A DNA stretch of 64,000 nucleotides from Streptomyces ambofaciens ATCC 23877 (GTDB taxonomy: Bacteria; Actinomycetota; Actinomycetes; Streptomycetales; Streptomycetaceae). Below are positions 1 through 64,000 of the stretch, one piece after another. A program made the translations under genes and the position numbers. The stretch covers positions 8,109,001-8,173,000 of the forward strand of contig NZ_CP012382.1 in the NCBI RefSeq assembly GCF_001267885.1, written 5' to 3'. A model generated the notes under the pieces. It was not told the DNA's origin and searched no databases. It worked only from the letters and a program-made list of their open reading frames with translations. Each line of letters opens with the position of its first letter. Position 1 is the stretch's first letter.

Positions 1-336
1 GTGGGTCCAGCCGCAGATGGCGTCGACCGCGGTGCGCAGGGCCCGGCCCGGCTCGGTGAGGGTGTACTCGACTCGCGGTGGCACGGTGGGGTGCACCTTC
101 CGGTCGACCAGGCCATTGCGCTCCAGCATGCGCAGGTTCTGGGTGAGCATCTTGTGGCTGACGCCCTCGACCTCGTTGCGCAGCTCGCTGAAGCGCAGGG
201 TGTGCTCGCCGAGCGCCTCGATGATCAGGAGCGCCCACTTGTTGGCGACGTCCGAGAAGATCTCCCGCGCGAGGGAGTCGGCGCGCCGCAGGTCAGCGTC
301 CTCGGGCAGGCCCTTGAGCAGTTGCTTGGTCACCAT
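1..336 (-). CDS. HxlR-family transcriptional regulator (3' end cut by window edge)
   Basis: The minus-strand frame starts at an ATG whose first base is 336, preceded by a GAGGAA ribosome site, and runs off the left edge, leaving 112 codons. It reads as a single winged-helix domain of the HxlR type: an early FSDVANKWALLIIEAL helix, then RFSELRNEVEGVSHKMLTQ (recognition helix region) and the wing KVHPTVPPRVEYTLTEPG. HxlR proteins are small cytoplasmic DNA-binding regulators, often of redox or stress genes. It is divergent from the RidA gene at 441, so that gene is the likeliest target. The family call is firm; the effector and the C-terminus are not visible. Confidence 0.85.
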   Translation of the reverse strand, partial: MVTKQLLKGLPEDADLRRADSLAREIFSDVANKWALLIIEALGEHTLRFSELRNEVEGVSHKMLTQNLRMLERNGLVDRKVHPTVPPRVEYTLTEPGRALRTAVDAICGWTH

Positions 337-440
337 GGGGTTCCTCAGTCACGAAAAAGTGCGTTCTTCCAGATCAGCCATCACTCTCCTACAGTCCCTG
401 AGTAACTACAAGAGAGCACACCGGAAGGGGCGCGCGCACC
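337..440. promoter_or_regulatory. Divergent promoter region between hxlR-like and ridA-like genes
   Basis: This 104-base spacer is AT-richer than its surroundings and sits between divergent starts. Around 381-417 it carries short outer arms (CTCTC and GAGAG) around the core CAGTCCCTGAGTAACTAC, which could be the HxlR operator. That assignment is inference from position only. Confidence 0.35.
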
Positions 441-842
441 GTGACCACCATGGACGTCTTCAACTACAACGTGCCGGCCGAGAGCGACTTCGGCTACTCA
501 CAGGCGATCAAGTCCGGCGAGCTGATCCATGTCTCTGGACAGCTCTCGTTCGGTGAGGCAGGCGAGTTCCTCCACGCGGGCGACTTCGCCGCCCAGCTCG
601 AGCAGACCTACGCCAACATGGACAGGGTCCTGGACCACTACGGCTGCACCCGGAACCAGGTCGTCTCGCAGACCCTGTACGTGGTGAACCTGCGGCAGAA
701 CGCCGCAGCGACGGCGGAGGGCAACCTGGGGTACTTCGGCGGCCACCGCCCGGCCAGCACGGTCCTGGGCGTCCCTGAACTGACCTTGCCCGGCCAGGTC
801 ATCGAAATCAGCTTCGTCATCGACACGAAACTGCCCGCTTGA
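441..842 (+). CDS. RidA family protein (YjgF/YER057c/UK114)
   Basis: This 133-residue protein has the length and pattern of the RidA fold: VSGQLSFGEAGEF near residues 31-43, a central NMDRVLDHYGCT helix, and the family's C-terminal block with Arg103 (HRPASTVLGV) and Glu122 (GQVIEISFVI). RidA proteins are trimeric cytosolic enzymes that hydrolyse reactive enamine/imine intermediates; more distant members have other roles. Arg103 aligns with the substrate-carboxylate-binding Arg of true RidA. The GTG at 441 follows an AAGGGG site; ATG 450 is an alternative. It is divergent from the HxlR gene and probably under its control. The substrate is unknown. Confidence 0.85.
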   Translation: MTTMDVFNYNVPAESDFGYSQAIKSGELIHVSGQLSFGEAGEFLHAGDFAAQLEQTYANMDRVLDHYGCTRNQVVSQTLYVVNLRQNAAATAEGNLGYFGGHRPASTVLGVPELTLPGQVIEISFVIDTKLPA

Positions 843-1310
843 GGTCTCCTCCCCGCACGCTCTCCCGCCAGCTGCACGGCCACGTCGCCGAAGCCGGCCT
901 CCGCCTCAATGCCGGGCGGATGAGCATGCGGGATGAACCCCGATGGGCGCCGTGCCCGCCTCCACCGCGATCTGAGGCTTCTGCGCCGGCGACGTGAACA
1001 AGGACACGCACAGCGGTCCAGGGGCCTGCGGCCTTCGGCTTTCCAGGTCCCCCGTCATCCGCACCCGGCCCGGTCCCCCGCCCCTGGTGTCTCGGGCCCT
1101 GCCGGCCTTCGGGTCCGCCCGCCTTCTCCGCCTCCCTCAAGGTCCTGCAGATTATGGTCCGCGGGTCTTTTGGCCGCCGGTCCCTTGCCGGCGGAATCTC
1201 TGGAAGCCGGCCCGGGGCTGCCCCTGGCCCTGCTTGTCTGTGAACTGTGAACTGTGGGCGGGGGAGCGGGGCGAGGGGCGGGTTTCGGTCATGGAGGGCG
1301 GGTTCGGGTT
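843..1310. other. Intergenic stretch without a recognisable gene
   Basis: No frame here has a convincing start, ribosome site and family pattern. A few minus-strand fragments near 850-1000 look protein-like but are interrupted by stops, so they may be decayed. Nothing is called. Confidence 0.5.
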
Positions 1311-1790
1311 GTGGCTGGTGACTGGCGGGCGGACCGGGTCGGGGCTGCGCTGAGAGGGGAGAACCCGACGGTGCTGCGGCGGCTGACAGCAGGGTTCGCG
1401 GTGATCGGGGATGTGCAGTTCCTGCCGGGTTACTCGGTTCTGCTCGTGGACGAGCCGGGTGTGGAGCGGTTGTCGGACCTGCCGAGGGCGAAGCGGCTGG
1501 CGTTCCTGTCCGACCTCGACCTGCTCGGTGAAGCGGTCGAGCGGGTGTGCCGGCGGCTGGATCCGGCGTTCCGGCGGGTCAACCTGGAGATCCTGGGGAA
1601 CAGGGACCCGTTCTTGCACGCGCATGTCTGGCCGCGGTTCGCGTGGGAGCCGGCCCATGTGGTGGGTGCGCCGGTGTGGCTCTATCCGCGTGAGCGGTGG
1701 AGTGAGGAGCACTCCAGGCTCGGTGGGCAGCATGACGCGCTGCGGGAAGCGCTCGGCGGCGAACTGGACCGGCTGCGCACAGTGACCTGA
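1311..1790 (+). CDS. HIT-superfamily-like hydrolase
   Basis: About 159 residues from the GTG at 1311 (GGAGGG upstream at about 1293). The open frame extends further upstream into Gly-rich sequence that does not look coding. The core reads DVQFLPGYSVLL, a long helix through LSDLDLLGEAVERVCRRL, then NLEILGNRDPFLHAHVWPRF with His103 and His105, which resembles the histidine-triad strand of HIT proteins with one His replaced. HIT enzymes hydrolyse nucleotide phosphoanhydrides such as Ap4A or nucleoside phosphoramidates in the cytoplasm. The substrate cannot be told from the sequence. It stands alone, followed by a weak inverted repeat. Confidence 0.7.
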   Translation: MAGDWRADRVGAALRGENPTVLRRLTAGFAVIGDVQFLPGYSVLLVDEPGVERLSDLPRAKRLAFLSDLDLLGEAVERVCRRLDPAFRRVNLEILGNRDPFLHAHVWPRFAWEPAHVVGAPVWLYPRERWSEEHSRLGGQHDALREALGGELDRLRTVT

Positions 1791-1815
1791 CGTTCCCGGC
1801 CTGCCGGCCGTCAGG
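1786..1815 (+). terminator. Weak inverted repeat at end of HIT-like gene
   Basis: CCTGACG at 1786-1792 pairs with CGTCAGG at 1809-1815, enclosing a smaller CCGGC/GCCGG arm. It overlaps the stop codon. It may be a factor-independent terminator, though the stem is short. Confidence 0.35.
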
Positions 1816-2204
1816 GCCGGGGGAGTGGCGAAGAGGCGTGCGCCTCGGCCGGGTTCGGGTTCGGTGAAGTGTCTTTCTGCCGTGCTTGCTGGATACGCCT
1901 GCGGCGTGGGGTGGGTGTGCCTGCCGCGGCCGGGTCTGCACCTGCCGCTCCTGCGGGTGCGGGTGCGGGTGCGGGTGGGGGAGGGGTGGTGTTTCATCGG
2001 CACGGCCCCGGGCGGGGATGCGGGTCTGCCATGTCCGCGGCGGACTCCCGCCGCTTCGGCCGGCGTGGTCGGCATCGGCTGCTCTCGCGAAGGGGGCTCT
2101 CCCGGACCGGGCCGCCCCGGTGAGCGGCCGGCCCCGGTGGGGCGGGGTGGTGGTCCGTGTGCCGGGTCAGGCCGCCCCGCGAGTGGTTCCGGATGTCTCA
2201 CCGG
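1816..2204. other. G-rich intergenic region
   Basis: Low-complexity G-rich sequence with short repeats such as GTGCGGGTGCGGGTGCGGGT around 1957-1978. No reading frame has a credible start and family pattern. Confidence 0.5.
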
Positions 2205-3155
2205 CTAGGCATCGGTGACGTCCCGGGGCGTCACCGGGTGGAAGGAATCGATGTCCTCCATGAAACTCAACATCCGGGCGTTGACGAGGTCGGGGTGGTC
2301 GATCTGCGGCCCGTGGCCGGTCGCTGCGACGATCTCGGCGCGGGCGCCGGGAATCACCCGGGGAACGCGTTCGAGCTGACGCTTGGGGTGCACCAGCAGG
2401 CTGCGCTTACCCATGATCAGGTAGAACGGCGTGCGGATGGAGCCCAGCTCGGCGTCGGACAGCGGCAGTGGAGCGGGACGGCGTATCCGGAAGGCCTTCA
2501 CGCCGGCCTGGATCCAGGCGCGCAGATCCGGATCGGATATGACCGGCTGTTCCAGCCACTTGGCGAGAGCCGGGCGCAGCCGCTTGGGAGCGAAGGTGGC
2601 GAAGAGGCTGGCGAAGATCCAGACGAAGAAGCGGAGCCCCACCTTCTCCAGCCCGCCCGGGTCGAGGGCGGTGACGGAGACGATCCGTTCGGGCCGGCGG
2701 TGGACTTGATTGATGACGAGCCAGCCGCCGTAGGAGGAGCCGACGAGGTGGACCTTGTCGAGGCCGAGGACGTCGAGGGCCTCGTCCATCCACTGGGCGG
2801 CCCGCTCGGGTTGCCACATCGGCTCGCGGTGGATGCTGCGGCCCGGGTCGCCGGGGGTGTCAAGGGCGTAGACCGGGCGCTCGGCGCTGAGCGCGGCCGT
2901 GTTGGGGTACCACATCGCGGAGCAGCCGCCCGAGCCGTGGATCAGGACGACCGGCGTACGGGCCTCGGCCGCCGGGTCCGCGGGGCCGTACCGGTAGACG
3001 TGAGTCGTCCCGAAGCTCGTCTTCACGTCGGTCTCGGAGCGGATCGGTGCACCCTTCGCGTACAGCACGTCGCAGGCGGCGAAGTAGCGGTCGCGCAACT
3101 GGTCGTTGACGTAGCGCCCTATGTCGCGGCGCGTTCCGGGCGGGTTCTCGGACAT
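2205..3155 (-). CDS. Alpha/beta-fold hydrolase
   Basis: A 316-residue protein with the alpha/beta-hydrolase pattern: oxyanion loop HGSGG at 73-77, nucleophile elbow VGSSYGG with Ser141, and the catalytic His281 in ATGHGPQIDHP. The acid is probably the Asp in the MGKRSLLVHP or preceding loop region, which is not resolved here. GGAGG lies 6-7 bases before the ATG at 3155. There is no signal peptide, so it is cytosolic. It is divergent from a TetR regulator at 3297 with two operator-like repeats between them, the usual arrangement for a regulator controlling a detoxifying or lactone/ester-cleaving hydrolase. The substrate is unknown. Confidence 0.85.
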   Translation of the reverse strand: MSENPPGTRRDIGRYVNDQLRDRYFAACDVLYAKGAPIRSETDVKTSFGTTHVYRYGPADPAAEARTPVVLIHGSGGCSAMWYPNTAALSAERPVYALDTPGDPGRSIHREPMWQPERAAQWMDEALDVLGLDKVHLVGSSYGGWLVINQVHRRPERIVSVTALDPGGLEKVGLRFFVWIFASLFATFAPKRLRPALAKWLEQPVISDPDLRAWIQAGVKAFRIRRPAPLPLSDAELGSIRTPFYLIMGKRSLLVHPKRQLERVPRVIPGARAEIVAATGHGPQIDHPDLVNARMLSFMEDIDSFHPVTPRDVTDA

Positions 3156-3184
3156 GGGCTACCTCCGTGAGATCCACTCTTTAT

Positions 3185-3222
3185 GATACGACCGTACCAT
3201 ATTGGTGATACGGCGGTACCAT
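3185..3222. promoter_or_regulatory. Tandem operator-like repeats in hydrolase/TetR spacer
   Basis: GATACGACCGTACCAT (3185-3200) and GATACGGCGGTACCAT (3207-3222) match at 14 of 16 positions. Their starts are 22 bases apart, about two helical turns. The first copy contains the palindrome TACG-AC-CGTA. They lie in the 141-base divergent spacer between the hydrolase and the TetR gene, so they are the likely binding sites of that regulator. Confidence 0.6.
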
Positions 3223-3296
3223 GAAAAGGAGCCCTTGAGCCGGACCAGACGGCGAACAGGGATCCCACCAACCCACCACGGCCGGAGACACCACGG

Positions 3297-3923
3297 ATGC
3301 CCAAGCGCGTGGACCACGATGAACGCCGCACCCAGATCGCTGAAGCACTCATCCAGGTCGCAGGCCGGCAGGGCCTGCACGCAGTCGGCATGCGTGACGT
3401 CGCCGCCGAGGCGGGCGTCTCACTACGCCTGGTGCAGTACTACTTCCAGACCAAGGAAAAGCTGCTCTTCCACGGCCTTCAACACCTGACCGACCGCTTC
3501 ACCGAACGCGTCGGCGCCCGCCTCGCCGCTGCCGGCCAAGACCCGGGCCCCCGCGCGACCATCGAGGCTCTGCTGCTGGCCTCGCTGCCGACCGACGAGG
3601 AGAGCCGAATCTTCCACCTTCTCTACAGCTCCTACTCGATCCTGTCCGTGACCGACGAGGCCCTCGCCACCCAGCCGTTCATCGACAAGCCCGACGACGC
3701 CGAGAACGCCATTGCCCAATTGATCCAACGGGCACAGAAGACGGGCCAAGCCGACTCTCGAGCCGACGCCCGCACGGAGGCGATCAGCCTGCTCGCCATG
3801 ACGGCAACCATGGGCACCAGCATCCTCGTCGGACAGCGCACACCGGAGTCCGCCACCGCGGCACTCCAGTACCACCTCGACAGGATCTTCAATCGCAGCC
3901 AGGCCTTGCCTACGACCCGGTGA
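3297..3923 (+). CDS. TetR/AcrR-family transcriptional regulator
   Basis: A 208-residue protein with an N-terminal TetR helix-turn-helix: RRTQIAEALIQVAGRQG, then GMRDVAAEAGVSLRLVQYYF and QTKEKLLFHGL across residues 10-60. A variable all-helical ligand-binding domain follows. The start is ATG 3297, with GGAG about 11 bases upstream. It is divergent from the alpha/beta hydrolase and most likely represses that gene and itself through the 3185-3222 repeats. The ligand is unknown. It belongs to the flank and shows no resemblance to the butyrolactone-receptor subgroup found downstream. Confidence 0.88.
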   Translation: MPKRVDHDERRTQIAEALIQVAGRQGLHAVGMRDVAAEAGVSLRLVQYYFQTKEKLLFHGLQHLTDRFTERVGARLAAAGQDPGPRATIEALLLASLPTDEESRIFHLLYSSYSILSVTDEALATQPFIDKPDDAENAIAQLIQRAQKTGQADSRADARTEAISLLAMTATMGTSILVGQRTPESATAALQYHLDRIFNRSQALPTTR

Positions 3924-3938
3924 CTTCCGCTCTTGTCT

Positions 3939-4100
3939 TCATTGGCATCGGCCTGAGGTGCTGTTGAGCTGGGACATCAGCTCGCGGTTGGTGGCCCAAG
4001 TGGCTGCCGGATCCTCGTCGCGTTCACCAAGCTGCGAGTTGACCTCCGCAACTTGCGGCTCGAGGTGGGTCAGCTTCTCCTCGAGGGCGTCGGCATCGTG
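3939..4100 (-). pseudogene. Remnant resembling C-terminus of a DUF6262 (transposition-accessory) protein
   Basis: On the minus strand a 53-codon frame ends at a TGA (3939-3941). It has heptad-like content (DADALEEKLTHLEPQV) and ends RELMSQLNSTSG, which resembles the coiled-coil tail of DUF6262/TnpC-like proteins carried with site-specific recombinases. No start or N-terminal domain is present, and the upstream frame loses the pattern. It is best read as a decayed fragment; the family match is from memory only. Confidence 0.3.
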
Positions 4101-4590
4101 AAAACTCCGAGCCCAGCAGCCTGCCAGGCCTCCTGACCGAGGACATGGGACAGCCGTTGTTCAAGCTCATGAACTGCTGGACCTGGCGGGTCGTCGGCAA
4201 GTTAGCGAGGTACGGCCTGGAGGAAGCGGCGACTGACCTCGGACCCAGAGGACCCTGCCGACGGTTGCACAGCACAGGCCAGTACGGCGGCGTGGAGATC
4301 GCCGTGCCGGTAGATCAGTTGCGGTGCACGTGCGCCAGGCGCGCAACGACAGACAAAGCGATCTTCAGCCTGCCGCAGGTCAGTCGTCGAAGGCGGCCAG
4401 GACGCGGCGGCGTCCGCGGACTGAATCGTCCAGAGCATGCCTTCGCGAGCGGGTCGGCAGGCAGCGGCCAGCTAACGCTTCCCCGCCTGGCCGGATACCG
4501 CTCGCGGCAGAACGGATGACGGCCCGCCTCGTGTCTCAGCTCGGAACACTGAACAGTCTTCGGGCGAGGGACCACACACGCGGAGTGTAC
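4101..4590. other. Intergenic region, probably decayed sequence
   Basis: Overlapping frames of 80-125 codons exist on both strands, but none has a credible start with ribosome site or a family pattern. The GC content is lower than in the cluster. With the adjacent fragment at 3939-4100 this may be the scar of a lost mobile element. Confidence 0.4.
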
Positions 4591-5130
4591 TCAGCCAGGC
4601 AGTTTCGCTGCGTAGATCCAGTCGAAGCCGTCGTATCCGGGGCCGTCGAGATGTTCTGCCCGCATCAGGCCGGCACGTGCCGCCACGCGCTGCGAGGCAG
4701 CGTTAGCCGGTCTGACTCGGGCGATCAGCGGGAGGTCGGGAACGTGGCGCGATACCCAGTCGGTCACTGCAGTCGCCGCCTCGCCGGCGAAGCCCTGACC
4801 CCATGCCGAGGCGGCGAAACGGTAGAAGAGGTTGAGAACGTTCATGCCATTCAGGTCCATGGGCTTGACCCCGCAGAACCCCAATTGCCGGGCAGAGTTG
4901 TGGCGTCGGACAACCCAGTACCCGTATCCGCAGCTCTGCCATTGGTTGTTCCAGCGCTGATAGAGCTCCTTGGCCTCTTCAGGCCGGGCGAGGGCGTCGG
5001 AGGGATTGTGCAGGCAGGTTGCGGGGTCACTGTGGATCGCGAAGATTGCCTCGATGTCGGCTTCGGTCGGACGCCGCAGTGATAGTCGGGCGGTCGACAA
5101 CTCTTCCCCCGCCAGGTCCCATTCGCTCAT
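4591..5130 (-). CDS. GNAT-family N-acetyltransferase (RimJ/RimL type)
   Basis: A 179-residue protein. It has the N-terminal TARLSLRRPTEADIEAIFAI block typical of Acetyltransf_3 proteins, a central sheet (GYWVVRR, LGFCGV), the acetyl-CoA pyrophosphate loop WGQGFAGEA at 110-118 (Q-x-x-G-x-A form), and a C-terminal RVRPANAASQRVAARAGLM segment that is very characteristic of RimJ/RimL-like enzymes. It transfers acetyl from acetyl-CoA to an amine or protein N-terminus; the acceptor is not predictable. The ATG at 5130 has little ribosome-site signal, so a leaderless or alternative start is possible. Nothing ties it to the polyketide cluster. Confidence 0.85.
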   Translation of the reverse strand: MSEWDLAGEELSTARLSLRRPTEADIEAIFAIHSDPATCLHNPSDALARPEEAKELYQRWNNQWQSCGYGYWVVRRHNSARQLGFCGVKPMDLNGMNVLNLFYRFAASAWGQGFAGEAATAVTDWVSRHVPDLPLIARVRPANAASQRVAARAGLMRAEHLDGPGYDGFDWIYAAKLPG

Positions 5131-6051
5131 ACGAAGATCGTAGAGTCATGAAGATGACGGCGATGTGGAGTCCGGCGAGGTAGACAGTGGCGGACTCGCT
5201 CCCGGCCTCAGTCGTTCAGTACAGCCCCCACACACCCGCCCTCCGGGCCGCCCGGCACCGTCGGACGCTGACCCAGCCTCTAGGCACCAACGTCACCCAG
5301 AACCGGAGATATGGAACAGGCACTGAGTGTGGGTGTGGGCCGGGGCGTGGGGGTGTGGTGGCGGTCGGTGTGTGGGCGGGCAGCGGTGGCTGGGCCGCGT
5401 GGACCGGAAGGGGGGCGGGGGTTGTCGTTGCCGGTTTGCGGCAGGCACAGCGGGCGGGCCGGGGCGGGTGTCACTCGGTGATTGCCGGGACGGGACGGGG
5501 AGTGGGGCGGTGCCGTCGGCGGCCCGGGGTGTGCTGCTTGGCGGTGGTGCGGGGGCGGCCGGTGCCGCAGGCGGGGCGCGGGGCGGGGCGGGGCGTTGCG
5601 GGAAGGGCCGGGGAGTGCCGTGTCGTTGACGGGGTGCAGGTGCCCGGGTTCTCCCGTGGGGCGGGAGGTGGAGTGCAGTACCGCGTCGTCGTGTCTGGTG
5701 CGGGCCGGCGGGCGGGGGCGGGTGTGCGCTGTTGCGGCGGTGTGCGTTGTTGCCGGTGTGCCTGGCGTGGGTGGTGGGGGCCGGCTGGTGCGGGACGGTT
5801 GAATCCGCACGCCCGGTTGTGAAAGCGGGGTGTGTGCCCCGTGGCGTGGTCGGGGGCCGGTTGCTGCTGTGACCAGCGGCGGGTGCGTCGTGAGGGGTTC
5901 TGGCCGGTCCCGGTGGGGGTCGGCCGGTGTGAGAAGTACGTGCATGCTGACACGTGTTGGCTTGCGAAAATACGGACTCCCTGGTTTTGTTTTGGGGTGG
6001 GGAGCGGTGGTGTCTTGCCCGTTCCTGAGGCAAAGACCGTCGGGAGGTCCC
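5131..6051. other. G-rich spacer at the left border of the cluster
   Basis: From about 5320 to 5900 the plus strand is strongly G-rich and repetitive. All long frames there are low-complexity Gly/Arg/Val or Pro/Arg/His sequence with no family pattern. The last 100 bases turn AT-richer and hold the promoter of the TetR gene at 6052. The abrupt change in base skew suggests the cluster boundary. Confidence 0.45.
5967..5994. promoter_or_regulatory. ARE-like element upstream of the alpZ-type receptor gene
   Basis: AAAATACGGACTCCC is followed by TGGTTTTGTTTT (together 5967-5994). The right half matches the GGTTTTGTTT type half-site of autoregulatory elements bound by butyrolactone receptors, and the left half is a poor mirror. 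It lies 58-85 bases upstream of the receptor gene, where autoregulation is expected. The call rests on resemblance only. Confidence 0.4.
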
Positions 6052-6765
6052 GTGGCTCGGCAGGAACGAGCGATCCGTACCCAGTTGTCGATCCTGAAGG
6101 CTGCGGCCGAGGTGTTCGACTCCCATGGCTACGAGGCCGCGACCATCGGGGAGATCCTCAGACGGGCGGGTGTCACCAAGGGGGCGCTGTATTTCCACTT
6201 CCCTTCCAAGCAGGCTCTGGCGGAGGGGGTGCTGGAGCAGCAGTTCTCCGTGATCCGGGTGCCGCCCGGTCCGTGCAGGCTCCAGGAGTTCGTGGACACG
6301 GGTCTGATCGTGGCCTACCGCATGCGGCGTGATCCGCTGGTGAGCGCGGTCGCCAGGCTGAGTCTGGAGCAGGAACTGCGTGCGGAGTACGGCTCGTCGG
6401 CGATCCGGCAGTGGATCGGGGCGTCCGAGGTGCTGCTGGGTGCCGCGAAGGAGCAGGGTGAGCTTCTTCCGCATGTGGTGCCGGCCGAGAGTGCGTGGCT
6501 GTTCTCCGCGGCGTGGACCGGTACGCAGCTCTACTCGCAGATCCTGCTGGGGCGCGAGGACCTGGAGGAGCGGGTGGTGGCTCTCTTCCGGCACCTGCTG
6601 CCCAGCATCGCCGTGCCGGCCGTGCTCAGCAGTCTGGAGATCACCACCGAGCGGGCGGCCCGGCTCGGTTCGGCGAGCGACGCGTTGCTCGAGGGGCCGG
6701 GCGAGCAGGCGGACTCCCCGCAGGAGGAACGCACGCAGCAGGCGGCGGCCGCGGCCACCGCCTGA
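6052..6765 (+). CDS. alpZ: Gamma-butyrolactone-receptor-type TetR regulator (AlpZ/ScbR/ArpA family)
   Basis: From the GTG at 6052 (GGGAGG 5 bases upstream) this is a 237-residue protein. The first 64 residues follow the butyrolactone-receptor signature closely: QERAIRT, AAAEVFDSHGYEAATIG, ILRRAGVTKGALYFHFPSKQ. Then comes the receptor-type core with RDPLVSAVARLSLEQE and WLFSAAWTGTQLYSQ. Such proteins repress antibiotic clusters until they bind a butyrolactone or butenolide. Gene order downstream (carboxylase, second receptor, SARPs) is that of alpZ in Streptomyces ambofaciens. No butyrolactone synthase (AfsA type) is present in the window. The Ala/Gln-rich C-terminal tail is unusual and probably disordered. 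Confidence 0.88.
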   Translation: MARQERAIRTQLSILKAAAEVFDSHGYEAATIGEILRRAGVTKGALYFHFPSKQALAEGVLEQQFSVIRVPPGPCRLQEFVDTGLIVAYRMRRDPLVSAVARLSLEQELRAEYGSSAIRQWIGASEVLLGAAKEQGELLPHVVPAESAWLFSAAWTGTQLYSQILLGREDLEERVVALFRHLLPSIAVPAVLSSLEITTERAARLGSASDALLEGPGEQADSPQEERTQQAAAAATA

Positions 6766-8139
6766 GGAACAACACCCCGCGGTGCACGCCCGGCCGGTGC
6801 CAGGCCCGGCCCGGCTGCAGCCGCACCCGGCCGGCTACGGCCGCGGCCGCGGTCACCGGGCTCCTCGCCCGCACACCCGCCACCCGCCCGCGCGTGCGTC
6901 TGCCCGCTTCCTGTCGCGCGTCTGCCCCACGGGGGTGTGGCTGCCGCCTGTGCGTGCCTGCCGCCCCCTGTCCTCGCGTCTGCCGCCCGCGCAGGGGCCT
7001 GCCCGCCCCCCTGTGGGTGCGTCTGGCGTCCGGCCCCGCGGCCCTCGCCGGTGTGCGTCTGCCGCCCGTGCGTGCGGCCGTCGCCGGTGTGCGCCTGGCA
7101 CACGTGCGTGCGCCTGCCGCCCGCCCCCGCCGCCCGCCCTAGCGCCGGCCACCTGGGTGCGCGCCGCCCCCCTGCCGTCTGCCCTGGCGGGCCGTCCCCG
7201 CGTGCGCCCGCCCGGCCGTACCCGTGCCTGCCGGGCGTGCTCGCGCCGGTCACCTTGCCCGCGCCGCCCGCCCCTCGCGCCCGTGCCGGCCGCCCGCCCT
7301 CGCGCCTGGGCGTCCGCCTCCGCGACCGTCACCTGGATGGCCCGCCCAGCCGTCCCCACCCCCGCGCCAGTCACCTTGCCCGCGCTGTCCGCCCCTCGCG
7401 CCCGTGCCGGCCGCCCGCCCTCGCGCCTGCCGCCCGCCCCCGCAGCCGTCACCCGCATGCGACCGCCCGTCCGTGCTCGCGCCGGTCACCTTGCCCGCGC
7501 CGCCCGCCCCTCGCGCCCGTGCCGGCCGCCTCCGCGGCCGTCACCCGCATGCGACCGCCCGTCCGTGCTCGCGCCGGTCACCTCGTGCCTGCCGTCCGTC
7601 CCCGCGCCCCGGGCGCCCACTCGCCCTCACGCCGCCCGCCCTCGTGCCTGCCGTGCGTGCTCGCGCCGGCCGCCTTGCCCGCGCCGCAGTTCCAGCCCCC
7701 GTGCCAGCCCCCGCCCCCGTGCCCGTGCCGCGTGCCCGTGCCGCGTCCGCGTGCCGGCCTTGCGGCTGTCCCGTGTCCGGGGGCCGGTACGGCGCGGGCA
7801 GGGCGACCGGCGCCGGCGGGTGTACGCGCACGGTGCCCCGGCTGCCGCGGGCGCCGCCGCGTCTGCCCGGGGGCGGGCCTCGTCGTTCGGGTGCGTCAGG
7901 CTGCCGTACGCGTCCGGTGTGCCGGTGTGCCGGTGTGCCGGCGTGCGGATGGGCCGGTGTGCGGGCGCGCGGGTGTGCGGATGGGCCGGTGTGCAGGCGG
8001 GCGGGCGTGCGGGCGTGCGGGTGTGCGGCCGGGCGTGGCGGTGTGCGGGTGGGGGTGTGTCGTGTGGTGGCTCTCGACCGGTACGTGAGTGCTCCTGTAG
8101 CGGGCTGCCGGACGGTGGCCGGGGTCGGAAGGAGCGGAC
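6766..8139. repeat. C-rich spacer with degenerate ~118-bp repeats
   Basis: This 1.37-kb stretch has no supported gene; its long open frames are Pro/Arg/Ala-rich by-products of extreme GC content. A 57-base block at 7238-7294 recurs unchanged at 7474-7530, with a degenerate copy at about 7360-7418. A 47-base block at 7445-7491 recurs at 7537-7583. Near 7910-8050 the composition flips to GTG/CGG-rich short repeats. The spacer separates the receptor gene from the carboxylase genes. Confidence 0.5.
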
Positions 8140-8370
8140 ATGGGGCATGCGGACAGTGCACTGCGGATCGTGCGGGGTGCGGCCGGCGAGGAGGAACTGG
8201 CCGCGGTCACCGTCGTTTTGTGCGCGGTGCTGGCCGCCCGGTGCGAGGACGCGGCGGGCGATGCGCCCGAGGTCCCGCCGGGCGGGGCGCAGGGGACGGC
8301 GGCGGATGTCCCGCCGTGGCGTCCGGAGCGTTCTGCCGCGGCCTACCGCTCCCCGTACAGCTGGCGGTAG
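8140..8370 (+). CDS. Acyl-CoA carboxylase epsilon subunit
   Basis: A 76-residue protein starting at ATG 8140 after GGAAGGAG. It has the typical epsilon-subunit ends: ALRIVRGAAGEEELAAVTVVL at the N-terminus and PPWRPERSAAAYRSPYSWR at the C-terminus, joined by a short disordered Ala/Pro/Gly linker. In actinomycetes this small subunit stimulates the beta (carboxyltransferase) subunit of acetyl/propionyl-CoA carboxylases. It lies 132 bases before the beta-subunit gene at 8503 and probably works with it; a promoter element lies between them, so the two may also be transcribed separately. The biotinylated alpha subunit is not in the window and is presumably supplied by primary metabolism. Confidence 0.85.
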   Translation: MGHADSALRIVRGAAGEEELAAVTVVLCAVLAARCEDAAGDAPEVPPGGAQGTAADVPPWRPERSAAAYRSPYSWR

Positions 8371-8437
8371 GCCGGCCGGCGCCGGCCGCCGGCCGGCACT
8401 TTCATGGCTGATTCATGCGCGTACCACCCACCCCCAC

Positions 8438-8466
8438 TAAAAACCGCACGGACGGTTCGTTATGCT
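8438..8466 (+). promoter_or_regulatory. ARE-like inverted repeat and -10 upstream of the carboxylase gene
   Basis: AACCG (8442-8446) and CGGTT (8453-8457) form an inverted repeat with a 6-base spacer inside an A-rich context typical of butyrolactone-receptor boxes. TATGCT at 8461-8466 follows as a likely -10, placing the box over the core promoter. Binding would block transcription of the carboxylase gene at 8503. Confidence 0.55.
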
Positions 8467-8502
8467 GGGGGTGGCTGGCCGCGCCGTGAGGAGGGAGGCA
8501 TC

Positions 8503-10095
8503 GTGACAGTCCTCAATGACGTTCCCCAGGTGTCCGCGGCGCTCGTCGGCGCGCGCGGCCGTGTGGCGGAGCTGCACGGGATCCGTGCGCAGGCGGTGGC
8601 CGGGCCGAGTGAGAAGGCGACGGCGGCGCAGCACGCCAAGGGCAAGCTGACCGCGCGGGAGCGGATCGCTCTGCTGCTGGACGCGGGTTCGTTCCAGGAG
8701 GTCGAGCAGCTGCGCCGGCACCGGGCGAGCGGGTTCGGCCTGGAGGCGAAGAAGCCCTACACCGACGGGGTGGTCACCGGCTGGGGCACGGTGGAGGGCC
8801 GTACCGTCTTCGTCTACGCGCACGACTTCCGGATCTTCGGCGGTGCGCTGGGCGAGGCCCACGCCACGAAGATCCACAAGATCATGGACATGGCCATCGC
8901 GGCCGGTGCGCCGCTGGTCTCCCTCAACGACGGCGCGGGCGCGCGTATCCAGGAGGGTGTGTCCGCCCTGGCCGGCTACGGCGGCATCTTCCAGCGCAAC
9001 ACCCGTGCCTCGGGTGTCATCCCGCAGATCAGCGTGATGCTGGGCCCGTGCGCGGGCGGCGCGGCCTACAGCCCGGCGCTGACGGACTTCGTGTTCATGG
9101 TCCGCGACACCTCGCAGATGTTCATCACCGGCCCGGACGTGGTCAAGGCCGTCACCGGCGAGGAGATCACCCAGAACGGCCTGGGCGGCGCCGACGTGCA
9201 CGCCGGCACCTCCGGCGTGGCGCACTTCGCCTACGACGACGAGGAGACCTGCCTGGCCGAGGTCCGCTACCTCCTCTCCCTGCTGCCGCAGAACAACCGG
9301 GAGTACCCGCCCTGCGTGCCCTGCTCGGACCCGGCCGGCCGGCGCGGCGAGGCGCTGGTGGACCTGGTGCCCGCCGACGGCAGCCGCCCCTACGACATGA
9401 CCGAGGTCATCGGGGAGATCGTCGACGACGGCGAGTACCTGGAGGTCCACGAGGGCTGGGCCCGCAACATCATCTGCGCCCTGTCCCGTCTGGGCGGCCA
9501 GGTGGTGGGCATCGTCGCCAACCAGCCCAGCGCCCTGGCCGGCGTGCTGGACATCGAGGCCTCGGAGAAGGCCGCCCGGTTCGTGCAGATGTGCGACGCC
9601 TTCAACATCCCGGTCATCACGCTGGTGGACGTGCCCGGCTTCCTGCCGGGCGTGGACCAGGAGCACGGCGGCATCATCCGCCACGGCGCCAAGCTGCTGT
9701 ACGCGTACTGCAACGCGACCGTGCCCCGCATCTCCCTGATCCTGCGCAAGGCCTACGGGGGTGCCTACATCGTCATGGACTCCCAGTCCACCGGCGCGGA
9801 CCTGACCTTCGCCTGGCCGGCCAACGAGATCGCCGTGATGGGCGCAGAGGGCGCCGCGGGCGTCATCTTCCGCCGCCAGATCGCCGCCGCACCGGACCCC
9901 GAGGCGATGCGCCAGAAGATGGTCAAGGAGTACAGGGCCGAGCTGATGCACCCCTACTACGCGGCCGAGCGCGGTCTGGTGGACGACGTCATCGATCCCG
10001 CCGAGACCCGTGAGGTGCTCATCCGGTCCCTGGCGATGCTGCGCACCAAGCACGCCGACGTGCCGTCCCGGAAGCACGGCAACCCACCGCAGTGA
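8503..10095 (+). CDS. alpX: Acyl-CoA carboxylase beta (carboxyltransferase) subunit
   Basis: A 530-residue protein from GTG 8503 (GAGGGAGG upstream). Both carboxyltransferase halves are present: the N-half with KGKLTARERI, GGALGEAHATKI and GARIQEGV, and the C-half with VDVPGFLPGVDQE and KAYGGAYIVM. The residue matching position 422 of S. coelicolor PccB is Ile (423 here). Asp at that site favours propionyl-CoA, while Ile allows acetyl-CoA, so malonyl-CoA supply for the polyketide is the likely role. The gene corresponds to alpX/jadN-type carboxylases in angucycline clusters. It needs a biotinylated alpha subunit from elsewhere. The gene ends 12 bases before the next regulator, so co-transcription is likely. 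Confidence 0.92.
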   Translation: MTVLNDVPQVSAALVGARGRVAELHGIRAQAVAGPSEKATAAQHAKGKLTARERIALLLDAGSFQEVEQLRRHRASGFGLEAKKPYTDGVVTGWGTVEGRTVFVYAHDFRIFGGALGEAHATKIHKIMDMAIAAGAPLVSLNDGAGARIQEGVSALAGYGGIFQRNTRASGVIPQISVMLGPCAGGAAYSPALTDFVFMVRDTSQMFITGPDVVKAVTGEEITQNGLGGADVHAGTSGVAHFAYDDEETCLAEVRYLLSLLPQNNREYPPCVPCSDPAGRRGEALVDLVPADGSRPYDMTEVIGEIVDDGEYLEVHEGWARNIICALSRLGGQVVGIVANQPSALAGVLDIEASEKAARFVQMCDAFNIPVITLVDVPGFLPGVDQEHGGIIRHGAKLLYAYCNATVPRISLILRKAYGGAYIVMDSQSTGADLTFAWPANEIAVMGAEGAAGVIFRRQIAAAPDPEAMRQKMVKEYRAELMHPYYAAERGLVDDVIDPAETREVLIRSLAMLRTKHADVPSRKHGNPPQ

Positions 10096-10107
10096 CGGAA
10101 GCGAGCG

Positions 10108-10800
10108 ATGGTCAGACAGGAACGTGCAGTGCGTACGCGCGAGGCGCTCATCAGGTCCGCGGCCGAGGTCTTCCACCACGAGGGCTTCACCGCCGCCTCG
10201 CTCACCCTGATCAGTTCCAGGGCGGGCGTGAGCAACGGCGCACTGCACTTCCACTTCGCCAGCAAGGCGGTGCTGGCCGACGCGGTGGAGCACGCGGCCG
10301 CCGGCGTCCTGCAGACCATCACCGGCCCCGGTCCCGGCCCCGGCCCCGGCTCTGGTCACGGCTCCGGCTCCGGCCGTGGTCCCGGCTCCGGTGCCGGTGC
10401 CGGCGGGCGCCGGGACACCAGCACCCTGCAGCGCCTGGTCGACGCCACCCATGAACTCGCCCGCCGGCTGCAGCAGGACGTCGTCCTGCGGGCGGGTTTC
10501 GAGCTGAGCGGGGAGGCGGGCCGCCCGGCGCGCACCGACCTGCGGCTGCGCTGGCACACGTGGGTGACGGCCATGGTCGACGCCGCGGAGCGCCGGGGGG
10601 AGCTGCGCGAGAGCGTGGCCCGCGAGGGTGTGGTGGCCGCCGTGGTGGCCGTCACCGTGGGCCTGGAGGTGCTCGGCACGCGGGACGAGGCGTGGCTGTC
10701 CAGGCGGACGGTCGCCCAGTTCTGGAGACTGCTCCTGCCCGCCCTCGCCCCCGGCCCCGCCCTCGGGGCGCTGGAGGCCCACGGCTCCTTTCCCCGCTGA
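10108..10800 (+). CDS. alpW: Receptor-like TetR regulator (AlpW/pseudo-butyrolactone receptor type)
   Basis: A 230-residue protein whose N-terminus (VRQERAVRTREALIRSAAEVFHHEG, split here by its helix) and SNGALHFHFASK helix match butyrolactone-receptor homologues. The ligand domain is more divergent, as in pseudo-receptors that respond to the antibiotic itself. Residues about 73-97 are a Gly/Pro/Ser-only insert (GPGPGPGPGSGHGSGS and following) between the DNA-binding and ligand domains, which is odd for the family and may be a repeat expansion. It follows the carboxylase gene by 12 bases. By position it is the alpW equivalent. It probably acts with the alpZ-type receptor to time SARP expression. 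Confidence 0.85.
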   Translation: MVRQERAVRTREALIRSAAEVFHHEGFTAASLTLISSRAGVSNGALHFHFASKAVLADAVEHAAAGVLQTITGPGPGPGPGSGHGSGSGRGPGSGAGAGGRRDTSTLQRLVDATHELARRLQQDVVLRAGFELSGEAGRPARTDLRLRWHTWVTAMVDAAERRGELRESVAREGVVAAVVAVTVGLEVLGTRDEAWLSRRTVAQFWRLLLPALAPGPALGALEAHGSFPR

Positions 10801-10824
10801 AATAAGACCGCAAGGTCTGTTCCC
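10801..10824. promoter_or_regulatory. ARE-like palindrome upstream of the first SARP gene
   Basis: AGACC (10805-10809) and GGTCT (10814-10818) form a perfect 5-base inverted repeat around GCAA in an AATA...TGTT context, starting right after the alpW-type stop codon. The stem is too short for a terminator and resembles a butyrolactone-receptor box. It lies about 390 bases before the SARP start. Confidence 0.45.
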
Positions 10825-11209
10825 CGTGCCCCCTGATCCTGTGCGATCCGGTCATATCCGCAGGAAGGGGCGCTTCCCCCTGCCCGCAGACCCCCGGGCC
10901 CGCCCGCCGTATCCGCCGCATCTTTTCGGCCAACGTCTCCTTCCGCTGGACAGGACGTGCTTTCGCCTCCCGGTGGCGCATCACCGTCGGTTCACGCAGC
11001 GAGACTGCCTGCTCACGGGCGGGAGGTGGGCAGGTGTTCGATCACGTTCTGACCGGATCGGGGCGGTCGCGGGGCAGCACGGCGGACTCACATTGACAAA
11101 CCGACTGTGCTGTTTTTTTATCAGGGCTGGAGCCGCGCACCGGTCCCCGGTCACCGGGGGGACGCACCAGGCGGATCACCCGGCCTGCGGCCTGACTCAT
11201 GGGGGAAAC
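10825..11209 (+). promoter_or_regulatory. Leader/promoter region of the alpV-type SARP gene
   Basis: The 409-base spacer after alpW contains a good promoter: TTGACA at 11093-11098, a 17-base gap, then TTTTAT at 11116-11121. This implies a leader of about 80 bases before the GTG at 11210. A T-run at 11112-11119 overlaps the -10. No other gene is visible. Confidence 0.5.
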
Positions 11210-12049
11210 GTGGACGTCGAAGTGCTGGGGACGCTGTCGGTGCGCGAGCACGGGGTACCGGTCGTGCCGACCGCTCCCAAACCGCGTCAGGTCTTGGCCC
11301 TGCTCGCCCTCAACGCCGACCAGGTGGTCCCGGTGAGCGCGCTCATCGACGAGCTGTGGGGCGAGCGGCCCCCGCGCAGCGCGCGCACCACGCTGCAGAC
11401 CTACGTCCTGCAGCTGCGCGAACTGATCGCCCAGGCCCTCGCCCACGGCGCCGGCGCGGGCGAGCGCTGCACCGCCAAGGACGTCCTGGCCACCGTCCCG
11501 GGCGGCTACCGCCTGCACACCCGCGGCGGACACGTCGACTACCGGGAGTTCGACCAGCGCGCGGGCGCCGGCTACCGCGCCATGGACGCCGAGGACTACA
11601 CCGGCGCCGCCCGCCGGCTGGCCGACGCACTGGGCCTGTGGAACGGGCACGCCCTGACCGACATCCAGGCCGGCCTGCTCATCGACACCGAGATCAAACG
11701 GCTGGAGGAAGCCCGGCTGTGCGCCCTGGACCAGCGCATCGAGGCGGACCTGCGCCTGGGACGCCACCGCGAGCTGCTGTCCGAACTGACGGTGCTGGTC
11801 AGCCAGTACCGGATGCACGAGAGCCTGCACGGACAGTTCATGCTCGCCCTGCACCGCTCCGGCCGCCGCGGTGAAGCCCTCAACGTCTACCAGCGGCTGC
11901 GCAGCACCCTCGTCAGCGAACTGGGCCTGGAACCCTCCGCCGCGCTCAGCCGCCTCCAGCGCTCCATCCTCGTCGCCCGCCCCGAAGCACCCGCCGGCGC
12001 CGCCCCCGGCGCCACCGGCGGCGCCGGCACCCGCCTCGTCACCCGCTGA
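11210..12049 (+). CDS. alpV: SARP-family transcriptional activator (AlpV-like)
   Basis: A 279-residue SARP from GTG 11210 with a GGGGGAAA site. It has the N-terminal OmpR-like winged helix (LGTLSVREHGVPVVP, KPRQVLALLAL, ELWGERPPRSARTTLQTYVLQL) followed by the bacterial transcriptional activation domain (DYREFDQRA through MLALHRSGRRGEALNVYQRLR). It ends in an Ala/Gly-rich tail. SARPs bind direct repeats next to the -10 of biosynthetic promoters and recruit RNA polymerase. In the alp cluster AlpV is the essential pathway activator and a target of AlpZ; position and size fit. It is expected to activate the polyketide operons of this window. Confidence 0.9.
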   Translation: MDVEVLGTLSVREHGVPVVPTAPKPRQVLALLALNADQVVPVSALIDELWGERPPRSARTTLQTYVLQLRELIAQALAHGAGAGERCTAKDVLATVPGGYRLHTRGGHVDYREFDQRAGAGYRAMDAEDYTGAARRLADALGLWNGHALTDIQAGLLIDTEIKRLEEARLCALDQRIEADLRLGRHRELLSELTVLVSQYRMHESLHGQFMLALHRSGRRGEALNVYQRLRSTLVSELGLEPSAALSRLQRSILVARPEAPAGAAPGATGGAGTRLVTR

Positions 12050-12065
12050 CACCCCGCACCCTCCG

Positions 12066-13124
12066 TCACGGGCCCCACCCATGACGTGCCGTCAGCCGGG
12101 CGATGCGCCCCGACAGCTCCCGCTGCTCCCGGCGCAGCAGCTCCACATGAGCGCGCAGACACTCCAGCTCCGCGCCCACGGCCCCCGCACCCCCCTCCTC
12201 CATCCCCGGCCCGGTGCCCGGCCCGCTGCCGGAACCCGGCCCGGTGCCGGTGCCGGGGCCGGGTGCGGTGCCGTGCAGGATCGCCTCCCTGCGCCCGCGC
12301 AGCACCGCACCCGGCCCCACCCCCAGCTCCCGGGCCAGCCGCCGGCGCGCCCGCTCATAGGCGCCCAGCGCCTCCGCGCGGCGCCCGCAGAGCTCCAGCG
12401 CCGCCATCAGCTGCTCCTGGAAACGCTCACGCAGCGGATGGACGGCCACCAGCTCCTGCAGCTCACCGGTGATCTCCGCACCGCGGTCCGCCCGCAGGCT
12501 CGCATCGAACAGCGACTCCAGGGCGAGCAGCCGCCGCTCCTCCAGCAGCGCCGCCCCGCCCGAACACAACGGCCCCTGACCGCTGCCGTGCAGGGCCGGC
12601 CCGCGCCACAGCGCCAGAGCCTGCCGCAGCACATCCGCCGCACACCCCGGCGCGGAGGCGGCCAGCACCCCCGCCCGCGCGGCCAGACGGTCGAAACGCT
12701 GCGCGTCCGTGGTCGCGGGCCCCAGCCGCAGCACATAACCCGGCGGGCAGGACTCCAGCCACGGACGCGACGACGGCCCGCACCCGCACCCGGACCCGGG
12801 CGCACACCCGCACCCCGACCCAGACCCGCGTCCGGGCAGGGGAACGGACGCGGGACCGGCCAAAGGACCCGGTGCGGGCGCGGGTGCGGGCGGCGGGGGC
12901 AGCAGGCGGCGCAGCCGCGCCACATGGGCCTGCAGGGCGTTGGCGGCGTTCGCCGGGGGATGGGCACCCCACAACTCGTCCACCAGGCGCTCGCTGGGCA
13001 CCACCTGGCCGGCCCGCACGATCAGAGCACCGAGCAGCGCACGCTGCTTGGCACCCCTGGGAACGATCCGCACACCGGCCCGCTCGTCGTGAATCTGAAC
13101 GGCCCCAAGAATCCGAAACTCCAT
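12066..13124 (-). CDS. alpU: SARP-family regulator with Gly/Ser/Cys-rich insert (AlpU-like)
   Basis: A 352-residue protein on the opposite strand. It has the OmpR-like domain (FRILGAVQIHDE, GAKQRALLGALIVRAGQVVP, LVDELWGAHPPANAANALQ) and the activation domain (LFDASLRADRGAEITGELQE, MAALELCGRRAEALGAYERA). Between strands of the DNA-binding domain, about residues 76-122, lies a Pro/Gly/Ser/Cys-rich insert that includes GSGSGCGCAPGSGCGCG. A second low-complexity segment (GPGTGTGPGSGSGPGTG) precedes a C-terminal coiled coil ending RELSGRIARLTARHG. It is convergent with alpV-like (16-base gap) and divergent from alpT-like. Its role is probably auxiliary regulation; the inserts might impair it. Confidence 0.8.
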   Translation of the reverse strand: MEFRILGAVQIHDERAGVRIVPRGAKQRALLGALIVRAGQVVPSERLVDELWGAHPPANAANALQAHVARLRRLLPPPPAPAPAPGPLAGPASVPLPGRGSGSGCGCAPGSGCGCGPSSRPWLESCPPGYVLRLGPATTDAQRFDRLAARAGVLAASAPGCAADVLRQALALWRGPALHGSGQGPLCSGGAALLEERRLLALESLFDASLRADRGAEITGELQELVAVHPLRERFQEQLMAALELCGRRAEALGAYERARRRLARELGVGPGAVLRGRREAILHGTAPGPGTGTGPGSGSGPGTGPGMEEGGAGAVGAELECLRAHVELLRREQRELSGRIARLTARHGWGP

Positions 13125-13869
13125 CTCGCCCTTGCCCGGGAAACACCCGGGGCCGCACCCCGCCGACCCGCATCACGGCCCCGGTATTCCCTCACGAATA
13201 GCAGATGCACTTCCTTCCGCCCGGACACTAGCCGACCCCCGTTTCAGGCGCAGGATTCCCCAGCCACCCGCAAACCGCTGTGGAAAAATCCTCGAGGACC
13301 CTTCAGCCCTTCGCAGCCCCGGTCCGGCGCAAACACCAGAACACCCCGTTCTCACACCCCCCGGCCACACCCCCCGGCCACACCCCCCGGCCACACCCCC
13401 GGCCACCCCCCGGCCTGCCCCGGGCAGGCCCCGCCCGGCCGGTGCGGGCAGCCCCGGGCCGGGACAGTGCAGCCGGCCGGACGGCCGGACGCCCGGCCGC
13501 CGCAGCCGCAGGAACCGCGGCGAACCGGGTCCGCCGCGCTCCAGCCCCGCCCCGCGCTCCAGCCCGCCCGTGTTCCGGTCCGGTGCGCGCTCCGGCTCCG
13601 GTCCCCTCCGCGCTCCGGCCTTCGCCGCCGGCGCCGCCGAAGGCCAAAAAAGATCCGCGGCCCGTGGCCGGAGCCGTGCTGTGGCGCGGAAAAAGGACCG
13701 CCCCGCGGCCGGTACACCGGCGCCCCGCCCGAACGCTGTCGTGCCCGGTCCTCCAGGAAACGAACGAGACGTGCTCGAGCCCCTCTCGCGCGCCGGTCTC
13801 AGAAACGTCCGGTTCCTCTTGCCGCAGAGTGGCGGGAATGACACGGGATGGCGTGACGCGACAGTATCG
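13125..13869. repeat. Spacer with 13-bp tandem repeats
   Basis: The unit CACACCCCCCGGC or close variants repeats about four times around 13353-13403. The rest is GC-rich sequence with open frames but no family pattern. It holds the divergent promoters of the alpU- and alpT-type genes at its ends. Confidence 0.45.
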
Positions 13870-13928
13870 AACCGCTCTATCAACGGCTCAGAACCAACCG
13901 CTCTATCAACGGCTCAGAACCAACCGCC
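13870..13928 (+). promoter_or_regulatory. 26-bp perfect tandem repeat in promoter of third SARP gene
   Basis: A 26-base unit beginning AACCGCTCTATCAACG and ending GGCTCAGAACC occurs at 13870-13895 and again unchanged at 13896-13921. A 6-base partial third copy follows, ending 22 bases before the GTG at 13951. Direct repeats at this distance are probable regulator sites; each unit contains ACCG and TCAACGG motifs. Which protein binds is unknown. Confidence 0.5.
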
Positions 13929-13950
13929 CTGACAACTTGCGGAGGGAATC

Positions 13951-14772
13951 GTGAAAATACAAGTCCTGGGTGCGTTGAACGCTGAATTCAACGGAATCTC
14001 GGTCGTGCCCACCGCCGGCAAGCCCCGGCAGATCCTGGCGCTGCTCGCCCTGTGCCCCGGCCGGGTCGTGCCGGTCCCCACCCTCATGGAGGAGATCTGG
14101 GGCACCGAACTGCCGCAGAGCTCGATGACCACCCTGCAGACCTACATCCTCCAGCTGCGCCGCCTGCTGGGCACGGCCATGGGCCCCGACGTGCCGGGCT
14201 CGGCCAAGGACGTGCTCGCCACCCGCTACGGCGGCTACCTGCTGCAGATACCCGCCGAGGCGGTCGACGCCTTCCAGTACGAACGGCTCGTCGTGGAGGG
14301 CCGGCAGGCGTTCGAGGACGGCGAGGACGAGCGTGCGGCCGCGGTGCTGCGCGCGGCGCTCGACCTGTGGGACGGGCCCGCCCTGGTCGACGTACGGGTC
14401 GGACCGATCCTGGAGATCGAGGTGATGCGCATGGAGCAGAGCCGCCTGGTCACCCGCGAACGCCGGATCGACGCCGAGCTGCGCCTGGGCCGGCACGTGG
14501 AACTCATCGCCGAACTCACCGACCTGGTCGCCCGCCACCCGCAGCACGAAGGGCTGCACTCCCAGGCGATGGTGGCCCTGTACCGCTCCGGACGGCAGGC
14601 CGCCGCGCTCGACGTCTACCGCAGACTGCGCCAGCGCCTCATCGAGGAACTGGGCGTCGAACCCTCCCCGCAGCTGCAGCGGCTGCACCAGGCGATGCTC
14701 GCCGTCGACCCGCAGCTGGACGTCGTCGCCGGAGCCCGGCGCTCCTCGACGTTCGACCTGTACGCGGCATGA
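13951..14772 (+). CDS. alpT: SARP-family transcriptional activator (AlpT-like)
   Basis: A 273-residue SARP from GTG 13951 with GGAGGG just upstream. It has the OmpR-like domain (LGALNAEFNGISVVPTAGKP, EEIWGTELPQSSMTTLQTYI) and activation domain (FQYERLVVEGRQAFEDGED, MVALYRSGRQAAALDVYRRLR). It lacks the low-complexity inserts of its neighbour and closely resembles the alpV-type protein at 11210 over its full length, suggesting duplication. Its promoter carries the 26-bp tandem repeats. It probably activates the adjacent operon that begins with the thioesterase or the core PKS promoters. Confidence 0.9.
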   Translation: MKIQVLGALNAEFNGISVVPTAGKPRQILALLALCPGRVVPVPTLMEEIWGTELPQSSMTTLQTYILQLRRLLGTAMGPDVPGSAKDVLATRYGGYLLQIPAEAVDAFQYERLVVEGRQAFEDGEDERAAAVLRAALDLWDGPALVDVRVGPILEIEVMRMEQSRLVTRERRIDAELRLGRHVELIAELTDLVARHPQHEGLHSQAMVALYRSGRQAAALDVYRRLRQRLIEELGVEPSPQLQRLHQAMLAVDPQLDVVAGARRSSTFDLYAA

Positions 14773-15130
14773 CCCCCCGCCCCGCCCCCCGCCCGCCCCG
14801 CCCCCACCCCGCCCGGCCGCCGGACGGCCCCGTGCGGCGCACCGTCCGCCGTGCCCGGCCCCCGGACGGCTGCTTGCGGCGTACCGGCCGCCGCGTCCGG
14901 CCGCCGGACGGGGGTGTGCGGTCCCGGGGTTGCCGGCTGCCGGGGCGGCCGGGGCTGCCGGGAGGGCCGCGGCCGGGGGCCGGTCGAGCGCCGCACGAGC
15001 CGCCGGGGCGAGGCTCGCAGCGCACCTGTCCCCGCCCCGCCCCCCGGCGCCGGGCACCGCGCCCCACCCCGCCGTGCCGGGGCCGCGCCCGCGGCACGCC
15101 GGACACAGCCCCTCACGAGGAAGGCGACGG
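14773..15130. other. GC-rich spacer before the thioesterase gene
   Basis: No gene is visible; the sequence is rich in CCGGACGG/CCGTCCG-type short inverted motifs. GAGGAAGG at 15117-15124 is the ribosome site of the thioesterase gene. Confidence 0.4.
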
Positions 15131-15910
15131 ATGGCTTCCCGTACCAAGGCCCGCGCGGCGCGACCCGCCCGGGTCACACTCAACTGCCTGGCCCACGCCG
15201 GCGCGGGCGTGGCCAGCTACCGCGACTGGGCCAGCGCGGTCGGTGACGGCGTCGACGTGCACGCCCTGCCCCTGCCCGGCCGCGAAGCACGCCGCCGCGA
15301 ACCACGCCTGACCACCCGGGCCGACCTCCTCGCCGACCTGCTGCCGGGCCTGCTCACCACCGCCCGCCGCGGCCCCTACGCCCTGTACGGCCACAGCATG
15401 GGCGCCCTCGTCGGCTACACCCTCACCCGGGCCCTGGCCGACGCCGGCGCACCGCCGCTGTTCCTGGCGGTGGGCGCCTGCCCGCCCCCGCACACCACCA
15501 CCGCCCTGGTGGACGGCGCGGACCTGCCCGACGAGGACCTGCTGCCCCTGCTCGACACCATCGGCTCACTGCCGCCGGGCGCCTCCGCGTCCCCCGGCGG
15601 ACTGTGGCGGCGCACCTTCCTGCCCGTACTGCGCGACGACCTGCGCCTGGCCAAGTCCCTGCGCAACGCCGCCCTGGACCCGGTCACCGGCGGCCCCGTC
15701 GACGTCCCCGTCCTGGTCTTCGCCGGCAGCGACGACCCGCTCGCCGCCCCCGCCGCGCTGCGGCACTGGCAGCAGTGGACCACCGACCTGATCGAACTGC
15801 ACACCGTGTCCGGCGGCCACTTCTTCGCCAGCTCCGCCGGCCTGGCCCAACACGTCGGCCGCGCCTGCCGCGACCACGTGAACGCCCAGCCCGCGGGAGG
15901 CCGACGGTGA
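15131..15910 (+). CDS. alpS: Type II thioesterase
   Basis: A 259-residue protein from ATG 15131. It has the type II thioesterase pattern: LNCLAHAGAGVASYRDWA at the N-terminus, nucleophile elbow GHSMGALVGY, a helical lid region with DLPDEDLLPLLDTIGSLPPG, the Asp loop VFAGSDDPLAAP, and the catalytic His in SGGHFF. These cytosolic enzymes hydrolyse stalled or mis-primed acyl chains from carrier proteins. The stop overlaps the KS-alpha start at 15907 by four bases (GTGA), so it is translationally coupled to the auxiliary ketosynthase pair. It may edit the carrier protein used by that pair or release a short acyl product. Confidence 0.88.
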   Translation: MASRTKARAARPARVTLNCLAHAGAGVASYRDWASAVGDGVDVHALPLPGREARRREPRLTTRADLLADLLPGLLTTARRGPYALYGHSMGALVGYTLTRALADAGAPPLFLAVGACPPPHTTTALVDGADLPDEDLLPLLDTIGSLPPGASASPGGLWRRTFLPVLRDDLRLAKSLRNAALDPVTGGPVDVPVLVFAGSDDPLAAPAALRHWQQWTTDLIELHTVSGGHFFASSAGLAQHVGRACRDHVNAQPAGGRR

Positions 15911-17178
15911 AACGCGTCGTGATCACCGGCATCGGCGTCGTGGCCCCCGGCGGAGTGGGCACCAAAAGCTTCTGGGACCTGCTGACGATCGGCCGCACCG
16001 CCACCCGCCCCATCACCCTCTTCGACGCCTCCGCCTACCGCTCACGCATCGCCGCCGAGGTCGACTTCGACCCCGCCGCCCACGGCTTCGCCTCCGCCGA
16101 CACCGAACGCCTGGACCGCATCACCCAGTTCGCCCTGGTCGCCGCCCGCGAGGCCATCGCCGACAGCGGCATCGGCGAAAGCGTGGAACGCGCCCCGCTG
16201 CGCTGCGCCGTGAGCCTGGGCAGCGCGATCGGCTGCACCACCGCCCTGGCCACCCAGTACGCCATCCTCAGCGACTGCGGAAACACCTGGGACCTCGACC
16301 ACACCGAGGCCGCCGACTTCCTCTACGACTACTTCGTCCCCAGCTCACTGGCGGCCGCCCTGGCCCGCGACTGCGGCGCACAGGGACCGGTCGCCCTCGT
16401 CTCCAGCGGCTGCACCTCCGGCCTGGACGCCATCGGACACGGCGCCGACCTGATCCGCGAGGGCAGCGCCGACATGGCCGTCGTCGGCGGCGCCGAAGCA
16501 CCCATCGCCCCCATCACCATGGCCAGCTTCGACCGCCTGCGCCTCACCAGCTCACGCAACGACGACCCCGCCACCGCCAGCCGCCCCTTCGACCGCACCC
16601 GCGACGGATTCGTCCTCGGCGAAGGCGCGGCCGTCCTGGTCCTGGAAGAACAGGAACACGCCCGCCGCCGCGGCGCCCAGCCCTACGCCGAACTGTCCGG
16701 CCTCGCCGCCCACAGCAGCGCCCACCACATGACCGGCCTGCGCCCCGGAGCCCAGGAAATGGCCGCCGCCATCCGCGCCGCACTCGACCAGGCCCGGCTC
16801 AACCCGGCGGACATCGACTACATCAGCGCCCACGGCGCCGGCACCCGCCACAACGACCGCCACGAGACCCACGCCTTCAAAGCCGGCCTGGGCCACCACG
16901 CCCACCAGGTGCCCGTCAGCTCCATCAAATCGATGATCGGACACGCACTCGGCGCCGCCGGCGCCCTGGACCTGACGGCCGGCGCCCTGGCCATCCGGCA
17001 CGGCATCGTGCCCCCCACCGCCAACCTCCATCAACCCGACCCCACCTGCGACCTGGACTACACGCCGCTGTTCGCACGGGAACAGCGCACCAGCACCGTC
17101 CTGAGCGTCGCCAGCGGATTCGGCGGCTTCCACACCGCGGCCGTCCTCACCCGGCCCCGCCTGCAGGAGGCGGCATGA
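15907..17178 (+). CDS. alpR: Ketosynthase alpha of auxiliary PKS set
   Basis: A 423-residue KS-alpha from GTG 15907. All catalytic features of a condensing enzyme are present: Cys169 in SSGCTSGLDAI, the His of SAHGAGTRHNDRHE, and the His of SSIKSMIGHALGAAGA. It is paired with the CLF at 17175 through a four-base overlap. No ACP or ketoreductase follows, unlike the second set at 29956. In the alp-type layout this is alpR, whose job is not clear to me. It could make a short chain or a starter on the shared ACP, or work with an ACP outside the window. It reads as intact, not decayed. Confidence 0.9.
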   Translation: MKRVVITGIGVVAPGGVGTKSFWDLLTIGRTATRPITLFDASAYRSRIAAEVDFDPAAHGFASADTERLDRITQFALVAAREAIADSGIGESVERAPLRCAVSLGSAIGCTTALATQYAILSDCGNTWDLDHTEAADFLYDYFVPSSLAAALARDCGAQGPVALVSSGCTSGLDAIGHGADLIREGSADMAVVGGAEAPIAPITMASFDRLRLTSSRNDDPATASRPFDRTRDGFVLGEGAAVLVLEEQEHARRRGAQPYAELSGLAAHSSAHHMTGLRPGAQEMAAAIRAALDQARLNPADIDYISAHGAGTRHNDRHETHAFKAGLGHHAHQVPVSSIKSMIGHALGAAGALDLTAGALAIRHGIVPPTANLHQPDPTCDLDYTPLFAREQRTSTVLSVASGFGGFHTAAVLTRPRLQEAA

Positions 17179-18443
17179 GCCACCCCGCCCCGCCCGCCCG
17201 CAGCCCCCACCCGGCACCGGACGGCCCCCCGCACACACACCAGGCCCTGGTCACCGGCATCGGCATCACCGCCCCCAACGGCCTGGGCGCACCGGCCTAC
17301 TGGGACGCACTGCTCAGCGGCCGCAGCGGACTGGGCCCCATCACCCGCTTCGACGCCTCCGGCTACCCCGTGCGCATCGCCGGCGAGATCACCGACTTCG
17401 CCGACGAGGAACACATCCCCAGCAGACTCCTGCCCTCCACCGACCGCAGCACCCGCCTCGCCCTGGCCGCGGCCCAGGAAGCCCTCGACGACGCGGGCGC
17501 CGGCCCCCAGGAGACGGCCGGCAACCAGGCCGGCGTGATGACCGCCAGCCTCGCCGGCGGCGCCGAGTTCGGACAACGCGGCCTGGCCGCCCTGTGGAGC
17601 AAGGGCGCCACCCACGTCAGCGCCTACCAGTCCTTCGCCTCCTTCCACGCCGCCGCCCCCGCCCAGATCTCCATCCGCCACCGGCTGCGCGGCCACGGCT
17701 CCGCCATCATCACCGAACAGGCCGGCGGCATCGACGCCCTCGCACGCGCCCGGCGCCGCATCCGCGACGGCGCACCCCTCATGGTCACCGGCGGCGTCGA
17801 CTCCACCCTGTGCCCCTGGGGCTGGGCCGCCCACCTGGCGGACGGCCGGCTCAGCCCCAGCGGCGAACCCCACCACGCCTACCGGCCCTTCGCCGCCACG
17901 GCCGACGGCCACACCGTCGGCGAGGGCGGCGCCCTGCTGGTACTGGAGGACGCCCGCTCGGCCGCACGCCGCGGCGCCACCGGCTACGGCACCGTCGCCG
18001 GCTGCGCCTCCACCTTCGACGGCCCCCGCCGGCCCCGGCTGCGCGAAGCCGCCGAACTGGCCCTGGCCCAGGCCGGCCTGACCCCCGCCCACGTCGACGT
18101 CGTCTTCGCGGACGGCGCCGGCCGGCGCAGCGCCGACCGCACCGAGAGCACCGCACTGTGCGCCCTGTTCGGCCCCTACGGGGTGCCGGTCACCGTCCCC
18201 AAGACGATGACCGGACGGCTCGGCGCCGGCGGGGCGGCCCTGGACGTGGCCACCGCCCTGCTGGCCCTGAACGCGAAAACCGTGCCGCCGACCACCGGCA
18301 CCACACGCGTCGCCGGCGACTGCCCCCTGGACCTGGTCACCGCCCCACGCCGGCTGCCCCACCTCCAAGTGGCCCTGGTCCTCGCCCGCGGACGAGGCGG
18401 CTTCAACGCCGCCACGGTCCTGCGCGCACCCCACCCCGGATAA
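17175..18443 (+). CDS. alpQ: Chain length factor (KS-beta) of auxiliary PKS set
   Basis: A 422-residue KS-beta starting with ATG 17175 inside the KS-alpha stop. The active-site Cys is replaced by the canonical Gln182 (TEQAGGIDAL), as expected for a decarboxylating, non-condensing partner. A proline-rich extension of about 22 residues precedes the usual LVTGIGITAPNG start and is unusual. The heterodimer with the preceding KS-alpha sets chain length. With thioesterase, cyclase, acyl-CoA-dehydrogenase-like enzyme and PPTase around it, the pair appears to be a functional module of the same pathway. Confidence 0.9.
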   Translation: MSHPAPPARSPHPAPDGPPHTHQALVTGIGITAPNGLGAPAYWDALLSGRSGLGPITRFDASGYPVRIAGEITDFADEEHIPSRLLPSTDRSTRLALAAAQEALDDAGAGPQETAGNQAGVMTASLAGGAEFGQRGLAALWSKGATHVSAYQSFASFHAAAPAQISIRHRLRGHGSAIITEQAGGIDALARARRRIRDGAPLMVTGGVDSTLCPWGWAAHLADGRLSPSGEPHHAYRPFAATADGHTVGEGGALLVLEDARSAARRGATGYGTVAGCASTFDGPRRPRLREAAELALAQAGLTPAHVDVVFADGAGRRSADRTESTALCALFGPYGVPVTVPKTMTGRLGAGGAALDVATALLALNAKTVPPTTGTTRVAGDCPLDLVTAPRRLPHLQVALVLARGRGGFNAATVLRAPHPG

Positions 18444-18955
18444 CCACCCACCCCAACCCCCCGCCCCCGGGCACCGTCCCGGCCGGCCCCGCACCGGCCG
18501 CGACCAGCCCGGCACAAACGGACGCAGGACGGCCCGGACAGCCCGCCAGAAACCACAGGACGGGCGCACGGGCGGACCTGAACGGCCCGGCACAGACCCA
18601 CGACCGCGACCACCGCGCGGCCCCCCCGGCCACGGGGGCGGCGAAGCCCGGGGGAGCGGGCACCCAGCACGCCGGACAGCACACCGGGAGACCGGTGTGC
18701 GGCGGGCTCCCGGCCACGGGCGGCGACACTCCCCGGCCGGCAGGTACACAGCACGCCGGGACAACGCGCCGGGACAGCACGCCGGCAGCCGCAAGGCGCA
18801 TGCCCCGCGCCGGAACGGCCCCCGGTGCGGGGAGCCCCAAGGACGCGGGGAGCCCCGGGATACGGAAAGCCCAAGGCGCGGTGGCCCCTCGGCCGCCGAC
18901 GCGCGGGGCCCGTCGCCGAGGGGGGCGGGGGAGAGGTGAGGGGGCGGGGCGCGGA
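18444..18955. other. GC-rich spacer after the auxiliary KS pair
   Basis: No gene is supported. Short repeats of the type CACGCCGGGACA occur around 18670-18790. The DUF6059 gene on the minus strand ends at its right edge. Confidence 0.4.
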
Positions 18956-19198
18956 CTACGCGGCGTCGCGGTCGTCGTGGGCGCCGCCGTCCAGTTCACG
19001 GGCGAGGCGGCGCTCCAGCTCGGTCAGGGGCACGTCCTTGCGCACCCGCTCCGGATGCCCCGGGGGCGGCTCACGCCACAGCTCTTGCGGCCGTACCTCC
19101 TCGTACGGCGCCGTCTCACCCCCGATACACAGCCTTCCGTAGGTGACCAGGCCCTCCCACAGGCCGCGGATGAACCGGCGCGGACGCGAGAACCCCAT
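18956..19198 (-). CDS. DUF6059-family small protein
   Basis: An 80-residue minus-strand protein from the ATG whose first base is 19198. GGAGG lies eight bases upstream, and the open frame continues upstream without coding character. It shows the small-protein pattern of DUF6059: an N-terminal RRFIRGLWEGLVTYGRLCIG helix, then PPPGHPERVRKDVPLTELERRLARELDG. Such proteins occur in many Streptomyces antibiotic clusters and have no known function. It is convergent with the CLF gene and divergent from the cyclase at 19509. Confidence 0.65.
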   Translation of the reverse strand: MGFSRPRRFIRGLWEGLVTYGRLCIGGETAPYEEVRPQELWREPPPGHPERVRKDVPLTELERRLARELDGGAHDDRDAA

Positions 19199-19508
19199 CC
19201 CTGCCACCTCCCCGGATCGCTTCTGGGACCACTGCGCCCCCACCGGCACAACCGGCGGCGCACGGCAGGCCACGCTCCGCCGCCGCCCTCGAGAACGCAC
19301 CGGGCCGCGGTCGAGCACCCCCGGGCCGGCACCCTCCAGGCACACCCGAGCACGGCCCAGGCCGATCCCGAGCGGTTCCGGACAGGGTCGAGGACAGCCG
19401 CAGCACAACGGGCCGCCGCGCCCGCCCCCTCGGTGGACCGCGGCCCCTGTGCGGTCGGCCAGGGACCCGGCACGGCGGCGACGCCTTGGACGACGGAGGG
19501 TGTGGACG
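19199..19508. promoter_or_regulatory. Divergent spacer between DUF6059 and cyclase genes
   Basis: This 310-base divergent spacer must hold promoters for both genes, but no clear -10/-35 pair or operator stands out. GGAGGG at 19495-19500 is the ribosome site of the cyclase gene. Confidence 0.35.
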
Positions 19509-20429
19509 ATGCCGGATACGCGAGTGCACCGCACGGCCTGTGAAGTGAGCGTTCCCGCCCCGGCCGGAGTGCTGTACGGCCTGATAGCGGACGCCACCGT
19601 GTGGCCGCTGTTCTTCCCCCCGTGCCTGCACGTCGAGCAACTGGACTTCGACGGCACCCGCGAGAGGCTGCGCATGTGGGCGCTGGCCGGAGACCGGATC
19701 AGCTCGTGGGTCTCGCGCCGGCACCTGGACATCGGCCAGCGGCGCGTCCGGTTCCGCCAGGAACTGCCCGCCCGCCCCCTCGAGTCGATGACCGGCGTGT
19801 GGAGCGTGCACCCCGCCGGCGACGTGTGCCGGGTGAGACTGGAACACGCCTTCACCGTCACCGGCGACGCCCCCGCCGACGTCGCCTGGGCCGCCCGCGT
19901 CACCCGCGACAACAGCCGCGCCCAGCTCGACAGCCTGGCCCGCCTCGCCCAGCGCTGGACCCGCCTGGACGACCTCGCGGTCACCTTCGAGGACACCGTA
20001 CGGGTCAAGGCACCCGCCGAACTCGTCTTCGACTTCCTCTACCGGGCCGCGGACTGGCCCGAGGACCTGGCCTACACGCGTCCGCTCGCCGTACGGGAGG
20101 ACACCCCGGGCATCCAGACCCTCACCCTGGACGGCCGCTCGGCCACCGGCACCCGGGCCGTGCGCATCGCCTTCCCGAGCGCGGGCCGCCTCGTGCACAA
20201 GCATCTGCACACCAGCGGACCGCTGGCCGCCTACACCGGGGAGTGGTCCATCGAATCCCACCCCGCGGGAGTCGACGTGAGCGTCCGTCACCACATCCTG
20301 CTCAGCGACGACGCCGCCGCCGGCGGCCAGGACGCCGCCCGGCGTCTGCGCGACGAACTCGCCCGCACCGGACGGCACGTGCTGGAACACGCCACGCGCC
20401 ACGCCTGCGGCGCGGTGCGGGTCCTGTGA
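19509..20429 (+). CDS. Didomain SRPBCC aromatase/cyclase-like protein
   Basis: A 306-residue protein from ATG 19509 made of two SRPBCC (START-like) halves. The first begins RTACEVSVPAPAGVLYGLIADATVWPLFFP, and the second begins near 163 with FEDTVRVKAPAELVFDFLYRAADWPEDL. The halves parallel those of the aromatase/cyclase at 33627, of which it is a clear paralogue. Such proteins bind poly-beta-ketone chains on the ACP and direct the first ring closure and aromatisation. Sitting next to the auxiliary KS pair, it may serve that set or a later step. The stop overlaps the next start by four bases. By letter order this would be alpP. Confidence 0.82.
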   Translation: MPDTRVHRTACEVSVPAPAGVLYGLIADATVWPLFFPPCLHVEQLDFDGTRERLRMWALAGDRISSWVSRRHLDIGQRRVRFRQELPARPLESMTGVWSVHPAGDVCRVRLEHAFTVTGDAPADVAWAARVTRDNSRAQLDSLARLAQRWTRLDDLAVTFEDTVRVKAPAELVFDFLYRAADWPEDLAYTRPLAVREDTPGIQTLTLDGRSATGTRAVRIAFPSAGRLVHKHLHTSGPLAAYTGEWSIESHPAGVDVSVRHHILLSDDAAAGGQDAARRLRDELARTGRHVLEHATRHACGAVRVL

Positions 20430-22249
20430 CCGCCACGGCCGGCACGGCCCCTACCCCCGCCCACCCCACCACCCCCGCGAACAGCACCGCCCCCGCCCCG
20501 GCGGACGGCACCGCCCCCGCCCGGGCGCACGGTTTCGCCCCGGCGCACGACGGCGGCGAACCCGCCCGCGCCGCCCGGCTGGAGGCCGCGCTCGGTGACC
20601 CCTTCGACCCCGGCAACCCGCACGGGCACCTGGCACTGGTACGGGCCGACGACAGCCGCGAGGCACCCGCGGCCACCGAGGCACTGCTCGCCGACCACGC
20701 CCTGAGCGCCGAATTCGTCCCCCACGACCTCGGCGGACGCCTGACGGACCTCGAACAGCTCGCCCGCGTCCTGCGCCCCCTCTTCCGCCGCGACCTCGCC
20801 CTGGGCTACGGCTTCGGCGTCACCTCGCTGTTCGCCGCCTCCTCGGTGTGGACCGCGGGCGACGCCTCCCAGCGCGCCGCCCTCGCCCGCGTCCTGCTCG
20901 ACGGCGGCCGGGTCGCCATCGTGCACCGCGAGGTCGCCCACGCCAACGCCATCCTGCGCCGCGAGGTCGGCGCCCAGCCCGCCCCGGGCGGCGGGTTCGT
21001 GCTGAACGGGAGCAAGGACGCGGTCATGAACGCCGACCGCACCGACACGTTCGTCGTCTACGCCCGCACCTCGCCCCAGGACGGCTCCGCCAGCCACTCG
21101 GTGCTCCTGCTGCCCGGACCGCCCGACCGGGGCGAAGTCCACCGCCTGGCACGGGTGGAGATGCCCGGCATGCGCGGCGCACGCTTCCACGGCCTGCGCC
21201 TGAACGACGTGCACCTGCCCCCCAGCGCCCTGGTCGGCTCCCCGGGCCAGGGCGTGACCCTGGCCCTGCGCAGCTTCCAGATCAGCCACTGCCTCATCCC
21301 CGGCACGGTCCTGGCGGGCGTGGACGGCGTCCTGCGGCTGGCCGTGCGCGCCGCCACCGAGAACCGGCCCGGCCGGCAGCCCGCCCGGCGCTGGCACAAA
21401 GCACTCAGCGGCGTCTTCGCCGACCTGCTGGCCTGCGACGCCATGGCCGTCACCGGACTGCGCGCCCTCAGCCTCATGCCGCAGGACGCCTACCTGCTCG
21501 CCGCCGCCGTCAAATACACCATGCCCGACCTGCTGCGCGAGGACCTGGAAGAACTGGCCGCCGTCCTGGGCGCCAGGGGATACGACCGCGGCCCGCTCTA
21601 CGGAGGCTTCCAGAAACTGGCCCGGGACCTGCCCGTGGCCGGCCTCGGCCACTCCGGAACGGCCGTCTGCCAGGCGGTGCTGGTACCCCAGCTGCCGGCG
21701 CTCGCCCGCCAGGCCTGGTTCCGCTCCCAGGAACCGCCCGCACACCTGTACACCCCGGGCGCCCCGCTGCCGCCGCTGGAACACCGAAGCCTCACCCACT
21801 CCGGGACCGACGACCTGCTCGCCGCGACCCTGATCGCAGCCGCCGAACGCCTCACCGCACAGCCGGCCGCCACCCCGCTGCACGCCGCCCTGGCCCGCCT
21901 GGCCCAGACCCTGGTGGGGGAACTGCGCGAGCTGCGCACCCGCTGCGCGGCCCTGCCCGCCACCTCCAGCACCGCGGTCGACCCGCTGGCCTGCGCCCTC
22001 GCCGACCGCTACGCCCTGGTGCTGTCCGCCGCCGCCTGCCTGGGCGTCTGGGAGGGCCAGGCGTCAGCCGACACCTTCCTGGCCGACCCCGCCTGGGCGG
22101 TACTCGTCCTCAGCCGCATCGCCCGCAGACTCGGCGCCCCGGTGGGGGAGGTGCCCGCCGAAGCACAGCAGACGGTCCTCGCCGAAGTACTGCAACGCTG
22201 CCGCCACGCACGCAGCCTCGACCTGTACGCCACCCCCCTGGCCGGCTGA
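20426..22249 (+). CDS. Acyl-CoA dehydrogenase/oxidase-like flavoprotein
   Basis: A 607-residue protein from GTG 20426, coupled to the cyclase. After a low-complexity Pro/Ala/Thr leader of about 45 residues it follows the acyl-CoA dehydrogenase plan: helical N-domain with SAEFVPHDLGGRLTDLEQLARVL, middle beta-domain with GGGFVLNGSKDAVMNADRTDTFVVYAR, and a C-terminal helical bundle with GYDRGPLYGGFQKLARDL. The family uses FAD to oxidise acyl thioesters; the usual catalytic Glu is not evident to me. Similar proteins next to minimal-PKS genes may act on an acyl-ACP starter or intermediate. By letter order it would be alpO. The specific reaction is unknown. Confidence 0.75.
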   Translation: MTATAGTAPTPAHPTTPANSTAPAPADGTAPARAHGFAPAHDGGEPARAARLEAALGDPFDPGNPHGHLALVRADDSREAPAATEALLADHALSAEFVPHDLGGRLTDLEQLARVLRPLFRRDLALGYGFGVTSLFAASSVWTAGDASQRAALARVLLDGGRVAIVHREVAHANAILRREVGAQPAPGGGFVLNGSKDAVMNADRTDTFVVYARTSPQDGSASHSVLLLPGPPDRGEVHRLARVEMPGMRGARFHGLRLNDVHLPPSALVGSPGQGVTLALRSFQISHCLIPGTVLAGVDGVLRLAVRAATENRPGRQPARRWHKALSGVFADLLACDAMAVTGLRALSLMPQDAYLLAAAVKYTMPDLLREDLEELAAVLGARGYDRGPLYGGFQKLARDLPVAGLGHSGTAVCQAVLVPQLPALARQAWFRSQEPPAHLYTPGAPLPPLEHRSLTHSGTDDLLAATLIAAAERLTAQPAATPLHAALARLAQTLVGELRELRTRCAALPATSSTAVDPLACALADRYALVLSAAACLGVWEGQASADTFLADPAWAVLVLSRIARRLGAPVGEVPAEAQQTVLAEVLQRCRHARSLDLYATPLAG

Positions 22250-22520
22250 AACACCGTGACACGCACCGGAAAGGAGGCACCCCCGCACCACCCCGCACCA
22301 CCCCGCACAGCGCAGGCCCGCACCGCCCGTAGGGGTGCGTACCGGCCCGTGCGGGCCCCGTTGGGGCCCCTCGCGGGAGCGCACAGGAACCGGGACGTGC
22401 ACGGGCCGCCGAACGCCCGCCACGGCACGTCCGGGCATCAGTAGGGGTGCCGGCCCCGGCCGCAGACCACCCCGGCCCGCCGGGGGGACCGGCGGGCGGA
22501 CCACACGCAGGGAGACGACG

Positions 22521-23330
22521 ATGGACCGGGTCACGTGCGCCGTGCCCCTTCACGTGCCACGGCCCTCCGGGCCCTGGCCCGGGGTACGGGAGAACCTCTC
22601 CAGACTCGGCAACGCGCTGGTGTGCACGACCTGGAGCGAATGGCTGCCCAGCGTCCTCACCACCCGGCGGCTGCCGCAACTGCTCGGCGCCGACTGGCCG
22701 CGCTACCGGCGCACCCCCGACGCGGCGGTGCGCTACCGCTTCGCCGCGTCCCGGCTGCTCATCAAGAACACGGCCGCCGCGGCCCTGGCCGTCCCGCCCG
22801 AGGACCTCGACCTCGCCTACCGGCTGGGCGGACGCCCCTACCTGCGCGGCTTCGACCAGATCGAGCTGAGCCTGAGCCACACCGGCGACCTCATCGCCGT
22901 CGGCCTCAGCCGCACCGGCCGCATCGGGGTGGACGTGGAACCCGCCGAGCGGCCCGTACGCCTGGAACTGCTCCAGACCCAGGTCTTCACCCCCGCCGAA
23001 GCACGGGAACTGGCGTCCCTGCCCGAGAACGAACGCCCGGGCCGCGCCCTGCGCCTGTGGACCCTGAAGGAGGCCTACAGCAAGGCCCTCGGACAGGGAC
23101 TGCGCCTGGGCTTCAAGGAGTTCGGCTTCATCGACGGCCGGCTCAGCACCCCCGACGGCAGCGCCGTCGCGGACGGGGAGTGGGGATTCGCCACCTACCC
23201 GGTCATGGACCGCTACCTGCTCAGCGTCGCCTGCCACGACGCCGGGCTGAGCACCGCCGGGGACACCTCCGCGGGAACCATGCTGGACCAGGGCTTCCTG
23301 GCCGCGATGACCGACACGGCACCCCGGTAG
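22521..23330 (+). CDS. alpN: 4'-phosphopantetheinyl transferase (Sfp type)
   Basis: A 269-residue Sfp-type enzyme from ATG 22521. It has the paired motifs GRIGVDVEP and LRLWTLKEAYSKALGQGL, which carry the Mg-binding Asp/Glu and the conserved W/KEA residues, plus the N-terminal VRYRFAASRLLIKNTAA and SLSHTGDLIAVGLS blocks. It transfers the phosphopantetheine arm from CoA to the serine of carrier proteins, here most likely Ser43 of the single ACP at 32504. A dedicated PPTase inside a type II PKS cluster is a known feature of the alp cluster (alpN). It follows the acyl-CoA-dehydrogenase-like gene after 271 bases. Confidence 0.92.
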   Translation: MDRVTCAVPLHVPRPSGPWPGVRENLSRLGNALVCTTWSEWLPSVLTTRRLPQLLGADWPRYRRTPDAAVRYRFAASRLLIKNTAAAALAVPPEDLDLAYRLGGRPYLRGFDQIELSLSHTGDLIAVGLSRTGRIGVDVEPAERPVRLELLQTQVFTPAEARELASLPENERPGRALRLWTLKEAYSKALGQGLRLGFKEFGFIDGRLSTPDGSAVADGEWGFATYPVMDRYLLSVACHDAGLSTAGDTSAGTMLDQGFLAAMTDTAPR

Positions 23331-23559
23331 GACCACCCCGCACCGCACCGCACCGCCCCGCCCCGTTCCGACGGCCCCCGCCCCACCACTGCAGAAGCGT
23401 TTCTCCGGCAGGCCGCGAGCCGCGTCAGCGCCCCGTCAGCCCCCCGGCAGCCGCCCCTGCCACGATGCCCGGGGAGCACCGCGCCCGAAGACGCTCCCCG
23501 TGACCTGCGCGCACGCGCAGCCCGTGCGGGAGGAGGAAGCGACCCGAGGAGGGCGACCC

Positions 23560-25083
23560 ATGGCCAGGCAGCACCGCCCGCATGCCCTGCGGGGCCGCCC
23601 CGCCGCGCCCCGCCGGCCGGCCCTGCCGGTCATCTGGCCGCAGCACGACCTGCTGCGCGGCCCGGGCGAGCACCGGCGGGCCGCAGGACACGTCGAGCAG
23701 CTGACCTGGCGCTGGAGCGGGCCGCTGGACACCGAACGGTTCACCGCCGCCTGGCAGTCCGTCGTCGACCGCGAGAGCGTGCTGCGGGCCGCCCTCGTCC
23801 TCGGACCCAAGCCGCGCCTGATCGTCCACGACCGCGCCCGCGCCGAGGTCGCCCACCACCGTGCGGACACCGCCGGCTTCGAGCGGCTGCTCGAACGCGA
23901 CCGCCGGCGCGGCTTCGACCTGCGCCGCCCCAGCCCGCTGCGCGTCACCCTCGTCGACCTGGCCGGCGAGCGCGCCGGGTGCGGCCCGCAACCCGTGACA
24001 CGGGTGGTGCTCACCTTCCCCCACGCCCTGCTGGACGCGTGGAGCGTGCACCTGCTGCTGGAGGAGTTCTGCCGCGCCTACCTCGCCGGCGGCACACTGC
24101 CCGGCGGGGAGCGCCGGCCCGACCTGCGCGACTGGGTGGGCTGGCTCCAGCGCCAGGATCTCGCGCCGGCACGGGACTTCTGGATACGGGCCGTGCCCGG
24201 CGACCCGGTCACCGTAGTGCCGGCCCGGCCCGGCCCGCGCACCCGGCAGCGGGGCCACGGCCGGGTGGAGGTCCGGCTCAGCCCCGCCGAGGCCGCACGG
24301 CTCCACCGCTGGGCCGCGCTGCGCTCCGTGCCCGAATCCAGCGCCCTGCAGACGGCCTGGGCCCTGCTGCTGTACCGCGCGGCCGGACACCAGGAGACCG
24401 CGGCCGTCGGCTTCGGCGTCACCGTCTCCGGACGCGGCATCGCCCTGGACTGCGCCGAGCGGCTGCCCGGACCGATGCGCAACTGCCTGCCGATGGTGGT
24501 GCGCCTGGACCCCCGGCAGCCGCTGGGCCTGCTGCTGGAGGCGCTGCGGGACCGCGCCCTGGACATGGCCGCCTACGAATGGGTCTCCACCGCCCTCGTC
24601 CACCACTGGACCGGCCGGACGGCCGGCGGCGCGGCCGGCGGGGAACTGATGCAGAGCGCGGTGTCGGTGGAGAGCACCCCGCGCCCGCGCACCGACACAC
24701 GGACCGAACTCGCCGGCGCCGGCGTCGGTCTGGAACCGGAACGGGCCGCCGGCGCCGGACCCGGCGGCCTGCCCCTCGCCCTGCTCGTCCACCGCGGCGC
24801 CGACGGCTCACTGACCTGCACCGTCGTCCACGACCGCAGCCTGGTCTCCGACGGCGACGCGCACCTGCTGGCCGACCACTGCGCCCGGCTGCTGCGCCAC
24901 CTGCCCCACACCGGCGAACTCGCCACCACCGCCGACGTGCTGGACGTACTCGCCGGGCAGGAACTCCCGCGCATCGCACCCCGCAGACGCCGCCCGGCCC
25001 GGACGCCGGCCGGCCCACCCGCCGGCGACCCCCCTGCCGACGGCCCGGTCACCGGCGGACCGGCCACCGGCCCCCCACCCTGA
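23560..25083 (+). CDS. Free-standing condensation-domain protein
   Basis: About 507 residues from ATG 23560, which has GAGGAGGG six bases upstream; GTG 23500 is a weaker alternative. It reads as a whole nonribosomal-peptide condensation domain: WPQHDLLRG start, RFTAAWQSVVDRESVLRA, the active-site loop FPHALLDAWS with His155 and Asp159, and late blocks resembling FGVTVSGR and MRNCLPMVVRLD. The usual HHxxxDG reads PHALLDA, so the first His and the Gly differ but the catalytic second His is kept. No adenylation or peptidyl-carrier domain is present. Such stand-alone domains can catalyse ester or amide bonds, so acylation of the polyketide or handling of the hydrazine-bearing amino acid is possible. 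Confidence 0.82.
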   Translation: MARQHRPHALRGRPAAPRRPALPVIWPQHDLLRGPGEHRRAAGHVEQLTWRWSGPLDTERFTAAWQSVVDRESVLRAALVLGPKPRLIVHDRARAEVAHHRADTAGFERLLERDRRRGFDLRRPSPLRVTLVDLAGERAGCGPQPVTRVVLTFPHALLDAWSVHLLLEEFCRAYLAGGTLPGGERRPDLRDWVGWLQRQDLAPARDFWIRAVPGDPVTVVPARPGPRTRQRGHGRVEVRLSPAEAARLHRWAALRSVPESSALQTAWALLLYRAAGHQETAAVGFGVTVSGRGIALDCAERLPGPMRNCLPMVVRLDPRQPLGLLLEALRDRALDMAAYEWVSTALVHHWTGRTAGGAAGGELMQSAVSVESTPRPRTDTRTELAGAGVGLEPERAAGAGPGGLPLALLVHRGADGSLTCTVVHDRSLVSDGDAHLLADHCARLLRHLPHTGELATTADVLDVLAGQELPRIAPRRRRPARTPAGPPAGDPPADGPVTGGPATGPPP

Positions 25084-25503
25084 CGACCCCCGCCCGGCTC
25101 CACTTCGTCCGGCCCCGCCCGGCACCGCTCCACCCACCGCGTCCGGCCCGGCCCCGTCCGGCCGCTCCGCCGCATCCGGCCCCGTCCGGCCGCTCCGCCG
25201 CATCCGGCCCAGTCCCGCCCGGCCCCGCTCCCACCCCGCCCGGCTCCGACCCCGCCCCGCACCGGTCCGGCCCCGCCCGGCACCGCTCCACCCCCTCCGC
25301 CTCGTCCGGCCCCCTCCGGCGTGGCCCCCGCTCCGCTCCCTCCGGGGCCCGTCCCCTTTCGCCGGCCGGCGGGAGCCGCTCGTGCGGTGCGCACGTCCGC
25401 CAATCCAGCGGGGATCGAGCGGACGCCGTCATGCTGGCCCGGGCACGGCGGCCGCCCCCGCCCGACGCCCCCGCCAAGTGCCCCTGGAAGTGAGGACACC
25501 CGT
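25084..25503. repeat. Spacer with 28-bp direct repeat
   Basis: A 28-base unit starting GTCCGGCCGCTCCGCC occurs at 25156-25183 and 25184-25211, flanked by CCGGCCCCG-type short repeats. No gene is supported. Confidence 0.4.
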
Positions 25504-25923
25504 ATGTCGCCGTCGATACAGCGCCCGGACGCCGTGACGGTGCCCGAATCGGTCGAGGCGTTCCTGACCGGTACGGCGCTCGTCGCCGCGTTCACGACGC
25601 CGCGGCCCAACGGCACGCCGCACGTGGCCCCCGTGCGTTTCACCTGGGACGCGGCCGCCGGCCTCGCGCGGGTGATGACGGTCTCCTCCTCGCGCAAGGC
25701 CCGTAACCTGCTCGCGGCGCCCGGCAGCCGGGTGGCGCTGTGCCAGGTGGACGGTTTCCGGTGGGTGACGCTGGAGGGCACCGGCACGGTGGTGACCGAC
25801 CCCGCGCGGGTGGAACTCGGCGCCCGGCTCTACGCCCGCCGGTACTGGTCCGCCCCGCCCACCCCGCCCGGCCGGGTGGTCATCGAGATCACGGTCGACC
25901 ACCTGCTCAGCCTCAACGCCTGA
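25504..25923 (+). CDS. PNPOx-fold (pyridoxamine 5'-phosphate oxidase-like) flavin/F420-binding protein
   Basis: A 139-residue single-domain protein from ATG 25504. It has the split-barrel pattern ALVAAFTTPRPNGTPHVAPVRFTWD, then TVSSSRKARNLLAAPGSRVALCQVDG and a closing VVIEITVDHLLSL strand. Proteins of this size bind FMN or F420 and reduce unsaturated or quinone substrates; some are only cofactor carriers. Position inside the cluster suggests a reductive tailoring or cofactor role. It is convergent with the SnoaL-like gene and shares a strong bidirectional terminator with it. The exact cofactor cannot be decided from the sequence. Confidence 0.78.
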   Translation: MSPSIQRPDAVTVPESVEAFLTGTALVAAFTTPRPNGTPHVAPVRFTWDAAAGLARVMTVSSSRKARNLLAAPGSRVALCQVDGFRWVTLEGTGTVVTDPARVELGARLYARRYWSAPPTPPGRVVIEITVDHLLSLNA

Positions 25924-26226
25924 CCCCCGAACTCCCGGCCCCCGGCCGCCCCGAACTCCCGGCCGCCCCGAACTCCCGGCCGCCCCGAACTCCCGGCCGC
26001 CCCGAACTCCCGGGCCCCCGAATTCCCCGGCCCTCGAATCCCGGCGCCTCGGGCCCCGGCCTCCCGGCCCTCCGCCCGGGTCCCCTGAACTCCCGGGCCC
26101 CGCACTCTCAGGCCCGCCCCCGGCGGTTCCCGTCCCCCCCGGCGGTTCCCGCACCTACCCGCCCCCGGCCGGTGCCCCCGGCCGGTGCGCCCGGCCCGGC
26201 CCCTGCGGCGGGGCACCCTGCCCCGC
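25924..26226. repeat. 17-18-bp tandem repeats after PNPOx-like gene
   Basis: The unit CCCCGAACTCCCGGCCG recurs four to five times from about 25926 to 26010 and then decays. This is noncoding sequence between convergent genes. Confidence 0.55.
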
Positions 26227-26274
26227 ACGTCCGCGCGGCGGTACCGGACGCTTCCGGTACCGCCGCGCGGACGT
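26227..26274. terminator. Perfect 21-bp bidirectional hairpin terminator
   Basis: The 21 bases at 26227-26247 are perfectly complementary to 26254-26274, leaving a 6-base loop (ACGCTT). It sits immediately after the stop of the minus-strand SnoaL-like gene and downstream of the plus-strand PNPOx-like gene. It probably stops transcription from both sides. Confidence 0.85.
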
Positions 26275-26275
26275 G

Positions 26276-26790
26276 TCAGGTCACCGTGCGGGCGGCGGCG
26301 GTGAGCCGTCGGCCCACAGCAGCCGGAACGCCAGCAGGTTCAGCCGCCAGCCCTCGGGGGTGCGGCGGGCCTCGCCGTTGACGAACGTGCCCGTCGCGAA
26401 GAGCGGGGGCAGGCTGCCCTGGGGGAGTGCGTGGTGCGCGTGGTGCACGTGGGTGGAGATCAGGTTCGCCCGCAGCGTGGCGCGTGGCCCGTCCAGTTCG
26501 ACCACGGCCGGGGAGCCCAGGTGCTGGGTCGCCGCGAACGCCGACAGCGCCGAGCGGTGGTAGGCGGCCATGCCGTCGGCGCCCTGGTGCCGGCTGACCG
26601 GGAACGCCACGACCGCGTCGTCGGTGAACAGGCCCGCGGTCCAGGCGTCGTCGAGTTCCTCGTCGTCCAGCGAGAGCAGGTACCGGTGCAGCAGGCCGGC
26701 GATCTCGGCGCGCGCGCCGGAACCGGAACCGGAGCCGGAGCCGGAGCCGGCTCCGGTGGCGGGCTGATCGTTCGTCACAGTGGAGGTCAT
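26276..26790 (-). CDS. SnoaL-like (NTF2-fold) protein
   Basis: A protein of about 170 residues from the ATG with first base 26790. After an unusual Gly-Ser repeat (GSGSGSGSGSG near 15-25) it follows the NTF2/SnoaL-like plan: AEIAGLLHRYLLSLDDEELDDAWTAGLFTDDAVVAFP, a mid block with STHVHHAHH, and a last strand NGEARRTPEGWRLNLLAFRLLW. The family includes polyketide cyclases (SnoaL), hydroxylases and isomerases with no cofactor. A role in ring closure or in a late isomerisation is possible. The ribosome site is weak. It is divergent from the alpK-type gene and may share regulation with that operon. Confidence 0.75.
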
Positions 26791-26957
26791 TGTTCGAGAA
26801 TGCCGTCATCCGGCTTCTGCGGGGCAAGACCGTCTGTCGAAGCTCTGACGTACCGGACGTTTTTCTGCCGTTCGCTGCACAAGACCTGTAATAACGCCTA
26901 TTTACGCCCGCCGTTTTCTCTCTCCATACTGGCGGAACACCAGTGAGAAGAGGGCAG
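26791..26957. promoter_or_regulatory. Divergent promoter region of core biosynthetic operon
   Basis: This AT-rich 167-base island drives the alpK-to-alpG operon rightwards and the SnoaL-like gene leftwards. A plus-strand promoter TTTACG (26901-26906), 18-base gap, CATACT (26925-26930) fits 28 bases before the ATG. A TCGAAGC motif at 26837 resembles one SARP half-site, but a properly spaced partner is not clear. Confidence 0.5.
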
Positions 26958-28433
26958 ATGGAATTCTACGATTCGGACGTCGTTGTCGTGGGAGCCGGTC
27001 CCACCGGTCTTATGCTCGCAGGTGAATTGAGGCTTGCTGGAGTTTCGGTGGTGGTCCTGGACAAACTCGCCGAGCCGATTAAGGAATCCCGGGCGCTGGG
27101 ATTTTCGGCACGGACCATCGAGGAGTTCGCGCAGCGCGGCCTCATGGACCGGTTCGGTGAGGTCGGAGTCATCCCGGTCGGCCACTTCGGCGGCGTACCG
27201 CTCGACTACCAGGTGATCGAGGGCGGTTCGTACGGGGCGCGCGGCATTCCGCAGGCCCGCACCGAAGGCATCCTGGGCGGCTGGGCGCGCGAGCTGGGCG
27301 CCGAGGTCCGCCGCGGGTACGAGGTCACCGCGATCGAGGACACCGGCACTTCGGTGACCGTCGAGGCCGCCGGCGCCGACGGCTCTCCCCTTTCCCTGCG
27401 CGCCCGCTACGTCGTGGGCTGCGACGGTGCCCGCAGCAGCGTGCGCAAGCTCGCCGGCATCGACTTCCCCGGCACCGAGCCGGCGATCGAGCTGCGTTTC
27501 GCGGACGTGGCCGGAGTGCAGCTGCGGCCCCGTTTCAGCGGCGAGCGGGTCCCCGGCGGCATGGTCATGGTCCTGCCGATGGGCCCCGACCGCTGCCGCG
27601 TCATCTACTTCGACAGCTCCCAGCCGCTGCGCACCGCCCCGGAGGCGATCACCTTCGAGGAGGTCGCGGACAGCTGGCAGCGGCTGACCGGCGAGGACAT
27701 CAGCGGCGCCACCCCGCTGTGGGTGAGCTCCGCCACCGACGTCAGCCGCCAGGCCGCCCAGTACCGCAAGGGCCGCGTCTTCCTGGCCGGTGACGCCGCG
27801 CACATCCACCTGCCGATCGGCGCGCAGGGCATGAGCGCGGGCGTGCAGGACGCCGTGAACCTCGGCTGGAAGCTCGCCCTGGACATCAGCGGCCGCGCCC
27901 CCCAGGGGCTGCTGGACACCTACCACAGCGAGCGCCACCCGGTGGGGCAGCGGATCCTGACCAACACCCTCGCCCAGCGCATCCTCTACCTCGGCGGCGA
28001 CGAGATCACCCCGATGCGCGAGGTGCTGGCCGAGCTCATGGGCTCCCACGTCTCCGTGCAGCGCCACCTGGCCGGCATGGTCACCGGGCTGGACATCCGC
28101 CACGACGTCGGCGAGGGCGACCACCCGCTGCTGGGCCGGCGCCTGCCGGACCGGGAACTGGTCGTCGACGGGGAGAAGATCCCCTTCTACTCGCTGCTGC
28201 GCCCGGGGCGGGCCGTGCTCCTGGAGCTCGGCGGCGACCGGGGCCTGCGCACCGCGGCGGCCGGCTGGGCCGACCGCGTCGACCTGGTCGCCGCCGAGTT
28301 CGACGGCTGCGAGGCGCCGGTGGACGGCATCCTCGTGCGCCCCGACGGCTACGTCGCCTGGGTCGCCGCCCTGGGGGCCGGCGCCGACGGCCTCACCACC
28401 GCCCTGGACCGCTGGTTCGGCCCCACCGCCTGA
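26958..28433 (+). CDS. alpK: FAD-dependent aromatic hydroxylase (AlpK-like)
   Basis: A 491-residue class A flavoprotein monooxygenase from ATG 26958 with an AGAAGAGGG site. Motifs: Rossmann VVVVGAGPTGLMLAGE near 8-23, the second FAD motif GCDGARSSVRKLAG, and GRVFLAGDAAHIHLP. A PgaE-type C-terminal thioredoxin-like domain ends in LDRWFGP. It uses NADPH and O2 to hydroxylate a phenolic intermediate. As first gene of the core operon and directly before the ring-cleaving oxygenase it matches alpK, which in kinamycin biosynthesis hydroxylates the benzofluorene formed after ring contraction. Three paralogues occur in this window, so exact roles could be swapped. Confidence 0.88.
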   Translation: MEFYDSDVVVVGAGPTGLMLAGELRLAGVSVVVLDKLAEPIKESRALGFSARTIEEFAQRGLMDRFGEVGVIPVGHFGGVPLDYQVIEGGSYGARGIPQARTEGILGGWARELGAEVRRGYEVTAIEDTGTSVTVEAAGADGSPLSLRARYVVGCDGARSSVRKLAGIDFPGTEPAIELRFADVAGVQLRPRFSGERVPGGMVMVLPMGPDRCRVIYFDSSQPLRTAPEAITFEEVADSWQRLTGEDISGATPLWVSSATDVSRQAAQYRKGRVFLAGDAAHIHLPIGAQGMSAGVQDAVNLGWKLALDISGRAPQGLLDTYHSERHPVGQRILTNTLAQRILYLGGDEITPMREVLAELMGSHVSVQRHLAGMVTGLDIRHDVGEGDHPLLGRRLPDRELVVDGEKIPFYSLLRPGRAVLLELGGDRGLRTAAAGWADRVDLVAAEFDGCEAPVDGILVRPDGYVAWVAALGAGADGLTTALDRWFGPTA

Positions 28434-28459
28434 CCCCCCGCCCGGCCCCCGGCCCGGCC

Positions 28460-28580
28460 CTCCGCCGGGCCGGGCACCCGGCCGGGCACCCCGCCGGGCA
28501 TCCCGCCGGGCATCCCGTCCGGCATCCGCCCGGTATCCGGCCGGGCATCCCGTCCGATGCCCGGCCGGCACCCCGGCGCG
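28460..28580. repeat. 12-bp CCGGGCAT-type repeats between alpK- and alpJ-like genes
   Basis: Units close to GCCGGGCATCCC recur about eight times in this noncoding gap. They could form weak hairpins (CCGGGC/GCCCGG). No gene is visible. Confidence 0.4.
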
Positions 28581-28645
28581 GCCCCGCGCCGCGCCGACCG
28601 TGCCGCGACACCCCGTCCGCACCTTGAAGGGAAGCGAAGAAACCC

Positions 28646-29344
28646 ATGCCCATCATCTCCGCCGAGGACAAGCACCTCACCGTCCTGAACCTGTTCACCA
28701 CGGACACTCCCGAGAAGCAGGGCAAGCTGATCGAGGAGATGACGAAGATCGTCGACGCGGCCACGTACGAGGGCTGGATGTCCTCCACCGTCCACTCCGG
28801 CGTCGACTCCCACGGCACCCTCAACTTCATCCAGTGGCGCAGCGGCGAGGACCTGGAAAAGCGGTACGCGGGCGAGGAGTTCAAGCACCGCACGCTGCCG
28901 GTCTTCGGTGAGATCACCACCTCGATCCGGCTGATGCAGAACGAGGTCGCCCACACGCTGACCTCCGACGCCCTCGGCGGGAAGATCGAGATCGGCCCCG
29001 GCCGCGACGACTACACCGTCTTCACCGTCTTCCCGGTCACCCCCCAGGGCCAGGACGAGGCCCTGGACGCCCTCGGCCCCGGCCAGGCCTTCCTCGCCCA
29101 GGTGCCCGGCTTCCGCGCGCACGTCGTCCTCAAGGGGCTGCGCGCCCGCGGCCTGGAGGGCGCCTTCGTCATCTCCTACTCCCAGTGGGACAGCAAGCAG
29201 GCCTGGGAGGCCTACCGCGACCAGGCCCCCCAGGACCAGGACGAGGCCCGCAAGGCGGCCGTCGGCCGGGTGCGCGCCGTCGTCGCCGGTGAGCCCTACA
29301 GCAACACCTACCAGGTCGTGCACACGCGTTCGGCCGGCGAGTGA
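28646..29344 (+). CDS. alpJ: B-ring-cleaving oxygenase of the AlpJ/JadG/GilOII family
   Basis: A 232-residue protein built from two ferredoxin-like antibiotic-monooxygenase (ABM) domains, about 5-105 (LTVLNLFTTDTPEKQGKLIE, TLNFIQWRSGEDLEK) and 118-220 (YTVFTVFPVTPQGQDEALDA, GAFVISYSQWDSKQAWEAY). This layout is that of AlpJ, JadG and GilOII, which open the angucycline B ring with reduced flavin and O2. In the kinamycin pathway this leads to ring contraction to the benzofluorene. Its presence is the main sequence reason for predicting a ring-contracted rather than plain angucycline. The flavin reductase partner is not obvious in the window. GAAGGGAAGCG precedes the ATG. Confidence 0.88.
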   Translation: MPIISAEDKHLTVLNLFTTDTPEKQGKLIEEMTKIVDAATYEGWMSSTVHSGVDSHGTLNFIQWRSGEDLEKRYAGEEFKHRTLPVFGEITTSIRLMQNEVAHTLTSDALGGKIEIGPGRDDYTVFTVFPVTPQGQDEALDALGPGQAFLAQVPGFRAHVVLKGLRARGLEGAFVISYSQWDSKQAWEAYRDQAPQDQDEARKAAVGRVRAVVAGEPYSNTYQVVHTRSAGE

Positions 29345-29377
29345 GTCCGGCGCGCCGGACGGCGTAGAGGGGCTGCG

Positions 29378-29430
29378 CATGCCTGGCGGACGTTCGCCCC
29401 GCACACCCGGGGCGGGCGTCCGCAGGCATG
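29378..29430 (+). terminator. Large stem-loop between alpJ- and alpI-like genes
   Basis: CATGCCTGGCGGACG (29378-29392) pairs with CGTCCGCAGGCATG (29417-29430) with one bulged G. CGCCCCG (29395-29401) pairs with CGGGGCG (29408-29414) inside. It may be a partial terminator or mRNA-processing structure within the operon. Confidence 0.6.
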
Positions 29431-29629
29431 TGCCCGCCCCAGGGGTGTGCGGCTGCGCCGGACCCCCCGAAGGGCGTGCGGCTCCGCCGGGGCTCAGGCA
29501 GGCCCCGTGCGGGGCGCTACCGCCGCACCGCACCGTCGTAGGCGACGGCGTCGTCCCACCCGGCCACCGCGCCGGGCCTGTCCGCGCGCTGCGAGAACCC
29601 TTCCGTGCAACCGCCGAGGAGCCAACCCT

Positions 29630-29959
29630 ATGCACAGCACGCTGATCGTCGCCCGGATGGCGGCCGCCTCCAGCAACGACGTGGCGAAGTTGTTCGCCGA
29701 CTTCGACGCCACCGAGATGCCGCACCGCATGGGCACGCGGCGCCGCCAGCTGTTCTCCTACCGGGGCCTGTACTTCCACCTGCAGGACTTCGACGAGGAC
29801 AACGGCGGCGAGCTGATCGAGGCGGCCAAGGCCGACCCGCGTTTCGTGGGCATCAGCGAGGACCTCAAGCCGTTCATCGAGGCCTACGACCCCGCCACCT
29901 GGCGCTCGCCGGCCGACGCCATGGCCACCCGCTTCTACGACTGGGAGGCCTCCCGTTGA
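29630..29959 (+). CDS. alpI: TcmI-type polyketide cyclase (AlpI-like)
   Basis: A 109-residue small cyclase from ATG 29630 with GAGGA nine bases upstream. It shows the TcmI family pattern: [32 protein letters not shown], then [19 protein letters not shown] and [21 protein letters not shown]. Such dimeric ferredoxin-fold cyclases direct late ring closures in aromatic polyketides, here the angular fourth ring. The stop TGA overlaps the TTG start of the KS-alpha gene, so the two are translationally coupled. The cyclase-KS-CLF-ACP-KR-aromatase order is the standard angucycline core. Confidence 0.92.
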
Positions 29960-31227
29960 GCAGGCGACGTGTCGTGATCACCGGGATCGAGGTGATCGCG
30001 CCGGGCGGGGTGGGCCGGGAGAACTTCTGGAACCTGCTCAGCTCGGGGCGCACCGCGACCCGCGGCATCACCTTCTTCGACCCCGCCCCCTTCCGCTCCC
30101 GGGTGGCCGCCGAGGCCGACTTCGACCCCTTCGCGCACGGTCTGAGCCCCCAGGAGGTCCGCCGCCTGGACCGGGCCGCGCAGTTCGCCGTCGTCGCCTC
30201 GCGCGGCGCGGTCGCCGACAGCGGCCTGGACGTCGCCGCCCTGGACCCGCACCGCGTCGGTGTCACCGTCGGCAGCGCCGTCGGCGCCACGATGGGCCTG
30301 GACGAGGAGTACCGCGTCGTCAGCGACGGCGGCCGCCTGGAGGCGGTCGACCACACCTACGCCGTCCCGCACCTGTACGACTACATGGTGCCCAGCTCGT
30401 TCGCGGCCGAAGTCGCCTGGGCGGTGGGCGCCGAGGGCCCCAGCACGGTGGTCTCCACCGGCTGCACCTCCGGCATCGACTCCGTGGGCTACGCCGTGGA
30501 ACTGGTCCGCGAGGGCTCCGCCGACGTCGTGATCGCCGGCTCCTCCGACGCGCCGATCTCCCCGATCACCATGGCCTGCTTCGACGCGATCAAGGCGACC
30601 ACCCCCCGCCACGACGAACCCGAGTGCGCCTCGCGCCCCTTCGACAAGACCCGCAACGGTTTCGTCCTGGGCGAGGGCTGCGCCTTCTTCGTGCTGGAGG
30701 AGCTGGACAGCGCCCGCAAGCGCGGCGCCCACATCTACGCCGAGATCGCCGGGTACTCCACCCGCTCCAACGCCTACCACATGACGGGGCTGCGCCCCGA
30801 CGGCGCGGAGATGGCCGAGGCGATCGACCTGGCGCTGGCCGAGGCCCGCCTGAACCCGCAGGCCATCGACTACGTCAACGCCCACGGCTCGGGCACCAAG
30901 CAGAACGACCGGCACGAGACGGCCGCGTTCAAGCGCAGCCTGGGCGAACACGCCTTCCGCACCCCGGTCAGCTCCATCAAGTCCATGGTCGGGCACTCGC
31001 TGGGCGCGATCGGCTCCATCGAGATCGCCGCCTCGGCCCTGGCCATGGAGTACGACGTCGTCCCGCCCACCGCCAACCTGCACACCGCCGACCCCGAGTG
31101 CGACCTCGACTACGTGCCCCTGGTCGCCCGCGACCAGCTGATCGACGCGGTCCTGACCGTCGGCAGCGGATTCGGCGGCTTCCAGAGCGCCATGGTGCTC
31201 GCCAGCCCGGAAAGGAGCCTGGTATGA
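29956..31227 (+). CDS. alpA: Ketosynthase alpha of the minimal PKS
   Basis: A 423-residue KS-alpha. The start is the TTG at 29956 overlapping the previous stop (TTGA), which gives the usual [11 protein letters not shown]-terminus. Catalytic Cys170 lies in [10 protein letters not shown], and the two His are in [14 protein letters not shown] and [13 protein letters not shown]. Together with the CLF it condenses about nine malonyl units onto an acetyl starter on the ACP. It is closer in context to angucycline KS-alpha genes than the first set at 15907, since ACP, ketoreductase and cyclases follow directly. Confidence 0.95.
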
Positions 31228-32435
31228 CCGCCTCCGTGGTGGTGACCGGCCTGGGCGTCACCGCGCCCAACGGCCTGGGCCTGAAGGACTACTGGGCCGC
31301 GACGCTGGGCGGCAAGCACGGCATCGGCCGCATCACCCGCTTCGACCCCACCGGCTACCCGGCCCGCCTGGCCGGGCAGATCGACGGCTTCGAGGCCGAC
31401 CGGCTGCTGCCCAGCCGGCTGCTGCCGCAGACCGACCGGGTCACCCGCCTGGCGCTGGTGGCCGCCGACTGGGCCCTGGCCGACGCCGGCGCCGACCCCG
31501 CACAACTGCCCGAGTTCGACATGGGCGTCATCACCGCCTCCGCCGCCGGCGGCTTCGAGTTCGGCCAGGGCGAACTGCAGGCCCTGTGGAGCCAGGGCAG
31601 CCAGTACGTCTCCGCCTACCAGTCCTTCGCCTGGTTCTACGCCGTCAACAGCGGCCAGATCTCCATCCGCAACGGCATGAAGGGCCCCGCCGGCGTCGTC
31701 GTCAGCGAAGGCGCCGGAGGACTCGACGCCGTCGCCCAGGCCCGCCGGCAGATCCGCAAGGGCACCTCGCTGATCGTCACCGGCGCCGTCGACGCCTCCC
31801 TGTGCCCGTGGGGCTGGGTCGCCCAGCTGGCCGGCGGCCGGCTCTCCACCAGCGACGAACCCGACCACGCCTACCTGCCCTTCGACCGCGACGCCCGCGG
31901 CTTCGTCCCCGGCGAGGGCGGCGCGATCCTCATCGCCGAGGACGCGGCCGCCGCCCGCACCCGCGGCGCCCGCCCCTACGGCGAGATCGCCGGCTACGGC
32001 GCCACCATCGACCCCCGGCCCGGCAGCGGACGCGAACCCGGCCTGCGCAAGGCGATCGAGACCGCCCTGGCCGACGCCCGGCTGAGCGCCGCCGACATCG
32101 ACGTCGTCTTCGCCGACGGCGCCGGCGACCCGGCCGGCGACCGCATCGAAGCCGACGCCATCAGCACCGTCTTCGGCGACCGCGGCGTGCCGGTGACCGT
32201 GCCCAAGACGATGACCGGACGCCTGTACTCCGGCGGCGCGCCCCTGGACCTGGCCGCCGCGTTCCTCGCCCTGCGCGACGGCGTCATCCCGCCCACCGTG
32301 CACATCGACCCGTGCGCCGACTACCCCCTGGACCTGGTCCTGGGCGAGCCGCGCCCGGCCCCGCTGCGCACCGCCCTGATCCTGGCCCGCGGCCACGGAG
32401 GCTTCAACTCCGCCATGGCCGTACGCGCCGTATGA
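31224..32435 (+). CDS. alpB: Chain length factor (KS-beta) of the minimal PKS
   Basis: A 403-residue KS-beta with ATG 31224 overlapping the KS-alpha stop by four bases. Family blocks include [44 protein letters not shown] and a GHGGFNSAM end. At the position of the KS-alpha Cys and of the usual CLF Gln it has Gly163 ([10 protein letters not shown]), whereas the auxiliary CLF at 17175 keeps Gln. The partner sets decaketide length. Whether Gly is normal for this angucycline lineage needs an alignment. Confidence 0.93.
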
Positions 32436-32503
32436 GCGGCACACCCGCGCCGCACCACCACCCACGCACCCCGACCGCACGCCGCACGACGAAAGGAACC
32501 ACC

Positions 32504-32773
32504 ATGGCCACCAAGCTCTTCACCCTCGACGACCTCAAGCGCACCCTGCGCGACGCCGCGGGCGTCGCCGAGGGCGTGGACCTGGACGGCGACATCCTCG
32601 ACACCGAGTTCGAGGTCATCGGCTACGAGTCCCTCGCCCTGCTGGAGGCCGGCAGCCTCATCGAGCGCGAGTACGGCATCTCCCTCGACGAGGAGGCCGT
32701 CGGCGAGGCCAACACCCCCCGCACCTTCATCGAGGTCGTCAACGCCCAGCTCGCGCCCGCCCAGGCCGCCTGA
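32504..32773 (+). CDS. alpC: Acyl carrier protein of the minimal PKS
   Basis: An 89-residue ACP from ATG 32504 (GAAAGGAACC upstream). The phosphopantetheine attachment site is Ser43 in VIGYESLALLE, a standard type II PKS form. The rest is the expected four-helix acidic protein ending in an Ala/Pro tail. It is the only carrier protein visible in the window, so it may have to serve both ketosynthase pairs. Activation is most likely by the PPTase at 22521. A gap of 68 bases separates it from the CLF gene. Confidence 0.95.
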   Translation: MATKLFTLDDLKRTLRDAAGVAEGVDLDGDILDTEFEVIGYESLALLEAGSLIEREYGISLDEEAVGEANTPRTFIEVVNAQLAPAQAA

Positions 32774-32785
32774 AGGAGCACTCCC

Positions 32786-33574
32786 ATGACCGACACCACC
32801 ACCCAGCGCGTCGCCGTCATCACCGGCGCCACCAGCGGCATCGGCCTGGCCAGCGCCCGCCTCCTGGGCGCACAGGGCCACCGGGTGTTCATCGGCGCGC
32901 GCAGCGCCGACAACGTCGCCGCCACCGTCAAGGAACTCCAGGGCGAGGGCCTGGACGTCGACGGCGCCGTCGTCGACGTCCGCGACACCGCCTCCGTCGA
33001 CGCCTGGATCCAGGCCGCCGTCGACCGCTTCGGCACCCTGGACGTCGTCGTCAACAACGCCGGCCGCTCCGGCGGCGGCCCCACCGCCGACATCGCCGAC
33101 GAGCTGTGGGACGACGTCATCGACACCAACCTCAACAGCGTCTTCCGCGTCACCCGCGCCGCCCTGACCCTAGGCGGCCTGCGCGCCAAGGACCGCGGCC
33201 GCATCATCAACGTCGCCTCCACCGCCGGCAAGCAGGGCGTCGTCCTGGGCGCCCCCTACTCCGCCTCCAAGCACGGCGTCGTCGGCTTCACCAAGGCCCT
33301 GGGCAACGAACTCGCCCCCACCGGCATCACCGTCAACGCGGTCTGCCCCGGATACGTCGAGACGCCCATGGCCCAGCGCGTGCGCCAGGGCTACGCCGCC
33401 GCCTACGACACCTCCGAGGAGGCCATCCTCGACAAGTTCCAGGCGAAGATCCCCCTCGGCCGCTACTCCACCCCCCAGGAGGTCGCCGGCCTCATCGGCT
33501 ACCTGGCCTCCGACACCGCCGCGTCCATCACCTCGCAGGCCCTGAACGTCTGCGGCGGCCTCGGCAACTTCTGA
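32786..33574 (+). CDS. alpD: C9 ketoreductase (ActIII-type SDR)
   Basis: A 262-residue short-chain dehydrogenase with NADPH-binding TGATSGIG (13-20) and NNAG, catalytic Ser145, Tyr158 and Lys162 (APYSASKHG), and the polyketide-ketoreductase blocks KIPLGRYSTPQEVAGLIGYLAS and ALNVCGGLGNF. These are diagnostic of ActIII-type enzymes that reduce the C9 ketone of the nascent chain. It follows the ACP by 12 bases and precedes the aromatase, as in angucycline clusters. Confidence 0.95.
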   Translation: MTDTTTQRVAVITGATSGIGLASARLLGAQGHRVFIGARSADNVAATVKELQGEGLDVDGAVVDVRDTASVDAWIQAAVDRFGTLDVVVNNAGRSGGGPTADIADELWDDVIDTNLNSVFRVTRAALTLGGLRAKDRGRIINVASTAGKQGVVLGAPYSASKHGVVGFTKALGNELAPTGITVNAVCPGYVETPMAQRVRQGYAAAYDTSEEAILDKFQAKIPLGRYSTPQEVAGLIGYLASDTAASITSQALNVCGGLGNF

Positions 33575-33626
33575 CCCCGCCCCTGATTTTTCCGGGCACC
33601 CGACCCCGACGAGGAGAAGAGGTCTC

Positions 33627-34571
33627 ATGACGACGCGTGAGGTCGAGCACGAGATCACGATCGGCGCCCCGGCCGCCGCGGTCTACGAACTGCTCGCAGA
33701 CGTGACCCACTGGCCGCGCATCTTCCCGCCCACCATCCACGTGGACCGCCTCGAGACGAGCGGCGACGAGGAACGCATCCGCATCTGGGCCACCGCCAAC
33801 GGACAGCCCAAGGACTGGACCTCCCGCCGCACCCTGGACGCCCGCGCCCTGACCATCACCTTCCGCCAGGAGATACCGGCCGCCCCCGTCAAGCACATGG
33901 GCGGCACCTGGATCATCGAGGAACTCACCGCGGACACCTCCCGCGTGCGCCTCCTGCACGACTACAGCGCCCTGGGCGACGACCCCCACGACCTGCTGTG
34001 GATCGAACAGGCCGTGGACAAGAACAGCACCCAGGAACTGGCCGCCCTCAAGGTCAACGTCGAGGCCGCGCACGCCGCCGCCACCGAGGAACTCACCTTC
34101 TCCTTCACCGACACCGTGCACATCGCCGGCGCCGCCAAGGACGTCTTCGACTTCATCAACGAGGCCCACCTGTGGTCCGAGCGGCTCCCGCACGTCGCCG
34201 TGGTCCGCCTCACCGAGGACACCCCGGGCCTGCAGGAACTGGAGATGGACACCCGCGCCAAGGACGGCTCGGTGCACACCACCAAGTCCTACCGGGTCGT
34301 CTTCCCCCACCACAAGATCGCCTACAAGCAGGTCACCCTGCCCGCGCTGATGACCCTGCACACCGGCGAGTGGACCTTCACCGAGGACGAGCAGGGCACC
34401 ACCGCCTCCTCCCAGCACACCGTCACCCTCAACACCGCCAACATCGCACGCATCCTCGGCCAGGACGCCACCGTCGCCGACGCCCGCGCCTACGTGCACA
34501 GCGCACTGTCCACCAACAGCAGCGCCACCCTCGCCCACGCCAAGGCCCACGCCGAGCAGAAAAAGGCCTGA
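33627..34571 (+). CDS. alpE: Didomain aromatase/cyclase
   Basis: A 314-residue protein with two SRPBCC halves: REVEHEITIGAPAAAVYELLADVTHWPRIFP at the start and LTFSFTDTVHIAGAAKDVFDFI near 155-180. It aromatises the first ring after C9 ketoreduction, acting on the ACP-bound chain. It belongs with JadD/PgaL-type aromatases and closely parallels the paralogue at 19509. GAGGAGAAGAGG precedes ATG 33627; the next gene starts three bases after its stop, so the two are coupled. Confidence 0.93.
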   Translation: MTTREVEHEITIGAPAAAVYELLADVTHWPRIFPPTIHVDRLETSGDEERIRIWATANGQPKDWTSRRTLDARALTITFRQEIPAAPVKHMGGTWIIEELTADTSRVRLLHDYSALGDDPHDLLWIEQAVDKNSTQELAALKVNVEAAHAAATEELTFSFTDTVHIAGAAKDVFDFINEAHLWSERLPHVAVVRLTEDTPGLQELEMDTRAKDGSVHTTKSYRVVFPHHKIAYKQVTLPALMTLHTGEWTFTEDEQGTTASSQHTVTLNTANIARILGQDATVADARAYVHSALSTNSSATLAHAKAHAEQKKA

Positions 34572-34574
34572 GCC

Positions 34575-36050
34575 GTGACAGCGGACCACCTGAGCACCGA
34601 CGTCGTCGTCGTCGGAGCCGGACCCGTCGGGCTGATGCTCGCCGGGGAACTGGCCCACGGCGGCGTCGACGTCGTCCTCGTGGAGAAGCGGCACGCCCCC
34701 AACACCGAGTCCCGGGCCTCCACCCTGCACGCCCGCACCATGGAGATCCTCGACAGCAGGGCACTGCTGCCCGAGTTCGGCGACCCGCCCAACGAGCCCC
34801 GCGGCCACTTCGGGGGCCTGCCGCTGGATCTGACCCTGCCCACCTCCCACCCCGGCCAGTGGAAGGTGCCCCAGACCCGCACCGAGGTGATCCTCCAGGA
34901 ATGGGCGCTGTCCCTGGGCGCCACCCTCAAGTGCAAGCACGAGGTGACCGCCCTCAAGGACACCGGCCACGGCGTGGAGGCCGAAGCCACCGGCCCCGAC
35001 GGCACCCTCCTGCGGCTGCACTGCCGCTACCTGATCGCCTGCGACGGCGAGGACAGCACCGTCCGCCGCCTCACCGGCGCCCCCTTCCCCGGACAGGACG
35101 CCGCACGCGAACTGCTGCGCGCCGACGTCGCCGGCATCGACATCCCCGCCCGCCGCTTCGAGCGCCTGGAGACCGGCCTGGCCATCGCCGCCCGCCGCCC
35201 CGACGGGGTGACCCGCGTGATGGTCCACGAGTTCGGCTCCACCGCCCAGCACCGCCCCGGCGGCGACGTCTCCTTCGAGGAGATCACCGCCGTGTGGAAA
35301 CGCGTCACCGGCGAGGACATCAGCTCCGGCACCCCCCTGTGGGCCAACGCCTTCGGCGACGCCTCCCGCCAGCTCACCCACTACCGCCACGGCCGCATCC
35401 TGTTCGCCGGCGACGCCGCCCACCAGCAGATGCCCATCGGCGGCCAGGCCCTCAACCTCGGCGTCCAGGACGCCTTCAACCTCGGCTGGAAACTCGCCCT
35501 GGTCGTCCGCGGCAAAGCCCCCCACACCCTCCTGGACACCTACCACAGCGAACGCCACGAGACCGGCCGGCGGGTCCTGGCCAACATCCGCGCCCAGGCC
35601 CTGATGCTGCTCGGCCCGCCCCAGGTCGGCCCGCTGCGCGCCCTGCTGGGCGAACTGACCGCCCTGGACGACGTACGCCGGCACCTGGCCGGCATGATCA
35701 GCGGCCTGGACGTGCGCTACGACGTCGGCGGCCCCGCCCACCCGCTGCTCGGAGCCCGGCTGCCGTGCACCGAACTGCGGCTGCGCGAGCGCACCGTCAC
35801 CACCGCACGGCTGGTGCGCTCGGGCGGGGGAGTCCTGCTGGACCTCACCGCCAGAGGATCCGGCCCGCCCGCACCCGCCGAAGGCTGGGCGGACCGCGTC
35901 ACCGAAGTGGCCGCACAGCCCACCCCCGGCAGCGCCCTGTACGGCACCGAGAGGGTCCTCGTACGCCCCGACGGCCACGTCGCCTGGGCCGGCTCGGGCA
36001 CCGACGGCCTCACCGAGGCCCTCACCCGCTGGTTCGGCCCTCCCCGCTGA
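34575..36050 (+). CDS. FAD-dependent oxygenase (PgaE/JadH-like)
   Basis: A 491-residue class A flavoprotein from GTG 34575. Motifs: VVVVGAGPVGLMLAGEL, ACDGEDSTVRRLTG, GRILFAGDAAHQQMP, and a C-terminal thioredoxin-like domain ending LTRWFGPPR. PgaE/JadH/GilOI homologues hydroxylate at C12 and dehydrate early angucyclines; the RRPDGVTRVMVHEFGS mid-section and its place right after the aromatase fit this group better than the other three paralogues. In the alp naming this position is alpF. The gene lies three bases after alpE-like. Confidence 0.87.
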   Translation: MTADHLSTDVVVVGAGPVGLMLAGELAHGGVDVVLVEKRHAPNTESRASTLHARTMEILDSRALLPEFGDPPNEPRGHFGGLPLDLTLPTSHPGQWKVPQTRTEVILQEWALSLGATLKCKHEVTALKDTGHGVEAEATGPDGTLLRLHCRYLIACDGEDSTVRRLTGAPFPGQDAARELLRADVAGIDIPARRFERLETGLAIAARRPDGVTRVMVHEFGSTAQHRPGGDVSFEEITAVWKRVTGEDISSGTPLWANAFGDASRQLTHYRHGRILFAGDAAHQQMPIGGQALNLGVQDAFNLGWKLALVVRGKAPHTLLDTYHSERHETGRRVLANIRAQALMLLGPPQVGPLRALLGELTALDDVRRHLAGMISGLDVRYDVGGPAHPLLGARLPCTELRLRERTVTTARLVRSGGGVLLDLTARGSGPPAPAEGWADRVTEVAAQPTPGSALYGTERVLVRPDGHVAWAGSGTDGLTEALTRWFGPPR

Positions 36051-36157
36051 CCCGCCGAGCCCCCTCCCGGCAGGGGCACCGGCGCCACCACGACCAGCCG
36101 CCCCCCACCACCACCGCCGGGCCCCCGACCCACCCCACCGTTTCAGGAAGGACCACC

Positions 36158-37684
36158 ATGGAAGGGACAACGGCGGACACCGATGTCATCGTCGTCGGCG
36201 CCGGCCCCACCGGACTGATGCTCGCCGGCGAACTGCGCCTGGGCGGGGCCCGAGTCGTCGTCATCGAGAAACTGGCCGCGCCCACCGGCCAGTCCCGCGG
36301 CCTGGGCTTCACCGCCCGCGCCATGGAGACGTTCGACGAGCGCGGACTGCTGCCGCGCTTCGGCCAGGGCGACACCCTCGCCACCAGCCCCATGGGCCAC
36401 TTCGGCGGCGCCCAGTTCGACTTCACCGTCCTGGAGGACGCCCACTTCGGCGCCCGCGGCATCCCCCAGGGCGACACCGAAGCCGTCCTGGAGGACTGGG
36501 CGGGCGAACTGGGCGCGGACATCCGGCGCGGCTGGGAATTCGTCTCCCTCACCGACGGCTTCCAGGACGGCGACAGCGTCGAGATCACCGTACGCACCCC
36601 CCAGGGCGAACAGCGGACACTGCGCGCCGCCCACCTGGTGGGCTGCGACGGCGGCTCCAGCCGCGTCCGCCGGGCCGCCGGCATCGACTTCCCCGGCACC
36701 GACGCCACCCAGGGCATGTACCTGGCCGACATCACCGGCGTCCAGCTCACCCCCCGCTTCCTGGGCGAACGCCTCAACGGCGGCATGGTCATGGCCGCCC
36801 CGCTGTCCGAGGGCGTGTGGCGCATCATCGTCTGCCCCGACGGCCGCCCCGCCCACGACCGCGAACGCACCGTCACCTTCCAGGAAGTCGCCGGCGCCTG
36901 GCACGACATCACCGGCGAGGACATCAGCCACGGCGGCGCGAGCTGGGTCAGCTCCTTCACCAACGCCACCCGCCAGGCCGCCCACTACCGGCGCGGCCGC
37001 GTCTTCCTGGCCGGCGACGCCGCCCACATCCACCTCCCCGCCGGCGGCCAGGGCCTGAGCACCGGCGTGCAGGACGCGGCCAACCTCGGCTGGAAACTCG
37101 CCGCCGTCATCCGCGGCGACGCCGACGACACCCTGCTCGACACCTACCACGCCGAACGCCACCCCGTCGGCGCCCGCCTGCTGATGAACACCCGCGCCCA
37201 GGGCATCGTCTTCCTCGGCGGCCCCGAGTCCGACCCGCTGCGCGAACTGATGGCCGAACTCGTCCAGTACGACGACGTCAAACGCCACCTGGCCGGCATC
37301 GTCAGCCACCTCGACATCCGCTACGACCTCACCGGCGACGACACCGGCGACGACACCGGCACGGCGCACCCGCTGGTGGGCCGCCGGATGCCGCCGCGGA
37401 CCCTGGTCGGCGCCCACGGCGAGACCACCACCGCCCGCCTGCTGCACACCGGACACGGCGTCCTGCTCGACCTGGCCGACGACGCCGGGATACGCCGCGC
37501 CGCGGCCGGCCGCCCCGACCGGGTCGACGTCGCCACCGTCCACGCCAAGCCCACCGACGGCCCCGACGCCCTCGCCGGCGCCACCGCCGTCCTGGTCCGC
37601 CCCGACGGCTACGTCGCCTGGGCCGGCACCTCACCCCAGGGCCTGGAAGAAGCCCTCCAGCGCTGGTTCGGCCCCGCCCGCTGA
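36158..37684 (+). CDS. FAD-dependent monooxygenase (second PgaE-family enzyme)
   Basis: A 508-residue class A flavoprotein from ATG 36158 (CAGGAAGGACC upstream); the open frame upstream of it is not coding. Motifs: VIVVGAGPTGLMLAGEL, GCDGGSSRVRRAAG, GRVFLAGDAAHIHLP, and the end LQRWFGPAR. It is more similar to the alpK-type protein at 26958 (shared SRGLGFTAR and GHFGG features) than to its neighbour at 34575. It carries a short DDTGDDTGT insert near 390. By position it is alpG. It is the last gene of the core operon, followed by the 39-bp repeats. Confidence 0.85.
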   Translation: MEGTTADTDVIVVGAGPTGLMLAGELRLGGARVVVIEKLAAPTGQSRGLGFTARAMETFDERGLLPRFGQGDTLATSPMGHFGGAQFDFTVLEDAHFGARGIPQGDTEAVLEDWAGELGADIRRGWEFVSLTDGFQDGDSVEITVRTPQGEQRTLRAAHLVGCDGGSSRVRRAAGIDFPGTDATQGMYLADITGVQLTPRFLGERLNGGMVMAAPLSEGVWRIIVCPDGRPAHDRERTVTFQEVAGAWHDITGEDISHGGASWVSSFTNATRQAAHYRRGRVFLAGDAAHIHLPAGGQGLSTGVQDAANLGWKLAAVIRGDADDTLLDTYHAERHPVGARLLMNTRAQGIVFLGGPESDPLRELMAELVQYDDVKRHLAGIVSHLDIRYDLTGDDTGDDTGTAHPLVGRRMPPRTLVGAHGETTTARLLHTGHGVLLDLADDAGIRRAAAGRPDRVDVATVHAKPTDGPDALAGATAVLVRPDGYVAWAGTSPQGLEEALQRWFGPAR

Positions 37685-38609
37685 CCGCCCCACCCCATGC
37701 CCCCGGCGCGTGTGCGGCACGCCGGGGGCACCGCACGTTCCCCGGCCGGCCACCGCACCCCGGGGACGGCACCCGCCCCCGCCGGGTGGCACCCCACCCC
37801 GGGGACGGCATCCACCCCCGCCGGGCGGCACCGCACCCCGGGGACGGCATCCACCCCCGCCGGGTGGCACCTCGCCCCGGGGACGGCACCCGCCCCCGCC
37901 GTGCGGCACCGCACCCCGGGGACGGCACCCGCCCCCGCCGGGCGGCACCCCACCCCCCGGCGGTCACCCACTCCCCGGGGGCGCGCCCCTGGCAGTCACC
38001 CACACCCCGGGGGGACGGGCTCGGCAGTCACCCACACCCCCGGGGGAGGGGGGCTCGGCCGGCGGGCCCCGACCCCACGCCCCGGGGCGGCGCACGGGCG
38101 GCCGGCCCCTGTGCCCCGGGACGGTGCCTCCAGCGGCCTGGCGACAGCAGACCCTGCTGACCGGCCCCGCCGGACGGGCGGCCGGCAACTCCCGGGCACC
38201 ACCGCGCCCTTCGGGCAGCCCCGGGAGCCCCTTTCGGAGCCCCGCCGGGCGGGCCCGCCCCACGAACACCGCCGCGCGGCCCCCACTCTTTCTCCCCGAG
38301 CGGCAGCACCACCCGCCGCCGGGCACCACCCGCCCATGACGCCCCCCGGCGGCACCGCACCCCCCCGACACCCCCGCGGGACGGCTCCACACCTGCGCAC
38401 AGCCCCGGCCGGACAGCCGCGGCGCGACAGCCACCGGACAGCCGTGTCCCGGCAGAGGACTCCGCCGGACCGCCGCGTCCCGGCACAGGACTCCGCCGGA
38501 CAACCGCGCCCCCGGCACAGGCCCCCGCCGGACCGCCGTGCCCCCGGACGGGCCCCGCCCGACAGCACCCCGCCCCCGCGGCCGGCCCCGGCGTGTCCCG
38601 GCGCGCGCG
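37685..38609. other. GC-rich spacer between convergent alpG- and alpH-like genes
   Basis: No gene is supported in this 0.9-kb stretch. It holds the 39-bp repeats (37751-37945) and further degenerate CCCCGGGG-containing motifs up to about 38060. The long frames on both strands are low complexity. Confidence 0.5.
37751..37945. repeat. Five tandem copies of a 39-bp unit
   Basis: The unit starts CACCGCACCCCGGGGACGGC and ends CCGCCGGGTGG (39 bases). Five copies with a few substitutions fill 37751-37945 exactly. Each contains the self-complementary CCCCGGGG core, so each could form a small hairpin. It lies just downstream of the core operon. Confidence 0.85.
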
Positions 38610-38652
38610 GGAAGGCCCCGCCGCGTTCCCTCATCCCGCGGCGGGGCCTTCC
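38610..38652. terminator. 16-bp perfect hairpin after the alpH-like gene
   Basis: GGAAGGCCCCGCCGCG (38610-38625) is perfectly complementary to 38637-38652 with an 11-base loop. It lies 17 bases beyond the stop of the minus-strand alpH-like gene and faces the end of the core operon, so it may terminate both. Confidence 0.8.
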
Positions 38653-38668
38653 GTCCAAGGGGGGCGGA

Positions 38669-39754
38669 TCACACGGGCACGGCCTCCACCAGGGAGATCG
38701 CCGCCGCCGTCTCCACGACGCGCTCCAGACGGAACCCGGCACGGGCCAGGAGGTCCGCGTACTGGCCCGGAGTGCGCTCACGGCCGCCGACCAGCAGCAT
38801 CAGCCACAGGTCGACCAGCTTGCCGGAGTGCGGCTCGTCGCCCTGCTCCGGAATCACCATCTCCGCGATCAGCAGCCGCCCGCCCGGCTTGATCGCCGCG
38901 CGCACGTTGCGCAGGATCTGCAGCGCCTGCTCCTCGGGCCAGTCGTGCACGATGTGCTTGAGGACGTAGGCGTCCGCCCCGCCCGGCGGCACCTCGAACA
39001 GGTCGCCGGCCACCCGCTCGGTCCGGTCGGCGACCCCCTGCGCGGCGAGGAACTCCGCCGCCCCGTTCTCCTCGACCCGCGGGTCGTACAGGACGCCCCT
39101 GGTCGCGGGGGAGGAGGCCAGGATGCCCGCGAGCAGACCGCCCTGGCCGCCGCAGAAGTCCACCACCGTGCCGAACCGCGTGAAGTCGTAGGCCGCGACG
39201 ATCGGCCCGGTCTCCGAGGCGGACATGCTGCCCATGCCCTCGAAGAACACCTGCCCGTACTCGGCGTTCTTCGTCAGGAACTCGAAGGCGTGCATGCCGC
39301 GCAGCTTCGGCAGCGCCGGCTCACCGGTGACCACGGTCTCGGGGAAGCCGCTCCAGTCCTCCCAGTGGATGGGATGACCCATCAGCAGCGCGATGGGGCG
39401 CATCGACATCGGGTGATCGGCGCGCAGCGCGTCCGCCATCGGCGTCAGCTCGAACGTGCCGTCCGCACGGGTGGCGAACACCCCGTTGCTCGCCAGCAGG
39501 CGCAGCACCCGCCCGAGCGCGTCCGCGTCCGCGCCGACCCGCCCGGCGAGCTCCTCGGCGGACAGCGGCCCCTCGGCGAGTGCCTCGGCCACCTTCAGCT
39601 CGGCGACGACGTGCACCGCCCGCGACACCATGACACCCATGATCATTTCCAGCAGGGCGAACGGCGGCGGCGCGAGTTCCCGGCTCTGCCGCTGCAGCTC
39701 CGCTCGCGCTTTCTCCGCTTCCCGGACGACGTGCGGGGGCGGCAATTCGGGCAT
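38669..39754 (-). CDS. alpH: O-methyltransferase-like protein (AlpH-like, candidate hydrazine/diazo installation enzyme)
   Basis: A 361-residue protein from the ATG with first base 39754, which has GGAGGAAACTC directly upstream. The N-terminal dimerisation domain (LLEMIMGVMVSRAVHVVAELKVAEAL) and Rossmann core are those of Methyltransf_2 O-methyltransferases, with LKHIVHDWPEEQALQILRN at the usual catalytic His. The SAM glycine motif reads DFCGGQGG instead of the common DVGGGxG. In kinamycin biosynthesis AlpH, an O-methyltransferase-like protein, was reported to couple glutamylhydrazine to the polyketide without SAM. Position next to the core operon makes this its likely counterpart. A plain methyltransferase role remains possible. 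Confidence 0.82.
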   Translation of the reverse strand: MPELPPPHVVREAEKARAELQRQSRELAPPPFALLEMIMGVMVSRAVHVVAELKVAEALAEGPLSAEELAGRVGADADALGRVLRLLASNGVFATRADGTFELTPMADALRADHPMSMRPIALLMGHPIHWEDWSGFPETVVTGEPALPKLRGMHAFEFLTKNAEYGQVFFEGMGSMSASETGPIVAAYDFTRFGTVVDFCGGQGGLLAGILASSPATRGVLYDPRVEENGAAEFLAAQGVADRTERVAGDLFEVPPGGADAYVLKHIVHDWPEEQALQILRNVRAAIKPGGRLLIAEMVIPEQGDEPHSGKLVDLWLMLLVGGRERTPGQYADLLARAGFRLERVVETAAAISLVEAVPV

Positions 39755-39849
39755 GAGTTTCCTCCGTTGCAGGAGTGCATGATCTGTCCCAACCGCGTCC
39801 CACACCGAACCGCCGGAAGGGACCCGGACTACCACGATAGGTAAAAAGG

Positions 39850-39891
39850 TCGAAGCCGCCTGGAGGGGTACTCGAACGCCGGTGGTTTATG
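39850..39891 (+). promoter_or_regulatory. SARP-type direct repeats with -10 in the alpH/scyDE-like divergent spacer
   Basis: TCGAAGC (39850-39856) and TCGAACG (39872-39878) are heptamers with starts 22 bases apart, one of the spacings used by SARP regulators. TTTATG at 39886-39891 follows seven bases after the second repeat as a possible -10 reading rightwards. This would make the gene at 40013 and perhaps the Ebo operon SARP targets. Confidence 0.55.
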
Positions 39892-40012
39892 GGTTCGCCC
39901 CTCTTTTCCTGCGGAACATTTGACGCGATAAACAAGGTGACTGCCCTATGGTGGCGCTGATTTCGCATCCGCTCTCCGAACAATTGGGGGGAGCAATGAA
40001 CCGAGGAGAGAA

Positions 40013-41128
40013 ATGCCGAACTCGCGCAGTTCCTGGACGAAGATAATCCTGGCGGCAGGCGTGGCCGGTGCCGTCGCCGTCCCGCTGACCGCCGGTCCCG
40101 TCCAGGCGCAGCCCCAGACCCACCGTCACCACCGCACCCACACGCCCGCCGAGGCGACCCTGACCGTCGTGGCCTCCCAGCTGAACAACCCGCGCGGCGT
40201 CACCGCGCTGCCCGACGGCGGGGTGCTGGTCGCCGAGTCCGGCACCGGACTGGCCGGCTGCCCGCTCGACCAGACGTGCCTGGGCGCCACCGGCTCCGTC
40301 TACAAGGTCAAGGGCAGCTTCAAGGGCCGCGTCGCCACCGGCCTGGCCTCCACCGCCAAGGGCGTCGCCCCCGGCGCCCCCATCTCCGCCAACGGCCCCA
40401 GCGACGTCCTGCCCGACCGCTTCGGCGGCTACGTCGTCGCCAGCGCCCTGGGCGGCACCAACGACTCCCGCGCGGCCCTCGGCGAGGGCGCCAAGACCCT
40501 GGGCACCGTCTTCCGCACCCGCGACGGCAAGGTCCTGGCCGACCTCACCGACCACGAGACCCGCCTCAACCCCGACGGCGGCGACGTCCACGCCAACCCC
40601 TGGCGCCTGGTGCGCAGCGGCAGCGGCTACCTGGTCACCGACGCCGGCGCCAACACCGTCGTGCGCGGCAACAGCGACGGCACCACCACCACCCAGTACC
40701 TGCTGCCCAAGAACGAACTGCCCACCGGCGCCGCCGAGACCGTGCCCACCGGCATCACCAAGGCCGCCGACGGCACCGTCTACATCGCCGACATGAGCGG
40801 CGGACGCCTGGGCGCCTCCCGCGTGTGGAAGATCGCCCCCGGCCAGCAGCCCCAGGTCCTGGCCACCGGACTGACCAACCTGGTCGACCTCGAGCTGGAC
40901 CGCGACGGCGACCTGCTCGCCCTGTCCTACAGCTCGGCACAGCTGGCCGGCCCGCCGCAGCCGGGCACCCTGTCCAAGGTCGACACCGCCACCGGCGCCG
41001 TCTCCGTGATCCCCACCGGCGACCGGCTGCGCCAGCCCACCGGCCTCGCCGTCGACCACTGCGGCAAGGTGTACGTCACCAACAACACCGTGGGCACCAA
41101 CGGCGAACTGCTGCGCGTGACCTACTGA
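40013..41128 (+). CDS. Secreted ScyD/ScyE-family beta-propeller protein
   Basis: A 371-residue protein with a signal peptide: basic start, hydrophobic IILAAGVAGAVAVPLTAG, cleavage near QAQ about residue 33. Its repeated six-bladed-propeller pattern (NNPRGVTALPDGGVLVAESG, NGPSDVLPDRFGGYVVA, NPWRLVRSGSGYLVTDAGAN, TGITKAADGTVYIADM, QPTGLAVDHCGKVYVTNN) is typical of NHL/strictosidine-synthase-like proteins annotated ScyD/ScyE, named after scytonemin genes. It should act outside the membrane. Its place next to an Ebo operon repeats the pairing seen in cyanobacterial scytonemin loci. Function here is unknown; binding or protecting the exported polyketide is one idea. Confidence 0.8.
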   Translation: MPNSRSSWTKIILAAGVAGAVAVPLTAGPVQAQPQTHRHHRTHTPAEATLTVVASQLNNPRGVTALPDGGVLVAESGTGLAGCPLDQTCLGATGSVYKVKGSFKGRVATGLASTAKGVAPGAPISANGPSDVLPDRFGGYVVASALGGTNDSRAALGEGAKTLGTVFRTRDGKVLADLTDHETRLNPDGGDVHANPWRLVRSGSGYLVTDAGANTVVRGNSDGTTTTQYLLPKNELPTGAAETVPTGITKAADGTVYIADMSGGRLGASRVWKIAPGQQPQVLATGLTNLVDLELDRDGDLLALSYSSAQLAGPPQPGTLSKVDTATGAVSVIPTGDRLRQPTGLAVDHCGKVYVTNNTVGTNGELLRVTY

Positions 41129-41159
41129 CCCCGGCGTGCCCCGCGCACGCCACCCTCCA

Positions 41160-41192
41160 GGCCCCGCCGGCCCCTCCACGGCCGGCGGGGCC
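41160..41192 (+). terminator. 13-bp hairpin after the propeller gene
   Basis: GGCCCCGCCGGCC (41160-41172) pairs perfectly with GGCCGGCGGGGCC (41180-41192) across a 7-base loop, 32 bases after the propeller stop. It is a likely terminator separating that gene from the Ebo-type operon. Confidence 0.75.
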
Positions 41193-41370
41193 CACGCATG
41201 CCCGCCCCGCCAACGCCCTGCCCGGTCCGCCCTGCCGGGGCGGGCGGTGGGATCCGGCTCGGCGGCCGCTCGACATCCGGCGGAGGACCGCACCGCCGCC
41301 CCGCCCGGCTCGGCATCCTGGCCCCACACCCCCACGCCACCACCACGTCCCACGCCCAGGGAGGCCGCCC

Positions 41371-42501
41371 GTGACCCCACATGCCACCACCTCAGCCGCC
41401 GGTGACACCACCGGCGTGTGGCTGATCGGAGCCCGCGGCTCGGTGGCCACCACAGCGGTGGCGGGCTGCGCCGCGCTGGCGGCCCAACTGCTCGCGCCCA
41501 CCGGCATGGTCACCGAGACGGACGCCTTCACCGGCAGCGGCCTGCCCGCCCTGGACTCGCTGGTCTTCGGCGGCCACGACACGGCGAGCACCCCGCTGCC
41601 CAAACGCGCCGAGGAACTGGCCGCCCAGGGCGTCCTGCCGCCCTGGCTGCCCGCCGCCGTGCACAGCGAACTGGCCGCGGCCGACGCACGCATCCGCCCC
41701 GGCGGCCCGGTGGACGGCGACAGCCGCGCCCCCGAGGAACTCATCGCCGACTTCGCCACTGACCTCAGGGACTTCGCCCGCCGCACCGGCGTCGCGCGCA
41801 CCGTCGTCGTCAACGTCGCCTCCACCGAGCCCGAACCGGCCCCCGGCACCTGGCCGGCCAGCTCCCTGTACGCGGCCGCGGCCCTGCGGGCCGGCTGCGC
41901 CTTCGCCGACTTCACCCCCTCCACCGGACTGCGCCACCCCCAGCTGGCAGGGGCGGCCCGCGTGTCGGGCCTGCCCTACGCGGGCCGCGACGGCAAGACC
42001 GGGCAGACCCTGCTACGGGCCGTACTGGGCCCGATGTTCGCCCAGCGGGCGCTGGCGGTGCGGGCCTGGTCGGGCACGAACCTGCTGGGCGGCGGCGACG
42101 GCGCCGCCCTGGCCGACCCGGCCGCCGCGCGCGCCAAGAACGCCGGCAAGGAACGCGTCCTGGCCGACACCCTCGGCACCACGCCCCAGGGCGAGGTCCA
42201 CATCGACGACGTGCCCGCCCTGGGGGAGTGGAAGACCGCCTGGGACCACGTGGCCTTCGACGGGTTCCTCGGCACCCGCATGGTTTTGCAGACCATCTGG
42301 CAGGGCTGCGACTCCGCGCTCGCCGCGCCCCTCGTCCTCGACCTGGCCCGGCTGCTCGCCCGCGCCCACGAGAAGGGCCTGTCCGGCCCGCGGCCCGAAC
42401 TCGGCTTCTACTTCAAGGACCCCGACGGCGACGAGTCCGCCCTGACGGAACAGTACGCACACCTCCTCGCCTTCGCCGCACGGCTGGGCCACTCCCGGTG
42501 A
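41371..42501 (+). CDS. myo-Inositol-1-phosphate synthase-like protein
   Basis: A 376-residue protein from GTG 41371 (GGGAGG upstream). It shows the inositol-phosphate-synthase plan: Rossmann start VWLIGARGSVATTAVAG, TVVVNVASTEPEP, the substrate loop DGKTGQTLLRAVLGPMFAQR, and WSGTNLLGGGDGAALADPAAARAKNAGKE (split motif), then HIDDVPALGEWKTAWDHV. True synthases convert glucose-6-phosphate to inositol phosphate with NAD. Here it heads an Ebo-type operon, overlapping the UbiA gene by four bases, so it probably makes a cyclitol phosphate used by that system rather than supplying general inositol. Members in such operons are shorter and diverged. Confidence 0.82.
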   Translation: MTPHATTSAAGDTTGVWLIGARGSVATTAVAGCAALAAQLLAPTGMVTETDAFTGSGLPALDSLVFGGHDTASTPLPKRAEELAAQGVLPPWLPAAVHSELAAADARIRPGGPVDGDSRAPEELIADFATDLRDFARRTGVARTVVVNVASTEPEPAPGTWPASSLYAAAALRAGCAFADFTPSTGLRHPQLAGAARVSGLPYAGRDGKTGQTLLRAVLGPMFAQRALAVRAWSGTNLLGGGDGAALADPAAARAKNAGKERVLADTLGTTPQGEVHIDDVPALGEWKTAWDHVAFDGFLGTRMVLQTIWQGCDSALAAPLVLDLARLLARAHEKGLSGPRPELGFYFKDPDGDESALTEQYAHLLAFAARLGHSR

Positions 42502-43475
42502 ACACACCCCGCCCCGCCACCCGGACCCACCACCCCCGGCCGGCCCACCTGCCACCCCCCGCCCCCCGCCCCGCCACCGCCGCCCGGATCCGCGCCTGGG
42601 CCGAACTGCTGCACGCCCCGGCCCTGTTCACCGTGCCCGGCGACGTCCTGGCCGGCGCCGCCGCCACCGGCCGCCCGCCCACCCGGCGCACCGCCCTGGC
42701 CGCCGGCGCCTCCCTGTGCCTGTACGAGGCGGGCATGGCCCTCAACGACTGGGCCGACCGGACTGAGGACGCCGCCGTGCGCCCGCACCGGCCCCTGCCC
42801 TCCGGCCGCATCCGCCCCGGCGCCGCCCTCGCCGCCGCGGGCGCCCTGTCCGCGGCCGGCCTCGCCCTCGCGGCCTGCGCCGGGCGCCGCACCCTCGCCC
42901 TGGCCGTCCCGCTGACCGCCACCGTCTGGGCCTACGACCTGGGCCTCAAACACACCCCCGCAGGCCCGCCGGCGATGGCCACCGCCCGCGCACTGGACCT
43001 GCTCCTGGGCGCGGCCGCCACCACCGGCACCCCCCGCCCCGCCCTCGCCCCGGCCACGGTCCTGGCCGCCCACACCCTGACCGTCACCCTCGTCTCCCGC
43101 CGCGAGGCCGAAGGAGGCTCCAGCGCCGCCCCCCTCGCCGCCCTCGCCGCGGCCGGCGCCCTCACCGCCGTCCTCGCCGGCCGCCGCCCCACCGGCACCC
43201 TCCTGGGCCGCCACCGGCCCACCCCGGCCCCCGCCGACGCCCTGCCCACCGCCCTGGCCGCCTCCTACGCCACCGCCTACGCCCGCCCCCTGGCCCACGC
43301 CGTCCTCAACCCCTCCCCCCAGCTCACCCAGCGGGCCGTCGGCGGCGGCATCCGCGCCACCATCGCCGTCCAGGGCGCCCTCGCCGCCCGGGCCGGCGCG
43401 CCCGCGACCGCCGTGCTCACCGCCGCGCTCGCCCCCCTGGCCGCCCGCCTGGCCCGCAAGGTGAGCACCACATGA
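42498..43475 (+). CDS. eboC: UbiA-family prenyltransferase (EboC-like)
   Basis: A 325-residue membrane protein from GTG 42498. After a Pro/His-rich cytosolic leader of about 30 residues it has eight or so hydrophobic segments. The prenyl-diphosphate/Mg motif NDWADRTED (Asn83, Asp84, Asp87, Asp91) is clear, and the second acidic region is YDLGLKHTP with a following DLLLGA. UbiA enzymes attach isoprenyl chains to aromatic or cyclitol acceptors in the membrane. In Ebo operons EboC is this enzyme and probably prenylates a product of the neighbouring sugar/cyclitol enzymes. It is coupled on both sides by four-base overlaps. Confidence 0.85.
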   Translation: MNTPRPATRTHHPRPAHLPPPAPRPATAARIRAWAELLHAPALFTVPGDVLAGAAATGRPPTRRTALAAGASLCLYEAGMALNDWADRTEDAAVRPHRPLPSGRIRPGAALAAAGALSAAGLALAACAGRRTLALAVPLTATVWAYDLGLKHTPAGPPAMATARALDLLLGAAATTGTPRPALAPATVLAAHTLTVTLVSRREAEGGSSAAPLAALAAAGALTAVLAGRRPTGTLLGRHRPTPAPADALPTALAASYATAYARPLAHAVLNPSPQLTQRAVGGGIRATIAVQGALAARAGAPATAVLTAALAPLAARLARKVSTT

Positions 43476-44317
43476 GCCGGCCGCGCCTGGGCTACGGCAC
43501 CAACGGGCTGACCGACCTGCGCCTGGACGACGCCCTGACCCTGCTGGCCGACCTCGGCTACGACGGCGTCGGCCTGACCCTCGACCACATGCACCTCGAC
43601 CCGCTCGCGCCCGGCCTGGCCGCCCGCACCCGCCGGCTCGCCCACCGCCTCGACACGCTCGGCCTGTCCGTCACCGTCGAGACCGGCGCCCGCTACGTCC
43701 TCGACCCCCGCCGCAAACACGGCCCCACCCTGCTCGACGCCGACCCCGACGACCGCTTCGCCCGCATCCGCCTGCTGATCCGCGCCGTGCGCGTCGCCGC
43801 CGACCTGGGCGCCCACGCCGTGCACTGCTTCAGCGGCATCACCCCGCCGGGCACGGACGAGGACACCGCCTGGCAACGCCTGGCCGATGCCCTCGGCCCG
43901 GTCCTGGAGGCCGCCGAGGACACGGGCGTGCCCCTCGCGGTGGAGCCCGAACCCGGCCACCTGCTGGCCACCCTCGCCGGCTTCCACCACCTGCGCCGTC
44001 TCCTGGGCGACCCCGCACCCCTCGGTCTGACCCTGGACATCGGGCACTGCCAGTGCCTGGAGCCCCTTTCGCCCGCCGACTGCGTGCGCGAGGCCGCCCC
44101 CTGGCTGCGGCACGTGCAGATCGAGGACATGCGCCGCGGCGTCCACGAACACCTGCCCTTCGGCGACGGCGAGATCGACTTCCCGCCCGTCCTCCACGCC
44201 CTCGCCGACACCGGCTACCAGGGCCTGACCGTCGTCGAACTGCCCCGCCACTCCCACGCGGGACCCGAACTGGCCGCGCAGTCACTGCGGTTCCTGCGCG
44301 ACGGAGGAACACGATGA
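43472..44317 (+). CDS. Sugar phosphate isomerase/epimerase-like TIM-barrel protein
   Basis: A 281-residue protein of the AP-endonuclease-2/xylose-isomerase-like fold. It has barrel strands LGYGTNGL, GVGLTLDH, LAVEPEPGHLL, GLTLDIGHCQC, HVQIEDM and LTVVELPR, which bring the usual metal-binding Glu/Asp/His residues together (Glu in EPEPGH, Asp-His in LDIGHC, Glu in VVELPR). It is probably a cytosolic metal-dependent isomerase of a sugar or cyclitol. In the operon it lies where cyanobacterial Ebo loci carry other sugar enzymes (EboD). Four-base overlaps link it to eboC- and eboA-like genes. Confidence 0.8.
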   Translation: MSRPRLGYGTNGLTDLRLDDALTLLADLGYDGVGLTLDHMHLDPLAPGLAARTRRLAHRLDTLGLSVTVETGARYVLDPRRKHGPTLLDADPDDRFARIRLLIRAVRVAADLGAHAVHCFSGITPPGTDEDTAWQRLADALGPVLEAAEDTGVPLAVEPEPGHLLATLAGFHHLRRLLGDPAPLGLTLDIGHCQCLEPLSPADCVREAAPWLRHVQIEDMRRGVHEHLPFGDGEIDFPPVLHALADTGYQGLTVVELPRHSHAGPELAAQSLRFLRDGGTR

Positions 44318-44913
44318 CCCTCCAGCCCACCACCCCTAAGGCGGGCCCGCCCCCGCACCTCACCGGCCTCGGCGCCGAAGCACACCACTGGCTGAGCGCC
44401 GCCCACGCCGCCGCCACCGCACAAGATGCCCGCTGGGAACTGCACTTCGCCGAAGCCGGCCGCCGCTGCGGCCCCGCCCACGCCGACTCCGCCCGCGTCC
44501 TGCTGCTGACCGCGGCCCGCCCCCACCCGGCGACCCTGACCCGGCTCTACCGGCAGGGAACAGCCCCCGAGCGGCGCGCCGTCCTGCTCGCCCTGCACCC
44601 CCTGCACTGCGACCCCGCCGTCGGCCTGCCCCTGGTGGAAGACGCCCTGCGCACCAACGACACCACCCTGTTCACGGCAGCCCTCGGCCCCTACACCGCC
44701 CGCCACCTCGACGCCCACCAGTGGCGGCACGCCGTACTGAAGTGCCTGTTCACCGACGTGCCCGTGACCCGGATCGACGGCCTCGCCGCCCGCGCCCGCG
44801 GGGATGCGGAACTGGCCCGCATGCTGCGCGCCCACGCCGCCGAACGCACCGCCGCCCACCGCGAGATCCCCGCCGGCCTCCCGCACGTGCTCGCCCTGAC
44901 CCAGGAGCAGTGA
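44314..44913 (+). CDS. eboA: EboA-domain protein
   Basis: A 199-residue soluble, mostly helical protein from ATG 44314 (ACGGAGGAAC upstream). It matches the EboA pattern, notably the C-terminal AVLKCLFTDVPVTRIDGLAARARGDAELARML segment (given here as spaced family blocks VLKCLFTDVPVTRIDGL and DAELARML), and TAALGPYTARHLDAHQWRHA before it. EboA has no known enzymatic function but is a defining member of Ebo operons, which in cyanobacteria are needed to move scytonemin precursor to the periplasm. Coupled to both neighbours. Confidence 0.82.
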   Translation: MTLQPTTPKAGPPPHLTGLGAEAHHWLSAAHAAATAQDARWELHFAEAGRRCGPAHADSARVLLLTAARPHPATLTRLYRQGTAPERRAVLLALHPLHCDPAVGLPLVEDALRTNDTTLFTAALGPYTARHLDAHQWRHAVLKCLFTDVPVTRIDGLAARARGDAELARMLRAHAAERTAAHREIPAGLPHVLALTQEQ

Positions 44914-44915
44914 CC

Positions 44916-45791
44916 TTGCGCATCTTCGACCCGCACATCCACATGACCTCCCGCACCACCGACGACTACGAGGCCATGTACGCCGCCGGTGTCCGGGCCG
45001 TCGTCGAGCCGTCCTTCTGGCTCGGCCAGCCCCGCACCTCGCCCGCCTCCTTCCGTGACTACTTCGACGCCCTGCTGGGCTGGGAGCCCTTCCGCGCCGC
45101 CCAGTACGGCATCGCCCACCACTGCACGATCGCGCTCAATCCCAAGGAGGCCAACGACCCGCGCTGCCTGCCGGTCCTGGACGACCTGCCCCGCTACCTC
45201 GTCAAGGACCGGGTGGTGGCGGTCGGTGAGATCGGCTACGACTCGATGACGCCGGCCGAGGACACCGCCCTGGAGCAGCAGCTCCAGCTGGCCGCCGACC
45301 ACGGCCTGCCCGCCCTCGTGCACACCCCCCACCGCGACAAGCTCGCCGGCCTCCACCGCACCCTCGACGTGGTCCGGGGGTCCGCGCTGCCCACCGACCG
45401 GGTGCTCGTCGACCACCTGAACGAGACCACCGTCAAGGCCGCCAAGGACAGCGGGGCCTGGCTCGGCTTCTCCGTCTACCCCGACACCAAGATGGACGAG
45501 GACCGCATGGTCGCCGTGCTGGGGGAGTACGGACCCGACAAGGTCCTGGTCAACTCCGCCGCCGACTGGGGCAGGAGCGACCCGCTCAAGACCCGCAGGG
45601 TCGGCGACGCCATGCTGCGCGCCGGCTTCACCGAGGACGACGTGGACCGGGTGCTGTGGCGCAACCCCGTCGCCTTCTACGGCCTCAGCGGACGCCTCGA
45701 ACTCGGCGTCGCGGACACCGGCACCACCCACGAGGGCAACTCCGTCCTGCGCGGCGCCCCCGCCACCGAACCGCTCCCCGCAGGCGCGTGA
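44916..45791 (+). CDS. eboB: TatD-family metal-dependent hydrolase (EboB-like)
   Basis: A 291-residue TatD-type TIM barrel. The start is TTG 44916, eight bases after AGGAG and giving MRIFDPHIHM; GTG 44910, overlapping the eboA stop, is the alternative. Metal ligands are visible: DPHIHMTS (His-x-His), GEIGYD (Glu), LVHTPH (His), DHLNE and NSAADWG (Asp). TatD enzymes are cytosolic phosphodiesterase/amidohydrolase-like proteins; EboB homologues have no defined substrate. The fit to Ebo operon content is strong. Confidence 0.87.
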   Translation: MRIFDPHIHMTSRTTDDYEAMYAAGVRAVVEPSFWLGQPRTSPASFRDYFDALLGWEPFRAAQYGIAHHCTIALNPKEANDPRCLPVLDDLPRYLVKDRVVAVGEIGYDSMTPAEDTALEQQLQLAADHGLPALVHTPHRDKLAGLHRTLDVVRGSALPTDRVLVDHLNETTVKAAKDSGAWLGFSVYPDTKMDEDRMVAVLGEYGPDKVLVNSAADWGRSDPLKTRRVGDAMLRAGFTEDDVDRVLWRNPVAFYGLSGRLELGVADTGTTHEGNSVLRGAPATEPLPAGA

Positions 45792-45794
45792 CCC

Positions 45795-46967
45795 GTGCGC
45801 TTCCGGCACCCCGACGGGTCCACCGTCCATCTCGCCTACTGCACCAACGTGCATCCCGCCGAGACCCTCGAGGGGGTGCTGGCCCAGCTGCGGGAGCACT
45901 GCGAGCCGGTCCGGCGCAGGCTGGGCCGCGACCGGCTGGGCATCGGTCTGTGGCTGGCCCGTGACGCCGCCCACGCCCTGGTCACCGACCCCGCGGCCCT
46001 GCGCGCCCTGCGCGGCGAGCTGGAGCGGCGGGGACTGGAGGTCGTCACCCTCAACGGCTTCCCCTACGAGGGATTCGGCGCGGAGGAGGTCAAGTACCGT
46101 GTCTACACGCCGGACTGGGCCGACCCCGAGCGCCTGGAGCACACGACATCGCTGGCGCGGGTCCTGGCGGGGCTGCTGCCCGACGACGTCACCGAGGGCA
46201 CCATCTCCACGCTGCCGCTGGCCTGGCGCACCGCCTACGGCCAGGCCCGCGCCGACCAGGCCCGCGCCGCGCTGCTCACCCTCGCCGAACGCCTCGACGC
46301 CCTGGAGGAGCTGACCGGCCGCTCGGTGCGCATCGGCCTGGAACCCGAGCCGGGCTGCGTGGTGGAGACCACCCGTGACGCGATCGCGCCGCTGACCGCC
46401 GTCGGCCACGACCGCATCGGTGTCTGTGTCGACACCTGCCACCTGGCCACCTCCTTCGAGGACCCGGACACCGCCCTGGACGCCCTGACCGCCGCCCGCA
46501 TCCCGGTCGTCAAGTCCCAGCTGTCCGCCGCCCTGCACGCCGAGCAGCCCGCCCTTCCCGAAGTCCGCCGGGCACTCGCCGCCTTCGCGGAGCCGCGGTT
46601 CCTGCACCAGACCCGCACCACCACCCCCAGCGGCGCCCTGCACGGCACCGACGACCTCGACGAGGCCCTCGCGGGTGACGCACTGCCGAACGCCGGACCC
46701 TGGCGCGCCCACTTCCACGTCCCCCTCCACGCGGCCCCCGCCCCGCCGCTGACCTCGACGACGGAGGTCCTCAAAGCCGTGCTGGCCCGCCTGGTGGGCG
46801 GCCCGCACCCCCTCACCCGGCATCTCGAGGTGGAGACCTACACCTGGCAGGCCCTCCCGCCCGAGCTGCGGCCCCGCGCCCGCGCGCAGCTCACCGACGG
46901 TATCGCCGCCGAGCTGACCCTGGCCCGCGACCTGCTGACCGACCTCGGCCTGAAGGAACTGCCATGA
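45795..46967 (+). CDS. eboE: Metabolite traffic protein EboE (TIM-barrel)
   Basis: A 390-residue protein from GTG 45795. It matches the EboE pattern: LAYCTNVHPAETLEGVLAQL at the start, GLEVVTLNGFPYEGFGAEEVKYRVYTPDW (seen as TLNGFPYEGFG and VKYRVYTPDW), IGLEPEPGCVVETT, VCVDTCHLATSFED, and HFHVPLH near the end. The fold is xylose-isomerase-like with Glu/Asp/His metal residues. EboE is one of the best conserved proteins of the Ebo system, linked to transport of secondary metabolites to the periplasm in cyanobacteria. It overlaps the next gene by four bases. Confidence 0.9.
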   Translation: MRFRHPDGSTVHLAYCTNVHPAETLEGVLAQLREHCEPVRRRLGRDRLGIGLWLARDAAHALVTDPAALRALRGELERRGLEVVTLNGFPYEGFGAEEVKYRVYTPDWADPERLEHTTSLARVLAGLLPDDVTEGTISTLPLAWRTAYGQARADQARAALLTLAERLDALEELTGRSVRIGLEPEPGCVVETTRDAIAPLTAVGHDRIGVCVDTCHLATSFEDPDTALDALTAARIPVVKSQLSAALHAEQPALPEVRRALAAFAEPRFLHQTRTTTPSGALHGTDDLDEALAGDALPNAGPWRAHFHVPLHAAPAPPLTSTTEVLKAVLARLVGGPHPLTRHLEVETYTWQALPPELRPRARAQLTDGIAAELTLARDLLTDLGLKELP

Positions 46968-48376
46968 CCGATCCTCTCCAGACCGATGCCGGCCGCGATG
47001 GTCGCCCGACCCCGCTCCTCGTCCTGGACGTCGTGGGCCTCACCCCCCGCCTGCTGGACCACATGCCCCACCTCAAGCAACTCGCCCAGGCCGGCTCCCG
47101 CGCCCCCCTCGGCACCGTCCTGCCGGCGGTGACGTGTGCCGCCCAGTCGACGTTTTTGACCGGCACGCACCCTGCCGAGCACGGCATCGTCGGCAACGGC
47201 TGGTACTTCCGCGAGCTCGGCGATGTCCTGCTGTGGCGCCAGCACAACGGCCTGGTCGCCGGCGACAAACTCTGGGACGCCGCCCGCCGCGCCCACCCCG
47301 GCTACACCGTCGCCAACATCTGCTGGTGGTACGCGATGGGCGCCGACACCGACTTCACCGTCACCCCCCGCCCCGTCTACTACGCCGACGGCCGCAAGGA
47401 ACCCGACTGCTACACCCGGCCCCCCGCCCTGCACGACGAACTCACCGGCAAACTCGGCACCTTCCCCCTCTTCCACTTCTGGGGACCGGGCGCCGACCTC
47501 GTCTCCAGCCAGTGGATCATCGACGCCACCCGCCACATCATGGCCACCCGCCACCCCGACCTCACCCTCACCTACCTGCCCCACCTCGACTACGACCTCC
47601 AGCGCTACGGCCCCCACGACGCCCGCTCCCTGAAAGCCGCCGCCGACCTCGACGCCGCCCTCGCCCCGCTGCTGGACGACGCCCGCGCCCAGCAACGCAC
47701 CGTGGTGGTGCTGTCCGAGTACGGCATCACCCCCGTCACCCGGCCCGTCGACATCAACCGCGCCCTGCGCCGGGCGGGGCTGCTGGAGGTCCACACCCAG
47801 GACGGTATGGAATACCTCGACCCGATGGCCTCCCGCGCCTTCGCCGTCGCCGACCACCAGATCGCCCACGTCTACGTCCGCCGCCCCGAAGACCTCGACG
47901 CCACCCGCGCCGCCCTGACCGGCCTGCCCGGCATCGAGCAGCTCCTGGACGACGAGGGCAAGAAGGCCCACCACCTCGACCACCCCCGCGCGGGCGAACT
48001 CGTCGCCGTCGCCGAGCCCGACGCCTGGTTCACGTACTACTACTGGCTCGACGACCGGCGTGCGCCCGACTTCGCGCAGCTCGTCGAGATCCACCGCAAA
48101 CCCGGCTACGACCCCGTCGAGCTGTTCATGGACCCCCACGACCCCTACGTCAAGGTCAAAGCCGCCGGCGCCCTGGCCCGCAAGAAACTCGGCATGCGCT
48201 ACCGCATGGCCGTCGTCCCCCTGGACCCCGCACCCATCCGCGGCAGCCACGGCCGCCTCCCCGCCGGCGACGACGACGGACCACTCCTGCTGTGCTCCAC
48301 CCCCCACGCCCTCGGCGACCGCGTCGCGGCCACCGAAGTGAAACAACTCCTCCTCCAGCTCGCCGGAATCGGCTGA
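46964..48376 (+). CDS. eboF: Alkaline-phosphatase-superfamily phosphodiesterase (EboF-like)
   Basis: A 470-residue protein of the nucleotide pyrophosphatase/phosphodiesterase group. Motifs: LLVLDVVGL (metal Asp), AAQSTFLTGTHPAEHGIVGNGW with the nucleophile-position Thr/Ser, LTYLPHLDYDLQRYGP (metal Asp, with Gln where many family members have His), and VVVLSEYGITPV in place of the usual SDHG. These changes are shared, as far as I recall, with EboF homologues. There is no signal peptide, so it acts in the cytoplasm. It ends the Ebo-type operon; a 132-base gap follows before the ferredoxin gene. Confidence 0.82.
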   Translation: MTDPLQTDAGRDGRPTPLLVLDVVGLTPRLLDHMPHLKQLAQAGSRAPLGTVLPAVTCAAQSTFLTGTHPAEHGIVGNGWYFRELGDVLLWRQHNGLVAGDKLWDAARRAHPGYTVANICWWYAMGADTDFTVTPRPVYYADGRKEPDCYTRPPALHDELTGKLGTFPLFHFWGPGADLVSSQWIIDATRHIMATRHPDLTLTYLPHLDYDLQRYGPHDARSLKAAADLDAALAPLLDDARAQQRTVVVLSEYGITPVTRPVDINRALRRAGLLEVHTQDGMEYLDPMASRAFAVADHQIAHVYVRRPEDLDATRAALTGLPGIEQLLDDEGKKAHHLDHPRAGELVAVAEPDAWFTYYYWLDDRRAPDFAQLVEIHRKPGYDPVELFMDPHDPYVKVKAAGALARKKLGMRYRMAVVPLDPAPIRGSHGRLPAGDDDGPLLLCSTPHALGDRVAATEVKQLLLQLAGIG

Positions 48377-48508
48377 CACACCACCACCTTCGGCCCGAGC
48401 GGCTCGACCCGGTTCCCATCACCGCTCAGGGCCCGGTCGAGAAGGCCGAACGACCATCTGAGGCATCCCGGTTGTGGCCAGAAGACTCACCCAAAGGGGT
48501 TCGAGCTC

Positions 48509-48835
48509 ATGAAAAAAATCGCTTCGCCGGCCGCGCTGTCCGGGCGCGCCGAGCGGATCGCCCAGCGCGACCGTTCCGACGCCTGGAAGAAGCCGCCGCG
48601 GCGCATCGAGAAGTCCGAGTGCATCACGTGCGACACGTGCCTGCGCAGCTGCCCCGCTGAGTTCGGTGCCATCTTCGACCGCGGCCTGGACGTAGTGATC
48701 ATCCCCGAGCTGTGCTCGGGCTGCCCCGCCTGCGTGCTGGAGTGCCCCGTGGACTGCATCTACGTCGACGAGGACTGGACGCCGACCGACGACGCCATGT
48801 GGAACCACATCGAGCTCACCGCAAAGGGTGCGTGA
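48509..48835 (+). CDS. kinI: 2[4Fe-4S] ferredoxin of the hydrazine cassette (KinI-like)
   Basis: A 108-residue ferredoxin. It has two cluster motifs: Cys38/41/44/48 (CITCDTCLRSCP) and Cys69/72/75/79 (CSGCPACVLECP). A basic N-terminal tail of about 34 residues and a C-terminal acidic segment flank them. It would pass single electrons to an oxidoreductase. Position at the head of the glutamylhydrazine cassette matches the kin cluster, where a ferredoxin gene precedes the others. The next gene starts on the last base of its stop, so expression is coupled. A partner enzyme that needs the electrons may be the unknown protein that follows. Confidence 0.85.
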   Translation: MKKIASPAALSGRAERIAQRDRSDAWKKPPRRIEKSECITCDTCLRSCPAEFGAIFDRGLDVVIIPELCSGCPACVLECPVDCIYVDEDWTPTDDAMWNHIELTAKGA

Positions 48836-50754
48836 TGAATGCCTTGCCCGAGCGCGGGGAGTCCCGCCGTGCCGCCAACGCCCGCAAGCGGGTCAGCCGC
48901 CGGCCCAGCCGTCTCGGCCTGGTCGCGGGAGCCACACTCAAGCCCGACCGGGTACGGGAGGCCGACGCCGGCTTCCCGGGCCTGCTCAAGCGGGCCTGGC
49001 AGCGTGCCGAAGAGGCCGATGACCTGCGGTCGTTCGTCGAGGTGCTGCTGACCCTGGACGGCCACGTACCGGCCGACGTCCAGCTGCGGGCGCTCAGCGC
49101 GCCCGAGGAGGCGGCGCTGGCCACCCTGTGCGGCCTGACCTGGCGCACCCAGGAGACCACCACCACCGCCGCGGATGCGGGCGCGGACGGCGACGGCGGC
49201 CCGGAGCCCGTCTTCCTCGGCGAGATCGCCCTGGCCACCAGCGGCCGTGTCGTCCTGCGCGTCCCCTCCCAGGCGCCGCTCAAGGCCGACCAGCTGGTGG
49301 GCGGCGTACGCCGCGTGCCCTGGACCCAGGCCGACCTCGACGGCTACCGGGAGTATCTGCGCCGCGCCGAGGTGCGGGTGGCCGAGACCGTCGCCGACTG
49401 CCGCCGCTGGCTGGACGCCCAAGGGCCCCAGGGCCGTGACGCGCTGCTGGAGCAGGCCAAGGAGGCGGCGCTGCGCACCGCGCCGTTCGTGCTCTACCAG
49501 CAGGGCAGGCAGTACACGAACTTCCGCGACCACAACACCCTCACCGGCAAGACGCTGTGGCCGGGCCACCCCGACTGCGCCCTGAGCAGCCTGCAGGGCC
49601 TGCCGCTGGAACTGTGGTCCGACCACGACGCGCAGCTGCTGGTCTGCCTCACCCTGCTCGTCCGCTCGGCCGGCCCCGGCCGCGTCGAGGAGGCCAACGG
49701 CACCCAGCTCACCGTCGACCACCTCGCCCACATGCTGGAACGCATCCGGCTCGGCTACAACGCCGCCCTGGGCCGTGAGCAGGTGCCGCCCGCCGCCTCC
49801 ACGTCGGTGGCCGACCTCAACGACCTGGCCGTCGCCCTGCGCACGCACCGGGCGGAGGTCGCCGGCCACGCCCAGCTCTACCGCGAGATCCACGGCGCCC
49901 TCATGCACAAGATCGAGAAGGTGGCCCGGCCCTACGCCGATGCGGCCAGGGCCCGCGAGGATGCGGTGGTGGCCCGGCTCACCGACCGGCTGCCGCTGAC
50001 CGGTGACACCCTTCAGGAACTGGGCCGGGAACTGGCCGCCGCCCCGCACTGGCTCGCCGCCCCGCACGGCGACTTCGCGACCGGACTGGAAGCGCTGGTG
50101 TACGCCTCGGCCGGCGCCGCCACCGAGGCGTTCGACGCCGACTTCGCGATGAGCCGCGGCATGCGCTCCCTGCCCGACCTGATCAGCGCGCTGCGCGAGG
50201 AGCGGTGGGCGGAGATCTGCGACTGGGAGATCACCCGCTTCTTCTGCTGCGTGGTGCCCGACCCGTCCGCCGCCCGGCACTTCGGCGGCTCCACCGCCGC
50301 CCTCGCCGACGCCGCCTGGGCGATGTCCTCGCGCATGCAGTACAACTCCTGGCACTTCATCGCCGGGAACCTGCCCAAGGGCCCCGAGGTCGTCGACCGC
50401 GACCACTTCGTGCCGCCCACCATCCCCGACGTCGCCTTCTACTCCGACCAGCACCACCACGGGCACGTCAACAACAACGTGCGGTTCTCCATCCGGTCGC
50501 CGCAGTCCGTCGTGGTGGACGGCCGCCGCTTCAACGGCTTCGTCGACCTGCGGCTGCTGCGCTGCGACGGCACCCCCTTCGACGAGCAGGACCTGCTCGC
50601 CGCACACCGGGTGTCCGCGTTCACCGCACAGGCCACCGGCCTGGCCGCCGAACTGGCCGCGGCGGGCGAGGAAGTGGAGGTCACCGCCTTCGACTCCCCG
50701 TGGCACTGGTCGGCCGTCACCGGCCAGGACAAGCCCGCCAGCCGCGCGTCCTGA
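48835..50754 (+). CDS. kinJ: Large conserved protein of unknown function in the hydrazine cassette (KinJ-like)
   Basis: A 639-residue soluble protein from ATG 48835 (overlapping the ferredoxin stop). I recognise no standard domain. Visible features: a basic N-terminus with RRAANARKRVSRRPSRLG, long helices through the middle (LAHMLERIRLGYNAALG, LYREIHGALMHKIEKVARPYA split), MSSRMQYNSWHFIAGNLPKG, and a striking YSDQHHHGHVNNNVRF near 545-560, which could bind a metal. It lies between ferredoxin and amidase, matching the uncharacterised member (KinJ/FzmP) of hydrazine cassettes. A redox or N-N-bond-forming role with the ferredoxin is a guess. Confidence 0.75.
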   Translation: MNALPERGESRRAANARKRVSRRPSRLGLVAGATLKPDRVREADAGFPGLLKRAWQRAEEADDLRSFVEVLLTLDGHVPADVQLRALSAPEEAALATLCGLTWRTQETTTTAADAGADGDGGPEPVFLGEIALATSGRVVLRVPSQAPLKADQLVGGVRRVPWTQADLDGYREYLRRAEVRVAETVADCRRWLDAQGPQGRDALLEQAKEAALRTAPFVLYQQGRQYTNFRDHNTLTGKTLWPGHPDCALSSLQGLPLELWSDHDAQLLVCLTLLVRSAGPGRVEEANGTQLTVDHLAHMLERIRLGYNAALGREQVPPAASTSVADLNDLAVALRTHRAEVAGHAQLYREIHGALMHKIEKVARPYADAARAREDAVVARLTDRLPLTGDTLQELGRELAAAPHWLAAPHGDFATGLEALVYASAGAATEAFDADFAMSRGMRSLPDLISALREERWAEICDWEITRFFCCVVPDPSAARHFGGSTAALADAAWAMSSRMQYNSWHFIAGNLPKGPEVVDRDHFVPPTIPDVAFYSDQHHHGHVNNNVRFSIRSPQSVVVDGRRFNGFVDLRLLRCDGTPFDEQDLLAAHRVSAFTAQATGLAAELAAAGEEVEVTAFDSPWHWSAVTGQDKPASRAS

Positions 50755-50876
50755 CCGCACCCCCCCAGCCGCCCGGCGGGTCCTTCCCCCGCCCCGCCGG
50801 GCACACGGCCACCCCAGCACCGTCCGCAGCGCCCCTGGACGCCCCCAGGCAGTACAGGAGCAGAAGGGAGTGAGCG

Positions 50877-52286
50877 ATGACCGCCCGCGGCATCCGCCGG
50901 ACCAAGGAGCTGCTGTCCCGCCGGGAGCTCACCGCCGTCGAACACGTCCACCAGGTGCTGTCGGCCATCCGCGAGCGGGACCACCTGGACGCGTACGTGG
51001 CCGTCGCGGGCGACGAGGCGCTGAAGGCGGCCGAACACGCGGACGCCCTGATCCGCGAACGCGGCCGCGAGGCCTGGTGGGACCTGCCCCTGCTGGGCGT
51101 GACGGTCTCCGTCAAGGACCTGCTGCAGACCCGCGACCTGCCCACCACGCGAGGCTCCCTGCTGCCCAACACCCGGCCCGCGCAGGACGCCCCGGCCGTG
51201 GCCCGGCTGCGCGCGGCCGGCGCGATCGTCGTCGGCAAGACCAGCACCTCCGAGTTCGGCTGGAGCGCCTCCACCGTGGGCCGCGTCGCCCCGCCCACCC
51301 GCAACCCCTACGACCCGCGCCTGACCGCCGGCGGCTCCAGCGGCGGAGCCGCCGCCGCCGTCGCGGCCGGCCTGTGCGAGGGCGCGCTGGGCACCGACGG
51401 CTCCGGATCGATCCGCATCCCCGCCGCGTTCTGCGGCGTCGTCGGCTACAAGCCCTCCTACGGCCGCGTGCCCTACTACCCCAACGGTGCCGACCGCCTC
51501 GCCCACCAGGGCCCCCTCGCCGCCTCCGTCGCCGACGCCGCGCTGCTCGGCCAGGTCATCGCCGGCCCCCACCCCACCGACCCCGACTCCGGTCTCGGCT
51601 CGCTGGACTCCCCGCGCGACGTGCGCTCCCTGCGCATCGGCTGGATCGAGTACGAGGGCACCGACCCGGAGATCCGCCGCGTCACCGACACCGCCCGCGA
51701 CATCCTCCTGGACGAAGGCCACCACGTCGACGAGGTCGAGGTGCGCTGCAACAACCTCTACCCGGCCGTCGTCGACATCCTCGCCGCCAACGAGGCGGCC
51801 GGCACCAGCCCCCAGGACGAGCACCTCATCGACCCCGGCCGCCTGCACGTCGTACGCCACGGCCGCACCCTCAGCGGCGTCGCCGTGATCCAGGCCGAGG
51901 AGATCCGCCAGAACCTGCGCGCCACCCTGCGCTCGGTCATGGACAACTACGACCTGCTCGCCATGGCCACCGTGCCCGTCGAGCCGTTCGAGGCCGACGC
52001 CATCGGCCCCCAGTGGGCCGCCGACGCCCGCGACCTGCTGTGGCTCGCCTGGGCGCCCGCCTCCTACCCGTACAACATGACCGGCCAGCCCGCCGCGTCC
52101 CTGCCCGCCGGCCTGACCTCCGCCGGACTGCCGGCCGGGGTGCAGCTCGTCGGCCCGGTCGGCGCCGACGACCTCGTTCTGACCGTGGCCCGCCGCCTGG
52201 AGGCGATGCTGGCGCCGCTGCCGCACCCGCCCACCGACCACCTCACCCCCGCTTCCACCGGTACCACCGGCGAAAGGACGTCCTGA
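50877..52286 (+). CDS. kinK: Amidase-signature hydrolase (KinK/FzmO-like)
   Basis: A 469-residue amidase-signature enzyme. It has the Ser-cisSer-Lys triad: Lys80 ([10 protein letters not shown]), cis-Ser155 ([15 protein letters not shown]) and nucleophile Ser178 ([20 protein letters not shown]). The C-terminal half carries the usual [21 protein letters not shown]. Such enzymes hydrolyse or transfer amides in the cytoplasm. In the glutamylhydrazine pathway an amidase homologue is proposed to cleave a hydrazide bond, releasing or transferring the N-N unit. AGAAGGGAGTG precedes the start; the ligase gene follows after three bases. Confidence 0.87.
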
Positions 52287-52289
52287 ACC

Positions 52290-53801
52290 ATGTATGCCCG
52301 GTCATGGTCCACGCCCGCCCGCGAAGGCAGCGTCGGGCGCCCGTCCTTCGTCACCGACCACGGACTGTGGGACGAGGAGCGCCTCGCCGCCGCCGAACGC
52401 GTCGAAGCCGCCCTCGACGACGTCGACTACGTCCGCCTCGTCTTCGGCGACCCGCACGGACTGGCCCGCTCCAAGACCCTCACCACCGACGCCTTCCGCA
52501 CCGTGCTGCGCAACGGCATGAACTTCAGCCCCGGCCCGTTCCTCTTCGACACCGGACACGCCGTCGCCGTCGACTTCCTGGGCGAGCACGGCATCGGCGT
52601 CGACGAGATCTCCGGCGCGGGCAACTTCCTCCTCGTGCCCGACCCGGTCACCTTCCAGGTGCTGCCCGGACGCGGCCCGCGCACCGCCTGGGTCCTGGGC
52701 GACGAGTACCTGCGCGACGGCACCCCCCACCCGCTGTCCTCCCGGGCCGTGCTGCGCCGCGTCCTGGAGCGGTACACCGCCCTGGGCCTGGAACCCGCGC
52801 TGGGCCTGGAGGTCGAGTGGTACCTCACCCGCCGCCTGGACGACGAACCCGGCAACCAGGGCAACGGCTTCGGACTCCAGGGCCAGGCCCCGCGCGTGGC
52901 CGCGGTCAACGCCGGCTACCAGTTCAACCTCGACGCCGCCTACGACACCGTCGCCCCCATCACCGGCCCGCTCGGCCTGTACCTGCAAAAGCTCGGCCTG
53001 CCCCTGCGCTCGCTGGAACACGAGTCCGGCCCCGGCCAGGTCGAGACCACCTTCAGCCCGATGTCGGCCCTGGACACGGCCGACGCGATGCTCCTCTTCC
53101 GCACCGTCACCAAGCGGTACTGCGCCCGCCGCGGCCACCACGCCTCCTTCATGTCCCAGCCGCAGCTGGAGGCCGCCGACCCCAGCGGCTGGCACCTGAA
53201 CCAGTCCGTCGTGGACACCGCCACCGGCCGCAACCTCTTCAGCGCCGAAGGCCTGTCCGGCGGCCTGTCACCCAGCGGAAAGTCCTACGCCGAAGGACTG
53301 CTGACCTGGGCACGCGAACTGTTCCTGCTGTCCGTGCCCACCGTCAACGGCTACCGGCGCCTGGCCGCCGAACACGCCCTCGCACCCACCCGCCTGGGCT
53401 GGAGCTTCGAGGACCGCACCGCGATGCTGCGGGTCGTGGGCAACGGAGCGGGCGCCCACATCGAGAACCGGATGGGCGAGCCCTGCGCCAACCCCTACCT
53501 GAACATCGCCGCCCAGCTGTTCGCCGGACTCGAGGGCCTGCAGGCACAGCCCACCGACCCCGGCCCCGCCGCTCCCGCCGGCCCGCCCCAGCCGCAGACC
53601 GTGCCCCAGTCCCTGGAGGAGGCCCTGGACGCCTTCCGCGCCGGCCGCGCCGCCCGGCTCCTGGGAGCACCCCTGGCCGCCTGCATGACCAAGCTCAAGG
53701 AGAGCGAACTGCGGCGCTACACCGCCTGGAGCAGCGAACACCCGCCCGTGCCCGGACAGGTCACCGACTGGGAGCAGCGTGAGTACTTCGGCGCGTACTG
53801 A
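52290..53801 (+). CDS. kinL: Glutamine-synthetase-like glutamylhydrazine ligase (KinL/FzmN-like)
   Basis: A 503-residue GS-family enzyme. It keeps the glutamine-synthetase core: LEVEWYLTR (metal Glu), HESGPGQVETTF, FMSQPQLEAADPSGWHLNQS in place of the usual MPKP...GSGMHxH, and RMGEPCANPYLNIAAQLFAG. An N-terminal beta-grasp domain begins YVRLVFGDPHGLARSKTL. FzmN/KinL homologues use ATP to join glutamate and hydrazine, giving glutamylhydrazine. The altered ammonia-site residues fit a substrate other than ammonia, but that reading is by analogy. The gene is coupled to the amidase and followed by a strong hairpin. Confidence 0.87.
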   Translation: MYARSWSTPAREGSVGRPSFVTDHGLWDEERLAAAERVEAALDDVDYVRLVFGDPHGLARSKTLTTDAFRTVLRNGMNFSPGPFLFDTGHAVAVDFLGEHGIGVDEISGAGNFLLVPDPVTFQVLPGRGPRTAWVLGDEYLRDGTPHPLSSRAVLRRVLERYTALGLEPALGLEVEWYLTRRLDDEPGNQGNGFGLQGQAPRVAAVNAGYQFNLDAAYDTVAPITGPLGLYLQKLGLPLRSLEHESGPGQVETTFSPMSALDTADAMLLFRTVTKRYCARRGHHASFMSQPQLEAADPSGWHLNQSVVDTATGRNLFSAEGLSGGLSPSGKSYAEGLLTWARELFLLSVPTVNGYRRLAAEHALAPTRLGWSFEDRTAMLRVVGNGAGAHIENRMGEPCANPYLNIAAQLFAGLEGLQAQPTDPGPAAPAGPPQPQTVPQSLEEALDAFRAGRAARLLGAPLAACMTKLKESELRRYTAWSSEHPPVPGQVTDWEQREYFGAY

Positions 53802-53805
53802 CCCC

Positions 53806-53849
53806 CCGGGCGCCCGCGACACCACCCCCCTGGTGTCCCGGGCGCCCGG
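53806..53849 (+). terminator. 19-bp hairpin inside the hydrazine cassette
   Basis: The 19 bases at 53806-53824 pair with 53831-53849 with one mismatch and a 6-base loop, starting five bases after the ligase stop. It could partly terminate or protect the upstream mRNA, making the two downstream genes less expressed. Confidence 0.7.
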
Positions 53850-53891
53850 CCCGCTCCCGTCCACCCCTCCTCCCTCGACGAAGGCCCACCG

Positions 53892-55178
53892 ATGATTCCT
53901 CGCTACACGCTGCCCGAGATGGCGGACCTGTTCGCGGACCAGTCCCGCTACGCGACCTGGGTCAAGGTCGAGATCCTCGCCTCCGAGGCACAGGCCCGCC
54001 TGGGCCTGGTCCCCGAGCGGGCCGTGCAGGACATGCGCCGCGCCCGGGTGCCGCTGGCCGCACGCGTCGCCGAGATCGAGAAGGAACGCGACCACGAGGT
54101 CCTGTCCTTCCTCGCCGCCTACTGCGAGGACATCCCCGAGGACTCCGCCCGCTGGGTCCACCACGGCATGACCAGCTACGACCTCGTCGACACCGCCCTG
54201 GGCCACACCCTGGCCCGCGCCACCGACCTGCTCCTGGCCGCCGCCCGCCGCCTGCGCACCACCCTGGTCACCCGCGCCCTGGAGCACTGGGACACCGCCA
54301 TGGTGGGCCGCACCCACGGCGTCCACGCCGAACCCACCACCTTCGGCCACAAACTCGGCGTCCACGCCTTCGCCGTCCACCGCTCCCTGGCCCGGCTCAC
54401 CGCCGCCCGCGAAGCCGTCGCCGTGGGCACCGTCTCCGGCTCCGTGGGCACCTACGCCCTCATCGACCCCGCCGTCGAACGCCACGTCTGCGACGCCCTG
54501 GGCCTGGGCATCGAACCGGTGCCCAGCCAGGTCGTCGCCCGCGACCGGCACGCCCAGCTGATGCAGGCCGTCGCCGCGCTGGGCGCCTGCATCGAACAGA
54601 TCGCCCTCGAACTGCGGCTGCTGCAGCGCACCGAGGTCCGCGAGGTCGAAGAACACCGCACCGGCGCCTACCAGGGCTCCAGCGCCATGCCCCACAAACG
54701 CAACCCCACCACCAGCGAGCGGCTGTGCGGACTGGCCCGGCTGCTGCGCGGCTACGCCGACACCGCCCTGGAGAACGTCGCCCTGTGGCACGAACGCGAC
54801 CTCGCCCACCAGTCCGTGGAACGCGTCATCCTGCCCGACAGCCTGTCCGTGGGACACTTCCAGACGGTCGCGGCCACCGACCTGATCGACACCCTCACCG
54901 TGCACCCCGACCGGATGCGCGCCCACATCGACACCACCGACGGCCTCGTCCACAGCTCCCGGGTCCTGGCCGACCTCCTCACCCGCGGGGTGGAACGCGA
55001 GCACGCCTACCGTTCGGTGCAGGCCGCCGCCACCCACACCCTCACCACCGGCGAGCACTTCGCCACCGGCCTGGCCCGCCAGGGCATCGACCCCGGAAGC
55101 CTCGAGGCCGAACGCTTCCTCACCCGACACGACGTGATCCGCACCCGATTGGAGACCCTCCGTGAACTGGACGACTGA
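53892..55178 (+). CDS. kinM: Adenylosuccinate-lyase-like enzyme (KinM/FzmR-like)
   Basis: A 428-residue member of the fumarase/aspartase superfamily closest to PurB. It has RYTLPEMADLFADQSRYATWVKVE, HHGMTSYDLVDTALG, GRTHGVHAEPTTFGHK, and the signature SSAMPHKRNPTTSERL near 263-278 with the catalytic Ser loop. These enzymes split or form C-N bonds with elimination of fumarate. In hydrazine cassettes this homologue probably processes a succinylated nitrogen intermediate made from aspartate. A duplicate of the housekeeping purB is possible but unlikely in this context. Its end overlaps the GNAT start by 17 bases. Confidence 0.87.
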   Translation: MIPRYTLPEMADLFADQSRYATWVKVEILASEAQARLGLVPERAVQDMRRARVPLAARVAEIEKERDHEVLSFLAAYCEDIPEDSARWVHHGMTSYDLVDTALGHTLARATDLLLAAARRLRTTLVTRALEHWDTAMVGRTHGVHAEPTTFGHKLGVHAFAVHRSLARLTAAREAVAVGTVSGSVGTYALIDPAVERHVCDALGLGIEPVPSQVVARDRHAQLMQAVAALGACIEQIALELRLLQRTEVREVEEHRTGAYQGSSAMPHKRNPTTSERLCGLARLLRGYADTALENVALWHERDLAHQSVERVILPDSLSVGHFQTVAATDLIDTLTVHPDRMRAHIDTTDGLVHSSRVLADLLTRGVEREHAYRSVQAAATHTLTTGEHFATGLARQGIDPGSLEAERFLTRHDVIRTRLETLRELDD

Positions 55179-55566
55179 GCGGACCGAAGGCAAGGACCTG
55201 GACCTGGACGAGGTGCTCGCCGTCTACCGCTCGTCCGGACTGGGCCAGCGGCGGCCCGTGGAGGACCGCGACCGCATGGCCGCGATGCTCGCCGGCGCCA
55301 ACCTCGTCCTGGTCGCCCGCGACACCGACGGCACCCTGCTCGGCATCGCCCGCAGCATCTCCGACTTCTCCTACGTCACCTACCTGTCCGACATCGCCGT
55401 CACCGGCCGCCTCCAGCGCTCCGGCATCGGCCGCGCCCTGATCGACGCCACCCGCAAGGAAGCCCCCACCGCGAAGATCGTGCTGCTGTCGGCGCCCGCG
55501 GCCACCGACTACTACCCCCACATCGGCTTCACCCGCCACAACTCCGCCTGGGTCCTCAACCCGTGA
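55162..55566 (+). CDS. kinN: GNAT acetyltransferase of the hydrazine cassette (KinN/FzmQ-like)
   Basis: A compact 134-residue GNAT from GTG 55162. It has the acetyl-CoA loop LQRSGIGRALI preceded by the YLSDIAVTGR strand and the late DYYPHIGFTRHNSAWVL segment. In fosfazinomycin and kinamycin pathways the homologous enzyme acetylates the glutamylhydrazine amino group, which may protect or mark the intermediate. The 17-base overlap with the lyase gene implies coupled translation. It closes the cassette and is followed by a hairpin at 55665. Confidence 0.85.
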   Translation: MNWTTERTEGKDLDLDEVLAVYRSSGLGQRRPVEDRDRMAAMLAGANLVLVARDTDGTLLGIARSISDFSYVTYLSDIAVTGRLQRSGIGRALIDATRKEAPTAKIVLLSAPAATDYYPHIGFTRHNSAWVLNP

Positions 55567-55664
55567 CCCCCGCCCGGCACCCCGGCCGCCCCTCGACGCG
55601 CTCCGGGCCGGGGCTGTACCGGGGCTCGACCACCGGTTTGTAGCGTCCAGGTGGGGTGTACGAC

Positions 55665-55692
55665 AGGGACCGGACCCCCGGGTCCGGTCCCT
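55665..55692. terminator. 13-bp hairpin after the hydrazine cassette
   Basis: AGGGACCGGACCC (55665-55677) pairs with GGGTCCGGTCCCT (55680-55692). It lies 98 bases beyond the GNAT stop and 40 before the response-regulator start, so it may end the cassette transcript or act in the regulator's leader. GGTTTGTAG at 55635-55643 upstream resembles a butyrolactone-receptor half-site. Confidence 0.6.
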
Positions 55693-55732
55693 CGCGCCCC
55701 GCCCACGGACGTGCATGACCTTTGGGGGAGGC

Positions 55733-56494
55733 ATGAGCCAGATGTCGCTACCGACGCTGCCGGACCTGCGGACACCCGCGGCGCAGCTGATCCGGCTGGT
55801 CCAGGACGGCGCGGCGCCCGCCGCCCCGGCCCCCGGCGGCCGCCGCATCCTCGTCGTGGACGCCGACGTCGACCCCGCCGACTCCCTGGTGACCCAGCTG
55901 CGCCGCTACGGCCACGAGCCCCTCGCCGTGCAGTGCGGCAGCCAGGCCCTGCAGGCCCACGCCGACGCCGACCTGGTGCTGCTCGCCCTGGAGCTGCCCG
56001 ACCTGGACGGGCTGGAGGTGTGCCGCGCCATCCGCGCCGTCAGCCGGGTCCCCGTCGTCATCGTCACCGCCCGCCAGTCCGAACTGGACTGCGTCCTGGG
56101 TCTGCAGGCCGGCGCCGACGACTACGTGACCAAGCCCTACGGGCTGCGCGAACTGATGGCCCGCATCGAAGCCGTCATGCGCCGCGCCCACTGGCAGCCG
56201 GCCGCCCGCAGGTACATCCGCCGCGGGCGCCTGCACATCGACGTCAACTCCCGCGAGGTCACCGTGGACGGCAGCGGGATACCGCTGACCCGCAAGGAGT
56301 TCGATCTGCTGTGTCTGCTCGCCTCGCACCCCGACACCGTCATCCCGCGCAAACAGCTCCTCAAGCAGGTCTGGGGCGACTCCTGGTCCCAGCGCACCGT
56401 CGACACCCACGTCAGCAGCCTGCGCGGCAAACTCGGCGGCAGCGGATGGATCGTCACCGTCCGCGGCGTCGGCTTCAAACTGGGCGCCGGATAA
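55733..56494 (+). CDS. OmpR-family atypical response regulator (JadR1-like)
   Basis: About 253 residues (ATG 55733; ATG 55742 has better spacing from GGGGGAGG). A leader of about 35 residues precedes the receiver domain RRILVVDADVD. The usual phospho-acceptor Asp is Ala85 (LVLLALELPDLDGLEVC), while Asp43, Asp45 and Lys134 (VTKPYG) remain, so it should not be phosphorylated. A winged-helix DNA-binding domain follows (LTRKEFDLLCLLASHPDTVIPRK split, VDTHVSSLRGKLGG, VRGVGFKLG). No histidine kinase is adjacent. JadR1 and Aur1P of related clusters are atypical regulators of this kind that sense end products, so a similar role is likely. Confidence 0.88.
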   Translation: MSQMSLPTLPDLRTPAAQLIRLVQDGAAPAAPAPGGRRILVVDADVDPADSLVTQLRRYGHEPLAVQCGSQALQAHADADLVLLALELPDLDGLEVCRAIRAVSRVPVVIVTARQSELDCVLGLQAGADDYVTKPYGLRELMARIEAVMRRAHWQPAARRYIRRGRLHIDVNSREVTVDGSGIPLTRKEFDLLCLLASHPDTVIPRKQLLKQVWGDSWSQRTVDTHVSSLRGKLGGSGWIVTVRGVGFKLGAG

Positions 56495-56531
56495 CCACCG
56501 CCGCCCTGGGGCCCACCGGCCGGGGGACACG

Positions 56532-58097
56532 GTGACCACCTTCGACGACACCTCCGCCGTAGCCGCCCACGGACCGGCGGCCCGCCGCTCCTCCGTACGC
56601 GTACTGCTCGTCCCGCTGATCCTCGCGATAATGCTCTCCCAGCTCGACAACATGATCGTCGCCACCGCCCTGCCCACCGTCACCGCCGAACTCGGCGGCC
56701 TGGAACACGTCTCCTGGGTGGTCACCGCCTACACCCTGGCCACCGCCGCCTCCACCCCCCTGTGGGGCCGCCTGGGCGACACCCGGGGCCGCAAGGGCGT
56801 CCTGCTCGCCGCGATCACCGTCTTCCTCATCGGCTCCGCACTCAGCGGAGCCGCCCAGAGCATGGGCCAGCTGATCGGCTTCCGCGCCCTGCAGGGACTG
56901 GGCGCCGGCGGCCTGATGGCCGGCGTCATGGCGACCGTGGCGGAACTGGTCCCGCCCCGCGAACGCGGCCGCTACCAGGGCATGATCTCCGCGGCGATGG
57001 CGATCGCGATGATCGGCGGCCCACTGGCCGGCGGCGCGGTCACCGACCACCTCGGCTGGCGCTGGGCGTTCTACCTCAACCTGCCCCTGGGCCTGCTCGC
57101 CCTGACGATGATCTGGCTGCTGCTGCGGCTGCCCGAACGCCGCTCCACCGCCCGCCTGGACCACCTGGGCGCCGCCCTGCTGATGACCGGCATCACCGCG
57201 GCCGTCCTCCTCACCACCTGGGGCGGCACCCGCTACGCCTGGGACTCGGCCCCCACCCTCGCCCTCGGCGCGACGGCCGGCGCCGCCCTGTGGGCCTTCA
57301 TCCGCCGCCAGCACCGCACCGCCCACCCGATCATGCCCCCGCACATGTTCCGCGTCCGCAACTTCACCCTGATGTCCGTGATCGGCTTCCTGACCGGCTT
57401 CGTGCTCTTCGGCGCCCTGCTGTTCCTGCCGCTGTACCAGCAGGCCGTCCAGGGCGCCTCGGCGACCAACTCCGGACTGCTGCTCCTGCCGATGCTGGCC
57501 GCGATGATCGCCACCTCGCTGGCGGCGGGCCGCACCGCCACGGTCAGCGGCCGCTACAAGATGTTCCCGGTGGCCGGCGGCGCCCTGCTCACCGCCGGCA
57601 CCTGGCTGCTGTCACGGATGGACACCACCACCTCCCGGCCCACCGCCGCCCTGTACATGGCGGTGCTCGGCGCGGGACTGGGCTTCCTCACCCAGATCGT
57701 CACCGTCGTCGCGCAGAACAGCGTCGAGGCACACGACCTGGGCGCCGCGTCCGCGGCCATCACCCTCTTCCGCACCCTGGGCAGCTGCCTGGGCGTCGCG
57801 GTCATGGGCACCCTGTTCAACCGCGAGGTGCAGCGGGTGATGGCCGAACGCGCCCCCGGCCGCCCCGCCCTGGACAACGCCCAGCTGGACGCGGCCGGCC
57901 TGGCCCGCCTGGAACCCGCCCTCCACGAGGCCTACCGCCACGCGACCGCCGCCGGCACCCACGCCGCGTTCGTGCTCAGCGCCCTCGCCGGGATGGCCGT
58001 GTGCGCCGCCGCGCTGCTCGTACGGGAGGTCGCCCTGCGCAGGACCGCACAGCCCACCGGCCGGCCCGCCCGCCCGCAACCCGACGGGAGCCGCTGA
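56532..58097 (+). CDS. MFS drug exporter, DHA2 (14-TM) type
   Basis: A 521-residue membrane protein from GTG 56532 (GGGGGA upstream). It shows DHA2 features: LSQLDNMIVATALPTVTAELGG in the first helix, GRLGDTRGRKG loop (motif A), GFRALQGLGAGGLMAGVMATVAEL (motif C region) and about 14 hydrophobic helices. It exports hydrophobic cations or polyketides by proton antiport. Next to an atypical regulator and near the end of the cluster, it is a self-resistance candidate. It starts 37 bases after the regulator and may be co-transcribed with it. Confidence 0.9.
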   Translation: MTTFDDTSAVAAHGPAARRSSVRVLLVPLILAIMLSQLDNMIVATALPTVTAELGGLEHVSWVVTAYTLATAASTPLWGRLGDTRGRKGVLLAAITVFLIGSALSGAAQSMGQLIGFRALQGLGAGGLMAGVMATVAELVPPRERGRYQGMISAAMAIAMIGGPLAGGAVTDHLGWRWAFYLNLPLGLLALTMIWLLLRLPERRSTARLDHLGAALLMTGITAAVLLTTWGGTRYAWDSAPTLALGATAGAALWAFIRRQHRTAHPIMPPHMFRVRNFTLMSVIGFLTGFVLFGALLFLPLYQQAVQGASATNSGLLLLPMLAAMIATSLAAGRTATVSGRYKMFPVAGGALLTAGTWLLSRMDTTTSRPTAALYMAVLGAGLGFLTQIVTVVAQNSVEAHDLGAASAAITLFRTLGSCLGVAVMGTLFNREVQRVMAERAPGRPALDNAQLDAAGLARLEPALHEAYRHATAAGTHAAFVLSALAGMAVCAAALLVREVALRRTAQPTGRPARPQPDGSR

Positions 58098-58268
58098 GCG
58101 GGACCGGCCCCTCAAGCGGTCCTCGAGCCCCACCGCCCTGGCGGGAAGAGCCTCCAGCATTCCTCAAGGCCCCTTCGTCCGCGCTCCTGTGTACTGGCCG
58201 CGGCCCACGGGACCCCCCACCGGAATCCGTGTCCGGCCATGGCCTGCCCCTGCGAAACGGGAGTTTCC

Positions 58269-58967
58269 ATGAGCGATCCGGCGCAGAGCCCGGGCGCCCG
58301 CATGTACGAGGAGTTCGTCGCCATCCACGCGGTGCTGCGGCGCGGCACGCGCCTGGTGGTGGACGCCTACGAACGCCTCGCCGACGGCCACGCCGTCGAC
58401 ACCGCGACGCTGGCCGAGGCCGGCAGGTGGCTGCTCGCCTTCACCCACGCCCACCACAAGGCGGAGGACGACCTGTTCTGGCCCGTGCTCCAGGGGCTGT
58501 ATCCCGACGCGCACGCACAGCTCAAGGAGCTGTCCGAGGACCACGCGGTCCTCGACGGAAGGCTGAACGCCCTGGAAAGGGCCGTCGAGGACCTCGCGAC
58601 GGCCACGACGGCAGGGCGGGCCACCGCCGGGACGGACGGCGCCCACGAGGGCGCCGAGGCCGCCCGGCAGGTCCACCAGGTGCTCGACGCGCACCTGAGG
58701 GCCGAGGAGGCCGTGGTGGAGGACCTGTTCCCGCAGGTTCCCGCCGACGACATCGACCGGCTGCGCGAGGCGTTCATCCAGGGCTCCCCCCGCTTCGGTG
58801 TGCACTTCCTGTTCGGGCTGCTCGACGACCCCGAACCGGCCCGCGGCCGGGACCTGCTGATCGAGAACTTCCCGCCGCAGCTGCGTGCCGCCGCACCCCA
58901 GATGACCGGCCGCTACGAGGACAGCAAGCAGGGACTGCGGGGTGGGCCCGCAGGAATTTCCAGCTGA
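58269..58967 (+). CDS. Hemerythrin-like HHE-domain protein
   Basis: A 232-residue protein from ATG 58269. The four-helix hemerythrin plan is visible with His20 (FVAIHAVL), His60/His63 and Glu66 (FTHAHHKAEDDLFWPVL), His92 (LSEDHAVLDG), and a last helix HQVLDAHLRAEEAVVEDLF. This is a likely di-iron site. A C-terminal helical extension of about 70 residues follows. HHE proteins bind O2, NO or peroxide, and some are oxidases. Between two exporters it may protect against the reactive diazo compound, or take part in N-oxidation. The latter is speculation. Confidence 0.8.
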   Translation: MSDPAQSPGARMYEEFVAIHAVLRRGTRLVVDAYERLADGHAVDTATLAEAGRWLLAFTHAHHKAEDDLFWPVLQGLYPDAHAQLKELSEDHAVLDGRLNALERAVEDLATATTAGRATAGTDGAHEGAEAARQVHQVLDAHLRAEEAVVEDLFPQVPADDIDRLREAFIQGSPRFGVHFLFGLLDDPEPARGRDLLIENFPPQLRAAAPQMTGRYEDSKQGLRGGPAGISS

Positions 58968-59130
58968 CCGGTCACATCCACCGGTCCCCGTTCGTCAAAG
59001 CACCGACGGACGCCCACTCCGGCCGCCGGGACCATCCCCGGCGGCTGTCCCAGCGGCTCCCACCAGCACCGCTCTGGCGGGTGGAACCGCGTTCGATGAC
59101 CCGATCCTGCACCTTTTTGAGGAGTAATCG

Positions 59131-60639
59131 ATGGCTGCCTCCGACGCCACCACGGCCCGGTCAGCACCAGGGGCGGGCCTCAGCCCCGGGCTGATCCTGG
59201 CATTCGTCTGCATGGGCCAGTTCATGGTCTTCACCGATGTGTCGATCGTGAACCTCGCCCTGCCGTCCATCCAGGAGGGCCTCGGCATGTCCGAGGTCAG
59301 CCTGAACTACATCGTCACGGCCTACGCGACCGTCCTGGGCGGCTTCCTGCTGCTGGGCGGGCGCCTGGCGGACACCTTCGGCCGCCGCCGGCTCATCCAG
59401 GTCGGCTTCGTCATCTTCGCCCTGGCGTCGCTGACCTCCGGCCTCGCCGACAGCGGCACGATGCTCATCGCCTCCCGCGCCGTCCAGGGCTTCGGCGCGG
59501 CACTGATCACCCCCGCCGCCCTGGCGATCCTGACCAACACCTTCGCCGAGGGCCCCGAGCGCAACAAGGCGCTGGGCGTGTGGGGCTCGCTGTCCGGTAT
59601 CGCCTCCATCGTCGGCGTGATCCTCGGCGGCGTCCTCGCCGACACCTGGGGCTGGGAGTGGATCTTCTGGATCAACGTGCCGATCGGCCTGACCGCCGCC
59701 GTCCTGGCGCCGCGCATCCTGCCCGAGAGCAAGGCCGAGGACCGCGGCAAGTTCGACACCGTCGGAGCGGTCACCCTCACCGCCGGCCTGCTGCTGCTGA
59801 TCTTCACCCTCGGTGAGGCCACCACCGTCGGCTGGGACACCTTCCGCACCATCGGCTCGCTGGTCGGCGTCGTCGCCCTGCTGACGGCCTTCGTCGTCAT
59901 CGAGGCCAAGGTCGCCTCGCCGATGATGCCGCTGCGCATCTTCCGGCTGAAGACCATGCGGGTCGCCAACATCTCCGCCGTGCTGGTCTTCGGCACCTTC
60001 GGCTCGCTGTTCTTCTTCGCCAGCCTCTTCATGCAGCAGGCGTTCGGCTACTCGCCCCTCAAGGCGGGCTTCGCCTACGTCCCGCTCGCCTTCTCCGTCG
60101 CGGCCGGCGCGGGCATCGCCTCGGCCATGGTCACCAAGATGGCGGCCCGCCCGGTCGTGATGATGGGCCTCACGCTCACCGTCGCCGGTCTGCTGCTGAT
60201 GTGGCGGGCCCCCGCCGACGGCAGCTACGCCGTCGACCTGCTCGCCCCCTTCATCCTGCTCGGCCTCGGCTGCGGCATGGTCTTCGTAACCCTGCAGATC
60301 GCCGCGTTCGTCGGCGTCACCGACGAGGACGCGGGCGTCGGCGCCGGCCTGATCAACACCAGCCAGGAAGCCGGCGGCGCGCTCGGCCTGGCCGTCGTGG
60401 CGACCATCGCCTACAGCGGCATGAGCTCCGAGATGGCCGCGACCGGCGGCAACCCCGACCTGATCACCGAGGTCCACGAGGCCGCCAACCACGACGCGTT
60501 CCTCTCCGGCGCCCTGCTCGGCACGGTCGCGCTGCTGGTGGTGACCTTCATGATGCCCCGCGGCAAGCAGTCCATGAGCTCGGGCCCGGCCGAGGCCGGC
60601 GAGGGCCCCGCCCTGGTGAAGGCCGACGCGGAGAAGTAA
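59131..60639 (+). CDS. MFS drug exporter, DHA2 (14-TM) type
   Basis: A 502-residue membrane protein from ATG 59131 (TTGAGGAGTAATCG upstream). The first helix FMVFTDVSIVNLALPSIQEGLGM, motif A GGRLADTFGRRRLIQ and motif C GVWGSLSGIASIVGVILGG are DHA2 marks, and about 14 helices are predicted. The cytosolic tail is short and charged. It is not closely similar to the exporter at 56532, so the cluster carries two independent pumps. It is followed by a terminator-like hairpin at 60674. Confidence 0.9.
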   Translation: MAASDATTARSAPGAGLSPGLILAFVCMGQFMVFTDVSIVNLALPSIQEGLGMSEVSLNYIVTAYATVLGGFLLLGGRLADTFGRRRLIQVGFVIFALASLTSGLADSGTMLIASRAVQGFGAALITPAALAILTNTFAEGPERNKALGVWGSLSGIASIVGVILGGVLADTWGWEWIFWINVPIGLTAAVLAPRILPESKAEDRGKFDTVGAVTLTAGLLLLIFTLGEATTVGWDTFRTIGSLVGVVALLTAFVVIEAKVASPMMPLRIFRLKTMRVANISAVLVFGTFGSLFFFASLFMQQAFGYSPLKAGFAYVPLAFSVAAGAGIASAMVTKMAARPVVMMGLTLTVAGLLLMWRAPADGSYAVDLLAPFILLGLGCGMVFVTLQIAAFVGVTDEDAGVGAGLINTSQEAGGALGLAVVATIAYSGMSSEMAATGGNPDLITEVHEAANHDAFLSGALLGTVALLVVTFMMPRGKQSMSSGPAEAGEGPALVKADAEK

Positions 60640-62106
60640 CCCCACCCACCGGGCCGCACCAAGGCCCCCAGACACGGCCCCGCCGGCCATCCCCCGAACC
60701 GGCGGGGCCGTCCCACGCCCCGGTACCGCCCCACACCCGGGCACCGCCCCGCACCCCGGCACCGCCCCGCACGCGAGCACCGCAGCGCGCCGCGAGCGCC
60801 CCGGCACCGCCCCCGGGCGCCGCCCCGCGCCCCGGCGCCGCCCCGCACCGTCCCGCGCTTGGGGTACCTCATCACCGCCCCGCGCCCGGGCACCGCAGCG
60901 CGCCGCGGGCACCCCGGTGCCGTCCCACCCCCGGGCACCGCCGCGCAGCCCGATCGCCCCGGCACCGCCCCGCACCGTCCCGCGCCGCGGGCACCCCAGC
61001 GCCGCCCCGCACCCGGGCGCTGCCGGGCACTCTGGCACCGTTCCGCAGCCGGGCGCCGCGAGCGCCCCGGCGCCGTCCCGTATCCGGGTACCGTCCCGCG
61101 CTCGGGGCACCTCATCACCGCCCCCATCCCAGCGCCGCCGCGCACCCCAGCACCGCCCCGCATCCAGCGCCGCCGCGCACCCCGGCGCCGTTCCGCGCAC
61201 CCGGGCACCCCAGCGCCGTCCCGGCGCCGTCCTGCTACACGGGCACCCCAGCGCCGCCCCGCATCTCAGCGCCGCCGCGCACCGGCACCGGTCCGCGCTC
61301 CGGGCACCGCCTCGCACCTCGAGTGCCTCGGCACCGCCTCGCACCTCGGGTGCCCCGGCACCGCCTCGCACCGCCCCGGCGCCCACCCGCACAGCCCCGC
61401 TCCCGGAGCCCGCGCCGGCCGCCGCCCGGCCTCAGCCCGCCGGCGCCCGGAGCGGACCCGCCCGCCTCGCGGAGCGCCCCGGCCGCACACCTGCCCGCAG
61501 CCTCTGGCCCGCCCTGCCGGACCGGCGAGACCACCGCGGACCCGTACCCCGGCGGTGCCCTCCGTGCTCACGGCGGAGCCGTCACCCCCGGCCCCTTCGC
61601 CGCCCACAGGCCTCCGAAGACGGCCCGCCCACAGCCGTCACGCCTGACCCCCTTTCCGTCCGCCTGCTGCCGTTGCGGCCCCGCACCCGCCGGAACCGGC
61701 GAGACACCACACGCCCGCCCCCGGACGATGCCCTCCCGCACGCCCACACCCAGGCCGAGCCGTCCCGCACCTCCCGGCCGCCGCACGCCCACACCCACGG
61801 CGGCCCCCTCCCGCCCCAGGTCCGCCGCACGCGCCCGCCCCCGCGCAGAGCCCTCCCGCCCCCGCGCAGAGCCCCGTCACACCCCCGGCGGAGCCGTCCC
61901 GCACCCCCGGCGGAGCCGTCCCGCAGGGCTCCGCCCCCGCCCCGCCCCCGCCCCGCCCGCGGCGCGCCCCGCGGTGCGGCAGGCCGCCTTTGAGACGCCC
62001 TGCACTCCGCCTGCAGCGCCGCTCGATCGACGAGGTCTTTCCTGGTCCCTGGCTGCCGCCGCGCACACGGGAGCGGTCCCCAAACGATCTGCGTGAGGAG
62101 TACGTC
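60640..62106. repeat. 1.47-kb C-rich repetitive spacer
   Basis: No gene is supported. From about 60720 to 61380 the sequence is built of CACCGCCCCGCACCCC-like short units; around 61302-61370 a 28-base unit ending CGCACCTCGGGTGCCCC recurs. Low-complexity Pro/Arg/His/Ala frames on both strands reflect this composition. The last 60 bases hold the start region of the monooxygenase gene. Confidence 0.5.
60674..60711 (+). terminator. 13-bp hairpin after the second exporter
   Basis: ACGGCCCCGCCGG (60674-60686) pairs perfectly with 60699-60711, with a 12-base loop, 35 bases past the exporter stop. Confidence 0.75.
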
Positions 62107-63567
62107 ATGGCAAAGGGCGCGATAGTCGTCGGCGCCGGGCCGGTCGGACTGATGCTCGCCGGCGAGCTGCGGCTCGGCGGCGTGGACGTGGTGGTCTACG
62201 ACAAACTGCCCGCCCCCAGCGGGGAATCGCGTGGCCTGGGCTTCACCAGCCGCACCGCCGAGGTCCTCGACCAGCGCGGGCTGCTCACCGAACTGGGCGA
62301 CTTCCGCTGGGGCCAGCACGGCCACTTCGGCGGCGTACGCATCGACTTCACGCTGCTGGAGGAGAGCCACTTCGGCGTGATGGGCCTGCCCCAGTCCCGC
62401 ACCGAGCAGCTGCTCGGCGACTGGGTGGCCCGCCTGGGCGTGCCCGTGCACCGCGGCTGCGAGGTCACCGGCTTCGAGGAGACCGACGACGGCGTCCTCG
62501 TGCGCTACGACGGCCCCGAGGGCCCCGGCGAGGACAGCGCCCAGTACCTGATCGGCTGCGACGGCGGCCGCAGCACCGTACGCCGCCTGGCCGGCATCGC
62601 CTTCACGGGCGACGCGGCGACCCGCGGCATGTACCTCGCGGACGTCACCGGCGCCGGCATCCGCCCGCGGCCCATCGGTGAACGCGTCGAGGGCGGCGGC
62701 ATGGTCCTGTCGGTCGGCCTGGGCGACGGCTACGACCGGATCGTCATCCACGAGCCCGGCATCCGCCCCCACCACGGCGAGGGCACGCTGACCTTCACCG
62801 AGGTCGCCGACGCCTGGCAGCGCCTGACCGGCGAGTCCATCCACCACGGCCAGACCCGCTGGATGACCGCCCTCACCAACGCCACCGGACTCGCCGAGCG
62901 CTACCGCAGCGGCCGCGTCCTGCTGGCCGGTGACGCCGCCCACGACCACGCCCCGCTGGGCGCGCAGGGCGTGAGCGTGGGCCTCCAGGACGCCGTGAAC
63001 CTCGGCTGGAAGCTGGCCGCGACGATCAACGGCTGGGCCCCCGAAGGCCTCCTGGACACCTACCACGCCGAACGGCACCCGCTGGGCGAGCAGTTGCTGC
63101 GCAACGTCCACGCCCAGTCGCTGCTCTACCTCAGCGGCCAGGAGATGGAACCGCTGCGCGCCGTCATGCGCGAACTCGTGCAGATCCCCGACGCCGCCCG
63201 CTACCTGGCCGGCCAGGTCAGCGGCCTGCACATCCGCTACGACGTCGGAGCCGGCGAGCACCCGCTGCTGGGCCTGCGCCTGCCGCCGCAGCGCGAACTG
63301 GTCCGCGCCGGCGGCACCGCCGTCCGCGTCGCCGACCTGCTGCACGGCGCACGCGGCGTGCTCATCAGCACCGGCGACCCGGCCACCGCCGAGAAGACCG
63401 CCGCCGGCTGGTCCGACCGCGTCGACGTCGTCACCGGCACCTGGAGCGAGGACGGCGGACCCGAGGCGGTGCTGCTGCGCCCCGACGGCCACGTCGTGTG
63501 GACCGCCCCCGACGGCGGCGAACCGCACGACGCCCTCACCCGCTGGTTCGGCACCGCCACCACCTGA
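62107..63567 (+). CDS. FAD-dependent monooxygenase (fourth PgaE-family paralogue)
   Basis: A 486-residue class A flavoprotein from ATG 62107 with GAGGAG eight bases upstream. Motifs: IVVGAGPVGLMLAGELRLGG, GCDGGRSTVRRLAG, GRVLLAGDAAHDHAP, and a thioredoxin-like C-terminus ending LTRWFGTATT. It shares SRGLGFTSR and GHFGGVRIDF with the alpK- and alpG-type proteins. It may carry out one of the later A- or D-ring hydroxylations that precede epoxidation, or replace another paralogue. It is followed by a strong hairpin and then the NmrA-like gene. Confidence 0.85.
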   Translation: MAKGAIVVGAGPVGLMLAGELRLGGVDVVVYDKLPAPSGESRGLGFTSRTAEVLDQRGLLTELGDFRWGQHGHFGGVRIDFTLLEESHFGVMGLPQSRTEQLLGDWVARLGVPVHRGCEVTGFEETDDGVLVRYDGPEGPGEDSAQYLIGCDGGRSTVRRLAGIAFTGDAATRGMYLADVTGAGIRPRPIGERVEGGGMVLSVGLGDGYDRIVIHEPGIRPHHGEGTLTFTEVADAWQRLTGESIHHGQTRWMTALTNATGLAERYRSGRVLLAGDAAHDHAPLGAQGVSVGLQDAVNLGWKLAATINGWAPEGLLDTYHAERHPLGEQLLRNVHAQSLLYLSGQEMEPLRAVMRELVQIPDAARYLAGQVSGLHIRYDVGAGEHPLLGLRLPPQRELVRAGGTAVRVADLLHGARGVLISTGDPATAEKTAAGWSDRVDVVTGTWSEDGGPEAVLLRPDGHVVWTAPDGGEPHDALTRWFGTATT

Positions 63568-63601
63568 GCCGGCCCCCGCCCGCAGCCCCGCCCGCAGCAC
63601 C

Positions 63602-63647
63602 GCGGCGGCCCCGCCGGCCCCCCGGCCGGCCGCCGCGGGGCCGCCGC
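63602..63647 (+). terminator. Hairpin after the fourth monooxygenase
   Basis: GCGGCGGCCCCG (63602-63613) pairs with CGGGGCCGCCGC (63636-63647), enclosing a shorter CCGGCC/GGCCGG stem. It is a likely terminator, 35 bases after the stop. Confidence 0.65.
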
Positions 63648-63707
63648 GGCCGGGTGCCGCACCGCCGGACCGCGCCCCGCACCCCCCGACCCCGGAAAGG
63701 CCCTGTC

Positions 63708-64000
63708 ATGACCGTCCTCGTCACCGGCAGCCGAGGCAAGGTCGGCTCCCTGCTCGTGCAGATCCTGCACGAGCGGGGCGTCGCCGTCCGCGCCGCCTCC
63801 TCCAGCCCCGAGAAGCTCTCGCCGCCCGCGGGCACCGAGACCGTACGCCTCGCGCTGGACACCCCGGCCGACTTCGCGCCCGCCCTGGACGGAGTCGACT
63901 CCGTCTTCCTGTACTGCGAGCCCGCGGCGGTCGACGCCTTCGTCGAGCAGGCCCGCACGGCCGGCGTGGAACACGTGGTGATCATGTCCGCGGACGCGGT
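63708..64000 (+). CDS. NmrA-like NAD(P)-binding reductase (cut by right window edge)
   Basis: The first 97 codons are present, from ATG 63708 with GGAAAGG eight bases upstream. The N-terminal Rossmann motif VLVTGSRGKVGSLLVQIL is of the atypical-SDR/NmrA type, followed by VRAASSSPEKL and DSVFLYCEP, then EHVVIMSAD. Members reduce quinones or act as redox sensors; in aromatic polyketide clusters they reduce late intermediates. The rest lies outside the window. Confidence 0.8.
   Translation, partial: MTVLVTGSRGKVGSLLVQILHERGVAVRAASSSPEKLSPPAGTETVRLALDTPADFAPALDGVDSVFLYCEPAAVDAFVEQARTAGVEHVVIMSADA

Follow-up and report, generated by a model that had tools for sequence, protein, structure and literature searches.

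An INO1-type Ebo operon in the kinamycin cluster of Streptomyces ambofaciens: a candidate accessory module for reactive intermediates

Introduction

Functional data on ebo genes were found only for Nostoc, for one trait of Pseudomonas and for a single assayed prenyltransferase. As described in PMC6282210, the ebo genes of Nostoc punctiforme are held responsible for excretion of scytonemin intermediates into the periplasm, and a prenylated cyclitol has been put forward there as the carrier. The same report describes a full ebo cluster, EDB, in Pseudomonas fluorescens, where insertions in eboA, eboD or eboE remove a nematode-repelling trait. The prenyltransferase UbiA-297 (Ubi-297), encoded in a flavobacterial ebo operon, farnesylates quinoline-like aromatics in vitro, with a preference for 8-HQA (according to PMC9235831). 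In S. coelicolor, SCO3242 and SCO3243 are listed as CDA cluster genes (PMC3610822).

A link between ebo and kinamycin was not found in the open-access main texts searched; in those texts the word "Ebo" is absent from PMC12181624, PMC10477347 and PMC6133997, and the word "kinamycin" from PMC6282210 and PMC5133447. Added here are the reading of alp1A-alp1H at the level of the operon, the distribution of this operon among diazo clusters, and the gene conversion described below. Judged from sequence comparison, there are about even chances that this operon, an INO1-type form of Ebo, serves the kinamycin cluster as an accessory module, with a prenylated cyclitol lipid that would handle or export reactive aromatic intermediates.

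Results

The window, a stretch of 64,000 nucleotides from S. ambofaciens ATCC 23877, contains seven co-directional genes at 41371-48376, with alpH on one side and the hydrazine cassette on the other, as part of the alp (kinamycin) cluster. The first-pass annotation had placed them there, between an alpH-like gene and the hydrazine cassette of a diazo-polyketide cluster, and had described mostly four-base overlaps; both statements held, since five of the six junctions overlap by 4 bases and EboB-EboE is a 3-base gap. alpH is the divergent neighbour of the operon, and the cluster also encodes two MFS transporters. Family calls were made by Pfam and NCBIfam profile searches, as follows.

38669..39754, minus strand: alpH, O-methyltransferase-like, installs glutamylhydrazine (Pfam Methyltransf_2, 135.8 bits)
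40013..41128, plus strand: ScyD/ScyE-family NHL-repeat protein, alp1A (NF033206, 231.7 bits, cut-off 80; N-terminal signal peptide)
41371..42501, plus strand: INO1-like cyclitol-phosphate synthase in the place of EboD, alp1B (Inos-1-P_synth and NAD_binding_5, 97 bits each)
42498..43475, plus strand: UbiA-type prenyltransferase of the EboC / SCO3242 family, alp1C (NF045897, 366 bits, cut-off 260)
43472..44317, plus strand: xylose-isomerase-like TIM-barrel isomerase or epimerase, alp1D (PF01261, 151.9 bits)
44314..44913, plus strand: EboA, alp1E (NF035938, 152 bits, cut-off 50)
44910..45791, plus strand: EboB, TatD-related metal hydrolase, alp1F (PF01026, 46.1 bits, cut-off 27)
45795..46967, plus strand: EboE TIM-barrel protein, alp1G (NF035939, 434 bits, cut-off 250)
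46964..48376, plus strand: EboF, type I phosphodiesterase fold, alp1H (PF01663, 241.9 bits, cut-off 23)
48509..55566, plus strand: hydrazine cassette of ferredoxin, KinJ/Alp1J, amidase, glutamine-synthetase-like protein, lyase and acetyltransferase (Pfam, except KinJ)

The identity of alpH (38669..39754) was assigned by position and fold and its role was taken from PMC10477347; the roles in the hydrazine cassette follow PMC6133997 and PMC10477347. KinJ/Alp1J, for which the Pfam search gave no match, was assigned by gene order, and the names alp1A-alp1H were mapped onto the eight genes by counting.

The scores of EboA and EboE above their curated cut-offs support the Ebo identity of the operon, as had been proposed, and count in favour of a carrier function. 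Against the longer EboA_family model, NF035937, EboA scored 52.7 bits, below the cut-off of 320; the EboA domain PF28008 is precomputed on homologues of the alp protein. The operon had been called complete, which was correct for EboA, EboB, EboE and EboF and, at the level of the wider family, for EboC. EboD is absent from the operon, where the INO1-like gene is found instead, and genome-wide there was one DHQ_synthase match over the cut-off, far off, and one below it. Since ebo operons without eboD are noted in PMC5133447, the locus was filed as an INO1-type variant and not as an ABCDEF operon. The Nostoc operon has the same EboA, EboB, EboE and EboF families, probably with the same EboC family as well, and it too is linked to the synthesis of an aromatic compound (PMC6282210), whereas the alp operon has the INO1-like cyclase for EboD, an extra TIM-barrel isomerase, a Gram-positive host and a diazo-polyketide cluster around it. 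The Pseudomonas EDB cluster, likened here by its description in PMC6282210, differs in having EboD.

In A. fulgidus MIPS, eight residues with catalytic roles could be aligned with the INO1-like protein, which matches this structure (1u1i) at 3.6e-54, and all eight are kept (D225, N255, D261, K274, K278, K306, D332 and K367); D259, also close to the MIPS site, is G in the INO1-like protein. It is plausible from these alignments that the protein is a cyclitol-making enzyme with the MIPS catalytic residues, adjoining a prenyltransferase with a kept UbiA motif. On the mycothiol INO1 model, TIGR03450, it scored 24.5-24.8 bits (cut-off 638), whereas a separate gene at C1:3999110 scored 727 bits. This result bears on the published speculation that alp1A-alp1H switch on mycothiol synthesis, by which toxic intermediates would be conjugated, and mend damaged DNA (PMC4506494). 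Family labels alone (INO1, TatD DNase, AP endonuclease 2) do point that way, and the product damages DNA. However, in addition to the INO1 scores and the Ebo matches of EboA and EboE, EboB reached 30.5 bits on the TatD exonuclease model TIGR00010 (cut-off 206), and the NCBIfam models nearest to the isomerase are sugar isomerases, though all were below cut-off. The curated family models thus do not support mycothiol synthesis and DNA repair; we regard that proposal as very improbable and the Ebo reading as better than the published guess.

EboB had no match to an Ebo-specific model in Pfam or NCBIfam, and its closest solved chain is the uncharacterised 3guw (9.4e-27). For the isomerase, the closest solved chain is the uncharacterised MJ1311, followed by a ribulose-phosphate epimerase. 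Six canonical residues serve as metal ligands in the NPP family; in EboF three of these are replaced (H by Q213 and D-H by E252-Y253), a point against the proposed carrier function.

The prenyltransferase, named EboC at first pass, scored above the cut-off of the SCO3242 family model but below that of the EboC equivalog model (113 bits, cut-off 250). It scored 81.7 bits on the UbiA Pfam model (cut-off 34.2) and keeps the UbiA motif NDWADRTED...RPHRPLPSGR. The activity of Ubi-297, which is a UbiA enzyme of the EboC type and, as in alp, is encoded among ebo genes, shows that such enzymes are able to prenylate aromatic acceptors, in that case a quinoline-type aromatic and not a cyclitol (PMC9235831). 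The operon could instead supply a unit for attachment to some kinamycin-related final compound that has so far escaped notice. A hydropathy count of EboC gave two segments above threshold and was uninformative. To our knowledge there is no prenylated or cyclitol-bearing kinamycin, nor do we know of any such group common to a lipopeptide, an indole pigment and an angucycline, the products with which the module is partnered, and a role in supplying a building block is therefore improbable.

The ScyD/ScyE-family gene at 40013..41128 lies directly upstream of the operon and may be part of the Ebo unit; a protein of this kind with a signal peptide, next to the operon, counts in favour of a carrier function. 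The family belongs to scytonemin clusters and has a role in the scytonemin pathway. In Nostoc punctiforme, as in alp, such a protein is found in the pathway to which the ebo genes are linked. Genome-wide, only this gene and its twin in the inverted repeat were over the cut-off. Its signal peptide is visible by eye in the translation and was also positive by a rough home-made rule; the rule is a hint only and also flagged the KR, aromatase, INO1, EboC and both MFS genes. In total the rule was positive for 58 of 124 adjacent genes, compared to 124 of 582 others. alpH, ScyE and Ebo occur together in the alp cluster, in ISL-87 and in four second-arrangement clusters. Three clusters (G676, G047 and G184) have ScyE without in-cluster Ebo, which counts against a carrier function and does not support ScyE as an obligate partner of Ebo; nor was ScyE found next to the operon in the further Streptomyces contexts examined.

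The S. ambofaciens genome has three copies of the operon: each of the two terminal inverted repeats carries one, and a diverged third lies on the chromosome near 6.75 Mb (C1:6746037-6753366). The chromosomal copy has the same seven genes in the same order but differs in its flanks, which are ThuA/3-keto-disaccharide-hydrolase-type and isomerase genes. Protein identity between the cluster and chromosomal copies was 76% for INO1, 65% for EboC and 61% for EboA, compared to 100% for EboF. The identical runs form one further feature.

43861..48376, no strand: patchwork of gene-conversion tracts with the chromosomal copy (identical runs at 43889-44067, 44075-44262, 44934-45133, 45135-45392, 45969-46239 and 47138-48376)

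The longest run is 1239 bases, whereas the largest in 2000 shuffles was 110. Conversion is seen in EboF and, over part of their length, in EboB, EboE and the isomerase; EboA, which lies within the patchwork, is not clearly converted. The alp EboF is of the chromosomal type, which bears on the direction of conversion. The shared EboF sequence groups with the G140 and G159 copies (weak support) and not with those that stand closest to the chromosomal S. ambofaciens copy when INO1 and EboA are compared, so that a further exchange may have taken place. The repeated conversion clearly exemplifies how a specialised gene cluster can swap parts with its paralogue. Given a third, chromosomal copy with an identical EboF, deletion of the cluster copies alone may give no phenotype.

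To place the operon among related clusters, two genome sets were used: nine named loci, found via words from the window's own KinJ and biased to close relatives, and an evenly drawn set of 17 KinJ-positive genomes (one being the window's own), which gives the fairer count. Merged, and minus two duplicates (S. caniscabiei, which is G635, and ERV7, which is G168), they comprise 24 genomes, KinJ matches under 60% identity being left out. The operon is part of the cluster in 12 of the 24, with three or more different arrangements. Shared synteny and the grouping of cluster copies in the INO1 tree support a repeated association with diazo clusters. Among genomes with KinJ below 60%, no Ebo match was found in G535, G768, G170, G196, G732 and G689, for each of which 20-40 kb was examined; G181, G639, G759, G750, G185 and G297 lay outside the around-KinJ survey.

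Alternatively, an operon that is widespread on Streptomyces chromosomes might have ended up in the alp cluster by accident, as a passenger. EboE was found in 138 of 199 Streptomyces genomes and Ebo operons are common at other chromosomal sites, a situation that the first-pass annotation had regarded as a sign of chance adjacency; nevertheless, in both the INO1 and the EboA tree the S. ambofaciens cluster copy lies apart from the local chromosomal one and is not a recent duplicate of it. Six of the nine named genomes have no EboE other than that of the cluster copy (a seventh, the MAG, has one EboE, on another contig), and in ERV7 the genes that usually flank the chromosomal operon adjoin the cluster. 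Some cluster copies, including those of the second arrangement, could therefore be displaced native operons. Against this, the operon lies within about 20 kb of KinJ in 6 of the 17 evenly drawn genomes (0.08 expected) and in 5 of 16 without the window's own genome. The random-placement P values are about 1e-10 and 1e-8, respectively, and 0.003 if there were two independent captures only. Chance placement in diazo clusters is thus unlikely on synteny and these statistics. Together with the occurrence of more than one arrangement, purifying selection and the grouping of cluster copies in the INO1 tree, this makes a mere passenger highly unlikely.

Around the 69 loci compared, a putative exported isomerase gene is downstream of the operon in 41, and 34 of the 69 have this gene together with a ThuA/3-keto-disaccharide-hydrolase-type gene upstream. 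These flank genes are not obvious antibiotic genes, an observation counted against a carrier function.

In the INO1 tree, ten cluster copies group at 98/97, with the decayed L211 as one outsider. In the EboA and EboF trees the second-arrangement copies lie beside chromosomal ones and the cluster copies are split; a single clade of cluster copies was not rejected (p-AU 0.49 for EboA and 0.60 for EboF, from quick trees that left out 7 of 84 EboA rows and 8 of 81 EboF rows as long or unsure, alp being among the latter). A single lineage of all cluster copies is backed by INO1 alone, the EboA and EboF trees neither backing nor rejecting it, and was not adopted. Ebo genes had dN/dS values of 0.06-0.49 in six pairs of cluster copies, showing purifying selection; alpH gave 0.10-0.57 in five pairs.

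Nine of the 24 genomes had no Ebo in the cluster stretch examined, four of these being without any EboE; diazo-type clusters in genomes without EboE were those of G676, G107, G662 and G095. The series from G490 (full operon) through G644 (EboE only) to G095 (none) suggests loss of the operon. Prekinamycin has been made in vitro with AlpJ, AlpK, AlpH and glutamylhydrazine, without Ebo (PMC10477347), and neither that report nor the existence of clusters without it supports a requirement of Ebo for diazo chemistry. The in-cluster operon looks like a selected yet dispensable accessory.

Discussion

An accessory missing from some clusters would also suit self-protection, in which the Ebo lipid or enzymes shield the membrane or cytoplasm of the producer from the DNA-damaging diazo product without moving intermediates. 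Kinamycins are described in the literature as cytotoxic or antitumour, a chromosomal copy is retained in many Streptomyces whether or not they have a diazo cluster, and diazo formation in vitro is independent of Ebo (PMC10477347). However, the four genomes named above carry diazo-type clusters without EboE, the alp cluster already has its two MFS transporters, and Ebo in the scytonemin pathway concerns an intermediate and not resistance (as presented in PMC6282210). We regard self-protection as rather unlikely.

For a carrier function, we infer the reaction of each enzyme, the lipid product, its cargo and the direction of movement as follows. The INO1-like protein would make a cyclitol phosphate, which the TIM-barrel isomerase would reshape and to which the membrane prenyltransferase EboC would attach a polyprenyl chain. 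EboB, EboE and EboF may finish or trim the head group, with EboA holding the parts together. The resulting polar prenyl lipid would lie in the membrane and assist the movement or containment, at or across it, of the product or of reactive aromatic intermediates that bear a diazo or hydrazine group, and the exported ScyE-like protein would act outside. The kinamycin pathway is chemically well defined and its Streptomyces host amenable to genetics, and the module recurs in a CDA-like cluster, so that the carrier hypothesis is open to direct tests.

Further loci with the operon are a lipopeptide cluster of the CDA-like kind and others linked to NRPS and P450 genes, which counts in favour of the carrier function. 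The CDA-type locus (L189) has the INO1-EboC-TIM-EboA-EboB-EboE-EboF order of alp and, as in alp, a putative exported protein directly upstream, for which there was no Pfam family; it differs from alp in being a nonribosomal lipopeptide cluster. As a speculative and unlikely extension, the INO1-type Ebo lipid might be a general carrier for actinobacterial specialised metabolites, including CDA-type lipopeptides. Kinamycin maturation would then be partly extracytoplasmic: the lipid would bring a diazo- or hydrazine-bearing fluorene intermediate to the outer side of the membrane, where the ScyE-like protein would handle it. Diazo clusters would retain INO1, EboC and EboA in a specialised form of their own, whereas the generic EboB, EboE and EboF would be swapped with the housekeeping copy through gene conversion. 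In public Streptomyces annotation, single genes of these families are already named EboA and EboE.

Gene content of the operon

The kinamycin (alp) cluster of S. ambofaciens is reported to occur twice, once in each terminal inverted repeat (PMC12181624); the second copy, in the other arm of the chromosome (C1, 8,303,940 bases; genome G000, 8,393,598 in total), was 99.99% identical across the 40 kb compared. By Pfam, the operon was surrounded by type II polyketide genes, angucycline-type oxygenases, an AlpH-type methyltransferase fold and the hydrazine cassette. At the border of the polyketide genes, 23560-25083 encoded a stand-alone condensation-domain protein (PF00668), and a self-similar stretch (37751-38059; 34-base offset, about 84% identity) lay in the interval separating alpH from the last FAD monooxygenase gene.

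40013-41128, + strand: gene before the operon, ScyD/ScyE-family protein with a clear signal peptide at its start
41371-48376, + strand: Ebo operon of seven genes, five of the six junctions being four-base overlaps; in order, by Pfam and NCBIfam profiles, INO1-like protein, UbiA-type EboC, xylose-isomerase-like TIM barrel, EboA, EboB, EboE, EboF

The seven-gene Ebo operon claimed in the first-pass annotation was borne out by gene calls and family profiles, and in the EboA and EboE profile searches that it had proposed both proteins exceeded the curated cut-offs. Its description of the operon as complete held for the EboA, EboB, EboC, EboE and EboF types but not for EboD, which was not found in the genome (DHQ_synthase matches were one over the cut-off, at C1:1589741 with 146 bits, and one at 21.5 bits against a cut-off of 24.2); an INO1-like gene was present. 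The prenyltransferase scored above the cut-off of the SCO3242 family model and below that of the EboC equivalog (NCBIfam). In a genome-wide profile search, the only ScyD/ScyE proteins over the cut-off were the 40013-41128 product and its twin. We have very little doubt about the gene identities of the operon.

Counted back from Alp1J-Alp1N, as named in PMC10477347, the ScyD/ScyE gene and the seven Ebo genes are alp1A-alp1H, for which a role in mycothiol detoxification and DNA repair has been speculated (PMC4506494); loosely applied family names are, we believe, the basis of that speculation. The mycothiol INO1 model (cut-off 638) gave 24.5 bits for the alp INO1-like protein versus 727 for the gene at C1:3999110, EboB scored 30.5 with the TatD exonuclease model (cut-off 206), and the NCBIfam models closest to the isomerase gene were sugar isomerases, every one below its cut-off. 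Since these scores speak against the mycothiol and DNA-repair reading, it was replaced by Ebo. The names EboA and EboE have already been given to single Streptomyces proteins in public annotation.

Conserved residues and proposed function

Over residues 162-355, the alignment of the INO1-like protein with A. fulgidus MIPS (1u1i, 3.6e-54) was ungapped; the catalytic residues D225, N255, D261, K274, K278, K306, D332 and K367 were all retained and D259, also near the site, was replaced by G. EboC carried the motifs NDxxDxxxD and RPxRPLPSGR. EboF belongs to the phosphodiesterase family; relative to the Xanthomonas enzyme 2gsn, a ligand H was replaced by Q213 and a D-H pair by E252-Y253. Among 81 EboF sequences Q was found in 80, E in 81 and Y in 80, so that conserved residues took the place of three of the six metal ligands usual in the family, and the other positions were mostly retained (D209 in 80, H429 in 79, T57 in 79, D22 in 75). 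EboF thus has a predicted metal site that is remodelled, and the remodelled form is itself conserved.

The gene set suggests that a cyclitol phosphate would be made first, that prenyl transfer at the membrane would follow, and that the head group would then be trimmed. These steps have been proposed for scytonemin (PMC6282210); in contrast to that proposal, the cyclitol source in the alp operon would be an INO1-type enzyme. Because the operon adjoins alpH and has an exported ScyE-type neighbour, a part in the transport or containment of reactive fluorene intermediates would fit. We give this lipid-and-traffic reading, whose product and cargo we infer, an even chance.

Ebo operons in diazo clusters

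A scan with KinJ/Alp1J, a hydrazine-cassette protein, yielded nine named Streptomyces loci, a set ascertained through likeness to the window, and more from 394 genomes of the class and 392 of the genus; the merged set comprised 24 distinct genomes (numbered G) with KinJ of at least 60% identity. In this survey of other diazo clusters, also proposed beforehand, the operon lay inside the cluster of 12 of the 24 KinJ-positive genomes: G000, S. olivochromogenes A53, S. caniscabiei, ERV7, CBMA152, S. physcomitrii, S. melanogenes, ISL-87, G623, JHA26 (contig end within the operon), G686 (EboF cut at the end of the stretch examined) and G490 (INO1 at the edge of that stretch). The cluster of one genome (G644) held EboE alone, two genomes were left unscored (MAG G206 and fragmented G081), and no Ebo gene was found in the stretch examined around the cluster in nine. 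EboE was not found anywhere in the genome in four of these nine (G107, G662, G095 and G676, whose contig stops just before the ferredoxin gene) and was located elsewhere in G047, G184, G160, G596 and G225. Three KinJ homologues had a single stop codon in frame within the matched region: those of G225 (contig C33, TAG), G535 (C18, TGA) and G639 (C6, TGA).

In the evenly drawn subset (n = 17), 6 genomes (G000 included) had the full operon, 1 had EboE only, 9 had none and 1 was unjudged. Random placement predicted 0.08 versus the 6 observed, and we consider it very improbable that a common chromosomal operon merely sits in the cluster, a reading made slightly less improbable by the less certain common origin of the cluster copies. 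Since Ebo-free diazo clusters exist and prekinamycin has been synthesized in vitro (PMC10477347), we call the operon a selected but dispensable accessory of these clusters.

The operon lay between alpH and ferredoxin-KinJ in G000, S. olivochromogenes, S. caniscabiei, ISL-87 and G623. Three further gene calls intervened between EboF and the ferredoxin gene in JHA26. ScyE adjoined the operon in G000 and ISL-87 and was not next to it in G623, S. olivochromogenes or S. caniscabiei (in the last of these it was elsewhere in the cluster). ERV7, CBMA152, S. melanogenes and S. physcomitrii shared a second arrangement: the operon was beside alpH and ScyE, and KinJ was about 10 to 20 kb away. The G490 operon was followed by two FAD monooxygenases; G490, G644 and G095 had a common architecture in which Ebo was complete, represented by EboE alone and absent, respectively, a series that looks like stepwise loss. 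The alpH gene directly abutted the ferredoxin gene in G107 and G160. Because other genes occupy the Ebo place in G662 (fetched loci L117 and L118 joined, 10600-19000), the gap between alpH and the ferredoxin gene may be a place where genes are exchanged. By eye, those genes were sugar-pathway- and acyltransferase-like.

Spread of Ebo loci

EboE was detected in 138 of 199 Streptomyces genomes (135 over the cut-off) and in 98 of 394 genomes of the class (90 over the cut-off; 32 of 137 genera). A shorter EboE-like class (G330, G512, G260 and others of family f17) matched model positions 1-242 only, below the cut-off. Flanks were compared at 69 Ebo loci (60 fetched for the purpose, plus others), a single representative supplying the name of each flank family. 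At 41 loci the operon was immediately followed by a putative exported isomerase, and at 34 of these a ThuA/3-keto-disaccharide-hydrolase-type gene came immediately before it.

EboC was present without an INO1 match at 13 loci (L167, L172, L174, L178, L180, L182, L184, L188, L190, L192, L196, L198 and L200), and also at L183, at a contig edge. A P450-family gene adjoined EboF in 10 of the 13; seven of the INO1-less loci had inositol-monophosphatase-family and gamma-glutamyltranspeptidase-family genes upstream. Some further loci sat at nonribosomal-peptide genes. The order at L189 (acyl-CoA oxidase, KAS III, FAD monooxygenase, putative exported protein, full Ebo set, TauD, ABC transporter, APH, hydrolase, NRPS with thioesterase) is one that we take to be that of the CDA cluster. 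SCO3242 and SCO3243 are listed as CDA cluster genes (PMC3610822). At L173 (G063, C78:4000-23999), EboA-EboB-EboE occurred twice in tandem with split EboF calls, either a partial tandem duplication or an assembly artefact.

Lineage of the cluster copies

Trees of INO1, EboA and EboF were midpoint-rooted, and some of their rows were long. Ten cluster copies formed one INO1 group (98/97) together with an outsider, L211 (G054, C1:8497300-8517299), a decayed operon with split EboF and short INO1 that may be what remains of a diazo cluster since lost. For EboA, a clade of seven cluster copies (98/92) included alp, and the S. ambofaciens chromosomal copy (C1:6746037-6753366) was nested deeply within the chromosomal copies; a second clade (100/100), beside chromosomal copies (82/90), was made up of ERV7, CBMA152, S. 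melanogenes and G686, and S. physcomitrii stood with L211. The EboF tree placed six cluster copies in one clade (100/99) and three second-arrangement copies in another (100/100), among chromosomal copies (81/88); EboF of the alp copy was identical to that of the chromosomal copy. AU tests did not reject a single clade of cluster copies, either in EboA (p-AU 0.49) or in EboF with alp left out (p-AU 0.60), where the constrained tree was the better of the two. The operon may have been captured by diazo clusters once or twice.

The cluster copy was the sole EboE in six named genomes. Just before the first cluster gene of ERV7 (L151, L126 and L127 joined, 1-5700; G168, C51 from 1086001) lay an oxidoreductase gene, an isomerase gene and a ThuA-type gene, homologues (73-88% identity) of those that usually flank the chromosomal Ebo operon, with no polyketide synthase match in between. 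The diazo cluster may thus lie at the native, displaced Ebo site, or the layout may be an assembly fault.

Gene conversion and selection

DNA identity between the alp and chromosomal copies was 73-79% for INO1, EboC and EboA, 97% for the 3' part of the isomerase gene, 98% for the 5' part of EboB, 93% for EboE and 99.5% for EboF, which contained a 1239-base identical run (the largest of 2000 shuffles gave 110). In the gene-by-gene test, runs exceeded the shuffles in the isomerase, EboB, EboE and EboF genes. Tracts were also present in EboF of JHA26 (363-base run, shuffles to 85) and EboB of G623 (542, shuffles to 387); EboA of alp (52 versus 38) and EboC of G623 (44 versus 36) were slightly in excess. 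There was no clear tract in S. caniscabiei (EboF run 65, shuffles to 61) and INO1, compared in three genomes, had none in any of them. The bias towards certain genes may be partly mechanical, since conservation is highest in EboB and EboF. Among cluster copies, dN/dS was 0.06-0.49 over all Ebo genes, similar to alpH (0.10-0.57).
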